Part shown: positions 1 through 64,000 of the stretch, piece by piece | How the letters are laid out: each line of letters opens with the position of its first letter | Numbering within the stretch: position 1 is the stretch's first letter | Source: Tenggerimyces flavus | GTDB lineage: Bacteria > Actinomycetota > Actinomycetes > Propionibacteriales > Actinopolymorphaceae | Direction of reading: 5' to 3' | DNA: 64,000 nucleotides | Assembly (NCBI RefSeq): GCF_016907715.1 | Contig: NZ_JAFBCM010000001.1 | Coordinates: 7,789,420 to 7,853,419, forward strand | Translations under genes and position numbers: made by a program | Notes under the pieces: generated by a model | What the model was told of the DNA's origin: nothing | The model's database searches: none | Seen by the model: the letters and a program-made list of their open reading frames with translations, nothing else

Positions 1-32
1 CCCGCCAACGGTCCCTCAGCGGCACCCCGACC

Positions 33-74
33 TGTTGGACAGATGTCGGGATAGAAGGCGAGATCTGTCCAACA
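33..74. repeat. 12-bp perfect inverted repeat (stem-loop) downstream of aacS
   Basis: The arms TGTTGGACAGAT (33-44) and ATCTGTCCAACA (63-74) are exact reverse complements around an 18-nt loop. The element lies 9 nt past the stop codon of the leftward acetoacetyl-CoA synthetase gene. It has no T-run, so it may be a terminator hairpin without a U-tract or an RNA-stabilising stem. Confidence 0.6.
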
Positions 75-83
75 ACTCGCGGG

Positions 84-2051
84 TCAGACGTCGGTGGCGC
101 GTTCGGCGGCGAGCTTCTCGAAGGCCTCGAGGGACGAGGGGTTGGCCAGCGCGCCGCGGCTGGCCGCTTCGTCGGCGGCGCGGCCTTCGAGGATGCGCTT
201 CACCGGGACCTCGAGCTTCTTCCCCGACAACGTTCGTGGCACGTCCGGCACCGCGACCACGACGTCCGGCACGTGGCGAGGCGAGAGCGAGCGGCGGAGC
301 TCGGCGGCCAGGCGCGCCTTCAGCGCATCGTCCACCGTCACGCCGGCCGCGGGCACCACGAACAGCAACAACTCTCCCGGTCCGCCGTCGGCGTCCTCCA
401 GGTGCACCACCAGCGAGTCCGCGATCTCCGGGAACGTGTCCACCACCGAGTAGAACTCCGCCGTCCCCAACCGCACCCCGCCACGGTTCAGCGTCGCGTC
501 CGACCGCCCGGTGATCACGCACGTCCCCCGCGACGTCACCGTGATCCAGTCGCCGTGCCGCCATACGCCGGGGAAGTCCCCGAAGTACGCGGCGCGATAC
601 CGCGAGCCCGAAGAGTCGCCCCAGAACGACACCGGCATCGACGGCATCGGCCGCTCGATCACCAACTCTCCAAGGGAATCCACCACCGACTCCCCCGCCG
701 GCGAGTACGCGGCCACCGCGGCTCCGAGGCACCGACACGACAGCTCCCCCGCGTACACCGGCAACAGCGGCGAGCCGCCGATGAAGCCCGTACACAGGTC
801 GGTCCCACCCGAGAACGACTGCAGGAGCAAGGACGAGTTGACGTTCTCGTACACCCACCCATAACCCTCCGGCGGCAACGGCGCACCGGTCGAGCCCACC
901 CCGCGGATGCGTGACATGTCACCCAAATCAGCGGGCCGTACCCCCGCCTTTCGGCAGGCCAGCAAGAAGGGTGCTGACGTTCCGAAGAACGTGACCCCAG
1001 TCGAGGAGGCAAGACGCCAGGTCGACCCCAGATCCGGATACCCCGGGTTGACGTCGGCCAGCACGATCGAAGCGCCAACCGCCAAGCCCGACACGAGAAA
1101 GTTCCACATCATCCAGCCGGTCGTGCTGAACCAGAAGAACCGATCCCCCGGTCCCAGATCCAGGTGCAACGCGAGCGCCTTCAGATGCTCGAGCAGGATT
1201 CCCCCATGCCCGTGGACGATCGCCTTCGGCAGGCCCGTCGTCCCGGACGAGTACAACACGTACAGCGGATGGTGGAACGGGACCAGCTCGAAAGCCATCG
1301 GCGCCGGGGACGAGAGCAGCTCCTCCCAAGAGAGCGCGTCCGGCACCCCCGATCCCAGGTACGGCACCGACACCACACCGGCGAGCGAGGGCAGCGCGGC
1401 GCGGATCGCAGCCACCTCAGAAGTACGGTCCACCGGCTTGTCGCCGTACCGATACCCGTCGACGGCCACGAGCACCTTCGGCGCGATCTGGCTCCACCGA
1501 TCGACCACGCTCCGCGTCCCGAACTCCGGCGCACACGAAGAGAAAACCGCCCCCAACGAGGCTGTGGCGAGCAGCAGCACCACGGTCTCCGGGATGTTCG
1601 GCAGGTACGCCGCGACCCGATCGCCCCGGCCGACCCCGAGCCGCACCAACCCAGCCCGGCACGCGGCCACCGCCGCCCGCAGCTCGGCCCCCGTCAACGT
1701 CACAGAAGCCCGCGTGTCCGACTGCCCGACGATCACGACCTCGTCCGCGGGCAGCGAACGCAGCAAGTACTCCGCATAGTTCAAGGAAGCGCCGGGAAAC
1801 CACGAGGCGCCCGGCATCGACCGCGACGTCAGCACCGACGAGTAAGAACCGCCGACAGCGAAGTACTCCCAGAGTGAAGCCCAGAAGTCCTCCAAAGAGT
1901 CCACTGACCACTGCCACAACGACGCGTAGTCCGGGAATGTCAGCCCGCGCGTTGAAGACAGCCAGGACAGATAGGCACCGACCCGAGAAGACGAACGAAC
2001 GTCAGCCGGAGGCGTCCACAGCACCGTGCCGAGAGCGGGCCCCTCAGCCAC
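84..2051 (-). CDS. aacS: Acetoacetyl-CoA synthetase
   Basis: This 655-residue acyl-adenylate-forming enzyme should activate acetoacetate to acetoacetyl-CoA with ATP in the cytosol. The AMP-binding motif SSGTTGLPK is at residues 268-276, followed by the family stretch around WFSTTGWMMWN. The C-terminus has the catalytic-lysine motif TLSGKKLEVPVK. Length and the long N-terminal extension (ACAS_N-like, with DYASLWQWSV) match acetoacetyl-CoA synthetases rather than generic acetyl-CoA synthetases. The start is GTG and shares the 8-nt overlap GTGGCTGA with the end of galE, so translation is probably coupled. The pairing with an epimerase is functionally unexplained. With HMG-CoA lyase elsewhere in the window it would allow use of ketone-body carbon from leucine. 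Confidence 0.93.
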   Translation of the reverse strand: MAEGPALGTVLWTPPADVRSSSRVGAYLSWLSSTRGLTFPDYASLWQWSVDSLEDFWASLWEYFAVGGSYSSVLTSRSMPGASWFPGASLNYAEYLLRSLPADEVVIVGQSDTRASVTLTGAELRAAVAACRAGLVRLGVGRGDRVAAYLPNIPETVVLLLATASLGAVFSSCAPEFGTRSVVDRWSQIAPKVLVAVDGYRYGDKPVDRTSEVAAIRAALPSLAGVVSVPYLGSGVPDALSWEELLSSPAPMAFELVPFHHPLYVLYSSGTTGLPKAIVHGHGGILLEHLKALALHLDLGPGDRFFWFSTTGWMMWNFLVSGLAVGASIVLADVNPGYPDLGSTWRLASSTGVTFFGTSAPFLLACRKAGVRPADLGDMSRIRGVGSTGAPLPPEGYGWVYENVNSSLLLQSFSGGTDLCTGFIGGSPLLPVYAGELSCRCLGAAVAAYSPAGESVVDSLGELVIERPMPSMPVSFWGDSSGSRYRAAYFGDFPGVWRHGDWITVTSRGTCVITGRSDATLNRGGVRLGTAEFYSVVDTFPEIADSLVVHLEDADGGPGELLLFVVPAAGVTVDDALKARLAAELRRSLSPRHVPDVVVAVPDVPRTLSGKKLEVPVKRILEGRAADEAASRGALANPSSLEAFEKLAAERATDV

Positions 2052-3024
2052 GCCGCGCCTCCGGGTGCCGCAACACCCAGCCGGCCCACGCCGACTCCAC
2101 CATGTCGCGCAGATCGTGCCCCGCGGACCAGCCGAACTCGGCGGCGATCCGGTCGGCGGAAGCGATCGACACCACCGGGTCGCCCGGCCGGCGGTCGACG
2201 ACCGTCGCCGGCAGCTCGCTGTAGCCGGTCACGGCGAGGATGGTGTCGACCATCTCGCGTACGGACACCCCGCGCCCGGTCCCGACGTTCAACGTCAGCC
2301 GGGCGTCCGCCCCAGAAGCCAGGTGCTGAGCAGCCGCGACGTGCGCCGACGCGATGTCCGACACGTGCACGTAGTCGCGGATGCAGGTGCCGTCGGGCGT
2401 CGGGTAGTCGGCGCCGAAGATCAGCGGCGGCTTGCCGTCGGTGAGGCGCTCGAACACCATCGGGATCACGTTGTACGCGCCGGTGTCGGAGAGCTCGGGC
2501 CGCGCCGTACCCGCGACGTTGAAGTACCGCAGGTTGACGTACCGCAGCCCGGTCACCCGCGCGGTGTCGGCGATCAGCCACTCGCCGGCGAGCTTGGTCT
2601 CGCCGTACGGCGACTCCGGCTCGCAGTGCAGGTCCTCGGTGACGATCTCCTGCGACGGGTTGCCGTACACCGAGGCGCTGGAGGAGAAGACGAACGTCTC
2701 GACGCCCGCCGCGGCCACCGCGTCCAGCAGCGACGCGAGCCCGCCGACGTTCTCGCGGTAGTAGAGGATCGGCTTGTCCACCGACTCACCCGGCTGCTTC
2801 TTCGCCGCGAGGTGCACGACGCCGGTGATGCCGTGCTCGCGGAGCACGCCGGCGACGAACTCGGTGTCGTGCACGGAGCCCTCGACGAACGGCACGCCCT
2901 CGATCCGGGACGCGATGCCGGTCGACAGATCGTCGAGAACGACAACGCGCTCACCCGCGGCGAGCATGGCATGGGTGACGTGGGCACCGATGAAACCGGC
3001 GCCTCCGGTGACGAGCCAGGTCAT
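2044..3024 (-). CDS. galE: UDP-glucose 4-epimerase
   Basis: This 326-residue extended short-chain dehydrogenase has the NAD-binding motif GGAGFIGAH at residues 7-15, Ser residues in SSSASVYG near 115 and the catalytic YxxxK at Y140/K144 (YGETK). The C-terminal sequence NVGTGRGVSVREMV is also typical of GalE. It should interconvert UDP-glucose and UDP-galactose for glycan synthesis or Leloir metabolism. The start codon has a TAGGGT -10 box 8 nt upstream. Its stop overlaps the GTG of acetoacetyl-CoA synthetase. Ugd at 19.8-21.1 kb uses the same sugar-nucleotide pool. Confidence 0.93.
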   Translation of the reverse strand: MTWLVTGGAGFIGAHVTHAMLAAGERVVVLDDLSTGIASRIEGVPFVEGSVHDTEFVAGVLREHGITGVVHLAAKKQPGESVDKPILYYRENVGGLASLLDAVAAAGVETFVFSSSASVYGNPSQEIVTEDLHCEPESPYGETKLAGEWLIADTARVTGLRYVNLRYFNVAGTARPELSDTGAYNVIPMVFERLTDGKPPLIFGADYPTPDGTCIRDYVHVSDIASAHVAAAQHLASGADARLTLNVGTGRGVSVREMVDTILAVTGYSELPATVVDRRPGDPVVSIASADRIAAEFGWSAGHDLRDMVESAWAGWVLRHPEARRG

Positions 3025-3032
3025 GGTTGCTC

Positions 3033-3038
3033 ACCCTA
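3033..3038 (-). promoter_or_regulatory. -10 box of galE (leaderless)
   Basis: TAGGGT on the minus strand, separated by 8 nt from the galE ATG at 3024. The spacing predicts transcription starting at or next to the start codon, and I see no Shine-Dalgarno sequence. Confidence 0.55.
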
Positions 3039-3099
3039 GGGCACGCCTCAGGCGACTGCCGTCCACAGCCAGAAACGCCTGACTTGCGACCAGCCTACC

Positions 3100-3113
3100 G
3101 AGTATGCATACTC
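3100..3113. promoter_or_regulatory. 14-bp perfect palindrome upstream of padR (candidate PadR operator)
   Basis: GAGTATGCATACTC is a perfect palindrome ending 7 nt before the padR ATG, so it overlaps the likely -10/start region. PadR proteins commonly bind such dyads to repress their own operon. This assignment is inferred from position. Confidence 0.6.
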
Positions 3114-3120
3114 AGTAGCT

Positions 3121-3687
3121 ATGTCCATCAGACACGGTCTTCTCGCCCTGCTCCAGGACGGCCCGAAGTACGGCTACCAGCTCCGGGTCGAGTTCGAGCA
3201 CGCCACCGGAACGACCTGGCCACTCAATGTCGGGCAGGTCTACACGACGCTCACCCGGCTCGACCGCGACGGCCTCGTGCGGGGCGCGGGCGAGGACGGC
3301 GAGGGTCGGGTGATGTACGAGATCACCGACCAGGGCAGCGACGAGCTCACCAGCTGGTTCCGTACGCCCGTCAGCCGCGAGGCGCGACCGCGGGACGAGC
3401 TCGCGATCAAGCTCGCCCTCGCGCTCACCGTCAACGGCGTCGACGTCGGGGCGATCGTGCAGACGCAGCGGACCGCCACCCTGCGCACGCTGCAAGAGCT
3501 GACCCGGCTCAAGCGCGACGCCACCGAGAAGGACATCTCCTGGCTGCTGATCCTCGACGGGATGATCTTCCAGGCAGAGGCGGAGGTGCGTTGGCTCGAC
3601 CACTGCGAGAGCCGGCTGATCCGACACAAGACCAGCGACACCAAGGCCCCGCAGCCGCAGCCCGACGACATCGAGGTGCCGCGATGA
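3121..3687 (+). CDS. PadR-family transcriptional regulator
   Basis: A 188-residue protein opens with the PadR winged helix (HGLLALLQDGPKYGYQLRVEFEHATG...VYTTLTRLDRDGLV, roughly residues 5-65) and continues with a helical dimerisation domain. Its stop overlaps the ATG of the ABC ATPase (ATGA, 3684-3687), so regulator, ATPase and permease form one operon. In actinobacteria this arrangement usually means local repression of an exporter of the FtsX/MacB type, relieved by a small ligand. A perfect 14-bp palindrome lies immediately upstream. Confidence 0.9.
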   Translation: MSIRHGLLALLQDGPKYGYQLRVEFEHATGTTWPLNVGQVYTTLTRLDRDGLVRGAGEDGEGRVMYEITDQGSDELTSWFRTPVSREARPRDELAIKLALALTVNGVDVGAIVQTQRTATLRTLQELTRLKRDATEKDISWLLILDGMIFQAEAEVRWLDHCESRLIRHKTSDTKAPQPQPDDIEVPR

Positions 3688-4416
3688 ACGCCGCCGCACA
3701 GATCGTCCTCGAGCTCCGCGACGTACGCCGCGTGCACGGACACGGTGAGACGGCCGTGCACGCGCTCCGCGGCATCACGCTCAAGATCCGCCCCGCCGAG
3801 CTCGTCGCCGTGATGGGTCCCTCCGGCTCCGGCAAGTCCACGCTCCTCCATCTCGCCGGCGGCCTCGACACCCCCACGTCCGGCAACGCGATCGTCGAAG
3901 GCGTCGACCTCGGCACCCAGTCCCGCGCCCAGGTCGCGGCGCTGAGGCGACGCGCGATTGGCTACGTCTTCCAGGACTTCAACCTGATCCCCGCCCTCAC
4001 CGCCGCGGAGAACGTAGCCCTCCCCAGAGAGCTCGACGGAGTGTCCGCGCGCCGTGCCCGCAAGCAGGCCGTCGCGGCGCTCGAGGAGGTCGGCATCGCC
4101 GACCTCGCGAACAGGTTCCCCGACGACATGTCGGGCGGTCAGCAGCAGCGGGTCGCGATCGCGCGAGCGCTCGTCGGCGAGCGCAGGCTCGTGCTCGCCG
4201 ACGAGCCGACGGGGGGCGCTCGACTCCGAGACCGGCGAGTCGGTGCTGCGGGTGTTGCGTGGTCGGGTCGACGCAGGGGCGGCCGGACTGCTCGTCACCC
4301 ACGAGGCCCGGCACGCCGCCTGGGCCGACCGCGTCGTGTTCCTCCGCGACGGCAGGATGGTCGACGACTCCGGGTACGTCTCCGAGCCCGAGTCACTTCT
4401 CGAAGGCGCCCAATGA
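3684..4416 (+). pseudogene. ABC transporter ATPase (MacB/LolD type) with a +1 frameshift in a G6 run
   Basis: Residues 1-179 read as a canonical ATPase: Walker A GPSGSGKST, Q-loop QDFNLIPAL, signature MSGGQQQR and Walker B LVLADEPTG. Directly after Walker B the frame breaks at six G (4211-4216). Removing one G restores GALDSETGESVLRVL, the H-loop LLVTHEARHAA and a stop at 4414-4416, giving 243 residues, the normal family length. The stop overlaps the permease ATG (ATGA). As sequenced, the zero frame instead runs on without a stop into the permease, so the literal product would be a garbled fusion. A sequencing error in the homopolymer, a true mutation or slippage are all possible. The intact frame on both sides suggests a recent or artefactual change. 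Confidence 0.85.
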
Positions 4417-7049
4417 GCATCCGAGGTTCCTGGCGGGTGTCGTTGCGCATCGCGCGCCGCGACGTGCTGCGCGCGAAGGGCCGCAATCTCCTTGTGGTGT
4501 TGATGATCGGCATCCCCGTCCTGCTGGTCGCCGGGCTGTCCCTGACGTTGCGCTCGGTGGAGGCCGGCGACGAAAGCGCCACGTTGCGGTCGTTGGGCGC
4601 GGCGGAGGCCCTCGTCCAGGGGCACGGCCACCAGCCGCTCGTGCAACACCCCACCGAACGGTGGCTGTACGACGGCGACGAGCAGGACGACGTCCCCTGG
4701 ACCGCCGGCGAGATCGCGAAGGCGACCAACAACGACCTCGCCTCCGTCCAGACCGGCCGGGTCCTGCTCACCACCGAGGCCGGCGGGCTTGGCGTCCAGG
4801 TCCGCGAGCTCGACCTGCGCAACAAGCTGACCAAGGGACTCGCCAAGATCACCGACGGTCGAGCGCCCGAACGAGCGAACGAGGTCCTCGTCACCGCCGC
4901 CCTCGCCGAGCGGGGCATGGGCCTCGGCGGCACGGTGCGGGTACGAGACGGCAAGGCGTTCACCGTTGCCGGCATCGTCCGCGTCCCCGAAGACCTCAAA
5001 GGCATGCAGCTCGTGGCCCTCCCCGGCGCGCTGCTGGGTGAGGACGGGAATCCCCCGGAGTACCTCGTCGGTGGGCCTCCCCTCTCCTGGAAGCAGGTCC
5101 GCGCCCTCAACGAGCAGGGGCTGTACCTGCTCTCGCGAGCCGTGCTCCGCGACCCGCCGCCGACGTCGGAGATCGCCCCGAAGATGGTCGAGAGGCAGAC
5201 CTCCGACGACTCGAGCATGTTGGGGACCAACGGCGCGATCGGCGGCATCGTGGTCCTGGAGATCGTGTTGCTGGCGGGACCGGCGTTCGCCGTCGGCGCC
5301 CGCCGGCAGAGCAGGCAGCTGGCCCTGTTCGTCGTGACCGGCGGCACCCCCAAGGACGTTCGCCGGGTCGTACTCGCCCAGGCCTTGGTCCTCGGGTTCG
5401 CCACCGCCGTGCTCGGCTGCGCGGTCGGCGTGGTCGGGTTCCTCGCCGCCCGCCCCGTCATCGAGAACTTCTATGGCAAAGCGATCCCGGATGTCGCCCT
5501 CGACCCGGGCGACTTCGGGATGCTCATCGGTGCGGGTGTCCTGGCTGCCCTCGCGGCGGCGCTCGTCCCCGCGATCCAGACCTCCCGCCAGGATGCCGTC
5601 GCGGTCCTCGGCGGCCGGCGCGGAGAGCTCCGTACCAAGCGCCGTTGGCCGATCGCTGGCGTCGTGATCGCCGCGATCGGCGTCGCGATCCTGGTCCTGC
5701 AGGGATTCCGGAAGGACGCCGAGAACTGGGCGGTGGTCGCCGGCACCGTCGCCCTGTCGCTCGGCGCGATCCTGATCATGCCGGCCGTCGTCGGGCTCGC
5801 GGGCCGCTTCGCCGGACGACTGCCGTTGCCGCTGCGACTGGCCGCGCGGGACACCTCACGGCATCGGAGCCGTACGGTCCCCGCCGTCGCCGCGATCATG
5901 GGCACGGTCCTCACCGTCACAGCCATGTCGGTCGCGGCGTTCAGCACGCTCGCGATGGAAGGCCGGGACTACCAGCCCCGAGAGCCGATGGGCACGCTGA
6001 CCGGGTTCCTCTACGGAGTGCCCAACGCCGCGGCGAAGGAGGCTGAGCGGGCGGTCGAGCACGAGCTGCCGGGACGCGAGGTCGCGGTGCTCTACGAGGT
6101 CGACCCCTACGCGGCGAAGGGGCGGATGGCGACCCTGGTCGTTCCGGGAGCCGGCTGCAAGGGCCCAGGCTTCCCCAGCTGCAAGGCCATCGACCGGGTC
6201 GGCCGGCTGGAGTCGTACAGCCTGGCGGTGGTGACACCAGAAGGTGTCGAGGCCCTGCTCCGCAGGAAGCCCACGGCGGCGGAGGCCAAGACCCTGGCTG
6301 CGGGCGGCGTGCTCGTCCCGGTCGAGGCCGCCCTCACCCAGCGCGGGACGGCCTACCTCCAGACCTACCTGACCAAGGACACCGACGGTAAGTCCCGCAC
6401 CGACACCAAGCGCCTCGAGGTGCCCGCCTTGGTGTTTCCCCCGATCACCGCACCGTTCGACCAGAAGGTCACCTATCCCGGAGTGATCAGTGAGCAGACC
6501 GCCGAGCGCCTGGGCCTCGCGTTCACCTCGTCCAGGGTCGTCGTGCCGCCCGGGGAGCCCGCGATCACCAAGGTGCAGCAGGCGCGGGTCGACGAGATCG
6601 TCGGCGGCCTGGTGGGCTTCACCGACCTCTACGTCGAGCGTGGCTACGACCATCCGGCCGGCACGTACCTGTTCCTCCTCTTGGCGCTGATCGGCGGGCT
6701 GATCGTGCTGGTCGGTACGTCGACCTCGACGGCGCTCGCGCTCGACGACGCCAAAGCCGACTTCGCCACGCTCGCGGCAATCGGCGCGGGGCCGGGGACC
6801 CGGCGCGCGACGGCGATGGGGCAGGCGGTGGTGATCGCGGTGCTCGGAGTGGTCGCCGGGGTCGCGGTCGGCATCGTCCCCGGCATCGCACTGACCTACC
6901 CGATCACGGCCGGATCGGCGGGCGGGCACATCGTCGACATCCCATGGGAGCTCCTCGGCATCGTCGCGGTAGGCGTGCCGCTGCTCGCCATCCTCGGCGC
7001 GGGCGTGTTCACCCGCGGGAGCCTGACGCTGGTCAGACGCGCGGAGTAG
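4413..7049 (+). CDS. FtsX-like ABC transporter permease
   Basis: An 878-residue membrane protein with the layout of large actinobacterial FtsX-type permeases: an N-terminal membrane segment (residues about 25-45), a large extracytoplasmic domain, a central FtsX domain (from about IGGIVVLEIVLL to FLAARPVI), further membrane segments, a second external domain, and a C-terminal FtsX domain beginning near TYLFLLLALIGGLIVL. It starts inside the stop of the ATPase (ATGA). The partner ATPase is frameshifted, so function of the complex depends on whether that lesion is real. Substrate cannot be told; members move lipids, lipoproteins or peptides, or act as bacitracin-type sensors. Its end overlaps the convergent hydrolase gene by 17 bp. 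Confidence 0.9.
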   Translation: MSIRGSWRVSLRIARRDVLRAKGRNLLVVLMIGIPVLLVAGLSLTLRSVEAGDESATLRSLGAAEALVQGHGHQPLVQHPTERWLYDGDEQDDVPWTAGEIAKATNNDLASVQTGRVLLTTEAGGLGVQVRELDLRNKLTKGLAKITDGRAPERANEVLVTAALAERGMGLGGTVRVRDGKAFTVAGIVRVPEDLKGMQLVALPGALLGEDGNPPEYLVGGPPLSWKQVRALNEQGLYLLSRAVLRDPPPTSEIAPKMVERQTSDDSSMLGTNGAIGGIVVLEIVLLAGPAFAVGARRQSRQLALFVVTGGTPKDVRRVVLAQALVLGFATAVLGCAVGVVGFLAARPVIENFYGKAIPDVALDPGDFGMLIGAGVLAALAAALVPAIQTSRQDAVAVLGGRRGELRTKRRWPIAGVVIAAIGVAILVLQGFRKDAENWAVVAGTVALSLGAILIMPAVVGLAGRFAGRLPLPLRLAARDTSRHRSRTVPAVAAIMGTVLTVTAMSVAAFSTLAMEGRDYQPREPMGTLTGFLYGVPNAAAKEAERAVEHELPGREVAVLYEVDPYAAKGRMATLVVPGAGCKGPGFPSCKAIDRVGRLESYSLAVVTPEGVEALLRRKPTAAEAKTLAAGGVLVPVEAALTQRGTAYLQTYLTKDTDGKSRTDTKRLEVPALVFPPITAPFDQKVTYPGVISEQTAERLGLAFTSSRVVVPPGEPAITKVQQARVDEIVGGLVGFTDLYVERGYDHPAGTYLFLLLALIGGLIVLVGTSTSTALALDDAKADFATLAAIGAGPGTRRATAMGQAVVIAVLGVVAGVAVGIVPGIALTYPITAGSAGGHIVDIPWELLGIVAVGVPLLAILGAGVFTRGSLTLVRRAE

Positions 7050-7920
7050 TACGTACGAAGTCGACCGCCTCGGCCACTACTGCCTTGTCCCGCAGGATGC
7101 GGTGGTGGCCGAGGCCGAGCGTCGTCACCAGCCGCGCGTCGGGCCAGGCCCGGACGAGTTCCTGCCCGCCCGAGATCGGCGTGTCTTCGTCGTTCCGGTC
7201 GTGCACCACGAGCAACGGCGGGACGGCCTGCTCCGACGCCAGCGACGGGATCGCGAACGCGTCCATCGTCACCCCGAACTTCGACTCGATCCGCCGCACC
7301 ATCCGGCGCCGGATGCGCTCCCCGAAGCCGAAGCGGCGCGCGAACGTCATCGTCGAAGGGGTCGGGTGCGCCATCGGCGCGAGGAACACCAGCCGGTCCG
7401 GCTTGAGCCCCTCGCGCTGCTGCATCGCGACGACCGCCGCACCGGCCGAGTGGGCGATCAGCGCGTACGCGGGACCGTGCTCGGCGACCACCATCGCGAG
7501 CGCGTCGGACTGCTCGTACAGGGTCGTCCGTCCCGGACCGGACACACCCGGCTCGGACTCGCCATGACTCGGACCGTCGAACGTCACGACCTTGAAGCCG
7601 AGCGAGACGAGCGGCTCGACGAACGCGGTGAGCTGCGTCCCCCAGCCACCCCAGCCGTGTACGAGGTAGACGACCGGGCCCTCGCCCCACGACTGCCCGA
7701 CGACGCGGCGGCCGTCGACGCGGACCGTGAACGGCGTCCCGGGAGCCAGCGGCACGGCCGGTCGGCGCGACCCGGGCGGCGTGCGGAACCACAGCTTCGC
7801 GGCCCAACGCGAGCCCACGTCCGGAGCGAGCGGCTCGAGAAGGCCGAAGGCGGCCCTCGTCAGCCCGAAGAGGGCGAGCATTCTGATACGACCGATCGTG
7901 CTTTTCTGTAGCGACACCAT
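7033..7920 (-). CDS. Alpha/beta hydrolase
   Basis: This 295-residue protein has the alpha/beta-hydrolase core. The oxyanion region is VHGWGGWGTQ, the strand-turn is FDGPSHGES, the nucleophile elbow is AHSAGA (Ala replaces the usual first Gly of GxSxG), the acid is in HDRNDEDTP, and the catalytic His is in GLGHHRIL. The substrate is unknown. It lies 30 nt downstream of a TetR gene on the same strand, so the regulator and hydrolase are probably co-transcribed. Confidence 0.88.
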   Translation of the reverse strand: MVSLQKSTIGRIRMLALFGLTRAAFGLLEPLAPDVGSRWAAKLWFRTPPGSRRPAVPLAPGTPFTVRVDGRRVVGQSWGEGPVVYLVHGWGGWGTQLTAFVEPLVSLGFKVVTFDGPSHGESEPGVSGPGRTTLYEQSDALAMVVAEHGPAYALIAHSAGAAVVAMQQREGLKPDRLVFLAPMAHPTPSTMTFARRFGFGERIRRRMVRRIESKFGVTMDAFAIPSLASEQAVPPLLVVHDRNDEDTPISGGQELVRAWPDARLVTTLGLGHHRILRDKAVVAEAVDFVRTTPRV

Positions 7921-7950
7921 GAGGTCCCTCCCCGGGAGATTTCGAGCGAC

Positions 7951-8541
7951 TCAGCCGACGCGGGCCGAGGCGAGCAGCTTGTCGACCGCAGCCCGCGCCC
8001 GCCGTTCGGCGTGCGGATCGGCGAGCAGCCGGTACGACTGATGAAAGGCGAGCATGACCCCGTGCAGCTCGAACGCGTACTGCTCGGGATCGAGATCGGC
8101 GTGGAACTGGCCGTCGTTCACTCCGGAGCGCCACATCGTCGCGATCGACTCCAGCCAGTCCCGCTGGCACTGGGCCAGCCGGTCGCGGACGAGACCGGGC
8201 TCGTCGTCGAGCTCGGTCGCCGCGGCCACGAAAACACAGCCGCCGGGCCAGGTGTCGCGGTCCCACTCGAGCCAGCCCTCGAACAGCTCGCGCAGCCGCG
8301 GCTCGCCACGATTGGTCTTCAGGGCAGGGCGAATCACCAGGTCGACGACGCGGGCCGAGGCGTACTCCAGCACGGCGAGCTGAAGTGCCTCCTTGGAACG
8401 GAAGTGCGCGAACAACCCGCTCTTGGAGAGCTGGGCCTGCTCGGCGAGCGAGCCGATGGTGAGGCCCCGCAGCCCGACCTTGCTGGCCATCCGCAACGCG
8501 GCCTCCAGCACGGCGTGCCGCGTCTCCTCACCCTTGCTCAT
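7951..8541 (-). CDS. TetR-family transcriptional regulator
   Basis: A 196-residue TetR repressor. The N-terminal helix-turn-helix spans TRHAVLEAALRMASKVGLRGLTIGSLAEQAQLSKSGLFAHFRSKEALQLAVLEYA. The C-terminal part (WLEWDRDTWPGGCVFVAAATELDD) resembles the TetR_C_11-like ligand domain of YcdC-type repressors. I chose ATG 8541 over an in-frame codon 60 nt upstream because the helix-turn-helix begins directly after it and a TATTTT -10 box sits 6 nt away. Half-sites TGAACGG/CCGTTCA flank the divergent promoter region, which suggests control of both itself with the hydrolase and the rightward CDP-alcohol transferase. Confidence 0.9.
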   Translation of the reverse strand: MSKGEETRHAVLEAALRMASKVGLRGLTIGSLAEQAQLSKSGLFAHFRSKEALQLAVLEYASARVVDLVIRPALKTNRGEPRLRELFEGWLEWDRDTWPGGCVFVAAATELDDEPGLVRDRLAQCQRDWLESIATMWRSGVNDGQFHADLDPEQYAFELHGVMLAFHQSYRLLADPHAERRARAAVDKLLASARVG

Positions 8542-8547
8542 GACTCG

Positions 8548-8553
8548 AAAATA
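8548..8553 (-). promoter_or_regulatory. -10 box of the TetR/hydrolase operon (leaderless)
   Basis: TATTTT on the minus strand with 6 nt to ATG 8541. A CCGTTCA half-site (8560-8566) lies just upstream, consistent with autorepression. Confidence 0.5.
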
Positions 8554-8559
8554 GCACGA

Positions 8560-8658
8560 CCGTTCAGTTACCGCTACGGCCTCGCCGAGAATGGCGAACA
8601 CGGAGACCGGGCATCAGCTGCTCAACCCTGAACGGAGCGGCCTACGATGAGCCGTTCA
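8560..8658. promoter_or_regulatory. Three TGAACGG/CCGTTCA half-sites in the divergent intergenic region
   Basis: The exact heptamer occurs at 8560-8566 (CCGTTCA), 8629-8635 (TGAACGG) and 8652-8658 (CCGTTCA). The last two form an inverted pair around the TACGAT box (8643-8648) of the rightward gene. This spacing is what one expects for a TetR-type operator governing both directions. Binding itself is inferred. Confidence 0.45.
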
Positions 8659-8668
8659 TGACAGAGGG

Positions 8669-10465
8669 GTGATCCACCTGGCGACCGCGTTCCTCGTCGG
8701 ACCAGTCGACGCAGCCCAGCCACCAACGCACGAGGCGCTGGCGGAGCAGTTGCGCACCCTCGGCCTCACCGTCGTGGACGCCGCCGACCCCAGCACGCTG
8801 CACGAGGCGATCCAGACCGCGCCCGAGGGGCGGGTGGCGCTCGTCGACCGCCGCCTGGTCGCCCAGTCGCACGTCCTCCGCCAGATCGTCGCCGACCCGC
8901 GCCCGATCGCCGCCGCCGGACCGGGTGCGGTCGCGGTCGCGCAGGCCGCCCGCGAGCAGCTGCTCACCGCGGTCACGATCGCCGGCGCCGACCCGGACCC
9001 GGACCACATCGCCGCGGCGCTCGCCAGCGAGCTGCCGTTGCAGCGGATCGACCCGGCCCCACTCGTGGCCCAGCTCGCGGCCACGCCGGCCGAAGCCGCC
9101 GAGCTCCGCGCTCAGCTGGACGACAAGACAGAGGAACGGGTCCGCCTCAACCAGGCGGTCAAGGCCGAGGACAGCCTGTTCACCTCGTTCCTCGTCAGCC
9201 CCTGGACCAAGCACGTCGCCCGCTGGTGCGCCCGCGGCGGCATCCGGCCCAACCAGGTCACCTGGGCGTCCGCCGTCGTCGCGCTCGTCGCGGGCGTGCT
9301 CGCCGCGACCGGAACGAGGGCGGGCCTCACCGTCGGCGCGCTCCTGCTGCTGGTCTCGTTCTTCCTCGACTCGATCGACGGCCAGCTGGCGCGCTACACC
9401 TACAACTTCACCAAGCTCGGCAGCTGGCTGGACGCGACGTTCGACAAGGCGAAGGAGTTCGTGTTCTTCGCCGGCCTCGCGTATGGAGCCGCCACCCAAC
9501 CGGGCGACGAGATCTGGCTGCTCGCCGCGAGCGCGGTCGCGTTCCAGGTCGTCCGGCACATGATGCACTTCGCGTACTCCGAGACCAGCGTGGACGCCGG
9601 CGTCGTCACGACCTCGGCCCAGGCCAAGCTGGCGGAGCTGCACTGGACGGTCGGCCTGCGCCGGCTCGCCCTGCTCCCCCAGGGCGAACGCATGCTGCTC
9701 ATCGCCGTACTCACGATCCTCGCTGGCCCCCGCACGATGTTCCTCGTGCTGCTCGGCCTCGGGCTGCTGTCCGCTCTGTACGGGTTCACCGGCCGGATCC
9801 TGCGCAGCCTGCGCAAGATCCGCCGCGGCTGGTCCCAGCACGCGGCCTGGTCGCTCGGCGCGATGGTCGACGTCGGACCTATCGGTTGGCTCTGGCACCA
9901 CGCGCTGCCGGGCCGTTCGCTCCCCTCGCCGCTGGTGACGCTCGTCGCCCTGGTCGTCCTCACCGGCGCGCTGTTGTTCACCCCTTCCGCGGGCGTGATG
10001 TGGATCGTCGTCGGCGTGCTCTGGTACGTCCTGTTGATCTCGTTCGCCAGCCGCCAACCGTTGAACGGATGGGCCGACTGGGTGCTGCCGCCGTCGTACC
10101 GGGCGGCGGAGGCCGCCGTCGCGATCGGTGCGGCGTCAATGCTCGCCCCGCACGCGCTGCCGGCGGCGTTCGCGTACGTCGCCGCCACCTCGTTCCACCA
10201 CTACGACACCGTGTACCGGCTGCGCGGCGCCGAGACCGCGCCACCGCGCTGGTTGGTCGCCGCGACAGGCGGTCACGACGGCCGCATGCTTATCCTTGCG
10301 CTGCTCACCCTTGCCGGATCCGCTTGGCTGGCAGGTGGTCTGATCGTTCTGGCGATCTATCTGGCGGTGTTGTTCGTGGCCGAGAGTGTGGTGAACACCG
10401 CGACATGGGTACGAGGAGAACCGACGCAGCGCATGGCGACGCTGGTGACAGGAGACGGCCGGTGA
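8669..10465 (+). CDS. CDP-alcohol phosphatidyltransferase family protein with DUF5941-type tail
   Basis: A 598-residue protein. Residues 1-160 form a soluble nucleotidyltransferase-like or degenerate N-terminal domain. The CDP-alcohol phosphotransferase signature D-x2-DG-x2-AR-x8-G-x3-D-x3-D is complete from D234 to D259 (D234, D237, A241-R242, G251, D255, D259). A string of membrane helices follows, then a C-terminal membrane domain resembling DUF5941 (GWADWVLPPSYRAAEA...TSFHHYDTVYRLRG). It should condense a CDP-activated alcohol with an acceptor to make a phospholipid or glycopolymer precursor at the membrane. GTG 8669 is the first possible start after an in-frame TGA at 8648. The Wzm/Wzt exporter genes follow 91 nt later, pointing to a wall glycopolymer role. 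Confidence 0.85.
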   Translation: MIHLATAFLVGPVDAAQPPTHEALAEQLRTLGLTVVDAADPSTLHEAIQTAPEGRVALVDRRLVAQSHVLRQIVADPRPIAAAGPGAVAVAQAAREQLLTAVTIAGADPDPDHIAAALASELPLQRIDPAPLVAQLAATPAEAAELRAQLDDKTEERVRLNQAVKAEDSLFTSFLVSPWTKHVARWCARGGIRPNQVTWASAVVALVAGVLAATGTRAGLTVGALLLLVSFFLDSIDGQLARYTYNFTKLGSWLDATFDKAKEFVFFAGLAYGAATQPGDEIWLLAASAVAFQVVRHMMHFAYSETSVDAGVVTTSAQAKLAELHWTVGLRRLALLPQGERMLLIAVLTILAGPRTMFLVLLGLGLLSALYGFTGRILRSLRKIRRGWSQHAAWSLGAMVDVGPIGWLWHHALPGRSLPSPLVTLVALVVLTGALLFTPSAGVMWIVVGVLWYVLLISFASRQPLNGWADWVLPPSYRAAEAAVAIGAASMLAPHALPAAFAYVAATSFHHYDTVYRLRGAETAPPRWLVAATGGHDGRMLILALLTLAGSAWLAGGLIVLAIYLAVLFVAESVVNTATWVRGEPTQRMATLVTGDGR

Positions 10466-10545
10466 ACCGGGACGGCGAAGTGAGGCGTGCCGATAGTTGC
10501 CCAGGGTCATGTCGTACTCTCGTGCGCATGAGTTTGCAGTCGCCC

Positions 10546-10550
10546 GGAGG
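10546..10550 (+). promoter_or_regulatory. Shine-Dalgarno site fixing the start of the Wzm-like gene
   Basis: GGAGG lies 6 nt before GTG 10557. This favours that codon over the in-frame upstream ATG at 10497, which would add 20 residues unlike the family. Confidence 0.6.
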
Positions 10551-10556
10551 CGCTCT

Positions 10557-11420
10557 GTGACGAGTGTCACTGAGACGCCGTCCGAACTGGCACGGCGTTA
10601 CGGCCTCTCGCCGAGCTCGGCCCGCCCACCGTTCTTCAGCTACATCAGGCAGCTGTGGGAGCGGCGGTACTTCATCCGTTCGTTCGCGACCTCGCGCACG
10701 GTCACGATGTACGCGGGCGCCCGCCTCGGCCAGCTGTGGCAGGTCCTCACGCCGCTGCTGAACGCCGCGGTGTACTTCCTGCTGTTCGGCCTGCTGCTGC
10801 AGACCAGTCGGAGCATCCCGAACTTCATCGCGTTCCTCGTGACCGGTGTGTTCGTGTTCTCGTTCACCCAGCGCTCGGTCACGTCCGGCGCGTCGGCCAT
10901 CACCAGCAACCTCGGGCTGATCCGCGCCCTGCACTTCCCGCGCGCGACACTGCCGTTGACGTTGACGCTGATCGAGCTGCAGCAGATGCTGATCTCCGTC
11001 GGCGTGCTCGTCGTGATCGTCCTGCTCACCGGTGAGCCGGTCACCTGGGCGTGGCTGCTGATCATTCCGGCGCTGATCCTGCAGACGATCTTCAACACCG
11101 GGCTGTGCATGGCCCTCGCGCGGATCGGCTCGCGGATGACCGACATCACGCAGCTGCTGCCGTTCATCACCCGGACCTGGCTGTACATGTCCGGCGTGTT
11201 CTTCTCGATCCCGCAGAAGATGCACCATCATCCGAAGCTCCGGGACATCATGATGGGGAACCCGGCAACTGTGTATATCGAGCTCGTTCGGGATGCCTTC
11301 ATGGATCGGCACGACGCGCCCTCCTGGGCATGGTTGGCCGCGATCGTCTGGGCGGTGGTGATGTTCTGTGTCGGGTTCTGGTACTTCTGGCGTGCTGAGG
11401 AGACCTACGGGCGTGGCTGA
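10557..11420 (+). CDS. ABC-2 type polysaccharide/polyol-phosphate export permease (Wzm/TagG-like)
   Basis: A 287-residue permease with a cytoplasmic N-terminus and about six membrane segments. It carries the family hallmarks RYFIRSFATSRTVTMYAGARLGQLWQVLTPLLNAAVYFLLFG and the late GNPATVYIELVRDAF loop. It should form the channel that flips a completed lipid-linked glycopolymer outward. It starts at a GTG with a good ribosome site. Its stop overlaps the ATPase start in GTGGCTGA. The partner ATPase, the upstream CDP-alcohol transferase and nearby GT2 and LCP genes define an envelope-polymer locus. Confidence 0.9.
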   Translation: MTSVTETPSELARRYGLSPSSARPPFFSYIRQLWERRYFIRSFATSRTVTMYAGARLGQLWQVLTPLLNAAVYFLLFGLLLQTSRSIPNFIAFLVTGVFVFSFTQRSVTSGASAITSNLGLIRALHFPRATLPLTLTLIELQQMLISVGVLVVIVLLTGEPVTWAWLLIIPALILQTIFNTGLCMALARIGSRMTDITQLLPFITRTWLYMSGVFFSIPQKMHHHPKLRDIMMGNPATVYIELVRDAFMDRHDAPSWAWLAAIVWAVVMFCVGFWYFWRAEETYGRG

Positions 11421-12189
11421 GGTCGTACCTACCGACGAGCGGGCGCCGACCGTCGTGGTCGACGACCTGCACGTCGTCTACCGCGTCTTCGGCGCGGGAA
11501 CGGGTGGCAAGGGCACCGCTCCGGCGGCCCTCCGGCGCCTGGTGCGCCGCCAGTCGTCCCCGGTGCTGCGCGAGGTGCACGCGATCCGCGGCATCTCGTT
11601 CACGTCGTACCACGGCGAGTCGGTCGGCCTGATCGGCCGGAACGGCTCGGGCAAGAGCACGCTGCTGAAGGCGATCGCCGGTTTGCTCCCGCCGACGAAG
11701 GGTGCGGTGTTCACCGACGGGCAACCGTCGCTGCTCGGGGTGAACGCGGCGTTGATGAACGACCTCACCGGCGAGCGGAACGTCGTCCTGGGCTGCCTCG
11801 CGATGGGCATGACGCCCGCCGAGGTGAAGGAGAAGTACGACAGCATCGTCGAGTTCTCCGGCATCGGCGAGTTCATCGACCTGCCGATGCGGACGTACTC
11901 CTCGGGCATGGGTTCGCGGCTGCGGTTCGCGATCGCGGCGGCGAAGAAGCACGACGTGCTGCTGATCGACGAGGCGCTGGCGACCGGCGACGCGGAGTTC
12001 CGGCGGCGTTCGGAGGAACGCATCCGTGAGCTGCGCGACGAGGCTGGCACGGTGTTCCTGGTCAGTCACGGCCTCGACGTGATCACCGCGACCTGCGATC
12101 GGGCGATCTGGCTGGAAAAGGGCGAGATCAAGATGGACGACGACGCCGCCACCGTGGTCAAGGCGTACATCGCCGACACCGGCGGCTGA
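11413..12189 (+). CDS. ABC transporter ATPase for glycopolymer export (Wzt/TagH-like)
   Basis: A 258-residue ATPase with Walker A GRNGSGKST, the Wzt/TagH-type signature YSSGMGSRLRFA, Walker B VLLIDEALATGD and H-loop LVSHG. The unusual signature and the insertion before Walker A (VFGAGTGGKGTAP...RQSSPVLREVHAI) are characteristic of teichoic-acid and O-antigen exporters. There is no C-terminal carbohydrate-binding domain. GTG 11413 overlaps the permease stop by 8 nt. The next gene begins at the base after its stop, so three genes are tightly coupled. Confidence 0.92.
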   Translation: MAEVVPTDERAPTVVVDDLHVVYRVFGAGTGGKGTAPAALRRLVRRQSSPVLREVHAIRGISFTSYHGESVGLIGRNGSGKSTLLKAIAGLLPPTKGAVFTDGQPSLLGVNAALMNDLTGERNVVLGCLAMGMTPAEVKEKYDSIVEFSGIGEFIDLPMRTYSSGMGSRLRFAIAAAKKHDVLLIDEALATGDAEFRRRSEERIRELRDEAGTVFLVSHGLDVITATCDRAIWLEKGEIKMDDDAATVVKAYIADTGG

Positions 12190-13539
12190 GTGCCGCTCAG
12201 GCTCGCTCCACGCGCCTCATCGGCGTTGGATCACGCCGAACGACTCGCTTCTGGCGGGCCGATCGTGCCTGCTCAGCTGCTCGAGGGCCTGCTGTCCGAG
12301 CCCGACGGGATTGCCGCTTCGGCGCTTCTGGCGTTGGGCCTCCGGCTCTCGCCTGCCGGCGTCGCGCATGACCGTGCGGGCTGGGAGGCGCTGGCCGCGG
12401 ACGAGGCCTTCGTCCGGGACACGAGCATCGTGGGCACCGAGCATCTGCTGCTGGCGTTGCTGTCCTCGCTGCCCGGTGACTGGCGTGCGCTGCGGGCGCA
12501 GCTCCTGCAGTGCCAGCACGCGTTGTCGCCTGGCGGAGTCTGGGAGGCGGCCGAGACGTACCCGTTCTCCTCGCTGGCACCTTGCGCAGCCGAACACCCG
12601 GTGATCACGCCGCTGGTCGCGGCTGAGCCCGCCGTCGGCGTCTCGGTGGCGTCCACGAACGGTGAGGCCGCCTGCTACGGCTGGGCCGACGTCGCGCGCG
12701 AACGGCCCGTGGAGCCGACCACGCCGTTCCGGATCTGCTCCATCTCGAAGATCGCCACCGCGCTGCTCCTGCTCCGGCTGCAGGAGACCGGTCTGGTCGC
12801 TCTCGACGATCCCGCCACGACGTACCTGCGTGCCTTCCCGTTGCTCGATCCCGAGGGCGAACCGTCGGCGGTGACGCTGCGGGAGCTGCTCACGCACACC
12901 GCGGGCATGCCGCCTGGCGTCGGGCTGCGGCACTACCTCGGGCCGGTGCCCGCGCCGGCCGAGTCCTTCGCCGAGGGCATCCGCGCCGTCCGGCCAGCGG
13001 GCAGCTTCGCGTACAGCAACCTCGGCTTCGTCGCGCTCGGTCAGGTGGCCGCGGACGTTCTCGGGCGCTCGTACGCCGAGGCCGTGACGTCGTGGGTACT
13101 GGAACCGCTCGGGCTGTCGGACGTTGCCGTCGCGCCGGTGCTGCCGGACGACGCGGCCCGGGGCTACGTGGTCGACGCGGGTCAGCTCGTGCTGGTCCGC
13201 AGCAGCGCGATCCTCGCCCAGGGCGCCGGCGAGCTCGTCTGCTCCGCCTCCTCCGCCGCCCGCCTCGCCGCGGCGGTCATGACCGACGAGCTGATCTCGG
13301 CACGTTCACGCGAGGATCTGCTGGGCCGGTACGTCGTCCAGCCGTCCGGGCGGTGGCAGGGTCTCGCGGTCCGCGTCGAGGACCGGGACGGCATGCTCGT
13401 CGCGTACCACGGCGGGAACTGGCCCGGCTACACCGCTGCCGTCTACGCCGCCGACGACGGGCACGCGGTCGCGGCGCTCGCGAACACGAATGTCTCGCTG
13501 CTGAAGGGTTTCCTGCACGCCGCGTTCGTCGGCAGCTAG
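12190..13539 (+). CDS. Clp-N-like domain fused to a beta-lactamase-fold serine hydrolase
   Basis: Of 449 residues, roughly 1-110 resemble the Clp repeat (R) domain of ClpA/ClpC: HAERLASGGPIVPAQLLEGLL followed by VGTEHLLLALLSS. The rest is a class C beta-lactamase/DD-peptidase fold with S184-I-S-K187 as the SxxK motif, YSN in FAYSNLGF, and a late HGGNWPGY replacing the KTG box. There is no signal peptide, so it should act in the cytosol. GTG starts directly after the Wzt stop (TGAGTG). The coupling to a glycopolymer exporter is suggestive of a processing or control role, but the substrate is unknown. A copy of the ATGATCATG element follows. Confidence 0.82.
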   Translation: MPLRLAPRASSALDHAERLASGGPIVPAQLLEGLLSEPDGIAASALLALGLRLSPAGVAHDRAGWEALAADEAFVRDTSIVGTEHLLLALLSSLPGDWRALRAQLLQCQHALSPGGVWEAAETYPFSSLAPCAAEHPVITPLVAAEPAVGVSVASTNGEAACYGWADVARERPVEPTTPFRICSISKIATALLLLRLQETGLVALDDPATTYLRAFPLLDPEGEPSAVTLRELLTHTAGMPPGVGLRHYLGPVPAPAESFAEGIRAVRPAGSFAYSNLGFVALGQVAADVLGRSYAEAVTSWVLEPLGLSDVAVAPVLPDDAARGYVVDAGQLVLVRSSAILAQGAGELVCSASSAARLAAAVMTDELISARSREDLLGRYVVQPSGRWQGLAVRVEDRDGMLVAYHGGNWPGYTAAVYAADDGHAVAALANTNVSLLKGFLHAAFVGS

Positions 13540-13570
13540 GGCGTCCCGTCCGACCACCCGCCCGTGGTCG

Positions 13571-13652
13571 CCTTACACGGCCGGTGGCCCCTCTACCTGG
13601 CGTCCACCCCACGTAAAGGGGCCAATGATCATGTAAACATGATCATTGGCCC
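13571..13652 (+). repeat. ATGATCATG palindromic element, copy 1
   Basis: The element reads CCTTAC, then TGGCCCC (13585-13591), then the shared block ACCTGGCGTCCACCCCACG, then GGGGCCA (13618-13624). The last overlaps the start of a palindrome with 15-bp arms GGCCAATGATCATGT and ACATGATCATTGGCC (13620-13651) around AA. Two mutually exclusive hairpins are possible because GGGGCCA can pair left or join the palindrome. It lies between the convergent hydrolase-fusion and GT2 genes. Confidence 0.85.
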
Positions 13653-13682
13653 GGGTGCTCGACCGGCGGATACGGTCGGCGG

Positions 13683-14774
13683 CTAGGGCGTCTCGTCCGG
13701 CCGCTCGTGCTCGCCCAGCGAGCGCGGGCTGGTGAGGAAGCCCCAGCCCCAGGTCAGGTGCATGGTCGCGATCACGACCGGCAGCCACAGCCGCGCCCGC
13801 CAGTTCAGGCCGCGGCTCTCGACGAGCGAGCCAAGCACGATCGCGAGCGCGTACCCCACCGGCAGCACGAAGCCCAGCAACAGCAGCGACATCCGGGTTA
13901 CCGCGCCGACCAGGCCGAGCAGCGTCCCGACCAGCACCGCGAGGGAGGCCGTCGGCGCCGCCAGGTAGCGCAGCGACGAGGTGCCCCGGTGCGTACGCGT
14001 CACCACGCGCCGCCAGCGACCGGTCAGGTAGAACTGCCGCGCCAGCGCACGGACGTTCGGCCGCGGCCGGTACGTCACCCGCAGGTCCGGCGAGAACCAC
14101 ACCGTGCCGCCGCTGCGACGGATCCGGTAGTTCAGCTCCCAGTCCTGCGCGCGGACGAACGTCTCGTCGTACCCGCCCAGCTTGTCCAACGTCGACCGCC
14201 GGAACACCCCGAGGTACACCGAGTCGACCGGCCCGGCGCCACCACCGAGGTGGAAACGCGCCCCGCCGATCCCCAGCGCCGACGTCATCGCCCGCGCGAC
14301 GGCCTGCTCGAACGGGGTCAAACCCTCGGCAGCCATCACGCCGCCCACGTTGTCCGCGCCGGTCTCCTCGAGCACCTCGACCGCGCGCTTGATGTATCCG
14401 GGCGAGAGGATCCCATGCCCGTCCACCCGCATCACGATCCCGTGCTGGGCTTGCCGAATCGCCGCGTTCAGTCCGCTGGGCGTGATCCCGCGCGGGTTGT
14501 CGATCAACCGCACGCGCGGGTCGGCCGTCACGATCTCCTGCGCGATCTCGTGGGTACGGTCCGTGGACGGACCGACCGCGATCACGATCTCGAGCGGGCC
14601 TGGGTAGTCCTGGGCGAGCACCTTGTTGACCGAGTCGCGCAGGAAGCGTTCCTCGTTCAGTACCGGCATCACGACAGAGACCGGCGGCCAAGTAGCCCGC
14701 GCGGTATCGGAGTCTCGTGTCACGACACCGGTCTCCTCGACTGTCTCCATAGCGTCCGCCAACCTATCTGGCAT
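13683..14774 (-). CDS. Family 2 glycosyltransferase (ExoA-like)
   Basis: A 363-residue membrane-bound GT-A enzyme. The nucleotide-sugar fold begins VSVVMPVLNEERFLRDSV, with the VGPSTDRTHEI stretch, DXD-equivalent VDGHG, the acceptor-side GYDETFVRAQDWELNYR (ED/QDW motif near residue 210), and two or three C-terminal membrane helices. Similarity in layout to succinoglycan transferase ExoA suggests processive or lipid-linked sugar addition at the inner face of the membrane. An internal ATG at 14750 preceded by TAGGTT is an alternative start, because the first eight residues are not family-like. It converges on the Wzt operon. Confidence 0.88.
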   Translation of the reverse strand: MPDRLADAMETVEETGVVTRDSDTARATWPPVSVVMPVLNEERFLRDSVNKVLAQDYPGPLEIVIAVGPSTDRTHEIAQEIVTADPRVRLIDNPRGITPSGLNAAIRQAQHGIVMRVDGHGILSPGYIKRAVEVLEETGADNVGGVMAAEGLTPFEQAVARAMTSALGIGGARFHLGGGAGPVDSVYLGVFRRSTLDKLGGYDETFVRAQDWELNYRIRRSGGTVWFSPDLRVTYRPRPNVRALARQFYLTGRWRRVVTRTHRGTSSLRYLAAPTASLAVLVGTLLGLVGAVTRMSLLLLGFVLPVGYALAIVLGSLVESRGLNWRARLWLPVVIATMHLTWGWGFLTSPRSLGEHERPDETP

Positions 14775-14824
14775 CCCTGACCGACCCGTCGCCGGGCCAA
14801 TTGTGACGGAGTAGGGACGCAGGG

Positions 14825-16243
14825 TCAGGCTGCCGCGCAGACAGAGTTGAGGTCGCCGACCGGTTCGGGAGACTTTGTCCCGTTTGATTTTATCGATTTG
14901 GACGGCTGGGGTGCCTTCACCGGCTTCTTCGCCGCCGTCGGGGTGGGAACGACGCCGTTCGACGCATCGATCGCGCTTCGGACCTTCGACTGGATCAGCG
15001 TGACGTTCGGGTGCGACGCGCGGATCAGCGGCGGGACGAACTGCACCGAGGTGATCTTCTGCTTCTTCACCCGCATCGAGAGGTCGACGAACTTCCCCAG
15101 CTCCGAGCTCGGGATGTCGGTCGACATCACCTGCTTGCCGGCCTTCGCGATCGCCTGGAACTTCAGCAGCACGGTGCCGGGATCCAGCTGGTCCAGCATC
15201 GCCGCCATCACGCAGCGCTGCCTGGCCATCCGGTCGTAGTCGCTCGAGCCCGTCCGGGACCGGGCGTACCAGAGCGAGCGGTACCCGTCGAGCTTCTGCT
15301 TGCCGGCCTTGATCGTGCCGCTGCGTTCGCTGCCGATGCCGCCGATCGGGACGTTCTTCTTGACGTCGATCGTCAGCCCGCCCACCGCGTCGACGAGCTG
15401 CCGGAAGCCGAACAGGTCGATGAGCACGTAATAGTTGACCGGCAACCCGGTGAGTCCGCTGATCGCGTCCTTGGTGGCGACGATCCCGGGGTCCGGTACG
15501 CCGGGGAACAGCTCCTTGTGGTCGTTCGCCCAGGTGTAGACGGCGTTGAGCAGGCAGCTGTCGCAGTGGAACCCGTTCGGGAACTGCTCGTGCATCACGG
15601 TGCCGCGCGGGAACGGGACGCGCTGCAGGTTGCGCGGGAAGCTGAACATCGCGGTGTGGCCGGTGTCCTCGTCGACCGAGACCAGCGTGATGCTGTCGGG
15701 ACGGAGGCCCTCGCGGTCGGGGCCGGCGTCGCCGCCGAGCAGCAGGATGTTGTAGCGGCCGGCGTTCGGGTCGGACTTCTTGCCCGCGCCGAAGATTCCG
15801 TCGATCGACTCGCGGGCGACCGCGACGTACTGCGACCCGAGCAGCAGGGCGCCGACGCAGACGAGCGACATGGTGGCGGTGGCGATCGTCGCGGTGAGGC
15901 GCTGCTTGCGTTCGAGGCCGAGCGGCCGGCCGAGGCGCCAGGCGTCGATGAACAGCAGCAGCCAGCCGACGGCGAAGATCAGCAGAACGATGCGGAGCAC
16001 GGCGAGCACGGCGGAGTTGGTGAACAGGCCGACGAGCAGGTTGGGGGCGAGCCAGGCGAGCAGTGCGGCGAGGGCTCCGACGCCGAGGACGCCGAGCAGG
16101 ACACGTACGGCGAACCGTCCGACCGCCTTGTTGCCGGCGACGAGCTGAGCCGTCCCGGGGGCGAACAACGTCATCAACAGCAGCGTGATGCTCCGGCGGA
16201 ATCGCACCCGCGACGAGTGCCCCTGGAGGTCCTCCTCCTGCAT
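14825..16243 (-). CDS. LytR-CpsA-Psr (LCP) family glycopolymer ligase with a four-helix N-terminus
   Basis: A 472-residue protein. The first 160 residues carry about four membrane helices (SITLLLMTLFAPG, VRVLLGVLGVGALAALLAWLA, AVLRIVLLIFAVGWLLLFIDAW, TATMSLVCVGALLLG) instead of the usual single anchor. The extracellular LCP domain follows: YNILLLGGDAG, RPDSITLVSV, FSFPRNLQRVPFP, GLPVNYYVLIDLFGFRQLVDAVGG, and YRSLWYARSRTGSSDYDRMARQRCV. Such enzymes attach glycopolymers such as teichoic acids or arabinogalactan to peptidoglycan. It is divergent from a second LCP gene across 122 bp. Confidence 0.92.
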   Translation of the reverse strand: MQEEDLQGHSSRVRFRRSITLLLMTLFAPGTAQLVAGNKAVGRFAVRVLLGVLGVGALAALLAWLAPNLLVGLFTNSAVLAVLRIVLLIFAVGWLLLFIDAWRLGRPLGLERKQRLTATIATATMSLVCVGALLLGSQYVAVARESIDGIFGAGKKSDPNAGRYNILLLGGDAGPDREGLRPDSITLVSVDEDTGHTAMFSFPRNLQRVPFPRGTVMHEQFPNGFHCDSCLLNAVYTWANDHKELFPGVPDPGIVATKDAISGLTGLPVNYYVLIDLFGFRQLVDAVGGLTIDVKKNVPIGGIGSERSGTIKAGKQKLDGYRSLWYARSRTGSSDYDRMARQRCVMAAMLDQLDPGTVLLKFQAIAKAGKQVMSTDIPSSELGKFVDLSMRVKKQKITSVQFVPPLIRASHPNVTLIQSKVRSAIDASNGVVPTPTAAKKPVKAPQPSKSIKSNGTKSPEPVGDLNSVCAAA

Positions 16244-16352
16244 GCCCCTGCCCCGTTCGATCTACTCTCCGTGATGTTCGTGACTGTCAGTATTTGCACA
16301 GCGGATCGGAACTTCGGGGGTGCCACGCCGAGTGGTGGGATCTCAATCCGGG

Positions 16353-16358
16353 TAGCGT
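16353..16358 (+). promoter_or_regulatory. -10 box of the second LCP gene (leaderless)
   Basis: TAGCGT with 7 nt to ATG 16366. It supports that start over an in-frame codon 72 nt upstream. Confidence 0.55.
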
Positions 16359-16365
16359 GACCGGC

Positions 16366-17724
16366 ATGCCCAACGGTGGCCCGCGCGACGAGGACCCCCA
16401 ATACGACTGGCTCTACGCACGCGACAACGCGGCGGGCGACCAAGCCGAGCCGGCGGGTGACGACGCGACCCAGATGATGCCGCGGCGCCGCGATCGGCGG
16501 TCCGGGCACAGGCGGAGCGGGCTGTACGCCGACGAGTCCGACTCGACGCGGCCGCTGTCGCAGGGTTACGACCAGGGCTACGACCAAGAGGGCGGGTACG
16601 GGCAGCAGCCGCCGCCCGCTCCGTACCGGACCGATCCGAACGATCCGCAGTACCCGCCGCCGCTCCCGCCGCGACAGCCCAGCCCGCAGCCCCAGGGGCC
16701 CGGCGGCCCGCCGCAGGGTCCGCGGGGTCCACAGCCCCCTCAGCCGCCGCGCCGGGCTCCGTCCACGCGGCGCCGGCGCCGGTTGCCGATCATCCGGATC
16801 ATCCTGCTGTTGATCTTCGCGTACCTGGTGTTCCTCGTCGCGATGCCGATCGTGGCGTGGGGCCGGGTGGACAAGGTGCCGTTCGAGTCGGCCGACGGCG
16901 GGCCACCGGACACGCCCGGCACGACATACCTGCTGGTGGGCTCGGACAGCCGCGAGGGCCTGACCCGCGAGGAGCAGAACGAGCTCGGCACCGGGCGCGC
17001 GACCGGGCAGCGGACCGACACGATCATGCTGCTGCACGTTCCGACGTTCGGGCCGCCGGTGCTCGTCTCGATCCCCCGCGACCTGCGCGTGAACATCCCC
17101 GGTCGGGACGGGCGGAGCCGGATCAACGCGGCCTACGCGTTCGGCGGCGCCGAGCTGCTGACGAAGACTGTCGAAGCGACGACGAACCTGCGGGTGGACG
17201 AGTACGTCGAGATCGGGTTCGGCGGCTTCGCGTCGATCGTCAACTCCCTTGGTGGCATCGAGATGTGCTTGCCGAAGGCGATGAAGGACAAGGACGCGCA
17301 CATCGACCTGCCGGCCGGCTGCCAGACGTTGGACGGCAAGAACGCGCTGGGGTACGTCCGTGCCCGCAAGTCCGACCCGCGCGGCGACCTTGGGCGGGTC
17401 GAGCGGCAGCGACAGTTCCTCGCGGCGGTGCTGAAGGAGGCCGCGAGCCCGGCGACGTTCGTCAACCCGATCCGGTACGCGACCCTCAACACCGCCGGCG
17501 GCGACGCACTGACGGTCGGCGACTCGACCGGGCTGTTCGACCTGGCCAAGTTCGCCCTCGCGATGCGAGCGATCTCCGGCGAGGGCGGCGTGACGTTGAC
17601 CGTGCCGGTGACCGACGGCAGCGCGGAGCGGCTGGACGAGGACAAAGCCGAGCTGCTCTTCGACGCCCTCCGTTCCGGCGGCACGATCCCGCGCGACCTG
17701 CTGCCTTCGCCCTTGCCGTCCTAG
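16366..17724 (+). CDS. LytR-CpsA-Psr (LCP) family protein
   Basis: A 452-residue protein with a cytoplasmic Pro/Gln/Tyr-rich, disordered N-terminus (repeated QGYDQGYDQ then PPPLPPRQPSPQPQGPGG), a single membrane anchor (IIRIILLLIFAYLVFLVAMPIVAW) and an LCP domain (TYLLVGSDSREG, RTDTIMLLHVP, VSIPRDLRVNIPG, RINAAYAFGGAELLTKTVE, LGYVRARKSDPRGDLGRVERQR). The acidic and Arg residues of the LCP active site are present. It should transfer undecaprenyl-linked polymers to peptidoglycan. The second of two divergent LCP genes, it has the classical one-helix architecture, so the pair may act on different polymers. Confidence 0.93.
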   Translation: MPNGGPRDEDPQYDWLYARDNAAGDQAEPAGDDATQMMPRRRDRRSGHRRSGLYADESDSTRPLSQGYDQGYDQEGGYGQQPPPAPYRTDPNDPQYPPPLPPRQPSPQPQGPGGPPQGPRGPQPPQPPRRAPSTRRRRRLPIIRIILLLIFAYLVFLVAMPIVAWGRVDKVPFESADGGPPDTPGTTYLLVGSDSREGLTREEQNELGTGRATGQRTDTIMLLHVPTFGPPVLVSIPRDLRVNIPGRDGRSRINAAYAFGGAELLTKTVEATTNLRVDEYVEIGFGGFASIVNSLGGIEMCLPKAMKDKDAHIDLPAGCQTLDGKNALGYVRARKSDPRGDLGRVERQRQFLAAVLKEAASPATFVNPIRYATLNTAGGDALTVGDSTGLFDLAKFALAMRAISGEGGVTLTVPVTDGSAERLDEDKAELLFDALRSGGTIPRDLLPSPLPS

Positions 17725-17729
17725 CCTCG

Positions 17730-17811
17730 CCTTACCCGGCCAGTGGCCCCTCTACCTGGCGTCCACCCCACGTAAAGCGGCCAATGATCATGTAAACATG
17801 ATCATTGGCCC
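17730..17811 (+). repeat. ATGATCATG palindromic element, copy 2
   Basis: Same order as copy 1 (CCTTAC, CCAGTGGCCCC, ACCTGGCGTCCACCCCACG, palindrome 17779-17810 with 15-bp arms around AA). One base differs in the shared stem (GCGGCCA instead of GGGGCCA). It begins 6 nt after the LCP stop and lies between convergent genes. Confidence 0.85.
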
Positions 17812-17862
17812 CAGGGCGGGCGGGCCGGACCGGGCGAACCACCGCCGGACGAAAGGTCGAGG

Positions 17863-18786
17863 CTAGCGGGCGGGCCGTTGGTTGCCGGGGAAGAGGCTCG
17901 GGTCGATCAGCGGGCCGAGGTGGGCGAGCTTGTCGGGGTTCAACACGTTCTGGAAACCGACGATCTGACCGTCGGCGATCTGCAGGGCGAGGACGGCGGC
18001 CAGGTTGCCGTCGGCGTCGACGATGCGGGCGCCGGGGTGGCCGTTGACGAGCGTGGGCTCGATCCTGCCGGACAGGCTCTTCGCCGTACGGAAGATGCCC
18101 AGCACGAACCGCGCCACCCTGGTCCGGCCGACCGCCGGGGTCGCGAGCGCGGGTGCCTTGCCGCCGCCGTCGCCGACGAACGCGACGTCCTCGGCGAGCA
18201 TCCGTTCCAGGCCAGCGATGTCGCCTGACTCCGCCGCCGCGAAGAACTGCCGCGCCAGTTCGTCCCGCCGCGCAGGCGAGGCCTCGAAGCGAGACTCCCC
18301 CGACGCGAGCCGGCGCTGGGCGCGGACGAAGATCTGCCGGCAGTTCGCCTCGGTCTTCTCCACGATGGCGGCGATCCGGTCGTAGTCGTACCCGAAGACC
18401 TCACGCAGCAGGAACACCGCGCGCTCGACCGGCGTCAGGCTCTCCAGCAGGACGAGGAACGCGAGCGACACCGTGTCCGCCGTCTCGGCGTGCGCGGCAG
18501 GGTCGCCCATCGCGGACGTGTCGAGCAGCGGCTCGGGAAGCCAGGCGCCGACGTACTGCTCGCGCCGCACCCGCGCCGAGCGCAGGTGGTCGATCGCGAG
18601 CCGGGTCGTGACCGTCGTGGCGTACGCCTCGGGCGACTCCACCTCGTGGGGCTGCGACCGAACCAGGCGCAGGAACGCCTCCTGCACGATGTCCTCCGCC
18701 TCCGCGACGCTGCCGAGCATCCGGTACGCGATCGAGAACATCAGCGGCCGCAGCTCGTCGTGCAGGTCCGCCGCGAGATTGGTCAC
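17863..18786 (-). CDS. sigJ: ECF41-group RNA polymerase sigma factor (SigJ-like)
   Basis: A 307-residue sigma factor: region 2 (LRPLMFSIAYRMLGSVAEAEDIVQEAFLRL), the ECF41 linker motif WLPEPL, region 4 (LTPVERAVFLLREVFGYDYDRIAAIVEKTEANCRQIFVRAQRRL), then a SnoaL-like domain of about 110 residues ending in NPDKLAHLG. ECF41 factors carry this extra domain in place of a separate anti-sigma factor and typically control a neighbouring oxidoreductase/epimerase/decarboxylase gene. The divergent epimerase has a textbook ECF41 promoter, so it is the likely target. Translation starts at GTG. Confidence 0.93.
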   Translation of the reverse strand: MTNLAADLHDELRPLMFSIAYRMLGSVAEAEDIVQEAFLRLVRSQPHEVESPEAYATTVTTRLAIDHLRSARVRREQYVGAWLPEPLLDTSAMGDPAAHAETADTVSLAFLVLLESLTPVERAVFLLREVFGYDYDRIAAIVEKTEANCRQIFVRAQRRLASGESRFEASPARRDELARQFFAAAESGDIAGLERMLAEDVAFVGDGGGKAPALATPAVGRTRVARFVLGIFRTAKSLSGRIEPTLVNGHPGARIVDADGNLAAVLALQIADGQIVGFQNVLNPDKLAHLGPLIDPSLFPGNQRPAR

Positions 18787-18808
18787 GGCTTCGATCCAAC
18801 CATGTCGG

Positions 18809-18835
18809 TGTCACAGGACGGAGGAGCCGTACGTC
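18809..18835 (+). promoter_or_regulatory. ECF41-type promoter of the epimerase gene
   Basis: TGTCACA (18809-18815) and CGTC (18832-18835) are separated by exactly 16 nt. This matches the -35/-10 pattern known for ECF41 sigma factors. It points right, about 37 nt before the epimerase ATG, and lies directly upstream of the divergent ECF41 gene. Confidence 0.85.
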
Positions 18836-18872
18836 GGAGGGGTCATCAAGTGAGGAAAATGGAGGCACACCG

Positions 18873-19811
18873 ATGCGTATCTTCCTCGCCGGAGCGACCG
18901 GAGTCGTCGGCCGTTACCTGGCACCGGCCCTGATCGAACGGGGCCACGAGGTCGTCGGCACCACTCGTTCGTCCGCCAAGGTCGAGAGCCTGCGCGCTTC
19001 CGGGGTCGAGCCCGTGGTGGTCGACGGCCTGGACGCGGACGGCGTTCTCCGCGCGGTCAGCAAGTCCAAGCCCGACGTCGTCGTCCACCAGCTGACCGGC
19101 CTCGGGACGGGCGCGGACTTCAAGCACTTCGACCGGTCGTTCGCGGAGACGAACAAGCTGCGGACGCGCGGGACCGACAACCTGCTCGCTGCCGCTCGGG
19201 CGAGTGGAGCGGGGCGGTTCGTGGCGCAGAGCTTCACCAGCTGGCCGTTCCCGCGTACGGGCGGGCCGGCCAAGACCGAGGCCGATCCGCTCGACCCGTC
19301 GCCGATTGCCGCGTCCCGGGAGTCGTACGCCGCGATCGTGCACGTGGAGGAGGTGGTGGCGGGCGCGTCCGACCTGGCGGGCGTCGCGTTGCGGTACGGC
19401 GGCTTCTACGGCCCGGGCACGAGCCTCGGCCGCGACGGCGAGATCACCGAGATGGTCCGGTCGCGCAAGCTGCCCCTGGTCGGCTCCGGCGAGGGCGTGT
19501 GGTCGTTCATCCATATCGCCGACGTCGCCTCGGCCACCGTCTGCGCGATCGAGGGCAGCGCGACCGGGATCTTCCACATCGTCGACGACGAGCCGGCGCC
19601 GGTCCGAGTGTGGCTGCCGTACCTCGCCTCAGCACTGGGCGCCAAGCCACCGCTGAAGGTGCCCGCCTTCGTCGCCAAGCTGCTGATCGGCGAGATGGGC
19701 GTCGCGATGATGACCCAGATCCGCGGCGCGTCGAACGCGAAGGCCAAGCGGGAGCTGGGCTGGCAGCTGACCTACCCGAGCTGGCGCGAAGGCTTCCGCA
19801 CCGGCCTCTGA
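18873..19811 (+). CDS. NAD(P)-dependent epimerase/dehydratase (ECF41 target)
   Basis: A 312-residue extended short-chain dehydrogenase-like protein with GATGVVGRY (residues 7-15) as the dinucleotide motif and an atypical active-site region (SYAAIVHVEEVV). C-terminal HIVDDEPAPVRVWLPYLASALGAKPPLKVPAF resembles nucleoside-diphosphate-sugar epimerases of the WcaG group. It has a good ribosome site (GGAGG, 18861-18865). Its divergence from an ECF41 sigma gene and a matching promoter mark it as the sigma factor's regulon partner. The substrate is unknown for this class; proposed roles involve oxidative or electrophile stress. Confidence 0.9.
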   Translation: MRIFLAGATGVVGRYLAPALIERGHEVVGTTRSSAKVESLRASGVEPVVVDGLDADGVLRAVSKSKPDVVVHQLTGLGTGADFKHFDRSFAETNKLRTRGTDNLLAAARASGAGRFVAQSFTSWPFPRTGGPAKTEADPLDPSPIAASRESYAAIVHVEEVVAGASDLAGVALRYGGFYGPGTSLGRDGEITEMVRSRKLPLVGSGEGVWSFIHIADVASATVCAIEGSATGIFHIVDDEPAPVRVWLPYLASALGAKPPLKVPAFVAKLLIGEMGVAMMTQIRGASNAKAKRELGWQLTYPSWREGFRTGL

Positions 19812-19826
19812 CGAGTCAGCGCAACC

Positions 19827-21140
19827 CTAAGGGCGGCCGAGGCCTCGGTAGGTCCAGCCGGCTGTCCGCCAGGCCTGGCGGTCGAGGCAGTTGCGGGCGT
19901 CGATGACCTGGCGGTCCGCCACCACGTCGCCCAGGACGACGGGGTCCAGCTCGCGGAACTCCGGCCACTCCGTCAGGTGCAGGACGACGTGGGCGCCGCG
20001 GCAGGCGTCCATGACGGAGTCGGCGTAGCGCAAGGTCGGGAACGAGCGGCGGGCGTTCTCGTTCGCCTTCGGGTCGTACACGCTCACCAGTGCGCCGTGC
20101 AGGTGGATCCGGCCGGCGACGTTCAGCGCGGGCGAGTCGCGGATGTCGTCGGTGTTCGGCTTGAACGCCGCACCCAGCACCGCGACCTTCGAGCCGACCC
20201 AGCGGTTGCCGAGCACCTCCGCGCACAGGTCGACGACCTTCTGCCGGCGGTTGAGGTTGATCTGGTCGACCTCGCGCAGCAGCGTGAGCACCTCCTCCGC
20301 ACCCAGCTCGCCGGCGCGGGCCATGAAGCCGCGCAGGTCCTTGGGGATGCAGCCTCCGCCATACCCCAGCCCGGCGTCGAGGTACCGCCGGCCGATACGC
20401 GCGTCGTACCCGATCGCGTCGGCGAGGATCGACACGTCCGCGCCGGTCGCGTCGCACAGCTCGGCCATCGCGTTGATGAACGAGAGCTTGGTCGCGAGGA
20501 ACGAGTTCGCCGCCGTCTTCACCAGCTCGGCGGTCGCGAAGTCGCACACGATCACCGGTACGCCGCCGGCGACGATCGGCGCGTAGACCTCGCGCAGGAT
20601 CCGTTCGGCCCGCTCGCTGCGCACCCCAAGCACCAGCCGGTCGGGTCGCAGCGTGTCCTCGACCGCGAAGCCCTCGCGGAGGAACTCCGGGTTCCACGCC
20701 AGCTCCACGTCGGCCGTCGTGAGCGACGCGATGCGGGCGGCGAGGCGCGAGGCCGTACCCACCGGGACCGTCGACTTGCCGACGATCAGCGCCGGCCGGG
20801 TCATCCGGCTGGCGAGCGCCTCGACGGCGGCGTCGACGTACGACAGGTCCGCCGCGTACTCGCCATCGCGCTGCGGCGTGCCCACGCAGACGAAGTGGAC
20901 GTCGCCGAACTCCGCGGCCTCGTCGTAGGACGTGGTGAACCGCAACCGGCCGGTCTCGACGTGCTTGCGGAGCAACGGCTCCAGCTCGGGCTCGAAGATC
21001 GGCACCTGACCGTCGGCCAGCTTGGCGATCTTGCCCGGGTCGACGTCGACGCCGAGGACCTCGAAGCCGAGCTCGGCCATGCAGGCGGCGTGCGTCGCGC
21101 CGAGATAGCCCGTACCGATGACAGTGATGCGATGCGTCAC
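19827..21140 (-). CDS. ugd: UDP-glucose 6-dehydrogenase
   Basis: A 437-residue enzyme with the N-terminal NAD fold (ITVIGTGYLGATHAACMAELGFEVLGVDVD), the family segment GTPQRDGEYAADLSYVDAAV, the catalytic Cys in GLGYGGGCIPKDLR and the UDP-binding C-terminal domain (AVLGAAFKPNTDDIRDSPALNV). It oxidises UDP-glucose to UDP-glucuronate, a precursor for uronic-acid-containing or pentose-containing surface polymers. Its start is GTG with GGGAGG upstream. Although isolated, it fits the adjacent glycopolymer genes and GalE. Confidence 0.95.
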   Translation of the reverse strand: MTHRITVIGTGYLGATHAACMAELGFEVLGVDVDPGKIAKLADGQVPIFEPELEPLLRKHVETGRLRFTTSYDEAAEFGDVHFVCVGTPQRDGEYAADLSYVDAAVEALASRMTRPALIVGKSTVPVGTASRLAARIASLTTADVELAWNPEFLREGFAVEDTLRPDRLVLGVRSERAERILREVYAPIVAGGVPVIVCDFATAELVKTAANSFLATKLSFINAMAELCDATGADVSILADAIGYDARIGRRYLDAGLGYGGGCIPKDLRGFMARAGELGAEEVLTLLREVDQINLNRRQKVVDLCAEVLGNRWVGSKVAVLGAAFKPNTDDIRDSPALNVAGRIHLHGALVSVYDPKANENARRSFPTLRYADSVMDACRGAHVVLHLTEWPEFRELDPVVLGDVVADRQVIDARNCLDRQAWRTAGWTYRGLGRP

Positions 21141-21199
21141 GGCCTAGGACCTCCCAGCCCTGTTGGCGAACGGCCGACGCGCCGCACGTTACCCCACCG

Positions 21200-21205
21200 T
21201 AGGAT
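21200..21205 (+). promoter_or_regulatory. -10 box of the acyl-CoA dehydrogenase gene (leaderless)
   Basis: TAGGAT with 7 nt to ATG 21213. It fixes that start against a long upstream in-frame extension that has no family similarity. Confidence 0.6.
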
Positions 21206-21212
21206 TCACGGC

Positions 21213-22367
21213 ATGAGCGAGATCCCGCTGTTCGCCCTGCCCGAGGAACACGAGGCCATCCGCGAGGCCTGCGCGGCCGTGTGCCGCGACAAGGTCGCGC
21301 CGCACGCGGCGGAGGCAGACCGGCTGAGCGAGTTCCCGCAGGCGTCGTACGACGCGCTGCGCGCGGCCGACTTCCACGCCCCGCACGTCCCGGAGGCGTA
21401 CGACGGTGCCGGCGCCGACGCGCTGGCCACGGCGATCGTGATCGAGGAGGTCGCGCGGGTCTGCGCCTCGTCGTCGCTGATCCCGGCGGTGAACAAGCTC
21501 GGCTCGATGCCGCTGATCCTCGCGGGCACGGAGGAGCTCAAGCAGCAGTACCTGGTGCCGCTGGCGCGCGGCGAGGCGATGTTCTCGTACTGCCTGTCCG
21601 AGCCCGAGGCCGGCAGCGACGCGGCGTCGATGAAGACGCGGGCCGTACGTTCCGGCGACTCCTGGGTGCTGAACGGCGTGAAGCGCTGGATCACGAACGC
21701 CGGGGTGAGCGAGTTCTACACGGTCTTCGCCGTGACCGATCCGGAGGCGGGGGCGCGCGGCATTTCCGCTTTCGTGGTGGAGAAGTCCGACGCCGGCGTG
21801 TCGTTCGGGGCGCCAGAGAAGAAGCTGGGGATCAAGGGCTCGCCGACGTGCGAGGTCTACCTGGACAACGTCACGATCCCTGCCTCGCGGCTGATCGGCA
21901 ACGAGGGCGAGGGTTTCAAGCTGGCCCTGCGTACGTTGGACCACACGCGCGTGACGATTGCCGCGCAGGCGTTGGGGATCGCGCAGGGTGCGCTGGACCA
22001 CGCTGTCGCCTATGTGCGCGAGCGGAAGCAGTTCGGCCAGGCGGTGGCGGACTTCCAGGGCATCCAGTTCATGGTCGCGGACATGGGGATGAAGCTCGAG
22101 GCGGCGCGGCAGCTGACGTACGCGGCGGCGGCCCGGTCGGAGCGTGGCGACTCGGACCTGACGTTCTTCGGAGCGGCGGCGAAGTGCTTCGCTTCGGACG
22201 TGGCGATGGAGGTCACGACGGACGCCGTTCAGCTGCTGGGTGGGTACGGCTACGTGAACGACTACCCGCTCGAGCGGATGATGCGGGACGCGAAGATCAC
22301 CCAGATCTACGAGGGCACGAACCAGATCCAGCGCATGGTGATGGGGCGAAAGCTGTTGCAGGGTTGA
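21213..22367 (+). CDS. Acyl-CoA dehydrogenase
   Basis: A 384-residue flavoenzyme of normal length. Family motifs in order: FSYCLSEPEAGSDAASMKT, GVKRWITNAGVSEFYTVFAVTD, GIKGSPTCEVYLDNVTIPASRLIG, RTLDHTRVTIAAQALGIAQGALD, YVRERKQFGQAVADFQGIQFMVADM, and the C-terminal catalytic-Glu segment ITQIYEGTNQIQRMVMGR. It resembles short- or branched-chain dehydrogenases that feed leucine, isoleucine or butyryl-CoA breakdown. A leaderless promoter drives it, and its stop overlaps the next ATG by one base (TGATG), so the deaminase-like gene is probably co-translated. Confidence 0.95.
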   Translation: MSEIPLFALPEEHEAIREACAAVCRDKVAPHAAEADRLSEFPQASYDALRAADFHAPHVPEAYDGAGADALATAIVIEEVARVCASSSLIPAVNKLGSMPLILAGTEELKQQYLVPLARGEAMFSYCLSEPEAGSDAASMKTRAVRSGDSWVLNGVKRWITNAGVSEFYTVFAVTDPEAGARGISAFVVEKSDAGVSFGAPEKKLGIKGSPTCEVYLDNVTIPASRLIGNEGEGFKLALRTLDHTRVTIAAQALGIAQGALDHAVAYVRERKQFGQAVADFQGIQFMVADMGMKLEAARQLTYAAAARSERGDSDLTFFGAAAKCFASDVAMEVTTDAVQLLGGYGYVNDYPLERMMRDAKITQIYEGTNQIQRMVMGRKLLQG

Positions 22368-23083
22368 TGGATCTCGCTCCCCTCACCGCTTCGGACGAGG
22401 CGCTCGTCGCGGCGGCCACCCGGGCGATCGACGCCGTCGGCGACGGCCGGGTGTACACGGTCGGCGCGGCCGTGAGCGCGGTGGACGGGTCGGTGTACGT
22501 CGGCGTCAACCTGTACCACTTCACCGGCGGCCCCTGCGCCGAGCTGACGGCGCTCGCGACCGCGCGGACCCAGGGCGCGCGGGAGCTCACGACCATCGTC
22601 GCGGTCGGCGACCGCGGCCGCGGCGTGCTGTCGCCCTGCGGGCGGGACCGGCAGGTGCTGGCCGACCTGTTCCCGGGAATCCGGGTCATCCTGCCGACGC
22701 CGGACGGCCCGCGCACGGTGCCGGTCGCGGAGCTATTGCCGCTCGCATACGTCTCCACTCTGGCGAACCAGCAGCGCGTGCCGTTCGCCGCCGAATACCT
22801 GGACGCCGTACGGGCCGGACGGAAGGTGGCGACGATCCGCCTGCGCGACTCGGTGCGCCTCGGCGAGGCGGACCTGGTGTTCGAGTCCTCGCCCGAGGTG
22901 GTGCTGTCGGGCGAGGTGACCAGCCTGGTCCGCAAGCGCCTCAGCGACGTCACGCACGAGGAGGCGGTGGCCGCCGGCAACGCGGACCTCGCCGACCTGC
23001 GAGCCCGGATGCCGCGGCACTACCCGGAGATCACCCTCGACGACGACGTGACGATCGTCGGCTTCCGGCTCACCGGGCGCTGA
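22367..23083 (+). CDS. Blasticidin-S-deaminase-like domain fused to an ASCH domain
   Basis: Of 238 residues, about 1-128 strongly resemble fungal blasticidin S deaminase: VGVNLYHFTGGPCAEL with C57 and the catalytic E59, then RGVLSPCGRDRQVLADL. The usual zinc motif PCxxC is PCGRD here, so the third zinc ligand Cys is Asp94. Residues about 135-238 form an ASCH (PUA-like RNA-binding) domain (RVPFAAEYLDAVRAGRKVATIRLRDSVRLGEADLVFE). The combination suggests a nucleoside or nucleotide deaminase that may act on RNA or modified nucleosides. Activity is uncertain because of the ligand change. It is translationally coupled to acyl-CoA dehydrogenase. Confidence 0.82.
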   Translation: MDLAPLTASDEALVAAATRAIDAVGDGRVYTVGAAVSAVDGSVYVGVNLYHFTGGPCAELTALATARTQGARELTTIVAVGDRGRGVLSPCGRDRQVLADLFPGIRVILPTPDGPRTVPVAELLPLAYVSTLANQQRVPFAAEYLDAVRAGRKVATIRLRDSVRLGEADLVFESSPEVVLSGEVTSLVRKRLSDVTHEEAVAAGNADLADLRARMPRHYPEITLDDDVTIVGFRLTGR

Positions 23084-23143
23084 CGATCAGAGTTTGCGTC
23101 GGCGAGGCAGGATCGAGGAGTGACCTTCACTCCGTCCACCTTC

Positions 23144-23217
23144 GGGGCCAAATGATCATGTTTACATGATCATTGGCCCCTTTACGTGGGGTGGACGCCA
23201 GGTAGAGGGGCCACTGG
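23144..23217 (-). repeat. ATGATCATG palindromic element, copy 3 (inverted)
   Basis: This copy is in the opposite orientation. Its palindrome (23146-23178) has TT at the centre and one extra A in the left arm (GGCCAAATGATCATGT against ACATGATCATTGGCC). The flanking block CGTGGGGTGGACGCCAGGT and GAGGGGCCACTGG follow. It lies between convergent genes. Confidence 0.85.
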
Positions 23218-23262
23218 ACGTGTGAGGCGACCAGCCGACCAACCCGTCACGAAATCCTGAGG

Positions 23263-23583
23263 CTAGTCGTCGCCAGGGTGGTTGACGAGGTACGCAGCGG
23301 CCGAGGGGGCGTCGTCGTGGGCTTCGAGCGTGCCCTCGTACACGAAGACCCGCACGTTGGTGAGGCCGTCCGCCGGATAGTCCTCCGGGTCGTCGCCGTA
23401 CACCTGCATCCGCACGCCACCGTCGACGTCGTCCGGATGGTCCATCACCCAGACCTCGAGGATCGCCCGCGCCACGTCGTCGGCGTCCCGTTCCAGGTCC
23501 GAACGCGACTCCCGCCGCCCCGAGCCCTCCCAGCTGCCGTCGTAGTCGCTCAGCTCGACCTCGTACGTGTAGTACCTCGGCAT
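23263..23583 (-). CDS. Small hypothetical protein
   Basis: A 106-residue acidic protein starting PRYYTYEVELSDYDGSWEGSGRRESRSDLERDADDVARAILEVWV and ending ALEAHDDAPSAAAYLVNHPGDD-like. The body looks like a compact alpha/beta fold with no membrane segment or signal. I do not recognise a family. ATG 23583 was preferred, with AGGGGG just before it; a GTG 27 nt upstream is possible. It follows copy 3 of the palindromic element and precedes (on its strand) nothing closely linked, since the next minus-strand gene ends 65 nt upstream. Confidence 0.65.
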   Translation of the reverse strand: MPRYYTYEVELSDYDGSWEGSGRRESRSDLERDADDVARAILEVWVMDHPDDVDGGVRMQVYGDDPEDYPADGLTNVRVFVYEGTLEAHDDAPSAAAYLVNHPGDD

Positions 23584-23647
23584 TGCCCCCTGAATCCCTC
23601 CACTCCGCACAACTCCCGCCGCGGAAACTACCGCAGCCAGGGCAATC

Positions 23648-24289
23648 TCAGGAAGAGTCGCCCAGATCCAGCTCGCCGGACGCGTGCCGGCGCTTGTCGA
23701 GGTTCTCCAGGTAGATCGTGAAGTCCTTGATCCCCTGCGTGTCCGCCCGATAGATCTGCTCCGCGGTGTCCGTCACGTACCGCTCCTGCAGGGACAGCTG
23801 GTACAGCAGCTCATCCCCAGGCGAACGCTCCCCCGACCGCGGCGTGTACCAACGCGGCAGGGAGAGGAACGCCTGCAGGCTCTCCGGCAGGTTGCGCCGG
23901 ATCGTCAACGACAGCACGTGCAACACCTCCGGGTCCGACCCCGCGTTCGGGTGCCCCAGGACGTCGGACAGCTTCGCGGAGATCCGCCGGAACGTGTCGA
24001 CCGCACCCGCGGGCAGCCGCGAGGACGACCGGTCCACGAACGTCCCCAGCGACGCGAGATCCGTGCGCAGCGGACCCACGTCCTCCGCCGTCCCCGACAG
24101 CACCAGCTTCGGCTTCTCCGGCGGGGCCAACAGCGCGCCCGCCGCGTACAGAGCGGCCACCACCAGCGGCCAGTACGGTCCCGCGATCCCCGTGAACGTC
24201 AGCCCCAGCCCCGCCAGGCCCGCCGCCGAGCCCACCAGGTTCTTGGTCGACCCGAGATAGCGCAGGAACCGGTTCTCACTGGTAGCCAC
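23648..24289 (-). CDS. Small membrane protein, last gene of the TelA operon
   Basis: A 213-residue protein with two adjacent membrane helices near the N-terminus (NLVGSAAGLAGLGLTFTGIAGPYWPLVVAALYAAGALLAPP, about residues 18-58) and a soluble helical cytoplasmic domain (VDTFRRISAKLSDVL, VLSLTIRRNLPESLQAFLSLP, QEIYRADT-like C-terminus). I chose GTG 24289, which overlaps the stop of the von Willebrand lipoprotein gene by 14 nt and has GGGAGA upstream. The C-terminal helical part resembles uncharacterised proteins found with TelA. I cannot name a family. Confidence 0.75.
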   Translation of the reverse strand: MATSENRFLRYLGSTKNLVGSAAGLAGLGLTFTGIAGPYWPLVVAALYAAGALLAPPEKPKLVLSGTAEDVGPLRTDLASLGTFVDRSSSRLPAGAVDTFRRISAKLSDVLGHPNAGSDPEVLHVLSLTIRRNLPESLQAFLSLPRWYTPRSGERSPGDELLYQLSLQERYVTDTAEQIYRADTQGIKDFTIYLENLDKRRHASGELDLGDSS

Positions 24290-25925
24290 GGATCTCCCGG
24301 AACGCGGCCTCCAGCGAACCCTCCCGGGCATCGAAAGCCCGCCCACCGGTCCGAGACGCGAGCTCCTTCATCTCGTCAGTATTGCCCTCGCCGAACAGCA
24401 CGGTGAAGATCGGCACGTTCTTCAACGCCGGCGGCAGCAACGCATGCCGCGTCCAGAACTGCGAGCTGTCCGCGCCGTGGTTGCTCTCGCCGTCCGTCAT
24501 GACAACGACCGACGTCGCGAAGTCACCCGCCGGCGCCTTGGCCAGCTCGTCGAACGCCGCCAGCACGCTGTCGAAGACGGCCGTGTCACCGCCCGGCTCC
24601 AACGCCTCCGCGGCGGACTTGATCTGCCCCAGCACCTCTTCCGGCTTCCTCTCCGGAACGACGAACGCCTGCGGCGAGTGCGGACCCGAGTCGAACGGCA
24701 ACAGCGTGATCTCCTCGCGGCTGTGGAACCGCTGGAACCGCCCCGCGATCGTGTCCGACGCACCGGTCAACGTGACCAGCGCGGAGCGCAGCGACTCGAT
24801 CCGGTCGCCGTCCATCGAGCCGGACACGTCCAGCACGTAGACCGTACGAGCCGGCCGCCGCAGCTTGTCGAAGTAGGTGTCGATCAGCCCGTTGACCACG
24901 TCGACCTTCGCCGGGAACGGCAGCTCGACGAGCGTCGACGCACCGAACTCGGCCGTCGGCTTCACCTGCGGGATCGCCGGCCGCCGGTGCGTCTGCGCCA
25001 TGATCTCGCGCTGGACGTCCGGAGTCCGCAGGTAGTCGGCCAGCTTGCGGTAGCCGTCGGCCACCTCGTCCGAAGCCGTGCTCAGCAACGTGAGCGGGTA
25101 GTCCGCGGTCACGACGCCGTCGGTCGGGTAGATCAACGTCAACGGCTCCGGCACCTTCTTGGCCGCGTTGAGCGTCAGCAGCACCGACTCGTAGTTGATC
25201 ACGCCGTCGACCTTCACCCCGGGCTTTCCACCGGACGCCCGGGCGGCGAACTCGTCCGCCAACCAGCCGGACGAACCGGCGGTGAGCTTCTGCGCGGAGA
25301 AGAACTTCTGCAGGCCGGGGCCGACTTTGTCGACGTCGCCCTGCTCCAGCGCCGCGCCCGTCCCCGACAGCGCCGCCGCGACGCCGACGAGAGCGGAGAA
25401 GCCGGAGTTCGACGCGGCCGGATTCGTCATGCCGTACGTGAACTTCTGCTCCCCGGCCGCCTTGGCGATGTCGGACCAGGTGACCTTCGACCCCGGTCCC
25501 CAGCCAAGCTGAGAAGCCTTCGACGACGCCATCCCCAGCACGACCGGCGAGGTCATGATCTTCGTCTCGGTCTTCGTCTTGCCGGCCGCCTCGGGATGCA
25601 GCGAGAGGTAGCGGTTCGACGGGAACCACACCGCGTCGAACTTGTCCTTGGTCTGGCCGTCCAGAACGCGTTGCACACCGTCCAGCGTGCCGACGAACTC
25701 GAAGTGCACGGCGACGCCGGTCTTCTCCTTCGCCTGCTCGAGGATCGGCTGCAGGTCGGACAGCTCGCTGCCCGCGAGGATGCGCAGCTCGCCGGCCTTG
25801 CCCGGCCCCTCCGGTACGTCGCCGCTCCTCGTGTCGCCGCTCCCGCCGGTCTGACAGCCGGCGAGGACCATGGCCGCGCCGAGCAGCCCGAGAACGAGCG
25901 CGCGCGGCACCCCCCGAACGTTCAT
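24276..25925 (-). CDS. Lipoprotein with solute-binding domain and von Willebrand factor A domain
   Basis: A 549-residue exported lipoprotein: signal helix ALVLGLLGAAMVLAGC with lipobox Cys24, then a type 2 periplasmic-binding fold (ELRILAGSELSDLQPILEQAKEKTG to about residue 345), then a von Willebrand A domain with an intact MIDAS (D366-V-S-G-S370, and VVMTDGESNHGAD). It would be displayed on the outer face of the membrane and could bind both a small ligand and, through Mg2+, a protein partner. No ABC permease or ATPase is nearby. ATG 25925 is 4 nt after the TelA stop; an upstream in-frame start is less likely because the signal peptide would be buried. Confidence 0.88.
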   Translation of the reverse strand: MNVRGVPRALVLGLLGAAMVLAGCQTGGSGDTRSGDVPEGPGKAGELRILAGSELSDLQPILEQAKEKTGVAVHFEFVGTLDGVQRVLDGQTKDKFDAVWFPSNRYLSLHPEAAGKTKTETKIMTSPVVLGMASSKASQLGWGPGSKVTWSDIAKAAGEQKFTYGMTNPAASNSGFSALVGVAAALSGTGAALEQGDVDKVGPGLQKFFSAQKLTAGSSGWLADEFAARASGGKPGVKVDGVINYESVLLTLNAAKKVPEPLTLIYPTDGVVTADYPLTLLSTASDEVADGYRKLADYLRTPDVQREIMAQTHRRPAIPQVKPTAEFGASTLVELPFPAKVDVVNGLIDTYFDKLRRPARTVYVLDVSGSMDGDRIESLRSALVTLTGASDTIAGRFQRFHSREEITLLPFDSGPHSPQAFVVPERKPEEVLGQIKSAAEALEPGGDTAVFDSVLAAFDELAKAPAGDFATSVVVMTDGESNHGADSSQFWTRHALLPPALKNVPIFTVLFGEGNTDEMKELASRTGGRAFDAREGSLEAAFREIRGYQ

Positions 25926-25929
25926 GGCG

Positions 25930-27120
25930 TCATCCCTCGAGTTGATTGCGTTGCTGGGAACGCTCGAGGTAGCTGCTCGCGTGCCCGAGCTCGGTGCGCA
26001 GTGCGTCAACCGTGACTTGCATGTTCGTGACGGCCTGGGCCTTGAACGTGTCGATCTTGTCGATCGTCGTGTAGATCTGCTCGAACGACTTCCGCAGCGT
26101 CTCCGCGCCGACAGCCGGGTCGGCCGCGATCTTCTGGATCTCGTCGGACTGGCTGGCGAGCATCTCCGCGTTCGCGCGGATCAGGTCCTCGGTCGTGCCC
26201 TTGAGCGCGTTGACCTGTTCGATGACCATCTTCTGGTTCGACAGCGCCTGCGCGATCGTCACCGCGATCCGTAGCGCGGACACGGTCGTGGTCGCGGCTC
26301 GTTCGACGCCCTTGATCAGCTCGTCGTTGTTGCGCCGGATCGTGTCGAGGGCGAGGTAGCCCTGGACACAGACGGCCAACTGGGTAAGCAGATCCTGGTG
26401 CTTCTGCCGAACGGGAAAGAGCACGTCCACCTTGAGGTTCTGGGCCTGTTCGGGCGCCTCGATCTCGACGTCGGCGATCCGCGCCTCGACAGCGCGGTCG
26501 AGCGCCTCGGCCAGGACCGCGTACTCCTGCAGCTTGCCCATCGTGTTCCACAGCTGGGTGCGCTCGCTCTGGATCGTGGCGTTGTCGCGGCGCAGCTCGT
26601 CCTGCCCGTTGCGGAGCGAGACGACGATCTTGTTGATGTTGACGTTCGCCGACTGGTACTTGTTCATGAAGTCGCGGATCGCGTTGCCGAACGGGAGCTT
26701 CGACAGCAGCTTTCGCCCGGTGAGCTTGCCGATGTCCTTCGGGTCGAGGTCCTCGACCGTACGGCGCAGCTCCAGCAGCCCCTTGCCCACGCGCTGCTGG
26801 GCGTCCGCGCCGTCGCCCTTCGCGCCGGCGAGGGCGGCGACCGAACGGGTCAGCATCCGGTTGGCGACCTGCGACGACGAGCGGACCTCGCCGTCCCCGA
26901 GGGAGGCGATGTCCCCGATCTTCGCGGTGAACTCCGGCGAGCGCGGGTCGAGCGAGCTGACGTTGGCGACGTACGACGCGGCCCGCTGCTCCAGCTGGGC
27001 GCGGGTGTCCTCGCTGATCGGGACCAGCGTCTTCGCACGTTCGGGCTGGACGGCGGTGACCGGCTCGGGCGGTGTGAGTACGAGCTCGGAGGCTCCAGCC
27101 GATGGGTCGAGAGCTGTCAT
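25930..27120 (-). CDS. telA: Toxic anion resistance protein TelA/KlaA family
   Basis: A 396-residue, almost entirely helical cytosolic protein matching the TelA family: DPKDIGKLTGRKLLSKLPFGNAIRDFMNKYQSANVNINKIVVSLRNGQDELRRDN, then DVLFPVRQKHQDLLTQLAVCVQGYLALDTIRRNNDELIKGVERAATTTVSALRIAVTIAQAL and a terminal coiled coil. Family members are linked to tellurite resistance and to Ter-type envelope or phage stress systems, but their molecular action is unknown. The gene starts inside the stop of the upstream binding protein (ATGA, 27117-27120). Confidence 0.92.
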   Translation of the reverse strand: MTALDPSAGASELVLTPPEPVTAVQPERAKTLVPISEDTRAQLEQRAASYVANVSSLDPRSPEFTAKIGDIASLGDGEVRSSSQVANRMLTRSVAALAGAKGDGADAQQRVGKGLLELRRTVEDLDPKDIGKLTGRKLLSKLPFGNAIRDFMNKYQSANVNINKIVVSLRNGQDELRRDNATIQSERTQLWNTMGKLQEYAVLAEALDRAVEARIADVEIEAPEQAQNLKVDVLFPVRQKHQDLLTQLAVCVQGYLALDTIRRNNDELIKGVERAATTTVSALRIAVTIAQALSNQKMVIEQVNALKGTTEDLIRANAEMLASQSDEIQKIAADPAVGAETLRKSFEQIYTTIDKIDTFKAQAVTNMQVTVDALRTELGHASSYLERSQQRNQLEG

Positions 27121-28262
27121 AGCGGTCCTTCGTCCTTCCCCACAGCCGCGGCACCAGAGGCCGCGTACTTCTTCTCGATCGAGGTCAACAGCCGTTCGAG
27201 CGTGTCGTAGCTCGGCGGGTCGATCACGTCCACGACGCTCGTACGGACGGCCACCTTGTGCTGCTTCACGACGTCGGCGAACTGCGCCGGCTTGGTCGTG
27301 CGGAAGCCGAACGTCGCGGCGAGCGACTGCAGCTCGGGATCGTTCACGAGCAGCTCGCCGACCTTGGCCCCGTTGTCGTTCAACGGCACCACGGTGTGCT
27401 TGGACAGCACCGTGGGCGAGGGATACATCAGCACCATGTCCGGCGTGATCGTGCCGTCGTTGCGGACGACCCGGTCGACGAACTGTGCCTCGTAGATGAA
27501 CAGCAGTGGCGTGTTCCCCATGCCCAGCGAGAGATAGTCGTCGAACGGTTGCTCACTGGTCTTCGCCGTGTAGCCCTGCGCGAGGAACAGCTGCGAGACC
27601 TGCGAGAGCACCTTCTGCTCCTCCGCGGCGCTCTGCACGATCGCGTTGTCGTTGACGACGTTGCTCGCGATCGCGAGGTACATCGCCGCCGAGTTGGAGT
27701 TTCTCGGGTCTGTCGTACGGATCAGGATGTTCTTGCGGACCGGGTACGTCGTGTTGCCCGGCAGCTGGTTCCAGCGCGTGCCCTTGGCCGCGAGCTCGAG
27801 GTACTTGGCCATGTCGAACGTCCAGGTGCCGTCCGCTGCCTTGACCGCGACACCCTGCTTGGCGAGCAGGTCGACGATCGGTTGGAACGAGGCGATCACC
27901 ATCGGCGAGTAGAACGGCGCGAAGCTCTGCGTCGTCTTCCTCTCCCGTTGGATCTTCTCCGCCGCCGGCGCGCTCGAGGGGAACGCGAAGTCGTACTTCT
28001 CCAGGTCGACCGACGTCGCGATCTGCCGCGAGCCCGCGGTGTCGATCTCGACCGACAGCCCGTGCTTGGCGAACACGTCACGTACGCGTTGGTCCTTGAA
28101 GAACGCCGACTTCTCCGAGCCGATGACGCCCTTGACCGCGGTCAGGTTGGTGTTGCCGCCGGGCTGTTCACCGGGACCCCCACCCCGACTTCCGAACCAG
28201 ATCGCGAACCCGACCCCAATGATCAATACGGCCGCAAGGCCGATCGACAGCACACGCCTCAC
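27117..28262 (-). CDS. Membrane-anchored solute-binding-like protein, first gene of the TelA operon
   Basis: A 381-residue protein with an N-terminal signal anchor (RRVLSIGLAAVLIIGVGFAIWF) and an extracytoplasmic type 2 periplasmic-binding-like body (VKGVIGSEKSAFFKDQRVRDVFAKHGLSVEI, YDFAFPSSAPAAEKIQ, MVLMYPSPTVLSKHTVVPLN). No Cys lipobox follows the helix, so it stays anchored. GTG 28262 is chosen for the GGTGGAG site 5 nt upstream and for its typical signal start; GTG 28319, in frame, would add 19 residues. It is coupled to TelA by ATGA. The lack of any transporter subunit argues for sensing rather than uptake. Confidence 0.83.
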   Translation of the reverse strand: MRRVLSIGLAAVLIIGVGFAIWFGSRGGGPGEQPGGNTNLTAVKGVIGSEKSAFFKDQRVRDVFAKHGLSVEIDTAGSRQIATSVDLEKYDFAFPSSAPAAEKIQRERKTTQSFAPFYSPMVIASFQPIVDLLAKQGVAVKAADGTWTFDMAKYLELAAKGTRWNQLPGNTTYPVRKNILIRTTDPRNSNSAAMYLAIASNVVNDNAIVQSAAEEQKVLSQVSQLFLAQGYTAKTSEQPFDDYLSLGMGNTPLLFIYEAQFVDRVVRNDGTITPDMVLMYPSPTVLSKHTVVPLNDNGAKVGELLVNDPELQSLAATFGFRTTKPAQFADVVKQHKVAVRTSVVDVIDPPSYDTLERLLTSIEKKYAASGAAAVGKDEGPL

Positions 28263-28358
28263 GGATGCTCCACCCCGCCGATGTCCCCCATTGCTAACCC
28301 CCCATCCCGACTGCTTCACACTACGAAGATGGGACGCGGGGGTGGTCCCGACCAGGCG

Positions 28359-31300
28359 TTAACGCTGGGTGAACAACGTGCGACGTGTGTCTTGGACTCC
28401 GTTGAAGGCGGCCCATAGCCTCGCGTATCGCCCGCCGCGGTCGAGCAGCTCCTGGTGCGTGCCGGCCTCCGCGATCCGCCCGGCGGCCATCACCAGAATG
28501 CGGTCGCAGGTCATCGCGGTGGAGAGCCGGTGGGCGATGATCAGCGTCGTGCGCGGCTCGGTGAGGTGGCGCATCGCGGCGGTGACCGCGGCCTCGGTGG
28601 CGAGGTCGAGGGTCGACATGGCTTCGTCGAGCAGCAGTACGTCGGGATCGACGAGCTGCGCCCGGGCCAGGGCGAGCAGCTGGCGTTGGCCGGCGGAGAT
28701 GCCCTTGCCGCCCTCGCCGAGCTCGTGGTGGTAGTCGTACCGCAGGGTGGCGATCATGTCGTGCGCGCCGACGGCTCTGGCCGCGTCCTCGACCTGCGTG
28801 TCGGTGGCGTGCGGGCGGCCGTACGCGATCGCGTCGCGGACCGTGCCGGCGAACAGGTACGGCTCCTGCGGGACGATGCCGAGCCTGCTGCGGTAGCTGG
28901 CCAGATCGAGCTGGCGCAGGTCCGTTCCGCCGATGGTGATCGCGCCTCGCGTCGGGTCGTAGAACCTCGCCATCAGCTTGAGCAGGGTCGACTTGCCGGC
29001 GCCGGTTTCGCCAACGACAGCGACGGTTTGGCCTCGGGTGATCTCGAGGTCGATGCTGCTGACGGCCTCCCTTGCCGCACCCTGGTAGGTGAAGTGGACG
29101 TCGTCGAACGTGATCGCGTCGGTGACGGTGTCGACTGTTTGCGGGTGGGCGGTCTGCGGGGTCGACGTTCTCGTGCCGAGCAGCTCGCGCAACCTCTCCA
29201 GGCCTACTTGGGCGCGTTGGTAGCTGTCGATCACGAGCGTCATCAGCTGGACCGGGCCGAACAGCAGGTTGATGTAGAGGACGAACGCGATCAGGCCGCC
29301 CGTCGTGAGGTCGCCGCCCGCGACCAGCGTCGCGCCGACCGCGAGGACGACGACGAGGGCGAGGTCGCCGACGAGCTCGGTGAACGAGGTGAAGACCGCG
29401 AGGTAGCGCTCGGATCGCAAGCGGGCTTGGAGATGCTTATCGACGAGCTGCCTGAATGTTCTTCTGCTGGCGTCCTGATGGCCGTACGCCTGGGCGACGC
29501 GGAGGCCGGCGATGTTCTCCTGCAGGTCGGTGTTGAGCTCGCTGAGGCGGTCGCGGGCTTCGTCGTACGCGCGCCTCGACCAACGTCGGTAGGCGAAGAC
29601 GGAGGCGACGAACAGCGGCAGCAGCACGACGAGGGCGAGCGTGAGCCGGGGCTGCAGGATCAGCATGACGACGAGCACGCCGGTGAACTCGGCGACCGCG
29701 GTGACGAGAGTGCCGAAGCTGCGTTGGATGAAACTGGTGATCGCGGAGATGTCGCTGGTCATGCGGGTGAGCACGCCGCCGCTGTGCTCGCGTTCGTAGT
29801 AGTCGAGGCCGAGCCGTTGCAGGTGGGCGAACGCCTTGACCTCCAACCAGAGCCGGGCCTGTTCGCCGGTGCGTCCGACGACGCGTTCGTGGAAGACCCG
29901 GATCGCCCAGGTGAGCAGGACGAGCACCAGTGCGGCGACGGAGGCCTGGACGAGGACCCCTGGCGCGTCCTTGCCGACACCGTTGTCGATGGCGGATCTG
30001 GTGAGCAGCGGGAGAGCGAGGTTGGCAATCGACTCCAGGCCCATGGCGGCGACGACAAGCGCGAGGCTGGCCCACAGCGGCCCGAGCAACTTGCGCGCGC
30101 TGAGCTTCGGCTCGGGCTCCCTAGCCCGCCGTACGTCGGCGTCCACATCTCCACAGCCCGACCCCACTTCCCTTACCGGACTGGGGTTTTGGGGCTCCTT
30201 GCCACGTTGCAGAACCCCAGTCGGGTAAGGGAAGTCGGCGGGGTTGTGGAGGAGCGTGCGGTAGTGGGGGCAGCGTGCTAGGAGCTCGGCGTGGGTGCCG
30301 ACGTCGACGACCCTGCCCCGGTCGAGAACGGCGATGCGGTCGGCGAGTCTGAGAGAGCTGCGCCGGTGGGCGATGAGCAGCGTGGTGCGGTTTCGCGTTG
30401 CCTGCCTGAGGGTTGCGAGGATGTCGGCCTCGACGCCGGCGTCGACCGCGGAGGTGGCGTCGTCCAGAACGAGGATCGGCGGCGCGGTGAGCATCGCCCG
30501 CGCGAGCGCGACGCGTTGGCGTTGGCCGCCGGAGAGCGTGAGTCCTCGTTCGCCGACGACGGTGTCGTAGCCGTTCGGGAGGTCGTCGATGAAGGGGTCT
30601 GCCTCGGCCTGGCGGGCTGCTTCGGCCACCCGTTCGTCAGAGCGCCCGAACGCGATGTTGGAGCGCAGCGTGTCGGAGAACAGGAAGCTGTCCTCGAAGA
30701 CCATCGCGACGCGTTCGCGTACGGACTCGACCGTGAGGTCGGCGATGTCGGTGCCGTTCAGGCTGATCGTCCCTTGCTGGGGATCGTAGAAACGCGTGAG
30801 CAGCAAGGCGATCGTGGACTTGCCGGACCCCGGAGCGCCGACGAGCGCGAGCGTCTCGCCGGCTTCGACGTGGAGCGTGACGTCGTGGAGGACGGGATAG
30901 TCGTGGTCGTACCCGAACGTGACGTGCTCGAGGTCGATGCTGAGCGGTCCGTCCGGGGCTTTCTGGGCGTCTGGCTTGTCGGTGACGGTCGGCTTCGCGT
31001 CGATGACCTCGAGCAGCCTCAGCAGGCCGGCCTTCGCCTCGACGAGAGCGGGAAGCTGGGTGACCAGCCAGCGGACCGGGGCGACGGTAGCGGCGAGGTA
31101 GGTGGCGAACGCGAGGAACGTGCCGAGCGTGATCCTGCCGTCGAGGGCGAGCCAGCCGCCGAACGCGAGCACGGCGACCTGGGCGATGGCCGGGATCGCG
31201 TTGAGCGCGGGGTAGAAGTTGCTTGCGGCGTTGGCTCTTCTGACGCCGAGGTCGTACAGGTGGCCGGCCTGTTTCTCGAACCGTTCCTGCTCGCGGTGCT

Positions 31301-31937
31301 CCTGGCCGAAGCCCTTGATGACGCGTACGCCGCTCACCGCGGACTCGACGACGCCGGCGAGGACGCCGGTCTGCTGGGAGTAGTCGCGGTGCAGCGGGGT
31401 GAGGAACGCGCTCCCCCGCCTCGCTGAGACGAACAGAAGGGGCGCGGCGACGAGCGCGACCAGAGTGAGCAGCGGGGAGAGCGTGAGCATGATGACCAAC
31501 GACAGCGCGAACATCACCGCGTTCGAGGCGAGCTGCGGGACGTTGCGCAGAGCGGTCTCGACCGAGCCGACGTCGGTGACGACCCGGCCGACGACCTGCC
31601 CTGCCTTGAGCCGGTCGTACTGCGCTCCGTCCAGCCGCTGCAGCGCGTCGAAGACGTCGGTCCTCAGCCGCGCGCCGACGCCGTAGCCCAGCGTGCCGGA
31701 CACGTACCGGCGCACGGTCCCGGCGACGAACCTGAGGAGTGCCGCGGCGGCCAGCAGCCCCAGCCACGGTCCGACGTTCGCCCGATCGTCGACGATCTGC
31801 TTGACCACCAACGGAATCCCGGCGAGCGCCGCGCTCCCGACGATCGACGTGACGAACCCGAGCGCGACCGCCGCCCGATGTTCGCGGCAGTAGCCCACCA
31901 TGCGACGGAACGGAGATCGGTCGCGAAAAGTGGCCAT
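28359..31937 (-). CDS. Double-module ABC exporter (TMD-NBD-TMD-NBD)
   Basis: A 1192-residue fusion of two type IV (MsbA/LmrA-like) half-exporters. Module 1: six-helix domain to about residue 320, Walker A GAPGSGKST, signature LSGGQRQRVALARAML, Walker B ILVLDDATSAVD (Asp in place of the catalytic Glu: degenerate site). Module 2: six helices, Walker A GETGAGKST, signature ISAGQRQLLALARAQL (atypical), Walker B VLLLDEAMSTLD with Glu. The sites are therefore asymmetric, as in heterodimeric exporters fused into one chain. ATG 31937 is used because the first module begins right after it. The roughly 60-residue linker between modules is encoded by a long inverted repeat (30149-30251). The substrate is unknown; multidrug or lipid efflux is likely. 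Confidence 0.92.
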   Translation of the reverse strand: MATFRDRSPFRRMVGYCREHRAAVALGFVTSIVGSAALAGIPLVVKQIVDDRANVGPWLGLLAAAALLRFVAGTVRRYVSGTLGYGVGARLRTDVFDALQRLDGAQYDRLKAGQVVGRVVTDVGSVETALRNVPQLASNAVMFALSLVIMLTLSPLLTLVALVAAPLLFVSARRGSAFLTPLHRDYSQQTGVLAGVVESAVSGVRVIKGFGQEHREQERFEKQAGHLYDLGVRRANAASNFYPALNAIPAIAQVAVLAFGGWLALDGRITLGTFLAFATYLAATVAPVRWLVTQLPALVEAKAGLLRLLEVIDAKPTVTDKPDAQKAPDGPLSIDLEHVTFGYDHDYPVLHDVTLHVEAGETLALVGAPGSGKSTIALLLTRFYDPQQGTISLNGTDIADLTVESVRERVAMVFEDSFLFSDTLRSNIAFGRSDERVAEAARQAEADPFIDDLPNGYDTVVGERGLTLSGGQRQRVALARAMLTAPPILVLDDATSAVDAGVEADILATLRQATRNRTTLLIAHRRSSLRLADRIAVLDRGRVVDVGTHAELLARCPHYRTLLHNPADFPYPTGVLQRGKEPQNPSPVREVGSGCGDVDADVRRAREPEPKLSARKLLGPLWASLALVVAAMGLESIANLALPLLTRSAIDNGVGKDAPGVLVQASVAALVLVLLTWAIRVFHERVVGRTGEQARLWLEVKAFAHLQRLGLDYYEREHSGGVLTRMTSDISAITSFIQRSFGTLVTAVAEFTGVLVVMLILQPRLTLALVVLLPLFVASVFAYRRWSRRAYDEARDRLSELNTDLQENIAGLRVAQAYGHQDASRRTFRQLVDKHLQARLRSERYLAVFTSFTELVGDLALVVVLAVGATLVAGGDLTTGGLIAFVLYINLLFGPVQLMTLVIDSYQRAQVGLERLRELLGTRTSTPQTAHPQTVDTVTDAITFDDVHFTYQGAAREAVSSIDLEITRGQTVAVVGETGAGKSTLLKLMARFYDPTRGAITIGGTDLRQLDLASYRSRLGIVPQEPYLFAGTVRDAIAYGRPHATDTQVEDAARAVGAHDMIATLRYDYHHELGEGGKGISAGQRQLLALARAQLVDPDVLLLDEAMSTLDLATEAAVTAAMRHLTEPRTTLIIAHRLSTAMTCDRILVMAAGRIAEAGTHQELLDRGGRYARLWAAFNGVQDTRRTLFTQR
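30149..30251. repeat. Imperfect inverted repeat inside the double ABC exporter gene
   Basis: The inner arms of 23 bp (30166-30188 and 30213-30235) match with one mismatch around a 24-nt loop; they begin ACTTCCCTTACC and end in GGTAAGGGAAGT. Outer arms CTCCACA (30149-30155) and TGTGGAG (30245-30251) extend the dyad to about 103 bp. It is in frame and codes for the linker between the two modules (PADFPYPTGVLQ...NPSPVREVGSGCG). Confidence 0.8.
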
Positions 31938-32055
31938 CCGACTACTCTTAGCGATAGCTGGTCGGTGGGCGCAACCCGTTGGCCGTGCCCGGCCACCAGC
32001 CGACTCGCTGCCGGAGGCGGTGGTCTGCGCCCCCAACGATCAGCTCTACACGGCG

Positions 32056-32124
32056 AGTGACCGCTCTACCTGACGTCCACCCCACGTAAAGGGGCCAATG
32101 ATCATGTAAACATGATCATTGGCG
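32056..32124 (+). repeat. ATGATCATG palindromic element, copy 4
   Basis: ACCTGACGTCCACCCCACG, GGGGCCA and the palindrome (32093-32123) are present. The left TGGCCCC arm is lost (GAGTGACCGC) and the last base of the right arm is changed. It lies in the 242-bp gap between the purE end and the ABC exporter start, both leftward; I see nothing else in that gap. Confidence 0.8.
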
Positions 32125-32179
32125 GCCACGCCCGCCACCGCCACGACGCAACGGCCACCAACGTCCTGGCCGAGTACAG

Positions 32180-32689
32180 CTAGCTGGTGGGTTCTGACCG
32201 TTTCCGGCGCAGAGCCTCGCCCTTGGCGCGGGCCTGGGCCTCCAGGTCGAGCTGGAACTGCTCCATGGCCTTGCGCAGCTCCAGGTCCGAGGCGGCGAGG
32301 ATGCGGACGGCGAGGAGTCCGGCGTTCCGCGCGTTCCCGACCGCCACGGTCGCCACCGGGACGCCGGCGGGCATCTGGACGATCGAGAGCAGGGAGTCGA
32401 GCCCGTCCAGGTACTTCAGCGGAACGGGCACGCCGATCACGGGCAGCGGGGTCACGCTGGCGAGCATGCCCGGCAGATGGGCGGCACCGCCCGCGCCGGC
32501 GATGAGCACCTGCAGGCCGCGCGCGGCGGCGGACTCGCCGTACGCGATCATCGCCTGCGCCATCCGGTGCGCCGACACCACGTCGACCTCGTGTGGCACC
32601 GAGAACTCGTCCAGCGCGACCGAGGCCGCCTCCATGACGGGCCAGTCCGAGTCCGAGCCCATCACGATGCCGACGCGCGCCTCACTCAT
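32180..32689 (-). CDS. purE: 5-(carboxyamino)imidazole ribonucleotide mutase
   Basis: A 169-residue class I PurE. Motifs [19 protein letters not shown], the gating loop [22 protein letters not shown] and [22 protein letters not shown] are all standard. It converts N5-CAIR to CAIR in purine synthesis. It overlaps purK by 8 nt (ATGAGTGA), so the pair is translated together. Confidence 0.97.
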
Positions 32690-33836
32690 CGATCTCTCCC
32701 GCCAGATAGGCCGCCGCGTGCCGCGCCCGCTCGAGCACGTTCTCCAGGTCCGAGCCGTACGTCGTCACGTGCCCGATCTTCCGTCCCGGCCGAACTTCCT
32801 TGCCGTACAGGTGAATCCGCAGCTCCGGATCCCGTGCCTGGGTGTGCAGGAACGCGTAGTGCATGTTCGGCGCGGTCCCGCCCAGCACGTTCACCATCAC
32901 CGTCCAGGGCGCCCGCGTGCGCGGCGAACCCAACGGGAGGTCGAGCACGGCGCGAAGGTGGTTCTCGAACTGGCTCGTCACCGCGCCGTCGATCGACCAG
33001 TGCCCGGTGTTGTGCGGCCGCATCGCGAGCTCGTTCACCAGGATCCGGCCGTCGGAGGTCTCGAAGAGCTCAACCGCCAACACCCCAACGATGTCCAGCT
33101 CCTTCGCCAGCGTCAGCGCGATCTCCTGCGCCTCCGTCGCGAGCCGCGGCTCGAGGTTCGGCGCCGGCGAGATCACCTCGTGGCAGATGCCGTCGCGCTG
33201 AACCGACTCGACGATCGGGTACGCGATCGCCTGCCCGTGCGGGCTGCGCGCCACCAGCGCGGACAGCTCGCGTACATACGACACGTGCTCCTCGGCCAGC
33301 AGCGGGACGCCGGTGGCGACGGGCTCCTCCACGGCCTCGTAGGTCGCGTCGCCCAGCACCCACACGCCCTTGCCGTCGTACCCGCCGCGCTGGGTCTTGA
33401 CGACCAGCGGCCCGCCGAGTTCCTTGCCGAACGCGACCAGTTCCTCGGCCGTCGTCGCCTTCCGCCACCTCGGGCAGGGAATTCCCAACCCGGTAAGGCG
33501 TTCCCGCATCAGGCCCTTGTCCTGCGCGAAGACCAGCGCGTGTGGGCCGGGACGTACGGTGACGCCGGCCTCCTCCAACACATGCAGGTGCGCGGTCGGC
33601 ACGTGCTCGTGGTCGAACGTCACCACGTCGCAGCCGTCGGTGAATCGCCGCAGGGTGTCGAGATCGGTGTAGTCCCCCACGACCGGATCGCGCACCACCT
33701 GCGCCGCTGACACGTCCGGCCCCTCGGCCAGCAGCCTGAAACGCACGCCGAGCGCGATCCCGGCCTGGTGCGTCATCCGCGCCAGCTGCCCGCCGCCGAT
33801 CATGCCGACGGTCGGCACCCCTACGAGTTCCACCAC
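32682..33836 (-). CDS. purK: 5-(carboxyamino)imidazole ribonucleotide synthase
   Basis: A 384-residue ATP-grasp enzyme: [18 protein letters not shown] at the N-terminus, the ATP-grasp segment [68 protein letters not shown] as the Mg-ATP and substrate region. It makes N5-CAIR from AIR, bicarbonate and ATP for purE. It starts at GTG with a TAGCCT -10 box 7 nt upstream. Confidence 0.96.
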
Positions 33837-33843
33837 GCTCGTG

Positions 33844-33849
33844 AGGCTA
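33844..33849 (-). promoter_or_regulatory. -10 box of purKE (leaderless)
   Basis: TAGCCT on the minus strand with 7 nt to GTG 33836. It overlaps the last codon and stop of the kinase-like gene. Confidence 0.5.
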
Positions 33850-34710
33850 TCGCGGCCACCCGTCCCGCCCGGCCAGGCGTGTCCCCGAATTCGCGCGCGG
33901 CGTGGCGGGGCTCGAACGGGAGTAGGCGAGGGCAGCGCGGAGTGCGGCGACCGGCCTGCTCACTTCCTGCAGCTGGCCGCTCGTCACCAACCACCGGATC
34001 TGCCCCGTCGCCTGCGTGATCGTGTGCCAGCCGATCTCCGCCCGGGCCACGTCACCTTGCGGGTGGCCGGCGACGATCGCCTCGAAGTCCGGCTCAGCCA
34101 TCAGCATCCCGACGCCGGAGAGCTCGGACGCGGCCGATCCCGCGTACCACTGGCCGAAGTCGATGAGGCCCACCACGCGCAACTCGGCATCGACGAACAG
34201 GTGCTCCGGCGATACGTCCCCATGACACAACGCGAGAGCTGGCTCGACGGGGAAGGACTCCAGCACCTCGACCACCCGGTCGACCTCCGACGCGCTGAGT
34301 CCCGCAGCCGGCAGGTGCTGGGTGTCGGCGAGGACGTTCGCCAGATAGCGCTCCCGATGCGCGTCGGGATCGGCCCACCGGCCCTCCCCCTCGGGCTCCC
34401 ACGCACCGGACGTCGGGATCGCGTTCAGGATCCCCAACGCTCGGCCGACCTCGCCCATCGCGGTCGAGCGCTGAGCGGGCGTGAGCTCCGGAAGGAGCTG
34501 CCCGAGCTGGCGACCGTTCGCCGCCCGGATCACCATCGCCGTACGCACATCGTCGCCGGTCTCGATCGACCGGATGTCCAGAACGTCGGGCACCGGCACG
34601 CCCGCGTCGCGTGCCCGGCCCATCGCCCAAGCCTCGTGGCGCACCAGGCTCGACGCCGTTCCTGGAAGCGAGACCCGCACGTACACAGCCGATCCGTCGA
34701 CCAGCGTCAC
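33847..34710 (-). CDS. Aminoglycoside/choline-kinase-like phosphotransferase, 5'-anomalous
   Basis: A 287-residue protein with the APH fold: catalytic loop CHGDVSPEHLFVD, metal-binding IDFGQW, and a substrate helix SGVGMLMAEPDF. It begins at GTG 34710, but in-frame codons just upstream (RLIRGDENEVHH) look like the missing first strand of the family and have no standard start codon. That frame is open back to the TAG of the LacI gene. A perfect 20-bp direct repeat (33909-33928 and 34794-34813) gives both this protein and LacI the ending AYSRSS. The gene seems to have been joined to LacI by recombination. Substrate unknown; possibly a sugar or amino-alcohol. Confidence 0.75.
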   Translation of the reverse strand: MTLVDGSAVYVRVSLPGTASSLVRHEAWAMGRARDAGVPVPDVLDIRSIETGDDVRTAMVIRAANGRQLGQLLPELTPAQRSTAMGEVGRALGILNAIPTSGAWEPEGEGRWADPDAHRERYLANVLADTQHLPAAGLSASEVDRVVEVLESFPVEPALALCHGDVSPEHLFVDAELRVVGLIDFGQWYAGSAASELSGVGMLMAEPDFEAIVAGHPQGDVARAEIGWHTITQATGQIRWLVTSGQLQEVSRPVAALRAALAYSRSSPATPRANSGTRLAGRDGWPR

Positions 34711-34813
34711 GTGGTGGACCTCGTTCTCGTCTCCCCTGATCAGCCGCTCCGCGGAGCCGCACCCATGCGCAAGAGGCCTCTACTCCGCCAGCTGGCTCGA
34801 ACGGGAGTAGGCG
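33909..34813 (+). repeat. 20-bp perfect direct repeat bracketing the kinase-like gene
   Basis: GGCTCGAACGGGAGTAGGCG occurs at 33909-33928 and 34794-34813, 885 bp apart. Each copy encodes (antisense) AYSRSS near the end of the kinase-like protein and of LacI respectively. This is what a duplication or insertion by short homology would leave. Confidence 0.8.
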
Positions 34814-35688
34814 GTGCTCGCGCGGATCGTCAAGGTGGGCGCGAGAACGGTCTCCGCATCCACGGGTTCGCCGTCCAGCTTGGCCATCGCGAGCTCCACC
34901 GCGCGCCGGCCGACGTCTTCCGCGGGTAGGGCGACGGCGGTGAGGTCGAGGCGTTCGGCGACCTCGTCCGGGCAGATCGCCACGACGGCGACGTCCGGCC
35001 GGAGGGTGTGGAGCCACGACTCGAGCGCCGGCACGTTCTGCACGATCACGCCGGTGACGTGGTCGTCCATCCTGGTGGCGACCTCGACACCTCGCGTGGC
35101 TGCCGCCGCGTGTGCCCCATCGGCGACGCGCGCCGTCGTCCCCACCAGGGCGACGTGGCGGTGACCGAGATCGGCCAGATGCGCGACGCACTTGGCGCCG
35201 GCCGCGTGGAAGTCGAGGTCGATGCAGGTGAGGTCGGTGGAGTCCCTGGGAGAGCCGATCAGTACCGCTGGGGTCTCCAGATCGCGGAGGAGCGGGAGGC
35301 GCTCGTCGTTGAGCTCGTCGTCCATCACGATGATCGCGTCGGCGAGAGAACTCCCCTGTACCCGTTGCAGTCCGCGCTCGCCTTCGCCCTGGGTGAGCAG
35401 CAGGACGTCGTGGTCGAACTGCCTCGCGCGAGCCGTGACGGCGGTGACGAAGCGCATGAGAACGGGGACGTGGACGCCCGTTCGCAGCGGGATGACGAGC
35501 GCGATGATGTTCGTTCGCCTGCTGGCCAAAGCTCGCGCCCCGGCGTGGGGTTGGTACCCGAGCGCCCGGATGCTCTCCTCGACCCGCCGCCGCACCTCCG
35601 GCGAGATCGGCCGCTTGCCGCTCAGCACGTACGAGACCGTGCTGGGCGCCACCTTCGCGTGCTTGGCCACATCGGCGATCTTGACCAT
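34780..35688 (-). CDS. LacI-family transcriptional regulator (short)
   Basis: A 302-residue repressor: LacI helix-turn-helix VKIADVAKHAKVAPSTVSYVLSGKRPISPEVRRRV, hinge YQPHAGARALASRRTNIIALVIPL, then a binding-protein-like core. It is about 30-40 residues shorter than the norm: the usual segment after the second subdomain (a D-D-x-A-x-G region) is missing between HTLRPDVAVVAICPDEVAERLDL and AEDVGRRAVELAMAKLDGEP. ATG 35688 is preceded by AGGGAGG. The operator-like dyad GTCGAATCGCTTCGAC lies 23 bp upstream, suggesting autoregulation. The inducer and regulon are unknown. Confidence 0.85.
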   Translation of the reverse strand: MVKIADVAKHAKVAPSTVSYVLSGKRPISPEVRRRVEESIRALGYQPHAGARALASRRTNIIALVIPLRTGVHVPVLMRFVTAVTARARQFDHDVLLLTQGEGERGLQRVQGSSLADAIIVMDDELNDERLPLLRDLETPAVLIGSPRDSTDLTCIDLDFHAAGAKCVAHLADLGHRHVALVGTTARVADGAHAAAATRGVEVATRMDDHVTGVIVQNVPALESWLHTLRPDVAVVAICPDEVAERLDLTAVALPAEDVGRRAVELAMAKLDGEPVDAETVLAPTLTIRASTAYSRSSQLAE

Positions 35689-35710
35689 CGCGGCCTCCCT
35701 CAAGGCGCGA

Positions 35711-35726
35711 GTCGAATCGCTTCGAC
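35711..35726. promoter_or_regulatory. LacI-type operator candidate
   Basis: GTCGAATCGCTTCGAC: arms GTCGAA and TTCGAC with a central CG, the typical symmetry of LacI-family sites. It lies 23 bp upstream of the LacI ATG and 146 bp before the flavoprotein promoter. Confidence 0.6.
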
Positions 35727-35871
35727 CCAAGCGATCGTAGGCGCGCCCCGAACCTCCTGACAAGACTTGCCAGTGTCTGCCGGAGTCAGCCGCAGACCAC
35801 CACGGTCAGACGTGATCCAGACCTCATGTCGCGCTGCTCACAACCGCACACACTCACCGGCCGGCGGGGTC

Positions 35872-35877
35872 TACTTT
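35872..35877 (+). promoter_or_regulatory. -10 box of the SdhA-like gene (leaderless)
   Basis: TACTTT with 6 nt to ATG 35884. Confidence 0.5.
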
Positions 35878-35883
35878 CGAGGC

Positions 35884-37623
35884 ATGAGCCACGCTCCTGA
35901 GCACCGAACGGCCACCAACGTTCTCGTCATCGGCACCGGAGCCGCGGGGTTGCGGGCCGCGATCGAGCTTGCCGAACGCGGCACCCAGGTGCTCTGCGTC
36001 GGCAAGCGCCGCAAGGACGACGCCCACACGGTTCTCGCCGCCGGCGGCATCAATGCCGTGCTCGGGACGATGGATCCGGAGGACACCTGGCAGCAGCACG
36101 CCGCGGACACGATCCGCGAGTCGTACTGGCTCGCCGACCCGCGGACGGTCGAGCTGCTCGCCAAGGAGGCGCCGCGCGCGATCGACGATCTGGTCGGGTA
36201 CGGCGCGGAGTTCCAGCGCGAGGAAGACGGCCGGCTGAGCCAGCGGTTCTTCGGCGCCCACAAGTACCGCCGTACCTGCTTCTCCGGCGACTACACCGGC
36301 CGGGAGATCCAACGTACGTTGGTGAAACGAGCCAACGAGCTCAACGTCCCGATCCGCGACGACCTCTACATCACCAAGCTGCTCGTGCACGACGGCCGCG
36401 TGTTCGGCGCGTACGGCTTCCGCATCGAGGACGGCAGCCGAACGGTGATCCTCGCCGACGCCGTGATCCTCGCGGCCGGCGGGCACACGCGCATCTGGCG
36501 CCGCTCCAGCAGCCGTCGCGACGAGAACACCGGCGACGCGATGCGCCTCGCGGCCGAGGCGGGCTGCCGGCTGCGCGACGTCGAGCTCGTGCAGTTCCAC
36601 CCGACCGGCATGGTCTTTCCCGAGGACGCCGCCGGCACGCTCGTCACCGAGGCCGTCCGCGGCGAGGGCGGGATCCTGCGCAACTCGCAGGGCGAACGGT
36701 TCATGGAGCGGTACGACCCCGAGCGGCTCGAGCTGTCCACGCGGGACCGCGTCGCGCTCGCCAACTACACCGAGATCGCCGAGGGCCGCGGCTCCGAGCA
36801 CGGCGGCGTACTCCTCGACGTCTCGCACCTGGATCGCGAGCTCGTGCTGCAGCGGCTGCCGCGGATGTACCGGCAGTTCGTCGACCTGCTCATGGTCGAC
36901 ATCACCCGCCAGCCGATGGAGGTCGCGCCGACCGCGCACTACTCGATGGGCGGCGTGTGGGTCGACCCGACGACGCACCAGACCGACGTCGAGGGGCTGT
37001 ACGCGATCGGCGAGTGCGCGACCGGCGTGCACGGCGCGAACCGGCTGGGCGGCAACTCGCTCGTCGACTGCATCGTGTTCGGCCGGATCGTGGGCGCCGA
37101 GGCGGCGGAGTGGTCGGAGTCGCTCGACGTCCAGGTACGGGACCGCGCGGTGGTCGCGGCGGCGCAGGCGGAGGTCGACGAGATCCTCGCCCAGCGCGGC
37201 GAGGAGTTCGCGCGGCCGTTGCAGCGGGCGGTGCGGGACGTGATGAGCGAGCACTGCGGCGTCGTGCGTTCGGAGGACGGGCTGAATGCGGGGTTGACCA
37301 AGCTCGCCGCGGTCGAGGAGCGGGTGGCGGGGCTGGAGGTACGGCCGGACATCGCGGGGTACGACGACCTGGCGCACACGTTCGACCTCAAGGGCTCCCT
37401 GCTCGCCGCCCGCGCCACCCTGCAGACGGCGCTGGAACGGCGCGAGACCCGTGGGGCGCACAACCGTTCGGACTACCCGAACCTCGATCCCGCGCTGACC
37501 GTCAACCTGACCTGGCGCCTGGACGGCACCATCGCCCGCGAGACCGTGCCGGAGACGCCGGCCGAGATCGCCAAGCTGACGGAAGGCCCCGACCTCGCCG
37601 TCTCCGGCCGCCTGGCGGAGTAG
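35884..37623 (+). CDS. Succinate dehydrogenase/fumarate reductase-type flavoprotein (stand-alone)
   Basis: A 579-residue flavoprotein: VLVIGTGAAGLRAAIELAERG for FAD, AHTVLAAGGINAVLG with His48 at the position of the covalent-FAD His of SdhA/FrdA, LVQFHPTGMVFPEDAAGTLVTEAVRGEGGILRN, THYSMGG-type APTAHYSMGGVWVD, and GLYAIGECATGVHGANRLGGNSLVDCIVFGRIVG. The His argues for SdhA/FrdA over L-aspartate oxidase, which lacks it. No iron-sulfur or membrane subunit genes are adjacent, so it may serve as a soluble fumarate/succinate or aspartate oxidase-like enzyme. The ATG 35884 start agrees with a -10 box 6 nt before it. Confidence 0.85.
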   Translation: MSHAPEHRTATNVLVIGTGAAGLRAAIELAERGTQVLCVGKRRKDDAHTVLAAGGINAVLGTMDPEDTWQQHAADTIRESYWLADPRTVELLAKEAPRAIDDLVGYGAEFQREEDGRLSQRFFGAHKYRRTCFSGDYTGREIQRTLVKRANELNVPIRDDLYITKLLVHDGRVFGAYGFRIEDGSRTVILADAVILAAGGHTRIWRRSSSRRDENTGDAMRLAAEAGCRLRDVELVQFHPTGMVFPEDAAGTLVTEAVRGEGGILRNSQGERFMERYDPERLELSTRDRVALANYTEIAEGRGSEHGGVLLDVSHLDRELVLQRLPRMYRQFVDLLMVDITRQPMEVAPTAHYSMGGVWVDPTTHQTDVEGLYAIGECATGVHGANRLGGNSLVDCIVFGRIVGAEAAEWSESLDVQVRDRAVVAAAQAEVDEILAQRGEEFARPLQRAVRDVMSEHCGVVRSEDGLNAGLTKLAAVEERVAGLEVRPDIAGYDDLAHTFDLKGSLLAARATLQTALERRETRGAHNRSDYPNLDPALTVNLTWRLDGTIARETVPETPAEIAKLTEGPDLAVSGRLAE

Positions 37624-37624
37624 C

Positions 37625-38065
37625 TCAGGTGCGGACGAACGTCAGGTCGTAGTCCTTGCGCCACGTGGTGCCCGCATCCTCCGACGCCTCCCAGCGGCCG
37701 AGGATGCGGTCCTGCTCGACGGCGGCGACGAAGCGCTGATGCATGTCCGGGTCCTCGCGGAGCAGCGTCCAGCGCGCGCCGTCGAACGTCATGGCGTACT
37801 CCCGGCAGGTGCCGCGATCGTCCTGGTGGAGGGCGGTCCAGCGGTCGTTCGGGTCGCTGCGACCGATGACCAGGGACAGCTCGGAGTGCACGTGCTCGCT
37901 GCCGGCGAACTGGACCCGTACGACCAGGAGCGACTCCCCGAGCCACTCGATCGTCGCGCTGCCCGGCACGGTGACGCCCGGCGGCTCCAGGAACCAGGCG
38001 TCGGACATCGTCGTCGTCCACACACCCTCGAGCCCTTCGAGTCTCGCCATCTCGGTGTTCCGCAT
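37625..38065 (-). CDS. Hypothetical protein, DUF1579-like beta-barrel
   Basis: A 146-residue cytosolic protein. It begins MARLEGLEGVWTTTMSDAWFLEPPGVTVPGSATIEWL and ends RWEASEDAGTTWRKDYDLTFVRT, the pattern (W at start of strands, GRWE...W..DY) of lipocalin-like DUF1579 or heme/fatty-acid-binding barrels. ATG 38065 with GGAGGG 6 nt upstream is preferred over an in-frame GTG 75 nt further up. It converges with the flavoprotein gene, one base apart. The function is unknown. Confidence 0.75.
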   Translation of the reverse strand: MRNTEMARLEGLEGVWTTTMSDAWFLEPPGVTVPGSATIEWLGESLLVVRVQFAGSEHVHSELSLVIGRSDPNDRWTALHQDDRGTCREYAMTFDGARWTLLREDPDMHQRFVAAVEQDRILGRWEASEDAGTTWRKDYDLTFVRT

Positions 38066-38241
38066 CTGCTGCCCTCCGCCAAGTCCGCTGACGCCCGGAA
38101 GGCTAGCCCCGATCCGCGGACCATCGCGGCACTCGAGCACGGTAGGTGCCTCAGGGAACTATCAGGGGCGGAATCGGGGGCGTCGGCTCAGCCGTTGCCA
38201 CAAAGGGCCGGTAGGCTCGGCGACTTGTCCGCCCCTGTCCG

Positions 38242-38787
38242 ATGTCCGTGACTTCCCCCGAACTCGCCCCGAGGTCCCGCGTGAAGCTGCTCAAGTCGCT
38301 CTACGGCAAGGTCGACAAGCTCGCCCACGAGGTTGCCAAGTTCGGGATCATCGGCGCCGTCGCGTTCGTGGTCGACATGGGTGCGTTCAACCTGCTCCGG
38401 TACGACTTCGACGGCAGCGGGATCCTCCAGCACAAGCCGCTCACCGCGCGGGTCATCTCCGTCTGCCTCGCGACGATCGTCGCCTACTTCGGCAACCGGC
38501 ACTGGACCTGGAAGAACCGCGAGCGCCGCGCGCTGCACTTCGAGTACAGCCTGTTCTTCGTGCTGAACGGTGTCGGCCTGGTCCTCAACCTGGCCGTCCT
38601 CGGGTTCGTGATCTACGTCCTCAACCTGCACGACCCGCTCTCGAACAACCTCGCCAACCTGTTCGGCATCGGCTGCGGCACAATCTTCCGCTTCTGGTCC
38701 TACCGCCGCTTCCTGTTCCGCGAGGTCTCCGCCCCGTCCAAGGGCCCGGAGGAAGAGACCGAGGTCAAGCTCTCCTCGGCCGCCTGA
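38242..38787 (+). CDS. GtrA-family membrane protein
   Basis: A 181-residue protein with four membrane segments (FGIIGAVAFVVDMGAFNLL, LTARVISVCLATIVAYFGNRHWTW, FEYSLFFVLNGVGLVLNLAVLGFVIYVL, LSNNLANLFGIGCGTIFRFWSYRRFLF). The motif NRHWTWK and final FRFWSYRRFLF are GtrA signatures. GtrA proteins take part in moving polyprenyl-phosphate-linked sugars across the membrane for envelope glycans. It fits the wall-polymer theme but is distant from that cluster. Its last 88 bp overlap the antisense histidine kinase gene. Confidence 0.92.
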   Translation: MSVTSPELAPRSRVKLLKSLYGKVDKLAHEVAKFGIIGAVAFVVDMGAFNLLRYDFDGSGILQHKPLTARVISVCLATIVAYFGNRHWTWKNRERRALHFEYSLFFVLNGVGLVLNLAVLGFVIYVLNLHDPLSNNLANLFGIGCGTIFRFWSYRRFLFREVSAPSKGPEEETEVKLSSAA

Positions 38788-40010
38788 GGCAGGAACACCG
38801 CGAAGACGGCCGGCCGCCGCGAGATCAGCTCCAGCCGCCCGCCGTCCGCCTCGGCCAGATCACGCGCCACCGCAAGCCCCAGTCCCGTACCGCGCCGCCC
38901 GCTGACGGCGCGTTCGAAGACGCGCTGGCCGAGCGCCTCCGGGATCCCCGGCCCGTCGTCGGCCACCTCGACCACCGCCGAGCCACCCGCTGACCGCCGC
39001 CGCACCCGCACCGTGCCGCGGCCGTGGTGCAGGGCGTTCTCCAGCAACGTCGCCAGCACCAGCCCCAGCGTCCCAGGCCCCGCCGACACCGCCAGCCCGT
39101 CGACCCCGAGCACCTCCAGACGCCGGCCCACCGCGTCGAACGCCGGCCGCCACTCCGCGAGCTGCTGGTCCACCACCGAGTCCACCGGCACCACGATCCG
39201 CCGCGCCGAGTGCGTGTCGCGGGAACGCGTCAGCAGCCGATCGACGACCTGCGACAGCCGTTCGACCTGCCCCAGCGCGATCCGCGCCTCCTCGCGGACG
39301 ACGTCCGGCGAGTCGGTCGCGAGGATCTCCTCCAGCCGCATCGACAACGCGGTCAACGGCGTCCGCAGCTGGTGCGACGCGTCCTGGGACAGCTGGCGCT
39401 CGGCCGCGAGCATCTCCGCGATCCGGTCCGCGCTCTGGTCGAGGACCTCGGCGACCCGGTCGAGCTCGGGGACGTCGTACCGCGCGCTCGGCGTCCGTAC
39501 CGCGCCCGAGCCCACCCGCTCCGCCGCGTCGGCGAGCAGGACGAGCGAACGGGACAGCCGCCGCGCCTGCCAGATCCCCAGCGCCGCCGCGGCCAGCATC
39601 GCCAGCACCCCGAACGCCGCGAGCGCGAGCCACAACGTGTGGACCTCGCCCTCGACCGCCGACCGCGGCTCCAGCACCTGCACGCGGACGCCGTCGCGGC
39701 TGACCGCCTCGGCGGAGATCGACTCGGCCGCGGGCACGGTCGGCCCGAACGCCAGCAGCAGGTCCTCCTCGTGCCACACCAGCACGCGCTCGCCGTCGTG
39801 CGCGGCCGCCGCGACCGCGGCACGCGTGACCGGCCGCTGCTGCTCGAGCAGGACGTCGACCGCGCTGGCGACGCGCTGGGCGTCGAGCTCGATCCGTTCG
39901 AACCGCCCGGCCTGCAGGTAGCGCTGCCCGAACACCGCGATCGGCAGCCCGAACAGCACGGCCGCGACGATCGCGATCACCACGGTCGTGATGACGAGCC
40001 GGCGCCGCAT
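38700..40010 (-). CDS. Sensor histidine kinase
   Basis: A 436-residue kinase with two membrane helices (residues about 6-28 and 125-147) around a small external sensor, a HAMP region, the phospho-acceptor His213 (QDASHQLRTPLTAL), N-box LVLATLLENALHHG, and G-boxes VADDGPGIPEALGQRVFERAVSGRRGTGLGLAVARDLAEADGG. It acts with the response regulator 6 nt upstream. A Ser-rich tail of 28 residues (AAEESLTSVSSSGPLDGAETSRNRKRR) extends past the normal end of the ATPase domain and overlaps gtrA on the other strand. The signal is unknown. Confidence 0.94.
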   Translation of the reverse strand: MRRRLVITTVVIAIVAAVLFGLPIAVFGQRYLQAGRFERIELDAQRVASAVDVLLEQQRPVTRAAVAAAAHDGERVLVWHEEDLLLAFGPTVPAAESISAEAVSRDGVRVQVLEPRSAVEGEVHTLWLALAAFGVLAMLAAAALGIWQARRLSRSLVLLADAAERVGSGAVRTPSARYDVPELDRVAEVLDQSADRIAEMLAAERQLSQDASHQLRTPLTALSMRLEEILATDSPDVVREEARIALGQVERLSQVVDRLLTRSRDTHSARRIVVPVDSVVDQQLAEWRPAFDAVGRRLEVLGVDGLAVSAGPGTLGLVLATLLENALHHGRGTVRVRRRSAGGSAVVEVADDGPGIPEALGQRVFERAVSGRRGTGLGLAVARDLAEADGGRLELISRRPAVFAVFLPQAAEESLTSVSSSGPLDGAETSRNRKRR

Positions 40011-40016
40011 CCGGTC

Positions 40017-40691
40017 CTACGCGTCGCGCTCGAAGCGGAAGCCCACGCCTCGTACCGTCGTGATGAACTTCGGGTCCGACGCGTCGTCGCCGAGCTTGCG
40101 TCGCAGCCACGACACGTGCATGTCGAGCGTCTTCGTCGAGGACCACCAGGTCGTGTCCCAGACCTCGCGCATCAGCTGGTCGCGTGTGACGACCCGGCCG
40201 CTCTCGCGCAGCAGCACGCGGAGCAGGTCGAACTCCTTCGCGGTCAGCTGCAGCTCGGCGCCGTCCAGCCAGGCGCGCCGCGACTCGGCGTCGATGCGTA
40301 CGCCGTTTCCGTCGGTCCACTGCTCGCCGGTGCCGCGGCGCAGCAGTGCCCTGACACGGGCCAGCAGCTCCGCGAGGCGGAACGGCTTGGTCACGTAGTC
40401 GTCGGCCCCGGCGTCCAGGCCCACGACCGTGTCGACCTCGTCGGCGCGGGCGGTGAGGACGAGGACGGGCATCCGGCTGCCGTCGGCACGGAGCCTCCGG
40501 CACACCTCCAGGCCGTCGAGATCGGGCAGGCCAAGGTCGAGGACGACGAGGTCGAATCCGCCGCCTCGCACCTGGCCGAGTGCGTCTTCGCCCTCGGCGG
40601 TGACCGCGACGTCGTACCCCTCGCGCCGGAGTGCCCGGGCGAGCGGATCGGAGATCGAGGCGTCGTCCTCGGCGAGCATGACCCGCGTCAT
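40017..40691 (-). CDS. OmpR/PhoB-family response regulator
   Basis: A 224-residue regulator: acidic pocket LAEDD, phospho-acceptor Asp52 in LVVLDLGLPDLDG, KPFRLAEL, then a winged helix (LQLTAKEFDLLRVLLRESGRVVTRDQLMREVWD...KTLDMHVSWLRRKLGDDASDPKFITTVRGVGFRF). It precedes the kinase gene by 6 nt. It resembles CseB/PhoP-type actinobacterial regulators. Starts at ATG 40691 with a TACGAT -10 box 7 nt upstream. Confidence 0.95.
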   Translation of the reverse strand: MTRVMLAEDDASISDPLARALRREGYDVAVTAEGEDALGQVRGGGFDLVVLDLGLPDLDGLEVCRRLRADGSRMPVLVLTARADEVDTVVGLDAGADDYVTKPFRLAELLARVRALLRRGTGEQWTDGNGVRIDAESRRAWLDGAELQLTAKEFDLLRVLLRESGRVVTRDQLMREVWDTTWWSSTKTLDMHVSWLRRKLGDDASDPKFITTVRGVGFRFERDA

Positions 40692-40698
40692 AGGAGCG

Positions 40699-40704
40699 AT
40701 CGTA
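40699..40704 (-). promoter_or_regulatory. -10 box of the two-component operon (leaderless)
   Basis: TACGAT on the minus strand with 7 nt to ATG 40691. Confidence 0.55.
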
Positions 40705-40758
40705 CGACCGTTGCCCCCGTTGCCGTGGGAAGAGCCTGGTCGTACGTCACCGAACGCG

Positions 40759-40764
40759 TACGCT
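40759..40764 (+). promoter_or_regulatory. -10 box of the MmcQ/YjbR gene (leaderless)
   Basis: TACGCT with 7 nt to GTG 40772, supporting that GTG as the start. Confidence 0.55.
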
Positions 40765-40771
40765 CGGCGCG

Positions 40772-41125
40772 GTGAAGAGCCCGATGCTGCGGCGTATCCG
40801 CCGGATCTGCGCGGCCTTCCCGGAGGTGGCCGAGGTGCCAGGGCCCGACGTGCTGAACTTCCGGGTCCGCGGCCGCGGCTTCGCCGTGTACTGGTCGCAC
40901 TGGTTCTCCGACCCCCGCCCAGCGGTGTGGTGCAAGGCCCCGCCGGGAGCGCAGGAGGAGATGATCATCGCCGACCCGGAGCGCTTCTTCGTCCCCGCGT
41001 ACAACGGCCGCCACGGCTGGATCGGCATCCGCCTCGAGCCCCCGCCCGACGACTGGGACGAGCTGACCGCGATGCTCGAGGTGGCCTACCGGCTGACGGC
41101 GCCGAAGCGGCTACTCGGTCCGTGA
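40772..41125 (+). CDS. MmcQ/YjbR family DNA-binding-like protein
   Basis: A 117-residue protein with the family outline: LRRICAAFPEVAEV..., then FRVRGRGFAVYW, AVWCKAPPGAQEEMIIADPERFFVPAYNGRHGWIGIRLE, and a closing WDELTAMLEVAYRLTAPKRL. Members have a CyaY-like fold and are suspected, not proven, to bind DNA or nucleotides. It starts at GTG with a nearby -10 box and converges with the lipoprotein gene (15-bp overlap). Confidence 0.88.
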   Translation: MKSPMLRRIRRICAAFPEVAEVPGPDVLNFRVRGRGFAVYWSHWFSDPRPAVWCKAPPGAQEEMIIADPERFFVPAYNGRHGWIGIRLEPPPDDWDELTAMLEVAYRLTAPKRLLGP

Positions 41126-42298
41126 CAGGCCAGGCCCGCTGATCGAGCCGACCAGCCGCTGGCGCCCGCCGTCGGCGGTCTCGGAGGTCCAGGCCACCGT
41201 CGACCCGCCGATCACGACGCTGGAGCCCTTGGCGGCGAGGACGTGCAGGCAGCCGCGCCGTACGTCGAGCACGTACGCGCCGTTGGCCTCGCCGCTGCCG
41301 TCGCCGAAGCCGACCAGGCCCCTGTCGGCGCTGAGCCAGCCGAGCTGCTCGCCCTCGGGCGCGATCGTCAGCACGGGTTCGTCGGCGGTCCGCCGCACCT
41401 GGACGGTGCTGTCGGTGAGCGCCCAGGCGACACTGTCGCCGTCGGCGGCGAGGAACTGGACTCCGGGTCCGGTCTCGGACCGCTGGACGGTCTCGGTCCT
41501 GCCGGTACGCAGCGACAGGCGGTGGATCGCGTAGCCCGGCCGAGAGGCGTTCTCGCCGTCGAAGTCGACGTAGTAGAGCCACGAGCCGGTGACGGCGGGG
41601 AGGATCGCGTTCGCCACGACGAGCCGCTCGGGCGCCGACGCGTCGACGGGTCGAGCGTGGATGCCGACGACGGGACGCTTGCCGGCGACGCCACGGCGCG
41701 CCTCCGCCCAATAGACCGTGCCCTCGTGCAACCGGGGAATGGTGTAGCCAGGCACGGTGGGCTTGAGCCCTTGGGCGTCGACCGGCTTGGCCGCGGCGAG
41801 GCGGGTGATCGCACCGGTCTCGCGGTCGGCCGCGACGAGCGTCCAGTCCGACACGTCCAAGGTGGTGCTGGTCTCTTGCTGCCAGACGACATGGTCGCGG
41901 TCGAGGTCGGCGAACACGGTGTGGGTACCGGGTTGAAGGTCGTCCTTACCCCGAACGAGTTGCTCGCGGCCGGTCGCCGGGTCGAGCACCGCCAACGTCC
42001 CTGGCAGAGAGGTCGGCGCGCCGCCGCCGGTTCCGACGGTCTCCGTGCGGCCGCGCTCGATCAACAGCTCGCCCGTCGGACCGGCGGCGAGCAGATCGGC
42101 CTTGGCAGGGAACAGCTTGCCCGTGGTCAAGAGGTCGGCGGCACCGTTCGAAGCCTTGGCCACGCTCAGCGTCGTGCCGGTCCCGCCGCACGAGACCGGC
42201 GGCGCCGGTGCGGCCACGCTCTTCACACTGCCGGTGTCCGCGGCGCAGGCGGTCACGGCGAACGCCGTGACCGCCACCGCGAGGAGCTTGACTACCAC
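41111..42298 (-). CDS. Secreted lipoprotein, beta-propeller-like
   Basis: A 395-residue protein with a signal peptide ending in lipobox TAC (KLLAVAVTAFAVTAC|AADTG). The body has repeated strands of the type GELLIERGR, HTVFADLDRDHVVWQQ, LVAADRETGAITRL, GTVYWAEARR, GSWLYYVDFDGENASRPGYAIHRLSLRTGRTETVQ, DSVAWALTDSTVQVRR, typical of a WD40/TolB-like propeller with W/Y at strand ends. No enzyme motif is visible. It starts (GTG 42298) within the stop of the C39-like protease gene (GTGGTAG), so the two products are probably co-translated and act together outside the cell. Confidence 0.8.
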   Translation of the reverse strand: MVVKLLAVAVTAFAVTACAADTGSVKSVAAPAPPVSCGGTGTTLSVAKASNGAADLLTTGKLFPAKADLLAAGPTGELLIERGRTETVGTGGGAPTSLPGTLAVLDPATGREQLVRGKDDLQPGTHTVFADLDRDHVVWQQETSTTLDVSDWTLVAADRETGAITRLAAAKPVDAQGLKPTVPGYTIPRLHEGTVYWAEARRGVAGKRPVVGIHARPVDASAPERLVVANAILPAVTGSWLYYVDFDGENASRPGYAIHRLSLRTGRTETVQRSETGPGVQFLAADGDSVAWALTDSTVQVRRTADEPVLTIAPEGEQLGWLSADRGLVGFGDGSGEANGAYVLDVRRGCLHVLAAKGSSVVIGGSTVAWTSETADGGRQRLVGSISGPGLSRTE

Positions 42299-42981
42299 AC
42301 GATCATCTCGCTGGGCCCGACGAACAGGTTGGCGAAGCTGTTGGAGTAGTGGCTGAAGTACGGCTGCACGTTGACGTTGCTCCACACGTTCGTCGCCGGG
42401 TCGACGAAGTGGGTCTTGCTGACGTTCTCGTTGTGACCGCGCGCGACCACCCAGTGGTAGATGGGCTTGTGCTCCGGGTGGTTGTTGTAGTGCCGCTGGT
42501 GGGCCGGCTCGTACGTCGCCACCGCGACGCCGTAGCCCTTGCCGATGTTGTTCTTGATCTTGGCCTTGAACTCCGCGGACGTGGGATTGTTCAGGATGTT
42601 GAACCAGTTGTGGCCGATCCACTTGTTGATGCCCTTGCGCATGTCCGCGGCCTGCGTGCCGTTGCCGTCGTTGGCGTCGAGATAGGGCTCTCCCGCGAGC
42701 CTGCTCTGGGTGAGCGCCGAGCCCGCCGGCGCGGAGTTGGTCGTCGAGATCTTTCCGTAGTGCTTCATCCCCTTGATCAGGATGTACGCCGTGGCCGGGC
42801 CGCACCAGTAGCTGGTCCCCTGCGCGACGTGTGTGAGGCCCGTCAGGGTCTTGGCGGGCGTGGCCGCGGCCCGCGACGCCTCGTCCGCACTCGCCGCGTA
42901 GGCCGGTGCCCCGAGCATCGAGAACGCCGCGGCACCCGCGACCAGGGCAATACCGAGTCGCTTGATCGATCTCTTCCGCAT
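42292..42981 (-). CDS. Secreted C39-like cysteine peptidase
   Basis: A 229-residue exported protein: signal peptide RKRSIKRLGIALVAGAAAFSMLGAPAYAAS, then a Peptidase_C39_2-type papain-like domain with catalytic Cys60 (TSYWCGPATAYILI), His in IYHWVVARGH and Asp/Asn-type residue in THFVDPATN. It should cleave or bind peptides outside the cell; bacteriocin-type double-Gly processing is less likely without a membrane transporter. ATG 42981 has GGGAGGG upstream. The next gene, a propeller-like lipoprotein, overlaps its stop by 7 nt. It is divergent from an ECF sigma operon across 204 bp. Confidence 0.85.
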   Translation of the reverse strand: MRKRSIKRLGIALVAGAAAFSMLGAPAYAASADEASRAAATPAKTLTGLTHVAQGTSYWCGPATAYILIKGMKHYGKISTTNSAPAGSALTQSRLAGEPYLDANDGNGTQAADMRKGINKWIGHNWFNILNNPTSAEFKAKIKNNIGKGYGVAVATYEPAHQRHYNNHPEHKPIYHWVVARGHNENVSKTHFVDPATNVWSNVNVQPYFSHYSNSFANLFVGPSEMIVW

Positions 42982-43115
42982 GACTTTCCCTCCCGTTGGT
43001 TGGACGTCCGCTGGTCTGCTGGCCGCCCGTTGGCCAGTGTTCGGCACCGCGCGCCCAAGACCCGCCCAAGATCCCGCCCAAGATCACGGCACTAGGCTCA
43101 CCGTCCGAAAGAAAC

Positions 43116-43125
43116 TGAACGTTCA
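43116..43125. promoter_or_regulatory. 10-bp palindrome upstream of the ECF sigma gene
   Basis: TGAACGTTCA is a perfect dyad 60 bp before the sigma-factor ATG and 135 bp before the divergent protease. It may be an operator for either direction. The remainder of this 204-bp gap shows no gene. Confidence 0.35.
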
Positions 43126-43185
43126 ATGCGACAACCCGACAACCACCTGAGGCGTCCAGCGGGTTACAACGAGCGGAGGGACGCA

Positions 43186-43701
43186 ATGGGCGGAGAGGAC
43201 ACCGCGGACGTCTCGTTCCGCGATTTCGTGGCGGGGCGCTCGGCGGCGTTGTTGCGCTCGGCGTTCCTGCTCACCGGAGACGCTGGGAAAGCCGAGGACC
43301 TCCTCCAGACAGCGCTGGCCAAGACCTGGCGGCACTGGGCGAGGGTCAATCGCGAAGGGACCGGGGAGGCGTACGTACGACGCGTCCTCTACACCACCTA
43401 TGCGAGCTGGTGGCAGCGGCGCTGGCGCGCCGAGGTGCCGACGGCGGAGCCGCCGGACCGCGAGGCGGCCGACGCGTACCGCGGCGTGGAGGAACGAACG
43501 ACGTTGCTCCGTGCGCTCGCGACGCTGCCGGCCGGCCAGCGCGCGGTCGTCGTCCTGCGGTTCTTCGAGGATCGCACGGAGGCGGAGACCGCGGAGCTGC
43601 TGACGATCACGGTGGGCACCGTCAAGAGCCAGACAGCACGCGCGCTGGCACGACTGCGAGCTTCCGAGATCGTGGCCGGGCTGGTCGAGGAGGAGCGATG
43701 A
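43186..43701 (+). CDS. SigE-family ECF sigma factor
   Basis: A 171-residue sigma factor with region 2 (FRDFVAGRSAALLRSAFLLTGDAGKAEDLLQTALAKTWRHW) and region 4 (LRALATLPAGQRAVVVLRFFEDRTEAETAELLTITVGTVKSQTARALARLR), of the SigE-like actinobacterial group (SigE/SACE type; named SigE in several genomes). ATG 43186 has GGAGGG 5 nt upstream. Its stop overlaps the ATG of a membrane protein with an anti-sigma-like topology (ATGA), so the pair is co-translated. Confidence 0.92.
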   Translation: MGGEDTADVSFRDFVAGRSAALLRSAFLLTGDAGKAEDLLQTALAKTWRHWARVNREGTGEAYVRRVLYTTYASWWQRRWRAEVPTAEPPDREAADAYRGVEERTTLLRALATLPAGQRAVVVLRFFEDRTEAETAELLTITVGTVKSQTARALARLRASEIVAGLVEEER

Positions 43702-46001
43702 GCGAGGACATCGAGCGAGGGCTGCGGGGTGCGCTGCGACGCGCCACCGACGGCCTGACCGACAACCCGGGCAGGTACGACGAAGTCGCGCGCCGCGTGC
43801 GCCACCGCCGTACGGGCACCATCGCCGGCATCACCAGCGCCGTCGTTCTGCTCGCCGCGATCGGCGGCTTCGCGTGGGCGAACCAGGGCGGCGGCGACGG
43901 CCGGAACGGCAGAACGGTCGTCGCGAACGAACCCAAGGCCGACGAGCTCGACCTGACCTGCGCGCCACCCTCGGGTGGCCCCCAGGAGCCGAAGGCAACC
44001 ACCGGTAAGCCGTTCGTCCGCGACGGAGCGCTCGCCGCCCGCCTCTGCCCCGCGCTGAAGGACGACCCGCAGTCGAACGTCAAGCCCGACCAAGCACTTC
44101 TGGACCTCCGCCTGCATGCGAACGTCGACCAGCTGGTCGCGACCCTCAACAAGCTTCCCGCGTTCAACCCCGCCGCGTTCTGCACGATGGACATGGGCCC
44201 GTCGTACGACCTGCTGCTCGTCTACGGCGACGGCAAGAAGGTCACGGTGTCGTTCAACGCGTACGGCTGCGGCGTCGCGAAGTCCGGCGCCGAGTTCCGG
44301 ATGGACGCCGGCAAGCTGCACGAACAGTTCTCCGAGCTGGCCAAGAAGCAGGACAAGCCGAACGCCCTTGCCTGCCAGCCGCCCTCCGGCGGCGTGGGCG
44401 AGGCGAAGCCGACAGGGGACGGACCGTTGGTGCCGACCGGCGCGGTCGTCGCGCGGCTCTGCCCGGCGCTGGACAAGAGTGACAAGCTCTACGTCGAGCC
44501 CGACCCAGCCGACCTGGCTCCCGTCCTCCGAACGGGTGTGGATCAGCTGGTGACGAAGGTCAACGGGCTCCCCGCTGTCCAGCCCAACTTCGCCTGCAAC
44601 CAGGACCTGGGGCCGATGTTCGACCTGCTCCTCGCGTACCCGGACGGGTCGACGAAGGTCGTCACGTTCGAGATGCGCGGATGCCAGTACGCGCGGTCCG
44701 GCTCGGAGTTCCGGCAAGGTGGACCAGGGATCGCGGAGCTCTTCCGGACGCTGGTCAAGCAGCAGAACCCGGCACCCAGCGGCACTGAGACCTGCCCAGG
44801 GCCGTCGGGCGGCGTGGGTACGCCGAAGAACACCGGCACCGGCGAGTTCGTCCGCCCCGGCGCGACGACCGCGCTGATCTGCGGGGCGTTGGTGAACGTC
44901 GCGCTGGACTCGCTGATCGTCGGCAAGGTCGCGACGACCGGCGTCGACCAACTCGTCGACGAGCTCAACCAGCTCACGGCAGTGAACCCCGTCGGCGCCT
45001 GCCGCGACGATCTCGGGGCGACGTACGACCTGTACCTCGGCTACCCGGACGGATCCAAGACCGTGGTGACGTTCGAGGGGTTCGGCTGCGGCATCGCCAA
45101 GTCTGGCGAGGAGTACCGCGCGGGCGCGCGGGACATCGACGACCTCTTCACCCAGCTGGTCGGCGATCCGTCCGTGAACCAAGGCTGCCCGCCGCCGTCC
45201 GGCGGACCGAAGCTGTCGACGAACCCCGGCCCGCCGGGCGAGCTCGTCGAGAAGGGCGCCATCGAGGCCAGGCTCTGCCCGGGCCGGGCCGAGGACACTC
45301 CGACCGACCAGCTCGCCAGCTTCCCGATTCGTTCGGGCTTGCCCGGGCTCGTCGACAAGCTGAACGCGCTGGCGGTCCCAGGCAAGGACCAGGTGTGCAC
45401 CGACGACTACGGTCCGGCGTACGACCTCGTGCTCACCTACCCCGACGGCCACACACGGGTGGTCAAGCTCGCGAACTACGGCTGCGGCGACGTCGAGTCC
45501 GATGGCCGCCACCGAGTCGGCGCGCGTGCGATCAACGAGACGTTCCGCCTGCTCGCCGAGGACCAGCGCCTCGCCAATCCCCCTGAGCACGCGTCCGGCG
45601 CCGACTGCGGCAAGCCCGTGTGGGCCACGAACGACCAAGCCTGGCCGCAGTTCCTGTCGTACGAGAGCTTCCGCCCGTTCACGGACATGTTCGTTCCCAA
45701 CTTCGTGGCCGAGGCGCTGGCCTGCCGGCACTCGACCTCCGCGGCGCAGACCAGGCAGGTGCCGATCCCGAAGGCGAAGGCCGAGGCGTTCCGTACGCTG
45801 GTCAACGACTCGATGGATGCCCTGGTGGAGTGCGAGATCGCCCCTGCGGACCCGGTCGACGTGCTCGCGTTCGGCGACGCCGGTCGCGGCAACTACCTGA
45901 TCGCGATCGGGCGGGGTGACTGCGCGATCGTGCAGGGCAAGTACGCGGCGGGCGCGGCCAGCCCGGAGCTGCTCGCTCAGCTCGACCAGCTGCTCGGGTG
46001 A
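43698..46001 (+). CDS. Single-pass membrane protein with four Cys-rich extracellular repeats (putative anti-sigma/sensor)
   Basis: A 767-residue protein. Residues 1-40 are cytosolic, a membrane helix spans about 41-62, and four tandem repeats of about 125 residues follow (about 88-216, 226-354, 366-487, 497-620). Each repeat has four conserved Cys (for example C88, C117, C162, C191; C226, C255, C300, C329) and the pattern C-x-PPSGG, LCPAL, GVDQLV-LN, C-x2-DLGP-YDL-YPDG, V-F-GCG-A-SG-E-R. A diverged fifth domain (about 630-767) ends the protein. The short cytosolic head and coupling to an ECF sigma gene suggest sigma control by an external signal. I do not recognise the repeat as a named family. 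Confidence 0.85.
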   Translation: MSEDIERGLRGALRRATDGLTDNPGRYDEVARRVRHRRTGTIAGITSAVVLLAAIGGFAWANQGGGDGRNGRTVVANEPKADELDLTCAPPSGGPQEPKATTGKPFVRDGALAARLCPALKDDPQSNVKPDQALLDLRLHANVDQLVATLNKLPAFNPAAFCTMDMGPSYDLLLVYGDGKKVTVSFNAYGCGVAKSGAEFRMDAGKLHEQFSELAKKQDKPNALACQPPSGGVGEAKPTGDGPLVPTGAVVARLCPALDKSDKLYVEPDPADLAPVLRTGVDQLVTKVNGLPAVQPNFACNQDLGPMFDLLLAYPDGSTKVVTFEMRGCQYARSGSEFRQGGPGIAELFRTLVKQQNPAPSGTETCPGPSGGVGTPKNTGTGEFVRPGATTALICGALVNVALDSLIVGKVATTGVDQLVDELNQLTAVNPVGACRDDLGATYDLYLGYPDGSKTVVTFEGFGCGIAKSGEEYRAGARDIDDLFTQLVGDPSVNQGCPPPSGGPKLSTNPGPPGELVEKGAIEARLCPGRAEDTPTDQLASFPIRSGLPGLVDKLNALAVPGKDQVCTDDYGPAYDLVLTYPDGHTRVVKLANYGCGDVESDGRHRVGARAINETFRLLAEDQRLANPPEHASGADCGKPVWATNDQAWPQFLSYESFRPFTDMFVPNFVAEALACRHSTSAAQTRQVPIPKAKAEAFRTLVNDSMDALVECEIAPADPVDVLAFGDAGRGNYLIAIGRGDCAIVQGKYAAGAASPELLAQLDQLLG

Positions 46002-46033
46002 ACTGGTGGCGTGCGCCATCCGTGTAAGAGGGC

Positions 46034-46585
46034 ATGGGAAAGTTCAACACCAGACGGTGGGCCGCCTCGTTGGCAACCTCGACCGCGGCCCTCCTCCTAC
46101 TCGCAGCATGTGGCGGACAAGCCGAAACGGCAGCCCCACCAGGGAATTCGCCGATCGGCATCCGCACCGTCCAGGGCGTTGGAACCGTCCTGGCGGACCA
46201 GATGGGCATGACGCTCTACGTGACGGACGCCGAGAAGGACGGGTCGATCAAGTGCGTCGACGAGTGCGCGGAGTTCTGGCCGCCGTTGGAGGCGGGCGCG
46301 GATCTTCCTTCCAGCGTTGAGGGAATCACCGGAAAGATCGGGTCGGTCAAGCGGCCCGACGGCAAGCTGCAAGTCACGATTGACAACCGGCCGCTGTACA
46401 TGTTCTCCAACGACAAGGGCGCGGGAACGGCCAAGGGCAACGGCTTCGAGGACGACTTCATGGGTACGCACTTCGTGTGGATCGCGATGACGTCGAACGG
46501 CCCCGCCGCCGGCGGCGACTCCTCCGGAACACCGGCGCCCTCGAGCTCCGCTTCGTCCGACGGAGGCTACGAGTACGGCTACTAG
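46034..46585 (+). CDS. Secreted lipoprotein with COG4315-type repeats
   Basis: A 183-residue protein: lipoprotein signal ALLLLAACGG (lipobox LLAAC), then two strands-pairs of the 'secreted repeat' type (VLADQMGMTLYVTDAEKDGSIKCVDECAEFWPPL and IDNRPLYMFSNDKGAGTAKGNGFEDDFMGTHFVW), followed by a Ser/Thr/Pro/Gly-rich tail. The Cys pair in CVDEC is typical. These proteins sit on the cell surface; their function is unknown. It lies 32 nt after the repeat protein on the same strand, preceded by an AGAGGG ribosome site, so it likely belongs to the sigma operon. It ends by overlapping the convergent HMG-CoA lyase gene by 4 bp. Confidence 0.87.
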   Translation: MGKFNTRRWAASLATSTAALLLLAACGGQAETAAPPGNSPIGIRTVQGVGTVLADQMGMTLYVTDAEKDGSIKCVDECAEFWPPLEAGADLPSSVEGITGKIGSVKRPDGKLQVTIDNRPLYMFSNDKGAGTAKGNGFEDDFMGTHFVWIAMTSNGPAAGGDSSGTPAPSSSASSDGGYEYGY

Positions 46586-47508
46586 GCGTCGAGCGGGGTC
46601 GTCCGGGTCCGCGGACCGGCACGGAGCACTTGGGACGGGAGCTCGTGGCCCACGAGCTTCTCGGCCTCCGCGGCGACGAGCAACAGGCGTTCGAGATCGA
46701 TCCCGGTCGCGACGCCCATGTCCTCGAGCAGATGCACGAGTTCCTCGGTCGCGATGTTGCCGCTCGCCCCCGGCGCGTACGGACACCCGCCGAGCCCACC
46801 GACGCTGGCGTCGAAGTTCGTGACGCCAAGTTGCAACGCCGTAAGGACATTCGCCAGCCCGGTCCCGCGCGTGTTGTGGAAGTGCAAGCCAAGATAGACA
46901 TCCGGCATCCGGCCTTGCGTCCCTGTGACGAGCGCCTCGACCCGCGTCGGCGTCGCCATGCCCGTGGTGTCGCCGTACGTCAGCGCGTCGGCTCCGGACT
47001 CCAGCGCCCGGGAGGCGACGTCGAGGACCCGATCGACGGCGATGTCCCCCTCGTACGGACAGCCCCAGGAGGTGGACACGACAACCTCGACGGTCGCGTT
47101 CTCCTTGTGGGCAAGGGCGATGATCGCTTTGATGTCCTCGAGGGACTCCTCGGTCGAACGGTTGACGTTCTTGCGGTTGTGCGTGTCCGATGCGCTGACC
47201 ACGACCTCGATCTCGCGGAACCCAGCGGCGAGAGCCCGCTCCGCGCCGCGCGAGTTCGGCACCAGCGCGGAGTAGCGAACGTCCGGGTTCTTTGCGATCT
47301 TCGCCCACACCTCGTCGGCATCGCCCATCTGCGGGATCGCCTTGGGATGCACGAAGCTGACCGCCTCGATCCGCTTCACGCCGGTCTGCGAGAGACCGTC
47401 GATCAGCGCGACCTTCCCCTCCGTAGGCACGGGCGGCTCGTTCTGCAACCCGTCCCGCGGCCCGACCTCCCGGACGGACACCTCACTCGGCAACCGCAAC
47501 ATCGTCAT
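46582..47508 (-). CDS. mvaB: Hydroxymethylglutaryl-CoA lyase
   Basis: A 308-residue TIM-barrel lyase: VREVGPRDGLQNEP, FVHPKAIPQMGDADEVW, SASDTHNRKNVNRSTEES, LTYGDTTGMATP, LHFHNTRGTGLANVLTALQLG and the family signature with the catalytic Cys, GGLGGCPYAPGASGN. It splits HMG-CoA into acetoacetate and acetyl-CoA, the last step of leucine breakdown. The acetoacetate could be activated by the aacS product in this window. A TACGCT box 7 nt before ATG 47508 indicates a leaderless transcript. Confidence 0.95.
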   Translation of the reverse strand: MTMLRLPSEVSVREVGPRDGLQNEPPVPTEGKVALIDGLSQTGVKRIEAVSFVHPKAIPQMGDADEVWAKIAKNPDVRYSALVPNSRGAERALAAGFREIEVVVSASDTHNRKNVNRSTEESLEDIKAIIALAHKENATVEVVVSTSWGCPYEGDIAVDRVLDVASRALESGADALTYGDTTGMATPTRVEALVTGTQGRMPDVYLGLHFHNTRGTGLANVLTALQLGVTNFDASVGGLGGCPYAPGASGNIATEELVHLLEDMGVATGIDLERLLLVAAEAEKLVGHELPSQVLRAGPRTRTTPLDA

Positions 47509-47515
47509 ACCGCTG

Positions 47516-47521
47516 AGCGTA
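47516..47521 (-). promoter_or_regulatory. -10 box of mvaB (leaderless)
   Basis: TACGCT on the minus strand with 7 nt to ATG 47508. Confidence 0.55.
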
Positions 47522-47534
47522 ACCGCCCCTCGCG

Positions 47535-47610
47535 GTGATCATGAACGTGATCATGAAGGCGAACCCGTCGTATACGACCAGTTTGGCTTCATGATCACGT
47601 TCATGATCAC
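47535..47610. repeat. 24-bp perfect inverted repeat with TGATCATGAA core
   Basis: Arms at 47535-47558 and 47587-47610 are exact reverse complements around a 28-nt loop; the loop holds a second palindrome, GTCGTATACGAC. Each arm is itself a near-repeat of GTGATCATGAAC/GTGATCATGAAG. It lies between the leftward mvaB and monooxygenase genes, and the right arm overlaps the last codon of the latter. Its sequence differs from the four ATGATCATG elements but shares the TGATCA motif. Confidence 0.85.
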
Positions 47611-48875
47611 GGGGCAGGCTCCGATCGGCGGGAGACGAGGTGGCGGACGATGTGTTCGGCGTCATCTCCCACGCCAGCGAGGGCGGATGAGGCCTCGGTG
47701 TGCAGCCACGGCAGGCCGACCGCGTACAGCCCCGGGTGGATGACCACGCCGCGGTCGTGCAGCGGGTAGCCCCATTCGTCCATCACCGGCAGCTCCACCC
47801 AGCTGAAGTCCAGCCGGTACCCCGTCGCCCACAGCACCGTGCGGACGCCCGCCGCGGCGAGGTCGAGCGACGCCGACGTCTCCGGCACGTACAGGGACTT
47901 CGGCGGCCGATCGTCCGCGGGCGCGTCGATCCCCGCCGCGGCGATGTACGCGTCGAACAGCGGCCGGAACTCGTCGTCGAAGCCCGAGTCCACCATCGCC
48001 AACCGCTCCCCCAGGTCGTCGCTGAACCGCGCGACCCCACCCTCGACCGACTCCAGCTGCCCGTACAGCCGCATCCCGCGCCGCGCGAAGTCGCGCAGGT
48101 CGAGGTCGTGCCCGCCGTCCTGCCCACTGACGTGCGGAATGCAGCCGAACCGGGCGGCAGGCGTGGGCAGATCGGCAACTGTCGGGAACGGCACGCCCAC
48201 CTCGTCGCCGTGCAGGTACACGTTCAACAGCCAGTAGATGAGGTCCTTGCCCCGATACCGCCGCGGGATGCTCGGGCACCGGGACACCGCGAGATGCACC
48301 TCGCGCCCCGCCGCGTGCAACTCCTCGGCGAGCTGCGCCCCCGACTGTCCCGTACCGACGACCAGCACCCCACCGGCCGGCAGTTGGCCGGGCCGCTGGT
48401 ACACCTGAGAGTGCAGTTGCGTGACCGAGCCGTCCAGCCCCGATGCGATGGACGGAACGTGCGGCACCGCATGCCCGCCCGTCGCCAGAACCACGTTGCG
48501 GGCAACGAAAGTCACGCCATCGGCGAACGCCTCGAACCGCCCGTCGCCCGAAGCCACCAACCGCGAGACCCGCGTCCCGAGCCGCAGCGGCGCGTCGATC
48601 TTGGCCGCGTAGTCCCGCAGGTACTGGATGATCTCCGCCCGAGTGCCGAAACCGTCCGGATCGGGACCGTCGTACGGCATCCCCGGCAGCAGGATGATGT
48701 AGTTCGGCGCGACCAGCCGGAAGCTGTCCCACCGATCCAGCCAAGCACCGCCGACGGCGTCGCGGCCGTCCACGACGAGGTGCTCCACGCCGGCCTCACT
48801 CAGCCAGTAGCTGGTCGAGAGCCCGGCCTGCCCACCACCGATGACCAGGGTGTCGATCTCGTGTCGAGTGTCCAT
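47607..48875 (-). CDS. Flavin-containing monooxygenase-like oxidoreductase
   Basis: A 422-residue FAD/NAD(P) protein: LVIGGGQAGLSTSYWL (residues 11-26) for FAD, GAWLDRWDSFRLVAPNY, the second dinucleotide fold VLVVGTGQSGAQLAEEL, and the ATGY motif LWATGYRLDFSW. This is the CzcO/flavoprotein-monooxygenase type that hydroxylates amines, ketones or siderophore precursors. The LuxR-type gene lies 77 nt upstream on the same strand and may control it. TAACTT lies 6 nt before its ATG. Confidence 0.88.
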   Translation of the reverse strand: MDTRHEIDTLVIGGGQAGLSTSYWLSEAGVEHLVVDGRDAVGGAWLDRWDSFRLVAPNYIILLPGMPYDGPDPDGFGTRAEIIQYLRDYAAKIDAPLRLGTRVSRLVASGDGRFEAFADGVTFVARNVVLATGGHAVPHVPSIASGLDGSVTQLHSQVYQRPGQLPAGGVLVVGTGQSGAQLAEELHAAGREVHLAVSRCPSIPRRYRGKDLIYWLLNVYLHGDEVGVPFPTVADLPTPAARFGCIPHVSGQDGGHDLDLRDFARRGMRLYGQLESVEGGVARFSDDLGERLAMVDSGFDDEFRPLFDAYIAAAGIDAPADDRPPKSLYVPETSASLDLAAAGVRTVLWATGYRLDFSWVELPVMDEWGYPLHDRGVVIHPGLYAVGLPWLHTEASSALAGVGDDAEHIVRHLVSRRSEPAP

Positions 48876-48881
48876 GCGCCG

Positions 48882-48887
48882 AAGTTA
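48882..48887 (-). promoter_or_regulatory. -10 box of the monooxygenase gene (leaderless)
   Basis: TAACTT on the minus strand with 6 nt to ATG 48875, so the monooxygenase can be transcribed separately from the LuxR gene upstream. Confidence 0.5.
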
Positions 48888-48952
48888 GGCCGCGACACGA
48901 GGCGCTGGCTTCGAAGAGAACACCCATGCCGGCCGGGCGAGCATGGGTAGAA

Positions 48953-50578
48953 CTATGCAAGCAGGCCGTTCTCGTACGCGTACGCTGTGACCGCCGAACG
49001 CGACGACCTGTCCAGCTTGGCGAAGATGTTGCTCAGGTGCCGGGCCACGGTCTTCTCGCTCAGGTAGAGCTCCGCGGCGATCTCGCGGTTCGTCCGGCCG
49101 GTGGCGACGAGCCGCACCACCTCGACCTCCCGTGCTGTCAGCCCTCGAACGGTCCCGGGCACCAGCGACTCCACCCGGGCCACGTCCGGCACCGCACCCA
49201 GCTCGGCGAAGATCCAGCCCGCCGCGTCGAACTCCATCCGCGCGCTGTCCTCGTCGCCGAGCGCGCGGCACGCCAGGCCGATGAGCACGCGCAGCCGGGC
49301 CGTTTCGTACGGCACCTCGAGCTCCTGCCACGCGTTCCACGCCGAGCGCAGCAGCACCAGGGCCACCTGCGGAGAGCCCTCGGCCAACCGTACGGCACCG
49401 TCGGCCTGCCGGGAGGCCGCGACGAGGAGCGGCGCGTCGAGCTCACCAGCGATCGCCACCAGCTCGTCCGCCGCAGCACGGGCGGCGCGAACGTCCTTGC
49501 CAGCAAGGAGAATCTCGACCTGCGCGGCGAGGAGCTCGGCTCGCTGACTACGTTCGCGGGTCTCGTCGACGGCACGCCGGATCGCCGCGGCCGCCGCCCC
49601 CGTCTTGCCCTGCGCGAGCCGGAGCAGCGCGTGCCCCGGCTGCGGCAGCCGGCTGAGCCGACTGGACTGCCGGTACGCCTCCTCCGCCGCCGCGTCGTCG
49701 CCGCGCAGCCGGTGCAGCTCGCCGAGCTGGTAGTACGCCGCACCCATCGCCGGCTGCTCGCTCGACTGGCCATACGCGGCACACGCCCGCTGCGTCTCGT
49801 CGAGCGCCTCCGCCCACGCGCCGTGCAAGGTGAGGATCTCGGCGCGGTGGACGAGGCACTGGCCGCGGTACGGAACGAGATCGGGCTGCGCGTCGCACCA
49901 GCTGGTCAGCGCGGACGTCCACTCCCGTGCCCGCCGCAGGTCGAACGTGAGCCGGCAGGTCTCGATCACCGCGCAGAACAGGATCCCCGCGACCAGCTCC
50001 GACACCTCGCCCGACGTCACGGCGACCATCGCCTCGTCGAGCCGGGCGACGCCCTCGGCGACCTGCCCGAGGCCGACGAGCGCCTGGCCCTGCAGCGTGA
50101 GCCCGAACGCGCTGAGGTCGGCGTCTTCAAATCGGTCGCCGCAGGCCGTGGCGTCGCGCGCCAGCTCCAGGGCCGTTGCCGGGTCGTCGTCCAGGGTGAC
50201 CAGGGTGACGGGGACCAGCAGGTAGCCGCGTTCGGGACAGTCGGTCTCGCCCGCGTCGACGAGGCGCTGCGCCCGCGCCAGCCAGCCGCCGCTCCGGCCG
50301 GGCTGCCCGCGGAGCATCAGGTGGATGCAGAGCCAGAACGCGTTGCGGGCGGCCCGAATCGACTCGCCGCGTTCGAGCAGGGCGTTGTACGTACGCGCCC
50401 AGAGCTCGACGCACTCGACGTCGCGGCCGGTCAGGTACGCGGAGGCAGCGAGCAGCTCGAGGTCAGCGGGCTCCAACGGCTCCTCGCGGTCCGCATCAGC
50501 GGCCGCGAGGTGCGCGTACGCATCAGCCCACGCCTTCCTGGCGTAGGCGTCCCGTCCCCGGTCCCGTTCGGGCTGCAC
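48953..50578 (-). CDS. LuxR-type regulator with TPR-like helical repeats
   Basis: A 541-residue regulator without an N-terminal ATPase. Residues 1-460 are TPR-like helical repeats (for example AYYQLGELHRLRGDDAAAEEAYRQSSRLS). The C-terminus has the LuxR/FixJ helix-turn-helix (RGLTAREVEVVRLVATGRTNREIAAELYLSEKTVARHLSNIFAKLDRSSRSAVTAYAYENGLL). The activating signal is unknown. It starts at GTG 50578 with a TACGAT box 8 nt upstream. It is on the same strand as the monooxygenase gene downstream, an association seen in other actinobacteria. Confidence 0.92.
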   Translation of the reverse strand: MQPERDRGRDAYARKAWADAYAHLAAADADREEPLEPADLELLAASAYLTGRDVECVELWARTYNALLERGESIRAARNAFWLCIHLMLRGQPGRSGGWLARAQRLVDAGETDCPERGYLLVPVTLVTLDDDPATALELARDATACGDRFEDADLSAFGLTLQGQALVGLGQVAEGVARLDEAMVAVTSGEVSELVAGILFCAVIETCRLTFDLRRAREWTSALTSWCDAQPDLVPYRGQCLVHRAEILTLHGAWAEALDETQRACAAYGQSSEQPAMGAAYYQLGELHRLRGDDAAAEEAYRQSSRLSRLPQPGHALLRLAQGKTGAAAAAIRRAVDETRERSQRAELLAAQVEILLAGKDVRAARAAADELVAIAGELDAPLLVAASRQADGAVRLAEGSPQVALVLLRSAWNAWQELEVPYETARLRVLIGLACRALGDEDSARMEFDAAGWIFAELGAVPDVARVESLVPGTVRGLTAREVEVVRLVATGRTNREIAAELYLSEKTVARHLSNIFAKLDRSSRSAVTAYAYENGLLA

Positions 50579-50586
50579 GCCTGTGC

Positions 50587-50592
50587 ATCGTA
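50587..50592 (-). promoter_or_regulatory. -10 box of the LuxR gene (leaderless)
   Basis: TACGAT on the minus strand with 8 nt to GTG 50578. Confidence 0.5.
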
Positions 50593-50618
50593 CGCGCCCA
50601 CCGCGCCCCGCTTGGCCG

Positions 50619-52394
50619 CTACAGGCCCAGCTTGCTGAGCTCCATGCTGACCCGCGAGTCCGTCGACTCCACCGGCGACTCGTTCGTCACCCAGGGGTCG
50701 CCGTCGAAGTAGCGCTGGAAGATCTTCTCCGACGTCCGGGTCGCCACGGCCTGCGCGGTGAGGGTCGGATTCGGGCCACCGAGGCCGTTCGCCAGCGCGG
50801 AGTTGTCGGCCACGAACAGCCGCTTCACCCAGCGCGCCTCGGCCGACGAGTCCAGGACCGACGTCGCCGCGGACTGACCCATCCGCATCGACGACTGCAC
50901 GTGCAGGATCAGCGGCGCCCAGTCGATCCGGTAGACCTTCTTCGCGCCCGCTCCGCGCAGCAGCTCTGCCGCCTTGCGCGCGAGGTACTCGCGGTTCGCC
51001 AACGTCTTCGCCGACCGCTGCCGCTGGTGGAACTGCACCTTCGCCACCGGCCCGTTCGCGTCCGCCGGCAACACCGAACGGGTCACGCGGTTCTGCGCCT
51101 CGACGTGGTCGTCGGTGATCACCAGAACGTTCAGCAGATTGTCGATCCCGCCCGCGAGCAGCTCCTTCAGCTCCGGCCCCATCGGACGTCCCGCCGGACC
51201 GTCCCACGGCCCCAACATCCCACGCCCGTTGGTGTACTGGCCGCGGATGCCGCTGTCGGACAGCAGCGCCGAGAACGCCTGGATCGCCGGCGGCAGACCC
51301 ACGTTCTCCAGGCCGCCGTAGCCCGGGAAGTCGCAGCGCGCCGACGAGCCGACGCCCTTGGAGTTGCCGGTGTAGTCGTCGAACGAGCCGATCACCCAGT
51401 CGAAGAAGTGGTCGGTGTAGCCGCGTCCGACCCAGTCGTTCGGGTTCGGCAGCCCGCTGTTCAGCCACAGCCGCGGCGTCTCCGTACACCCGCCCGCGAG
51501 CACGACGACCCGCGCGTCCTCGCGGTGCTCGTCGCCGGTGGCGTTGTCGCGCCACGTCACACCCGTCGCGACCGGCTCGCCATTGCCCTGCGAGGTGTGG
51601 ACGCGCGTGACGAACGCGTCGGTGACCAACGTCGCGCGCTTGCCGCCGCCGGCCCACACGTCGGCGGTGATCGCCATCGGCACGTAGCTGTTGTCCGTCG
51701 ACCGCTTCGCGAACCGGTTCCGCGGCGCGTTGATCGGCTCCATGCAGCCCTGGAAGCAGGAACCGCAGAACGTGCAGCCAGTCGCCTTCGGGTACTGCAG
51801 CAGGTTCGGGTCACTGGTCTTGCCCGCGTTGCCGCCGGGCTGCAGGATCGCGTTCTCCTGCGGGCGATACGAGGCGCCGGTCGTCGTCTTCCTCGTCTGT
51901 ACGGGGATTCCGAGCGTCTCGCAGCCGCCGAAGTAGACCTCTTCCTTCGTTCCCATCGCCGCCGTCTGCACGGGCAGCGTCGCCTCGACCCACTCGTAGT
52001 ACGGGACGAGCTCGTCGTAGCTGAACGGGAACAGGTGCTTGGTGTCGTACGCCGCCTTGTCCGCGCCGTCGTAGCCGGCGAACACGCCGGGGTACGCGCG
52101 CGGGCAGTTTCCGTAGTAGTGCTGGGTGGTTCCGCCGACGCCGGACAGCTGCCAGAGGAACGAGTTCTGCGCCCATTCGCGGAACCAGGCCGGCTTGTCG
52201 CGGTTCTCCGGGCCGAAGCGGAAGAACCCGGACAGCGGGTTGTTGGCGTCGTTCTCGAAGTGCGTCCACTCCTCCCGCGGCTTGGCGTGCCGCGGACCGG
52301 CCTCGAGCACCAGGACATCGAGGCCGCGGGCGGCGAGCTCCTTGGCGACGACCGGTCCGCCACCGCCGGCGCCGACGACGATCACGTCGCGCAT
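50619..52394 (-). CDS. GMC-family oxidoreductase with a Cys cluster
   Basis: A 591-residue flavoprotein of the gluconate/glucose dehydrogenase alpha-subunit type: FAD fold VIVVGAGGGGPVVAKELAARGLDVLVLEAG, GGTTQHYYGNCPRAYP, the Cys motif C207-x2-C210-x2-C213-x3-C217 (GCTFCGSCFQGCMEP), VVLAGGCTETPRLWLNSG, and a C-terminal DNSALANGLGGPNPTLT with the histidine/asparagine end of GMC enzymes. The cysteines resemble the 3Fe-4S site of bacterial FAD-glucose dehydrogenase. The small partner gene is upstream (one-base overlap), so the pair is an oxidase/dehydrogenase complex. The substrate, a sugar, polyol or steroid-like alcohol, cannot be told. Confidence 0.88.
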   Translation of the reverse strand: MRDVIVVGAGGGGPVVAKELAARGLDVLVLEAGPRHAKPREEWTHFENDANNPLSGFFRFGPENRDKPAWFREWAQNSFLWQLSGVGGTTQHYYGNCPRAYPGVFAGYDGADKAAYDTKHLFPFSYDELVPYYEWVEATLPVQTAAMGTKEEVYFGGCETLGIPVQTRKTTTGASYRPQENAILQPGGNAGKTSDPNLLQYPKATGCTFCGSCFQGCMEPINAPRNRFAKRSTDNSYVPMAITADVWAGGGKRATLVTDAFVTRVHTSQGNGEPVATGVTWRDNATGDEHREDARVVVLAGGCTETPRLWLNSGLPNPNDWVGRGYTDHFFDWVIGSFDDYTGNSKGVGSSARCDFPGYGGLENVGLPPAIQAFSALLSDSGIRGQYTNGRGMLGPWDGPAGRPMGPELKELLAGGIDNLLNVLVITDDHVEAQNRVTRSVLPADANGPVAKVQFHQRQRSAKTLANREYLARKAAELLRGAGAKKVYRIDWAPLILHVQSSMRMGQSAATSVLDSSAEARWVKRLFVADNSALANGLGGPNPTLTAQAVATRTSEKIFQRYFDGDPWVTNESPVESTDSRVSMELSKLGL

Positions 52395-53311
52395 CAGTCC
52401 TCCACCTTCGTTCGCCCCTGGTAGTAGCCCTTGAGTTCGTTCCAGCCGTCGGCGACGCCGTCGAACTTGCTGAGTCGCCAGCCCACGGGCGTGCCGCGCA
52501 GCTTCTTCGTCCGCGGGTCGAACACGGCGTACTCGGTGAACGCGCCGAAGCCCGCGAACTCGATCAGCGCGCCGGCGACGAACTTGAGCAGCCCGGACAC
52601 GGATCCGCGCAGCGGTTCGGGCAGCTGGGTGTCGAGCAGCGCGACGAGGTCGGAGTCCGTACGTTCCATCAGCTCGAACGCCTTGGCCTTCTCCTCGAAG
52701 CTCAGGCGCGCGAACGGCGACACGAACGCGCCGTGCACCGAGAGCGGATTCACCTGGGTGGCAACGAGATTCAGCAGCAGCGCGATGACCAGCGACAGCG
52801 GGATCGTGGCGTCGTTCTCCAGCAGGACCCGGAGCGCGTCGTCGAGATCCTTGACCTGTCCGGGAAGCAGGTCGTCGAGCGGTCCGGGCAGGTCGATGCC
52901 GAGGTCGGAGAGGGCGGTCGTCAGCGCGGCCGCCATGGGTTGCGCGAGCTGTTGCGGGAACGGGACGAAGTTGTCGAGCGACTCGATCATGAAGTCGGTC
53001 GCCTTCGCGTCGAGCGCGCCGGGCTCGTTCCGCGGCGTGCCCTGGGCGCGGGAGTAGGCGTCCCGGCCGGGGACGACGAACGTGGTGAGCCCGTTCAACG
53101 TGTCCCTGGAGAGCTCGGCGAGCAAGGGCCGGAGCAGCTCGACCAGGTCCTCCAGGCCGGGCAGCCCAGCGGGGTCGTTCCGGGCGAACGAGATAGGGCC
53201 GGCCGAGCCGGCGTGGGCCGTGGCCGGGACGAGGATCCCCGAGCCGACGGCGGCTCCGAGGACGCCTACCCGGGCGAGGAAGATGCGACGCGTCATGGAG
53301 TGCTTAGCCAT
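52394..53311 (-). CDS. Gluconate 2-dehydrogenase subunit 3-like partner, Tat-exported
   Basis: A 305-residue protein with a twin-arginine signal (MTRRIFLARVGVLGAAVGSGILVPATAHAGS; RR followed by IFL). The mature part is helical and matches the gluconate dehydrogenase gamma-subunit family only loosely in its closing section (LSFEEKAKAFELMERTDSDLVALLDTQLPEPLRGSVSGLLKFVAGALIEFAGFGAFTEYAVFDPRTKKLRGTPVGWRLSKFDG). It probably carries the cofactor-loaded GMC subunit across the membrane, since that subunit has no signal of its own. The stop and the GMC start overlap by one base (TGATG). Confidence 0.82.
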   Translation of the reverse strand: MAKHSMTRRIFLARVGVLGAAVGSGILVPATAHAGSAGPISFARNDPAGLPGLEDLVELLRPLLAELSRDTLNGLTTFVVPGRDAYSRAQGTPRNEPGALDAKATDFMIESLDNFVPFPQQLAQPMAAALTTALSDLGIDLPGPLDDLLPGQVKDLDDALRVLLENDATIPLSLVIALLLNLVATQVNPLSVHGAFVSPFARLSFEEKAKAFELMERTDSDLVALLDTQLPEPLRGSVSGLLKFVAGALIEFAGFGAFTEYAVFDPRTKKLRGTPVGWRLSKFDGVADGWNELKGYYQGRTKVED

Positions 53312-53586
53312 GCGTTCCGTCCTGGAAGGTAAGAACGCGCCGAAGTCGAACGACGACGCTCCGTGGGTGTAGTGCGGCGACCATACGCCCGACCTGTCGC
53401 ATTCACTAGGACTGGGAGGGGTATTTCGCGGAATCTCCTTATAAGTAAGGGATGCCTAATTTATCGATTGCTCCGACGAATCGCCGTCTTGGCCGCCTGA
53501 TCTGGTCGGTTCTCGTCCTTGCTCAGCTGCAGCCGACCCTGCTAGACATCTGATGTATTCAGTGCGCCTGAAGGGTGGGAGTTCGC
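53312..53586. other. 275-bp intergenic region with an AT-rich patch
   Basis: This gap between divergent GMC-partner and fucosidase genes contains the least GC-rich stretch seen here (about 53435-53470, with TTATAAGTAAGG and CTAATTTATCG). I see no gene in it. It probably holds the promoters of both transcription units. Confidence 0.5.
53546..53556. promoter_or_regulatory. Candidate operator upstream of alpha-L-fucosidase
   Basis: ACATCTGATGT is an 11-bp palindrome around one central T. It lies 30 bp before the fucosidase ATG and overlaps a possible -10 TATTCA (53556-53561). GntR- or LacI-type sugar regulators often use such sites. The regulator itself is not in this window. Confidence 0.45.
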
Positions 53587-54867
53587 ATGCCAGCACCACA
53601 GGAGTCCCTGGACCTGCTCCGCGAGCGGCGGTTCGGCCTGTTCGTCCACTGGGGCCTGTACGCGCTGCCCGCACGGCACGAGTGGGTGAAGAAGCGGGAG
53701 CAGCTGACCGACGAGCAGTACCAGCCGTACTTCGACCACTTCGATCCCGACCTGTACGACCCGGCCGTCTGGGCACAGGCGGCGCGCGACGCGGGGATGA
53801 AGTACTCGGTGCTGACCAGCAAGCACCACGAGGGTTTCTGCCTGTTCGACTCCGATCTGACGGACTACAAGGCGACGAACACGCCCGCGGGCCGCGACCT
53901 CGTGCGCCCGTTCGTCGACGCGTTCCGTGCGGAGGGTCTCGGGGTCGGCTTCTACTACTCGCTGATCGACTGGCACCACAAGTCGTTCACGCCGGACGGG
54001 ATCCACCCGCAGATCGAGGACGCGGCGTGGCGGGAGAGCGCGAAGGGCCGCGACTTCTCCGCGTACCGGACGTACCTGCACGGCCAGGTCGAGGAGCTGC
54101 TGACGCGGTACGGCGATCTGGACGTGATGTGGTTCGACTTCTCGTACCCGGGGCGCGAGACGCACGGCTTCCCGGGCAAGGGGCGGGACGACTGGGACTC
54201 GGAGGCGCTGGTCTCGCTCGTGCGGAAGCTGCAGCCTGGCGTTCTGATCAACAACCGGCTGGACTACCCGGGTGACTTCACGACGCCGGAGCAGTACCAG
54301 CCGTTCGCCCACCCGACGATCGACGGGCAGGAGGTGCCGTGGGAGGCGTGCCAGACTCTCAACGGTAGTTGGGGATACGACCGCGACAACCTGGACTGGA
54401 AGTCGCCGGAGCTGCTGGTGAACATGCTGGTGGACTCGGTGTCGAAGGACGGCAACCTGCTGCTGAACGTGGGTCCGACCGGCCGCGGCGAGTTCGACGA
54501 GCGGGCTTTGTCGACGCTGGCGGAGATCGGCCGCTGGACGCGCCGCAACGGCCGCTCGATCTACGGCGCCGGGCCTTCATCGTTCACCGCGCCTTCGGAC
54601 ACTCGCTACACCCAGCGCGGCGACCGCCTGTACCTGCAAATCCTGAACTGGCCCTTCCGCCACCTGCACCTGCCGGGGCTGGCGGGGCGGATCAAGTACG
54701 CGCAGTTCCTGCACGACGCGTCGGAGATCCACTTCCGCGAGGTGACCGAGGAGGAGGTCCACCACAACACGTCGCTGAAGGGCATCCCGGACGGAACGGT
54801 GACGCTGGAGCTCCCCATCCAGCGCCCGAACCAGCTGGTGCCGGTGGTGGAGATCTTCCTCAACTAG
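53587..54867 (+). CDS. Alpha-L-fucosidase, GH29
   Basis: A 426-residue glycoside hydrolase with no signal peptide. GH29 features in order: RRFGLFVHWGLYALPARHEWVK, DAGMKYSVLTSKHHEGFCLFDS, YYSLIDWHHKSF, the nucleophile Asp184 in DLDVMWFDFSYPG, WEACQTLNGSWGYD, and NLLLNVGPTGRGEFDERALSTLAEIGRW. It should release L-fucose from short oligosaccharides in the cytosol. ATG 53587 has a GTGGGAG site. It is a single gene without transporter neighbours. Confidence 0.95.
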   Translation: MPAPQESLDLLRERRFGLFVHWGLYALPARHEWVKKREQLTDEQYQPYFDHFDPDLYDPAVWAQAARDAGMKYSVLTSKHHEGFCLFDSDLTDYKATNTPAGRDLVRPFVDAFRAEGLGVGFYYSLIDWHHKSFTPDGIHPQIEDAAWRESAKGRDFSAYRTYLHGQVEELLTRYGDLDVMWFDFSYPGRETHGFPGKGRDDWDSEALVSLVRKLQPGVLINNRLDYPGDFTTPEQYQPFAHPTIDGQEVPWEACQTLNGSWGYDRDNLDWKSPELLVNMLVDSVSKDGNLLLNVGPTGRGEFDERALSTLAEIGRWTRRNGRSIYGAGPSSFTAPSDTRYTQRGDRLYLQILNWPFRHLHLPGLAGRIKYAQFLHDASEIHFREVTEEEVHHNTSLKGIPDGTVTLELPIQRPNQLVPVVEIFLN

Positions 54868-54882
54868 GCGTGCCTTACACCT

Positions 54883-54888
54883 TACGAT
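54883..54888 (+). promoter_or_regulatory. -10 box of the winged-helix protein gene (leaderless)
   Basis: TACGAT with 6 nt to GTG 54895. Confidence 0.5.
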
Positions 54889-54894
54889 CCGAAC

Positions 54895-55587
54895 GTGGAG
54901 CCCTGGGAGTCGCCGAGGACCTGGCAGCGGGTGGCCGACGAACTACGCCACCATCGCCGCTCAGGCCTCGGCGGCCTCCTCACCGAGGACACCGTCCGCT
55001 TCGCCACCGCCCGAGCCCTCGTCGCCGAGGGCGCGGACCCCGCCGGCCTGCGCGTCGAGTGGCCGCACCCGTCGCTCGATGGAGCGCGGATCGACCTGGT
55101 CGTGAGCGAACCGCCGATCGCGCTGATCGAGTTCGAGTACCTCCGCGAGCCCCCGTCGCTGGGACCGCGCCTCAGCCGGCTGGCCGCCGTACCTCTCGAT
55201 GCGGCTCGCCTCTTCGTCTCCGTCGAGGCCGCCGGCCAGCTCGTCGAGTCGGAGCTGGCGGCGCAGCTCGTCGCCTTGCGGGTCGACGACGAACTACGAC
55301 TCTCGGTCTACTGTGTCGACCGACTCGCCAGGCGGGCTTCGGCGCGAGATGGGGCGAGGCGGGAGATTCTGGCGGCAGTGACGCGGATTCTCGCTCGCTC
55401 GGGCCAGCAAACGTTCAGTCCGGTCGAGGTGGTCCGGGAGCTGCAGGATGCCGGCACCAGCTATGCGGAGGCGACCATCCGGACGATGGTCACCTCCCAC
55501 ATGTGCCTCAATGCCCCCGATCACGCGGCCGTCACGTACGACGACTTCGAGCGCCTCGAGCACGGCGTCTACCGGCTCGCCCCGTAG
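54895..55587 (+). CDS. Hypothetical protein with C-terminal winged-helix-like domain (DUF7669-like)
   Basis: A 230-residue cytosolic protein. The N-terminal half has a possible restriction-endonuclease-like core (ARIDLVVSEPPIALIEFEYLREPP; Asp then Glu-x-Glu rather than Glu-x-Lys). The C-terminal half (REILAAVTRILARSGQQTFSPVEVVRELQDAGTSYAEATIRTMVTSHMCLNAPDHAAVTYDDFERLEHGVYRLAP) has the outline of the DUF7669-type winged helix, often attached to defence or nuclease-like modules. I cannot assign a function. It starts at GTG with a -10 box 6 nt upstream. It is followed by a 75-bp tandem repeat. Confidence 0.7.
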   Translation: MEPWESPRTWQRVADELRHHRRSGLGGLLTEDTVRFATARALVAEGADPAGLRVEWPHPSLDGARIDLVVSEPPIALIEFEYLREPPSLGPRLSRLAAVPLDAARLFVSVEAAGQLVESELAAQLVALRVDDELRLSVYCVDRLARRASARDGARREILAAVTRILARSGQQTFSPVEVVRELQDAGTSYAEATIRTMVTSHMCLNAPDHAAVTYDDFERLEHGVYRLAP

Positions 55588-55608
55588 CCGCTGCGCGCTG
55601 GTCTGCTT

Positions 55609-55819
55609 GGGTCGGGGGCGCCCTGGTCCCATAGGTTCGGACTGGGGTGCCCCCGACCCACACTCAGGTGGCGGCGACAGTGGGGGTGAGGGGCACCCAC
55701 GTCCCATAGGTTCGGACTGGGGTGCCCCCGACCCACACTCAGGCGGCGGCGACAGTGGGGGTGAGGGGCACCCACGTCCCATAGGTTCGGACTGGGGTGC
55801 CCCCGACCCACACTCAGGC
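55609..55819 (+). repeat. 75-bp tandem repeat, about 2.8 copies
   Basis: The block ATAGGTTCGGACTGGGGTGC starts at 55631, 55706 and 55781, exactly 75 bp apart. The full unit also contains GTGGGGGTGAGGGGCACCCA. Within each unit GGTGCCCC and GGGGCACC form an inverted pair able to make a hairpin. The array fills the 241-bp gap between the convergent winged-helix and P450 genes. No CRISPR-like spacers are present because the units are contiguous and near identical. Confidence 0.9.
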
Positions 55820-55828
55820 CGCAGCGGG

Positions 55829-57022
55829 TCACCAGGTCACGGGCAGCTTGTGCACTCCGTAGATGGCCATGTCCGTCTTCAGCGGCACCTCGTTCGCCGG
55901 GATCGCCAACCTGAGCGTCGGAAAACGCCGGAACAGGCTGGCGTAGCCCACCCGCATCTCGATCCGGGCCAGCTGCTGCCCCAAGCACTGGTGCACGCCG
56001 TGCCCGAAGGCCAGATGCCCGGACACCACGTGGTGCAGGTCCAGCGTCTCCGGACTCGCGAAGTGCTCCGGATCGCGGTTCGTCACCGGCGTCGAGATCA
56101 CGACCGTGTCGCCCTCCTTCACCTGCACCCCGCCCAGCTCCACGTCCTCCAGGGCCGCGCGCGTCGGACCGATGTGGATGATGCTCAGGTACCGCAACAG
56201 CTCCTCGACCGCGTTCTCGATCACGTCTGGCTCAGACGTCAACACAGCAAGCTGATCCGGGTGCTGCAGCAGTGCGAACGTGCCCAGCGACAGCATGTTC
56301 GCCGTCGTCTCGTGCCCGGCCGCGAGCAGCAGCAAGGCCATGTTCCGCAACTCCTCCTGGGAGAGCTCGCCGCTCTCGATCAGCCCCGACAGCATGTCGT
56401 CGGACGGCTTGCCGCGCTTGCGCGAGATGAGCTCGTCGAGGTACGCGTTCAGCTCCGCCATCGATGCCGTGAGCTCTTGGACCGTCGAGTCCAGCCGCAC
56501 GATCTTCGAGGTCGTGTGCTGGAACTGCTCCCGTTCCGCGTACGGCACCCCGAGCAGCTCGCAGATCACCAGCGACGGGATCGGCAAAGCGAACGCCTGC
56601 ACCAGATCGACCGGCGGCCCGGCCAGCGCCATCTCCTCGAGCCGGTCGTCGGTGATCTGCTGGATCCGCGGCGTCAGCTGGTTCATCCGCCGCACGGTGA
56701 ACTGCCCGGTGAGCAGCCGCCGGTACCGCCCGTGGATCGGCTCGTCCATCCGGATGAACATGCCCGGCGGCGCCGGCGGGACCGGCTCGGTGGCGCGCGC
56801 CACCGGCAGCGGGAAGTGCCGGAGCTCCTGGCGAGCGCTGAAGCGGGGATCCGCGAGCACCTGGCGCGCCAGGCCGTGGTTCGTGACGAGCCACCCGACA
56901 TGGCCGTTCGGGAAGTGCAGCGGACTGATCGGCCCGGCCGCACGAAACGCCTCCAGCGCGTCGGGCGGGTCGAACGGCCCGCTGCGGTCGATCGGAAGGG
57001 ACTGGGTCTGGGTCTGAGCCAT
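55829..57022 (-). CDS. Cytochrome P450 (CYP105/107-like)
   Basis: A 397-residue soluble P450: I-helix AGHETTANM, ExxR in [19 protein letters not shown] region, PERF-like [12 protein letters not shown], heme-binding loop [15 protein letters not shown] with the proximal Cys. It would hydroxylate a small hydrophobic molecule, given ferredoxin and reductase from elsewhere. The TetR gene is divergent and a strong TetR dyad lies in the shared promoter region, so it is probably induced by its substrate. Confidence 0.95.
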
Positions 57023-57079
57023 CAGCGTGCGCTCCCTCGTAGGCGCCTTCGTGCTGCGATCCTCGCACCGATCCAGATG

Positions 57080-57100
57080 AATTTACAATGAGTGTAAATT
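57080..57100. promoter_or_regulatory. TetR operator between P450 and tetR
   Basis: AATTTACA, five bases, TGTAAATT: perfect 8-bp arms in a 21-bp dyad. It overlaps the -35 region of the tetR promoter (-10 TAATCT at 57112) and lies 58 bp before the P450 start, so one site could repress both genes. Confidence 0.8.
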
Positions 57101-57111
57101 TTCCTTTGCTG

Positions 57112-57117
57112 TAATCT
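57112..57117 (+). promoter_or_regulatory. -10 box of the second TetR gene (leaderless)
   Basis: TAATCT with 7 nt to ATG 57125. The dyad 57080-57100 occupies the -35 position. Confidence 0.55.
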
Positions 57118-57124
57118 ACGTCTC

Positions 57125-57760
57125 ATGCAGGAGGAGCTCAGCCACCGCGAGCGGAAGAAGGTACGGACGCGCCGCGCCCTCGTCGACGCCGCGCTCAGGC
57201 TGTTCGACCAGCAGGGGTACGAGCGGACCACGGTCGCGGAAATCGCAGCGGCGGCGGACGTCTCGACGAAGACGTTCTTCAACTACTTCCGCGCGAAGGA
57301 CGACGTCCTGTTCGCGGACACCGAGGACCGCATGCGGATGGCGCTCGCCGTGATCGCGGACCGGCACCCCGACGAGGGCGTCGCCGACGTGCTGATCCGA
57401 CTGGCCGAACGCTCGGTGGCCTGGGTCGCCTCCCCCGAGGCGGGCATGACCCTCGAGCTCGCCCCGATCCGGACCCGACTGATCCTGCACGTGCCCACAC
57501 TGCAGGCGAGAGCCCTGCACGTGTCGTACGAAGCGCAACGCGAGCTGGCCGAGGCACTCCACAAGGCGTTCCCCGAACGCCTCGACGAGATCATGGCCGC
57601 GTCCGCGGTCGCCGCGTTCTTCGGCGCCGCTCAGGCTCCCGTGTTGCTGACCCTGCAGCGCGGCGACCCGCTCGACGAGGTGTGGGCGGCGGCCCGCCGC
57701 GGTCTGCAGATCGCGATCGCGGGTGTGCGCGCGACGATCGACGCGCCGACCAAGAACTAA
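57125..57760 (+). CDS. TetR-family transcriptional regulator
   Basis: A 211-residue repressor: RERKKVRTRRALVDAALRLFDQQGYERTTVAEIAAAADVSTKTFFNYFRAKDDVLFADTEDR as helix-turn-helix. The C-terminal ligand part resembles the TetR group that senses acyl-CoA or lipophilic compounds (MftR-like DNA-binding part with FFNYFRAKDDVLF). It is divergent from P450 and shares the operator described above. It overlaps the convergent PH-domain gene by 4 bp. Confidence 0.92.
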   Translation: MQEELSHRERKKVRTRRALVDAALRLFDQQGYERTTVAEIAAAADVSTKTFFNYFRAKDDVLFADTEDRMRMALAVIADRHPDEGVADVLIRLAERSVAWVASPEAGMTLELAPIRTRLILHVPTLQARALHVSYEAQRELAEALHKAFPERLDEIMAASAVAAFFGAAQAPVLLTLQRGDPLDEVWAAARRGLQIAIAGVRATIDAPTKN

Positions 57761-58299
57761 GCCGGCGGCGGGACCTGCTTGGCCGGCGGGTTCTCGTCCT
57801 CTTCGCGGCCGCCCGCGATCGTGAACAGCAGCTCGGAGATCTTCACGTGCACGCGCTCGACGTTCGGCACGTCCGGCAGCACGACCCGGCCGCTCTGCGA
57901 CGCGGACTCGATCACCAGCGTGCCGCAGCCGAGCATCCGGTCGGTGAGGCTGCGTTCGTACGACACGTCGTTGATCCGCGTCAGCGGGATGTCCCGCCCG
58001 GTCCGCGTGATCACCCCGTGCCGCGTGATGAGCCGGCGGCTGGTGACGGTGTACGTCGAGGTGAGCCACTGCAGGAACGGCCAGATCGACCAGACGATCA
58101 CGATGATCGCCGCGACCGCGACGATGCCGATCCGGAACCACTGCTGGTTGGGGTTCTCCGGCAGGATCGCGGCGACGAACGCGGCGATGCCGACGGTGAA
58201 GATCAGCACGAGCACCGGGCTGATCAGCTTCTTCCAGTGCGTGCGCACCGAGGCGACGATGTGTTCGTCCTCGCCGAGGAGTTTCGCCGAGATCCCCAT
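57757..58299 (-). CDS. PH-domain-containing membrane protein (bPH_2)
   Basis: A 180-residue protein with a short cytosolic start, two membrane helices (LISPVLVLIFTVGIAAFVAAIL and FRIGIVAVAAIIVIVWSIWPFLQWL) and a bacterial PH domain (STYTVTSRRLITRHGVITRTGRDIPLTRINDVSYERSLTDRMLGCGTLVIES), ending in an acidic, Pro-rich tail. Such proteins are widespread in actinobacteria and have unknown function. ATG 58299 follows an AAGGAG site. Confidence 0.9.
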   Translation of the reverse strand: MGISAKLLGEDEHIVASVRTHWKKLISPVLVLIFTVGIAAFVAAILPENPNQQWFRIGIVAVAAIIVIVWSIWPFLQWLTSTYTVTSRRLITRHGVITRTGRDIPLTRINDVSYERSLTDRMLGCGTLVIESASQSGRVVLPDVPNVERVHVKISELLFTIAGGREEDENPPAKQVPPPA

Positions 58300-58356
58300 C
58301 ACGTGCTCCTTCGTCCCCTGTGCTGTGTTGGCTCGATCATGCCGGAGCGGCCTGGC

Positions 58357-59163
58357 TCACCGCACGTGTACCACGTCGCCCGCGCCGAAAGGCTGTGCTT
58401 CCCCGTCGTCCGGCTGGACGACGAGCCGGCCGTCGGTGTCGACGTCGGTCGCCATGCCTTCGACGATCCGATCGGGCAGCAGGATCCGTACCCGGCGTCC
58501 CAACGTGGCGCACCGCGTCTTGTACGACTCCCGCAAACCGTCCGGATCGCCCGAAACGTCCTGCCAGGCGTCGACGAGCGAGCCGAGCGTACGCAGGATC
58601 GCGCGCAGCAGCGGATCGCGGTCCCCGTCGGCACCCTCGGCGGTGAGTGACGTGGCGGTGTCGGTCGGCAGCTCGTCCGGGCGGGTGGACACGTTCAGCC
58701 CGATCCCGACGATCGCGGCGTCCTCGTTCCGCTCGACCAGGATGCCGGCGAGCTTCTTGTCGGCGAGCAGAACGTCATTCGGCCACTTGAGCCTGGCCTC
58801 GAGCTGGGTGGTCTGCTTGATCGCCTCGACCACGGCGCAGCCGACGAGCAACGGGAGCCACGGCCACCGCCGAGGCGGAACGTCGCTGGGCCTGAGCAGG
58901 ACGGAGAACGTGAGCGCCGACCGCGGCGGCGTGGTCCAGGTGCGATCCAACCGACCCCGGCCGCTGGTCTGGTGCTCGGCGACGAGCACGGTCCCGGCCG
59001 GCGCGCCCTCCCGGGCGAGCGCGCCGAGGTCGGCGTTCGTCGACCCGGTGCTCGCGACGACCCGCAGGTCGGTGACGAACCCGTCCGGCCGCACCAAAGC
59101 CCGCCGCAGCGCCGCCTCGCGCAGCGGCGGACGGTCCAGATCGAGGAATGGCGAGCCAGTCAC
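58357..59163 (-). CDS. birA: Biotin--[acetyl-CoA-carboxylase] ligase
   Basis: A 268-residue ligase without an N-terminal helix-turn-helix, so a class I BirA. Motifs: STNADLGALAREGAPAGTVLVAEHQTSGRGRLDRTW (biotin/AMP loop), LKWPNDVLLADKKLAGILVE (catalytic Lys), and a C-terminal SH3-like domain (GRRVRILLPDRIVEGMATDVDTDGRLVVQP). It attaches biotin to carboxylase subunits such as the partners of the acyl-CoA carboxylase beta chain at 61.9 kb. A TAGCCT box lies 6 nt before GTG 59163. Confidence 0.95.
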   Translation of the reverse strand: MTGSPFLDLDRPPLREAALRRALVRPDGFVTDLRVVASTGSTNADLGALAREGAPAGTVLVAEHQTSGRGRLDRTWTTPPRSALTFSVLLRPSDVPPRRWPWLPLLVGCAVVEAIKQTTQLEARLKWPNDVLLADKKLAGILVERNEDAAIVGIGLNVSTRPDELPTDTATSLTAEGADGDRDPLLRAILRTLGSLVDAWQDVSGDPDGLRESYKTRCATLGRRVRILLPDRIVEGMATDVDTDGRLVVQPDDGEAQPFGAGDVVHVR

Positions 59164-59169
59164 GATCTC

Positions 59170-59175
59170 AGGCTA
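59170..59175 (-). promoter_or_regulatory. -10 box of birA (leaderless)
   Basis: TAGCCT on the minus strand with 6 nt to GTG 59163, in the 22-bp gap after ppc. Confidence 0.5.
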
Positions 59176-59185
59176 GGCGCCAACC

Positions 59186-61834
59186 TCACCCGGTGTTCTG
59201 CAGGCCCGCCGCGATCCCGTTCACGGTCAGCAGGACGAGCCGGCGCAGGCGCTCGGACTCGCCCTCGGACAGCTTCTCGGTCCGCAGCCCGCGGAACGCG
59301 CGGAGCTGCAGGTACGACAGCGCGTCCACGTACGGGTTCCGCAGCTGCACCGCCCGGCCGAGCACCCGCCGGTTGGCCAGCAGCCGGTCGGTCCCCGCCA
59401 CCTTGAGCACCCACGACGTCGTCAGCGCGTGCTCGGACAAGACCAGCTCGGTCAGGTCCTCGCGGTTGCCGAGGTCGAGGTACCGCCGCGCGATCCGGGC
59501 GTCGGTCTTCGCCAACGACATCTCGACGTTCTCCAGCATCACCGCGAACAGAGGCCACTCCGCGGCCGCCTCCTGCAGGGCGCCCACGTCGCCGACCGCC
59601 TCGAGCGCGGAGCCGACGCCGTACCAGCCGGTCAGGTTGACCCGCGCCTGCGTCCACGCGAACACCCACGGGATCGCGCGCAGGTCCTCCAGTGACGACA
59701 CCGACAGGCCGCGTCGCGCCGGACGGGAGCCGATCTGCAGCTGTCCGAGCTCGTCCACCGGCGTCACCCGCGCGAACCACTCGGCGAAGCCGTCGGTCCG
59801 GACCAGCCCGCGGTACGCCGTCCGCGCCGCGTCGTCCATCGTGCGCGCCAGCTTGCTGAACTTCTCCGCGGCCCGGTCCGCACGCTCGTTCACAGCCGGC
59901 GTTGACGCCAGCAGCGTCGCCGCCGAGACCTGCTCTATGTGCCGCCGCGCGATGATCGGGTCGCCGTACCGCGCGAAGATCACCTCGCCCTGCTCGGTCA
60001 GCTTGAACCGCCCGCTCACCGAGCCCGGCGCCTGCGCGAGCACCGCCCGGTTCGCCGGACCGCCGCCCCGTCCGAGCGCACCGCCGCGGCCGTGGAACAA
60101 CGTCAGCACCAACGAGTGCTGGTCCGCCCACTCCGCGATCGCCGCCTGCGCGTCGTACAGCGCCAGCGTCGCCGACAACGGGCCGACGTCCTTGGCCGAG
60201 TCGGAGTACCCGAGCATCACCTCGTACCGGCGCCCGGTCTCCTCCAGCCGCTGCCGCACCGGCGCCAGCTCCAGCGCTGCCTCGAGCACCGTCACGCTGC
60301 GCCGCAGGTCGTCCTCGGTCTCGAACAGGGGAACGACATCCAGCGCGATCGGCCGCCCCTCGAGCGCGTGGTCGGCCAGCTCGTACACCGCCGCGAGGTC
60401 GGACGGCTCGCGCGTGAACGACACGACGTACCGGCGGCACGCGTCCGGGCCGAAGCGCTGCTGGATCTGGGCGATCACGCGGAAGACCGCGAGCACCTCT
60501 TCGGTCTCCGACGACAGGTCGCCGCCGGCGCGCAGCTCGGCGAGCGCCCGCGCGTGGATCCGCGAGTGCTGCCGGACCTCGAGCTCGGCCAGGTGGAAGC
60601 CGAACGTCTCGGTCTGCCAGATCAGGTGCTGCAGCTCGCCGTACGCCTGCCGCGCGGCACGCGCCGCGGCCAGCGAGGACTGGATGATCCGCAACTCCGC
60701 AAGGAACTCCACCGGCGACGGGTAGCCGATGTCGGCCTGCCGCAGCCTCGTCCCCGCCAGCCGTTGGGCCGCGAACAGCAGCACCTGCCGGTGCGGCTCG
60801 CCCGGCGAGCGTGTCGCGATGTCCTCGGACTGGTCGGGGTACGCGGCGCGGATGTCGCTCAGCAGCCGGCGGACGGCGGGCGACGGCGGCGTGGTCTCGG
60901 CGTCGGCGGTGAGCGCCCGGCCGATCCGTTCGCACGCCCGCTCCAACGCACGCAGCACGTGGTCGGCCTGAATCGCCATAGCCCGTTGGGTAAACGCGGC
61001 GGTCACGTACGGGTTGCCGTCGCGGTCGCCACCGATCCACGAACCCAGCCGGACGAACGCGGGCACCTGCGGCGGCGACGTTCCGGCGCGCTCCCCCGAC
61101 AGCTGGTCGTCGAGCCGCCGGTAGACCTCGGGCAGCACCCGGAACAGCGTGTCGTCGAACACCGTCATCGCCGTCCGGACCTCGTCGAGCGGCCCCGGCT
61201 TCGTCACGCGGATCTGCGCGGTCCGCCAGAGGACGTCGACCTCCTCCAACAGGTGACGGCGGTTCTCGGCGAGGGTGGTCGCACCGAGTCGCGGGTCGTC
61301 ACGTTCGGACAGCAGAACGGAGATCCGCCGGATCGCGGTCGCCACGGCACGGCGGCGCGCCTCGGTCGGGTGCGCGGTGAGAACGGGGCGGAACTCCAGC
61401 CCGGACAGCATCGCGAGCGCCTGCTGCTCGCCGTACTCGGCACTGGCGTTCCGCATCGCCGCCGCGAGCGAGTCGCGCTCGGGAGTGCCCTCGGTGTCCT
61501 GCTCCCGCAGCGCGCGAACGCGGTGGTACTCCTCGGCGAGGTTGGTCAGGTGGAAGTAACAGGTGAACGCGCGCGCGACGTCCTCGGCGCGTTCGAGCGA
61601 CCAGGAGGTTACGAGGCGCTCGACGTCGACGGCGGCGTTCTCCGCCTCGACCAGGTCGTCGCTGTGGGCGGCGATCGTCAGCTCGCGAAGGCGTTCGACC
61701 GCGTCGAGCAGCGCCTGCCCGCCGTACTCGCGAAGCACAGTGCCGAGCAGCTCGCCAAGCAGGCGGACATCGGCGCGGAGCGGCGCGGGCACTTCGAAGC
61801 GGGCGTGCACGCGCGCTTGTGCTGTGGTGGGCAT
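59186..61834 (-). CDS. ppc: Phosphoenolpyruvate carboxylase
   Basis: An 882-residue enzyme, the usual length. Diagnostic motifs: [13 protein letters not shown] (first catalytic His), [46 protein letters not shown] (second His and the glycine loop) and the C-terminal NTG end. It fixes bicarbonate on PEP to give oxaloacetate. The start at ATG 61834 is supported by TAGAGT 7 nt upstream. It is divergent from pccB across 70 bp. Confidence 0.96.
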
Positions 61835-61841
61835 GGACAAG

Positions 61842-61847
61842 ACTCTA
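61842..61847 (-). promoter_or_regulatory. -10 box of ppc (leaderless)
   Basis: TAGAGT on the minus strand with 7 nt to ATG 61834. Confidence 0.6.
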
Positions 61848-61891
61848 TTCTTTGGAGGTTTCTTCCACCTAGCGCGGTGGCAACGGGCAGG

Positions 61892-61897
61892 TAATGT
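61892..61897 (+). promoter_or_regulatory. -10 box of pccB (leaderless)
   Basis: TAATGT with 7 nt to ATG 61905. It faces away from the ppc box about 45 bp to its left, giving two back-to-back leaderless promoters. Confidence 0.6.
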
Positions 61898-61904
61898 GCT
61901 GGCC

Positions 61905-63497
61905 ATGGTCGCGCAACCCGAGGAAGAACTCCCGGACATCCACACCACGGCAGGAAAGCTTGCCGACTTGGACAGCCGACTCGACGAAGCCGTCAACGCC
62001 GGATCGGCCCGTGCGGTGGAGAAGCAGCACGCCCGCGGCAAGCTGACCGCCCGGGAACGCATCGCGATGTTGCTCGACGAGGGCTCGTTCGTGGAGCTGG
62101 ACGAGTTCGCCCGGCATCGTTCCCAGAATTTCGGTCTGGAGAAGAACCGCCCGTACGGCGACGGGGTCGTGACCGGGTTCGGCACTGTCGGTGGGCGTCA
62201 GATCTGCGTGTTCAGCCAGGACTTCACGATCTACGGCGGCAGCCTCGGCGAGGTGTACGGCGAGAAGATCGTCAAGGTCATGGACCTCGCGATGAAGACG
62301 GGCTGCCCGATCGTCGGCATCAACGAAGGCTCTGGCGCGCGCATCCAGGAGGGGGTCGTCTCCCTCGGGCTGTACGGCGAGATCTTCCGCCGGAATGTCC
62401 ATGCGTCCGGCGTGATTCCACAGATCTCGCTGATCATGGGAACGTGTGCAGGTGGGCACGTCTACTCCCCCGCGCTGACCGATGTCACCGTGATGGTTGA
62501 CCAAACATCCCACATGTTCATCACCGGTCCGGGCGTGATCAAGACCGTCACCGGCGAGGACGTCTCGTTCGAGGATCTCGGCGGAGCCCTTGCCCACAAC
62601 ACGAAAAGTGGCAACGCGCACTACCTCGCGCCGAACGAGCAAGACGCGGTTGACTGGGTCAAGGCGCTCTTGTCATACCTGCCGCAGAACAACCTCGAGG
62701 ACCCGCCGGCGTACGACGAGGACGCCGTTCTCTCCATCACAGCAGAAGATCGCGAGCTGGACACGCTCGTACCGGACTCGCCGAACCAGCCGTACGACAT
62801 CCGCCAGGTAGTCGAGCATGTGCTGGACGACGGGGAGTTCCTCGAGCTGCACTCGTTGTTCGCGCCGAACATCGTCGTCGGGTTCGGCCGCGTCGACGGT
62901 CAGTCCGTCGGTGTGGTGGGCAACCAGCCGTTGCAGTTCGCGGGCTGCCTGGACATCGACGCGTCGGAGAAGGCGGCCCGGTTCGTGCGGACCTGCGACG
63001 CGTTCAACCTCCCGATCCTCACGTTCGTGGACGTTCCGGGCTTTCTGCCGGGCACCGACCAGGAGTGGAACGGCATCATCCGGCGCGGCGCCAAGCTGAT
63101 CTACGCATACGCCGAGGCGACCGTCCCGTTGGTCACGGTGATCACGCGGAAGGCGTACGGCGGCGCGTACGACGTGATGGGCTCCAAGCACCTCGGCGCG
63201 GACATCAACCTGGCTTGGCCATCCGCGCAGATCGCGGTGATGGGCGCACAGGGAGCGGTGAACATCCTGTACCGCAAGGAGCTCGCGGCCAACTCCGACC
63301 CGGACGGTCTGCGGACGCAGCTCGTCGAGGAGTACGAGGACACGCTGGCGAACCCGTACGTCGCGGCCGAGCGCGGCTACGTCGACGCGGTGATCCATCC
63401 GCACGAGACCCGGGTCGAGATCGTTCGCGCGCTCCGGCTGCTGCGCACCAAGCGCGAGACGCACGCGCCGCGCAAGCATGGGAACATCCCGCTATGA
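61905..63497 (+). CDS. pccB: Acyl-CoA (propionyl-CoA) carboxylase beta subunit
   Basis: A 530-residue carboxyltransferase: two crotonase-like halves with [47 protein letters not shown] and [20 protein letters not shown] in the N-half, [54 protein letters not shown] in the C-half. It transfers the carboxyl group from biotin carried by an alpha subunit encoded elsewhere. A small epsilon subunit gene overlaps its end, which is the mark of actinobacterial AccD/PccB complexes. Substrate preference (acetyl, propionyl) cannot be told from sequence alone. Confidence 0.95.
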
Positions 63498-63727
63498 GCG
63501 AAGCTTCGGAGGAGACCCGACCGGTGCTGCGCGTCGTCAAGGGTGACCCGACGCCGGAGGAGTTGGCGGCGCTCGTCGCGGTCGTGCAGGCGCGGGCCTC
63601 GTCGGCGTCCGGCCCGCCCGCGGTTGGTCGCGAGGAGAAGAGCGGCTGGGCAGCGTATTGGCGTTCGGTTCGACAGCCCGTTCAGCACGGCCCTGGCGGA
63701 TGGCGAGCGAGCGCGCGCCCGCGCTGA
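63494..63727 (+). CDS. Acyl-CoA carboxylase epsilon subunit
   Basis: A 77-residue protein beginning with the family motif [21 protein letters not shown] and ending in a W-containing segment ([12 protein letters not shown]...[12 protein letters not shown]). The epsilon chain stabilises and activates the alpha-beta carboxylase in streptomycetes and mycobacteria. It starts with ATGA overlapping the pccB stop. Confidence 0.92.
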
Positions 63728-63732
63728 GACCG

Positions 63733-63738
63733 TAGGCT
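63733..63738 (+). promoter_or_regulatory. -10 box of the DUF885 gene (leaderless)
   Basis: TAGGCT with 8 nt to ATG 63747. Confidence 0.5.
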
Positions 63739-63746
63739 CTGCGTTC

Positions 63747-64000
63747 ATGCGTGACATCACCGAGATCGCTGACGATCTCGTCGACCAGCAGGCCGCGCTC
63801 GACCCGATCCAGGCGACCTACGCTGGCATCAAGGGCTACGACGCGGAGCTGAACGACTACTCCCCGGACGGCTTCGCGGCACGGCAGGAGCTCAACCGCC
63901 GTACGCTCGCCGAGCTCGCCGCGACCGAGCCCTTGGACGAGCGGGAGCGGGTCGCCAAGGACGCGATGGTCGAACGGCTCGGCCTGTCCGTCGAGCGGTA
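63747..64000 (+). CDS. DUF885 family protein (partial, 5' end)
   Basis: The first 84 codons are visible before the window ends. The protein starts MRDITEIADDLVDQQAALDPIQATYAGIKGYDAELNDYSPDGFAARQ, with the DP-x2-AT-x-GI-x-GYDxEL-x-DYSPDG pattern of DUF885 proteins, a group related to zinc-dependent carboxypeptidase-like enzymes. No signal peptide is seen. The rest lies outside the window. Confidence 0.88.
   Translation, partial: MRDITEIADDLVDQQAALDPIQATYAGIKGYDAELNDYSPDGFAARQELNRRTLAELAATEPLDERERVAKDAMVERLGLSVER

Follow-up and report, generated by a model that had tools for sequence, protein, structure and literature searches.

A TelA cassette of Tenggerimyces flavus with paired outer binding proteins as a candidate trans-envelope stress module

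The described systems closest to the locus reported here are operons of Firmicutes in which TelA is paired with an XpaC-type protein. In B. subtilis, xpaC-yaaN is listed as core sigma-W in the available part of PMC3498285, and in Listeria garvicin KS mildly raised the pair lmo1966-lmo1967, encoding XpaC- and TelA-like proteins (log2 about 0.6), and the sensitivity of an lmo1967 mutant was increased 4-fold to nisin and 2-fold to tellurite (excerpts of PMC12791056 and PMC11765107, citing Collins 2010). The mechanism of the Listeria TelA protein is given as not known in the excerpt of PMC12791056. In Lactococcus, tellurite sensitivity accompanies lowered orf53-telABC products in the accessible text of PMC13109727. 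From these partial sources, Listeria TelA is tied to tolerance of both envelope-active antimicrobials and tellurite. The proposed pairing of TelA with an XpaC-type protein is common to xpaC-yaaN, lmo1966-lmo1967 and the cassette described below, whereas the two Firmicutes operons, as far as the excerpts describe them, have no extracytoplasmic binding proteins and no von Willebrand A lipoprotein, and the last gene product of our cassette (D) has no Pfam match as XpaC.

The Ter systems (TerD/TerC/TerY) use von Willebrand A domains and have the "tellurium resistance" label in common with TelA, which is a different family from the Ter proteins. A first-pass annotation of the locus had assigned TelA and von Willebrand A proteins to Ter-type networks; this link is one of name, as TerD (PF02342) had no match in the whole genome, on which ground a Ter stress system was rejected, and the closest kinship is with the XpaC-TelA pair. 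Literature searches found no publication joining TelA with the outer binding parts described here, and since a 2012 comparative-genomics paper on Ter systems may already cover this TelA neighbourhood, no priority is claimed. TelA and XpaC are named neither in the main text of PMC11237479 and PMC7159879 nor in PMC12839542.

The 64,000-nucleotide stretch of the Tenggerimyces flavus genome that was analysed (the window) contains, by ORF calls, four adjoining minus-strand genes at 23648..28262 in the order A-TelA-C-D (Table 1). The ORF coordinates reproduce the coupling that had been read from the letters at the outset, with a 4-nt ATGA overlap at the A/TelA junction, a 4-nt gap at the TelA/C junction, and an overlap at the C/D junction. 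Gene A was called from a GTG at 28262; starting at an alternative GTG in frame at 28319 would lengthen the protein by 19 aa. No RNA element or tRNA was found in the window (Rfam 0, ARAGORN 0), and a promoter and terminator consensus scan gave nothing exceeding shuffles.

Table 1. Positions of the cassette genes, domains and motifs in the window
Feature	Position	Strand	Description
gene A	27117..28262	-	381 aa; N-terminal membrane anchor and predicted extracytoplasmic type 2 binding-protein fold (ORF, AlphaFold2)
TelA	25930..27120	-	396 aa; PF05816
gene C	24276..25925	-	549 aa; predicted lipoprotein, SBP_bac_11 and von Willebrand A (Pfam, lipobox)
SBP_bac_11 domain of C	25005..25754	-	Pfam; paralogous to gene A
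von Willebrand A domain of C	24318..24842	-	PF00092
MIDAS motif D366-V-S-G-S370 of C	24816..24830	-	residue conservation, 63 C proteins
gene D	23648..24289	-	213 aa; two predicted N-terminal membrane helices, then cytosolic helical domain; probable XpaC-superfamily member
C/D overlap, 14 nt	24276..24289	-	codes both the C end (..RGYQ, stop) and the D beginning (start-ATS..)

Gene A has one N-terminal hydrophobic helix by hydropathy, and its AlphaFold2 model (pLDDT 87.6, pTM 0.83) most closely matched, among solved structures, the sulfate-binding proteins 1sbp (Z 23.8; 276 residues, 3.4 Å rmsd) and 6ddn (Z 23.1), with Z ≥ 8 for 981 of 1000 Foldseek-ranked chains. The model thus predicts the two-lobed alpha/beta type 2 periplasmic binding fold, in agreement with the initial description of A as a membrane-anchored type 2 binding-like protein. 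Sequence searches with A returned nothing from Pfam, NCBIfam or PADLOC and no solved structure, in each case at E ≤ 1. Homologues of A were present in 90 examined loci, the window counted, with G48, K51, D185, S189, Y257, E258, Q260 and H289 kept in all 90 and E50 in 89. Six stand-alone A proteins have a conserved N-terminal stretch ahead of the membrane helix, a receptor-like build. A profile-profile comparison of A with the C binding domain gave E 1.8e-21 at a probability of 99.4, indicating that the two are paralogues.

Gene C scored 50.3 bits against SBP_bac_11 (cut-off 25) and 37.8 bits against VWA (cut-off 23.8), the lipobox Cys24 is aligned in 61 of 63 C proteins, and the lipobox pattern occurs in 47 of 55 cassette C proteins. 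The MIDAS residues D366, S368, S370, T448 and D478 are identical in 63/63, as are E54, S172, N173, Y245, E246 and S247. These matches bear out the first-pass annotation of C as a lipoprotein joining a type 2 binding domain to a von Willebrand A domain with the DVSGS motif at 366-370, and the DxSxS motif with its conserved T and D is of the MIDAS type, from which metal binding is predicted. The MIDAS conservation is what the alignment documents; a ligand of C and Mg2+-dependent contacts we infer. In the PDB, the C profile matched ModA and SubI at E 4e-5 to 3e-3, and the von Willebrand A part matched pilus subunits, inter-alpha-trypsin heavy chains and other receptor/matrix proteins, magnesium chelatase and channel subunits. 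Sbp, SubI and ModA have the modelled fold of A and a weak sequence kinship with C, whereas A and C differ from them in having no fixed importer partner, in being membrane-anchored or fused to a von Willebrand A domain and, for A, in its own conserved motifs (GSEK, TD-x3-SNS and YE-x-Q). The two-domain build of C is the same as that of proteins named "Substrate-binding and VWA domain-containing protein" in RefSeq, a name given to proteins of Variovorax and Streptomyces. At another place in the T. flavus genome (L148), two C-like genes stand in tandem with no A, TelA or D match beside them. The window-type C, tied to A, TelA and D, forms a lineage of its own.

The window TelA matched PF05816 at 288.5 bits (cut-off 30) over model positions 2-332 of 332, which places it in the TelA family by sequence, and it is the sole TelA match in this genome. 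No signal or membrane helix was found in it at the stricter hydropathy threshold and it is therefore read as cytosolic; 18 of 55 cassette TelA proteins bear one hydrophobic stretch. It had no solved structure by sequence at E ≤ 1, and among 14 pattern-matching stretches in IMG/VR none encoded a relative.

For D, hydrophobic stretches at 18-36 and 37-55, found only at the lenient hydropathy threshold, and the AlphaFold2 model (pLDDT 84.7; helices 15-32, 40-54, 71-87, 96-111, 120-142 and 157-203) agree with its earlier description as a two-helix membrane protein with a cytosolic helical domain. Foldseek and VIA-align returned generic helical bundles only (best E 0.37; Z 10.6 over 86 residues), which does not imply a new fold. 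The window D matched no Pfam family at E ≤ 10, falling short of the cut-off for the XpaC family (PF10112), and PF10112 was not among the families listed for 39 D orthologues (25 of 30 shown). The slot of D, however, holds PF10112 proteins in two lineages, at 39.7 bits in genome G245, over the cut-off of 29.8, and at 22.3 bits in G266, under it, and one D orthologue (L158, E 1.9e-38) reached 20.0 bits (E 7e-4), also under the cut-off, over residues 7-185 of 191. The D profile scored 36.0 against a profile of six slot/XpaC proteins (A10: three from the slot in the cassette and three encoded beside TelA) and, more weakly, 31.8 (probability 19.5%) against the three independent XpaC proteins alone, compared with 13.8 for the best of 40 column shuffles, 23.5 for the reversed profile and 20.9 for TelA. 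The PF10112 search missed its B. subtilis control, a genome expected to hold xpaC, so its reach is limited; all five PF10112 places that it found in 198 genomes were beside TelA or within the cassette. Taken together, D is probably a relative of XpaC. TelA and D sit in one gene run, an XpaC-TelA module if D counts as XpaC-like, and because of the two XpaC-family slot proteins the cassette may be read as the Firmicutes XpaC-TelA pair with two paralogous outside binding proteins added.

The first-pass annotation had staked its reading on conservation of the four-gene order in related genomes, and the order is kept across orders and into Betaproteobacteria. A-TelA-C-D was found in 49 of the 79 best homologous loci, which come from the best 80 of 306 relatives and therefore lean to Actinomycetota, in 55 of the 90 A-bearing loci, and also on Betaproteobacterial replicons. 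Such recurrence, together with a C/D overlap that measures exactly 14 nt in 44 of the 53 cassettes on the plus strand, goes beyond chance. The HMMs (A1-A4) were each built from 4-5 sequences, and counts over the 90 loci need matches spanning 50-60% of the model, so that the diverged D and TelA of L135-L137 were missed and were added from separate searches. In 198 genomes of the phylum, TelA lay within 3 kb of A in 7 of 8 A-bearing genomes; these seven are among 13 TelA places over the cut-off, and the remaining six comprise one with D (L138), three with a PF10112 protein alongside, and two (L139, L142) with no A, C, D or XpaC match nearby. No fifth partner stood at a fixed place across genera in the 45 largest neighbour clusters, which were built from crude gene calls. 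The four genes recur together in numerous soil actinobacteria, plus a few distant bacteria.

Other orders were A-C-(2-helix ORF)-TelA in L135, where the slot protein had no Pfam or HMM match and is called D by position and helices only, and C-XpaC-A-TelA in L136 and L137. C-(slot)-A-TelA was found in four genomes belonging to the same order; among G082, G138, G064 and G023, a D or XpaC match was found in two, by the XpaC profile in G023 (E 1.4e-6) and by the A3 profile only in G138 (E 4e-4), the last not repeated in another search. TelA-D with neither A nor C in the vicinity occurs in G285 (L138) and in two genomes of Kribbella (L155 and L157). Conversely, four genomes of unstated completeness carry A-C or A-C-D but gave no match to TelA (L057, L063, L073 and L088; the first two also with no D), and A-C(-D) occurs on a Deinococcus plasmid, where the plasmid alone was searched. 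A phage-like contig carries A-C-D with no TelA match in its record, and gene A had no match in the phage records searched. A second A-C pair in G274 (L145), with no TelA or D match, was left out of the 90 loci because its A match was split, and at L072 the search matched another, longer copy of A, about 6 kb from the cassette.

We propose, with about even confidence, that the cassette is a trans-envelope stress sensor and response module built on the XpaC-TelA pair. A and C would face outward, any transporter having been lost, and under stress a ligand or some component of the envelope would appear, around which their binding modules would pair. A contact made by the von Willebrand A domain and dependent on divalent cations would then lock the outer parts in place, and this change would reach TelA by way of the A and D helices. 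TelA in turn may reinforce or re-organise the membrane against pore-forming or cell-wall-acting agents, a step in line with the nisin phenotype of Listeria TelA. The ligand and the signalling we infer. The first-pass annotation had proposed a two-sided envelope device signalling to TelA; the two-sided topology holds, but TelA does not appear to be its obligatory read-out. D occurs with either half, as A-C-D without TelA and as TelA-D without A-C, and because A-C(-D) exists without TelA, signalling to TelA cannot be the sole function and TelA seems dispensable to the module.

It had also been stated that no ABC permease or ATPase is nearby. In fact, a tandem ABC exporter of 1225 aa, with two ABC_membrane and two ABC_tran domains, adjoins A directly upstream on the same strand, ending at 28359, 96 nt before the GTG at 28262 and 39 nt before that at 28319. 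Exporter-type ABC proteins do not use binding proteins. In the window this exporter separates A from a purE-like gene, but in Actinopolymorpha alba (L039) A-TelA-C-D follows a purK/purE-like pair (names by eye) with no exporter gene between, and the exporter was rejected as part of the module. In Lentzea loci, A is preceded at a distance of 1.1-5.8 kb by an exporter of ~567 aa (that of L055 was scanned), with an esterase gene between the two in L055. Of 54 other cassette loci, 24 have ABC-type genes of several kinds within their flanks, all of them 1.1 kb or more from A. The window cassette lacks the make-up of an ABC importer with its binding proteins.

Orphan binding proteins served by distant permeases do exist, and A and C could pass an oxyanion-like ligand to an ABC importer encoded elsewhere, with TelA and D as passengers. 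The sulfate-binding-protein-like fold of A and the ModA and SubI matches of C are consistent with this, as are an ABC ATPase ~1.6 kb past D in four Lentzea loci and importer genes directly upstream, on the same strand, in two diverged loci. These two importers differ in type, however, being ABC_tran, NMT1 and BPD_transp_1 with its own binding protein in G223 and branched-chain-amino-acid-type genes in G245. The prospect that ABC permeases pair with these binding proteins, which would have told against the first-pass reading, is thus realized only as adjacency in G223 and G245; no importer is fixed beside the cassette, and apart from these two exceptions A and C were rejected as importer subunits. 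The membrane anchor and the von Willebrand A domain do not belong to the build of an importer, TelA and D/XpaC are the partners with which A and C stay linked, and the stand-alone A proteins are built like receptors, all of which makes the importer explanation unlikely, though the two adjacent importers raise its odds slightly.

Detoxification of tellurite or another toxic oxyanion, with A and C capturing the anion outside and TelA protecting inside, is suggested by the family names, by the resemblance of the binding modules to oxyanion binders, and by the Lactococcus and Listeria tellurite phenotypes in the partial sources cited above. We doubt it, since in the Listeria excerpts the nisin effect exceeds that of tellurite, the genome lacks TerD, and the conserved Glu residues of A (E50, E258) and C (E54, E246) would, if they form the lining of the pocket, be ill suited to an anion. 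It is similarly improbable that the cassette serves adhesion or cell-wall surveillance, the C modules recognising either a polymer of the wall or the surface of a neighbour, while D and TelA do no more than organise a membrane complex. The invariant MIDAS, the receptor/matrix matches of the von Willebrand A domain and the persistence of A-C without TelA, even without D, would fit such a role, which leaves unexplained the tight tie to TelA and XpaC, the pair that in the Firmicutes operons of the excerpts lacks outer parts. An anti-phage defence module is least credible and very unlikely, although a Variovorax plasmid cassette lies ~2.4 kb from a Wadjet system and A-C-D on a phage-like contig is as expected of counter-defence or a stolen shield, since such a setting turned up just once in the annotated neighbourhoods and none of the four proteins matched a PADLOC family at E ≤ 1, on which ground a known anti-phage system was rejected.

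Returning to the trans-envelope stress module, a bolder version of it, which we hold only tentatively, is that transport-type binding proteins were turned into paired, adhesion-armed receptors gating a widespread membrane-protection machine, XpaC-TelA, that a D/XpaC hub docks either the outer pair or TelA, and that large phages have taken over the outer part and use it to control the envelope of the host or to shield it. TelA is commonly annotated as "tellurite resistance", and the cassette hints at what the TelA layer may listen to. It also gives partners to A and D, two families for which no model matched in the Pfam, NCBIfam and PADLOC libraries used, and it makes the role of the TelA-linked outer proteins accessible to simple deletions and pull-downs.

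The four minus-strand genes A, TelA, C and D are coupled as the first-pass annotation had described, with an ATGA overlap between A and TelA, a 4-nt gap between TelA and C, and a 14-nt overlap between C and D; the window covers positions 7,789,420-7,853,419 of an 8.52-Mb single-contig genome. TelA matched its Pfam family at 288.5 bits and C carries both an SBP_bac_11 domain (50.3 bits) and a von Willebrand A domain (37.8 bits); for A and D, searches of Pfam, NCBIfam and PADLOC gave nothing at E ≤ 1. The closest named relative of A, at 75% identity, is found in Actinopolymorpha alba. Directly downstream of D lies a 115-aa ORF with a weak PHROG match (E 0.049) and nothing in Pfam, NCBIfam or PADLOC. 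Elsewhere in the same genome (L148), two genes for C-like proteins with binding and von Willebrand A domains stand in tandem, and a profile search of that locus gave no adjoining match to A, TelA or D.

Coordinates of the cassette, its neighbours and related loci
Feature	Sequence	Coordinates	Strand	Remarks
A	window	27117-28262	-	membrane-anchored type 2 binding protein
TelA	window	25930-27120	-	PF05816
C	window	24276-25925	-	lipoprotein
D	window	23648-24289	-	two-helix membrane protein
C/D overlap	window	24276-24289	-	14 bases encode both the RGYQ C-terminus of C and the ATS N-terminus of D
115-aa ORF	window	23263-23610	-
Tandem fused ABC gene, 1225 aa	window	28359-32036	-	two ABC_membrane and two ABC_tran domains
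Importer with own NMT1-type binding protein	L135 (G223)	8410-11001	same as cassette	directly upstream of shuffled cassette
Branched-chain-amino-acid-type importer	L136 (G245)	8911-11499	same as cassette	directly upstream of shuffled cassette
Cassette with flanking systems	L033, Variovorax sp. SRS16 plasmid	1761-19467
Second A-C pair	L145 (G274)	5692-9345
C-like tandem pair	L148 (C1:5,030,000-5,044,000)	6323-10072
A, C and D	L158 (IMGVR_UViG_3300047323_000673)	4965-9329

The same four-gene order recurs in other genomes, at loci homologous to A. An alignment of A scanned against the genomes of 84,980 species found 306 relatives, the best 80 of which gave 79 loci; A-TelA-C-D was present in 49 of these, A-C-D in two (L073, L088), A-C in two (L057, L063), A-TelA at a contig end in one (L044) and A alone in 25. 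Adding the window itself, the plasmid loci and those taken from further genomes brought the A-bearing loci to 90, comprising 55 A-TelA-C-D, three A-C-D, two A-C, one A-TelA, 26 A alone and three shuffled (L135-L137). Pairwise distances among the four proteins correlate across the 55 cassettes at r 0.81-0.97, although common ancestry by itself raises values of this sort. Of 53 plus-strand cassettes, 44 keep a C/D overlap of exactly 14 nt. Twelve plasmid records contained a match to C by tblastn, with the complete order on those of Nonomuraea (L032), Variovorax (L033) and Sphaerotilus (L035) and A-C-D on that of Deinococcus (L034). On the Variovorax plasmid the cassette is flanked on one side by a flotillin/OB-fold pair and on the other by a Wadjet system, and C is present at equal identity in three Variovorax plasmids.

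A less biased sample, 198 genomes spread evenly across the phylum, contained TelA above cut-off in 11 genomes at 13 places, A in eight and D, by its own profile, in five. A and TelA were within 3 kb of each other in seven of the eight; in the eighth (G196) A stands by itself and TelA gave no match. The order was A-TelA-C-D in four genomes (G000, G274, G307, G328), A-C-X-TelA in G223, with X a 221-aa ORF having N-terminal hydrophobic helices by eye, and C-X-A-TelA in G245 and G266, with X matching PF10112, the XpaC family. At the six other TelA places, D follows in one (L138), a PF10112 protein adjoins in three (G158, G320, G342), and two (L139, L142) had no match to any cassette part nearby. 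Four more genomes of the window's taxonomic order (G082, G138, G064, G023) carry a diverged C-(slot)-A-TelA, with TelA at 85.6-94.4 bits and a D or XpaC profile match in the slot in two.

These reordered cassettes bear on the identity of D, which is probably a diverged XpaC. PF10112 occurs at five places in the 198 genomes, every one beside TelA or within a cassette, and the slot protein of G245 exceeds the Pfam cut-off (39.7 vs 29.8 bits). This PF10112 search was silent in its own B. subtilis control, so a genome without a match in it carries little weight. The profile of D scored 36.0 against six slot and XpaC proteins (E 2.7e-4, probability 42%) and 31.8 against the three XpaC proteins alone (probability 19.5%); among the controls, 40 column shuffles reached at most 13.8, the reversed family 23.5 and TelA 20.9. 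A D orthologue from L158 (E 1.9e-38) matched PF10112 over residues 7-185 of 191 at E 7e-4, below cut-off. Against this identification, a Pfam scan of the window's D drew nothing at E ≤ 10, and the listed families of its 39 relatives do not include PF10112. In PMC12791056, lmo1966 appears under the PF10112 name and is called XpaC-like.

Profile-profile comparison shows A to be paralogous to the binding domain of C (E 1.8e-21). The two have GSE, SNS and YE motifs in common, whose key positions vary little or not at all among 90 A proteins and 63 C proteins. The five MIDAS positions of C (D366, S368, S370, T448 and D478) are identical in 63 of 63. The model of A (pLDDT 87.6) matched sulfate-binding proteins best, with Z 23.8 to 1sbp (276 residues, 3.4 Å), 23.7 to 5um2 and 23.1 to 6ddn, followed by the thiamin-binding protein 2qry at 22.9, rows less than 1 apart being tied; searches with the C profile reached ModA and SubI, with E values from 4e-5 to 3e-3. 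Six long stand-alone A proteins from Nocardia, Kribbella and Nonomuraea (L107, L068, L105, L114, L101, L084) have a conserved stretch of ~70 residues ahead of the membrane helix, with a motif around VRDFVPILVER, suggesting a receptor-like build. In the two proteins scanned (L107 and L146), Pfam gave this stretch nothing better than E 0.25; we take it to resemble a small actinobacterial dimerisation domain with three helices.

The first-pass annotation was mistaken in finding no ABC permease or ATPase nearby: a tandem fused ABC gene adjoins the cassette directly upstream on the same strand, ending 96 nt from A's GTG start at 28262 and 39 nt from an upstream GTG. This gene is of exporter type, and it looks like a local neighbour because the A. 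alba cassette (L039) directly follows a purK/purE-like pair, with no exporter there. Among 54 other cassette loci, 24 have ABC-type genes of several kinds in their flanks, always at least 1.1 kb from A. The Lentzea gene that was scanned is of exporter type, and four Lentzea loci have a solitary ABC ATPase ~1.6 kb beyond D. The best lead for a transport role is the pair of importers upstream of the shuffled cassettes in G223 and G245, which we regard as neighbours and not partners because their types differ.

The cassette is itself modular. TelA-D occurs without A or C matches in the 12-kb neighbourhood at L138, L155 and L157, and XpaC-TelA occurs in G158, G320 and G342, genomes without A and without full-length C. 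Conversely, A-C-D is found without TelA at L034, L073, L088 and L158, the last with an opposite-strand ORF between A and C, and A-C without TelA or D at L057, L063 and L145; TelA had no match in the genomes of L057, L063, L073 and L088, whose completeness is not stated. D occurs with either half and is therefore the likely hub. The A-C pair of L145, the second in its genome, had no TelA or D matches at the locus; the next ORF encodes 257 aa and, judged by eye, begins with a hydrophobic N-terminal stretch. L158 is a 180.8-kb contig, 31% GC in the stretch analysed. TelA gave no match in this record, possibly a fragment. The contig is taken as viral from its IMG/VR classification and from the neighbouring families, which include LemA, TPM, RNase H and nicotinamide phosphoribosyltransferase, along with several PHROG families that have no assigned function.

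The sequences show the domain make-up of the four genes, their linkage, the paralogy of A and C and the conservation of the MIDAS, and the A-C(-D) loci without TelA argue against TelA as the only read-out. In the proposed mechanism, A would pair with C as a receptor on the outer face, with the von Willebrand A domain making a cation-dependent contact; a signal could cross via the membrane helices to D and, at loci that have it, to TelA, and TelA may protect the membrane. In the literature, B. subtilis xpaC-yaaN is listed as core sigma-W (PMC3498285), lmo1966-lmo1967 rises mildly with garvicin KS and an lmo1967 mutant shows 4-fold sensitivity to nisin and 2-fold to tellurite (PMC12791056; PMC11765107), and in Lactococcus tellurite sensitivity accompanies lowered orf53-telABC products (PMC13109727). 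Searches of openly available papers, the 2012 Ter survey excepted, yielded no publication uniting TelA with these outer parts. We rate the cassette as probably XpaC-TelA with a putative outer receptor half added.
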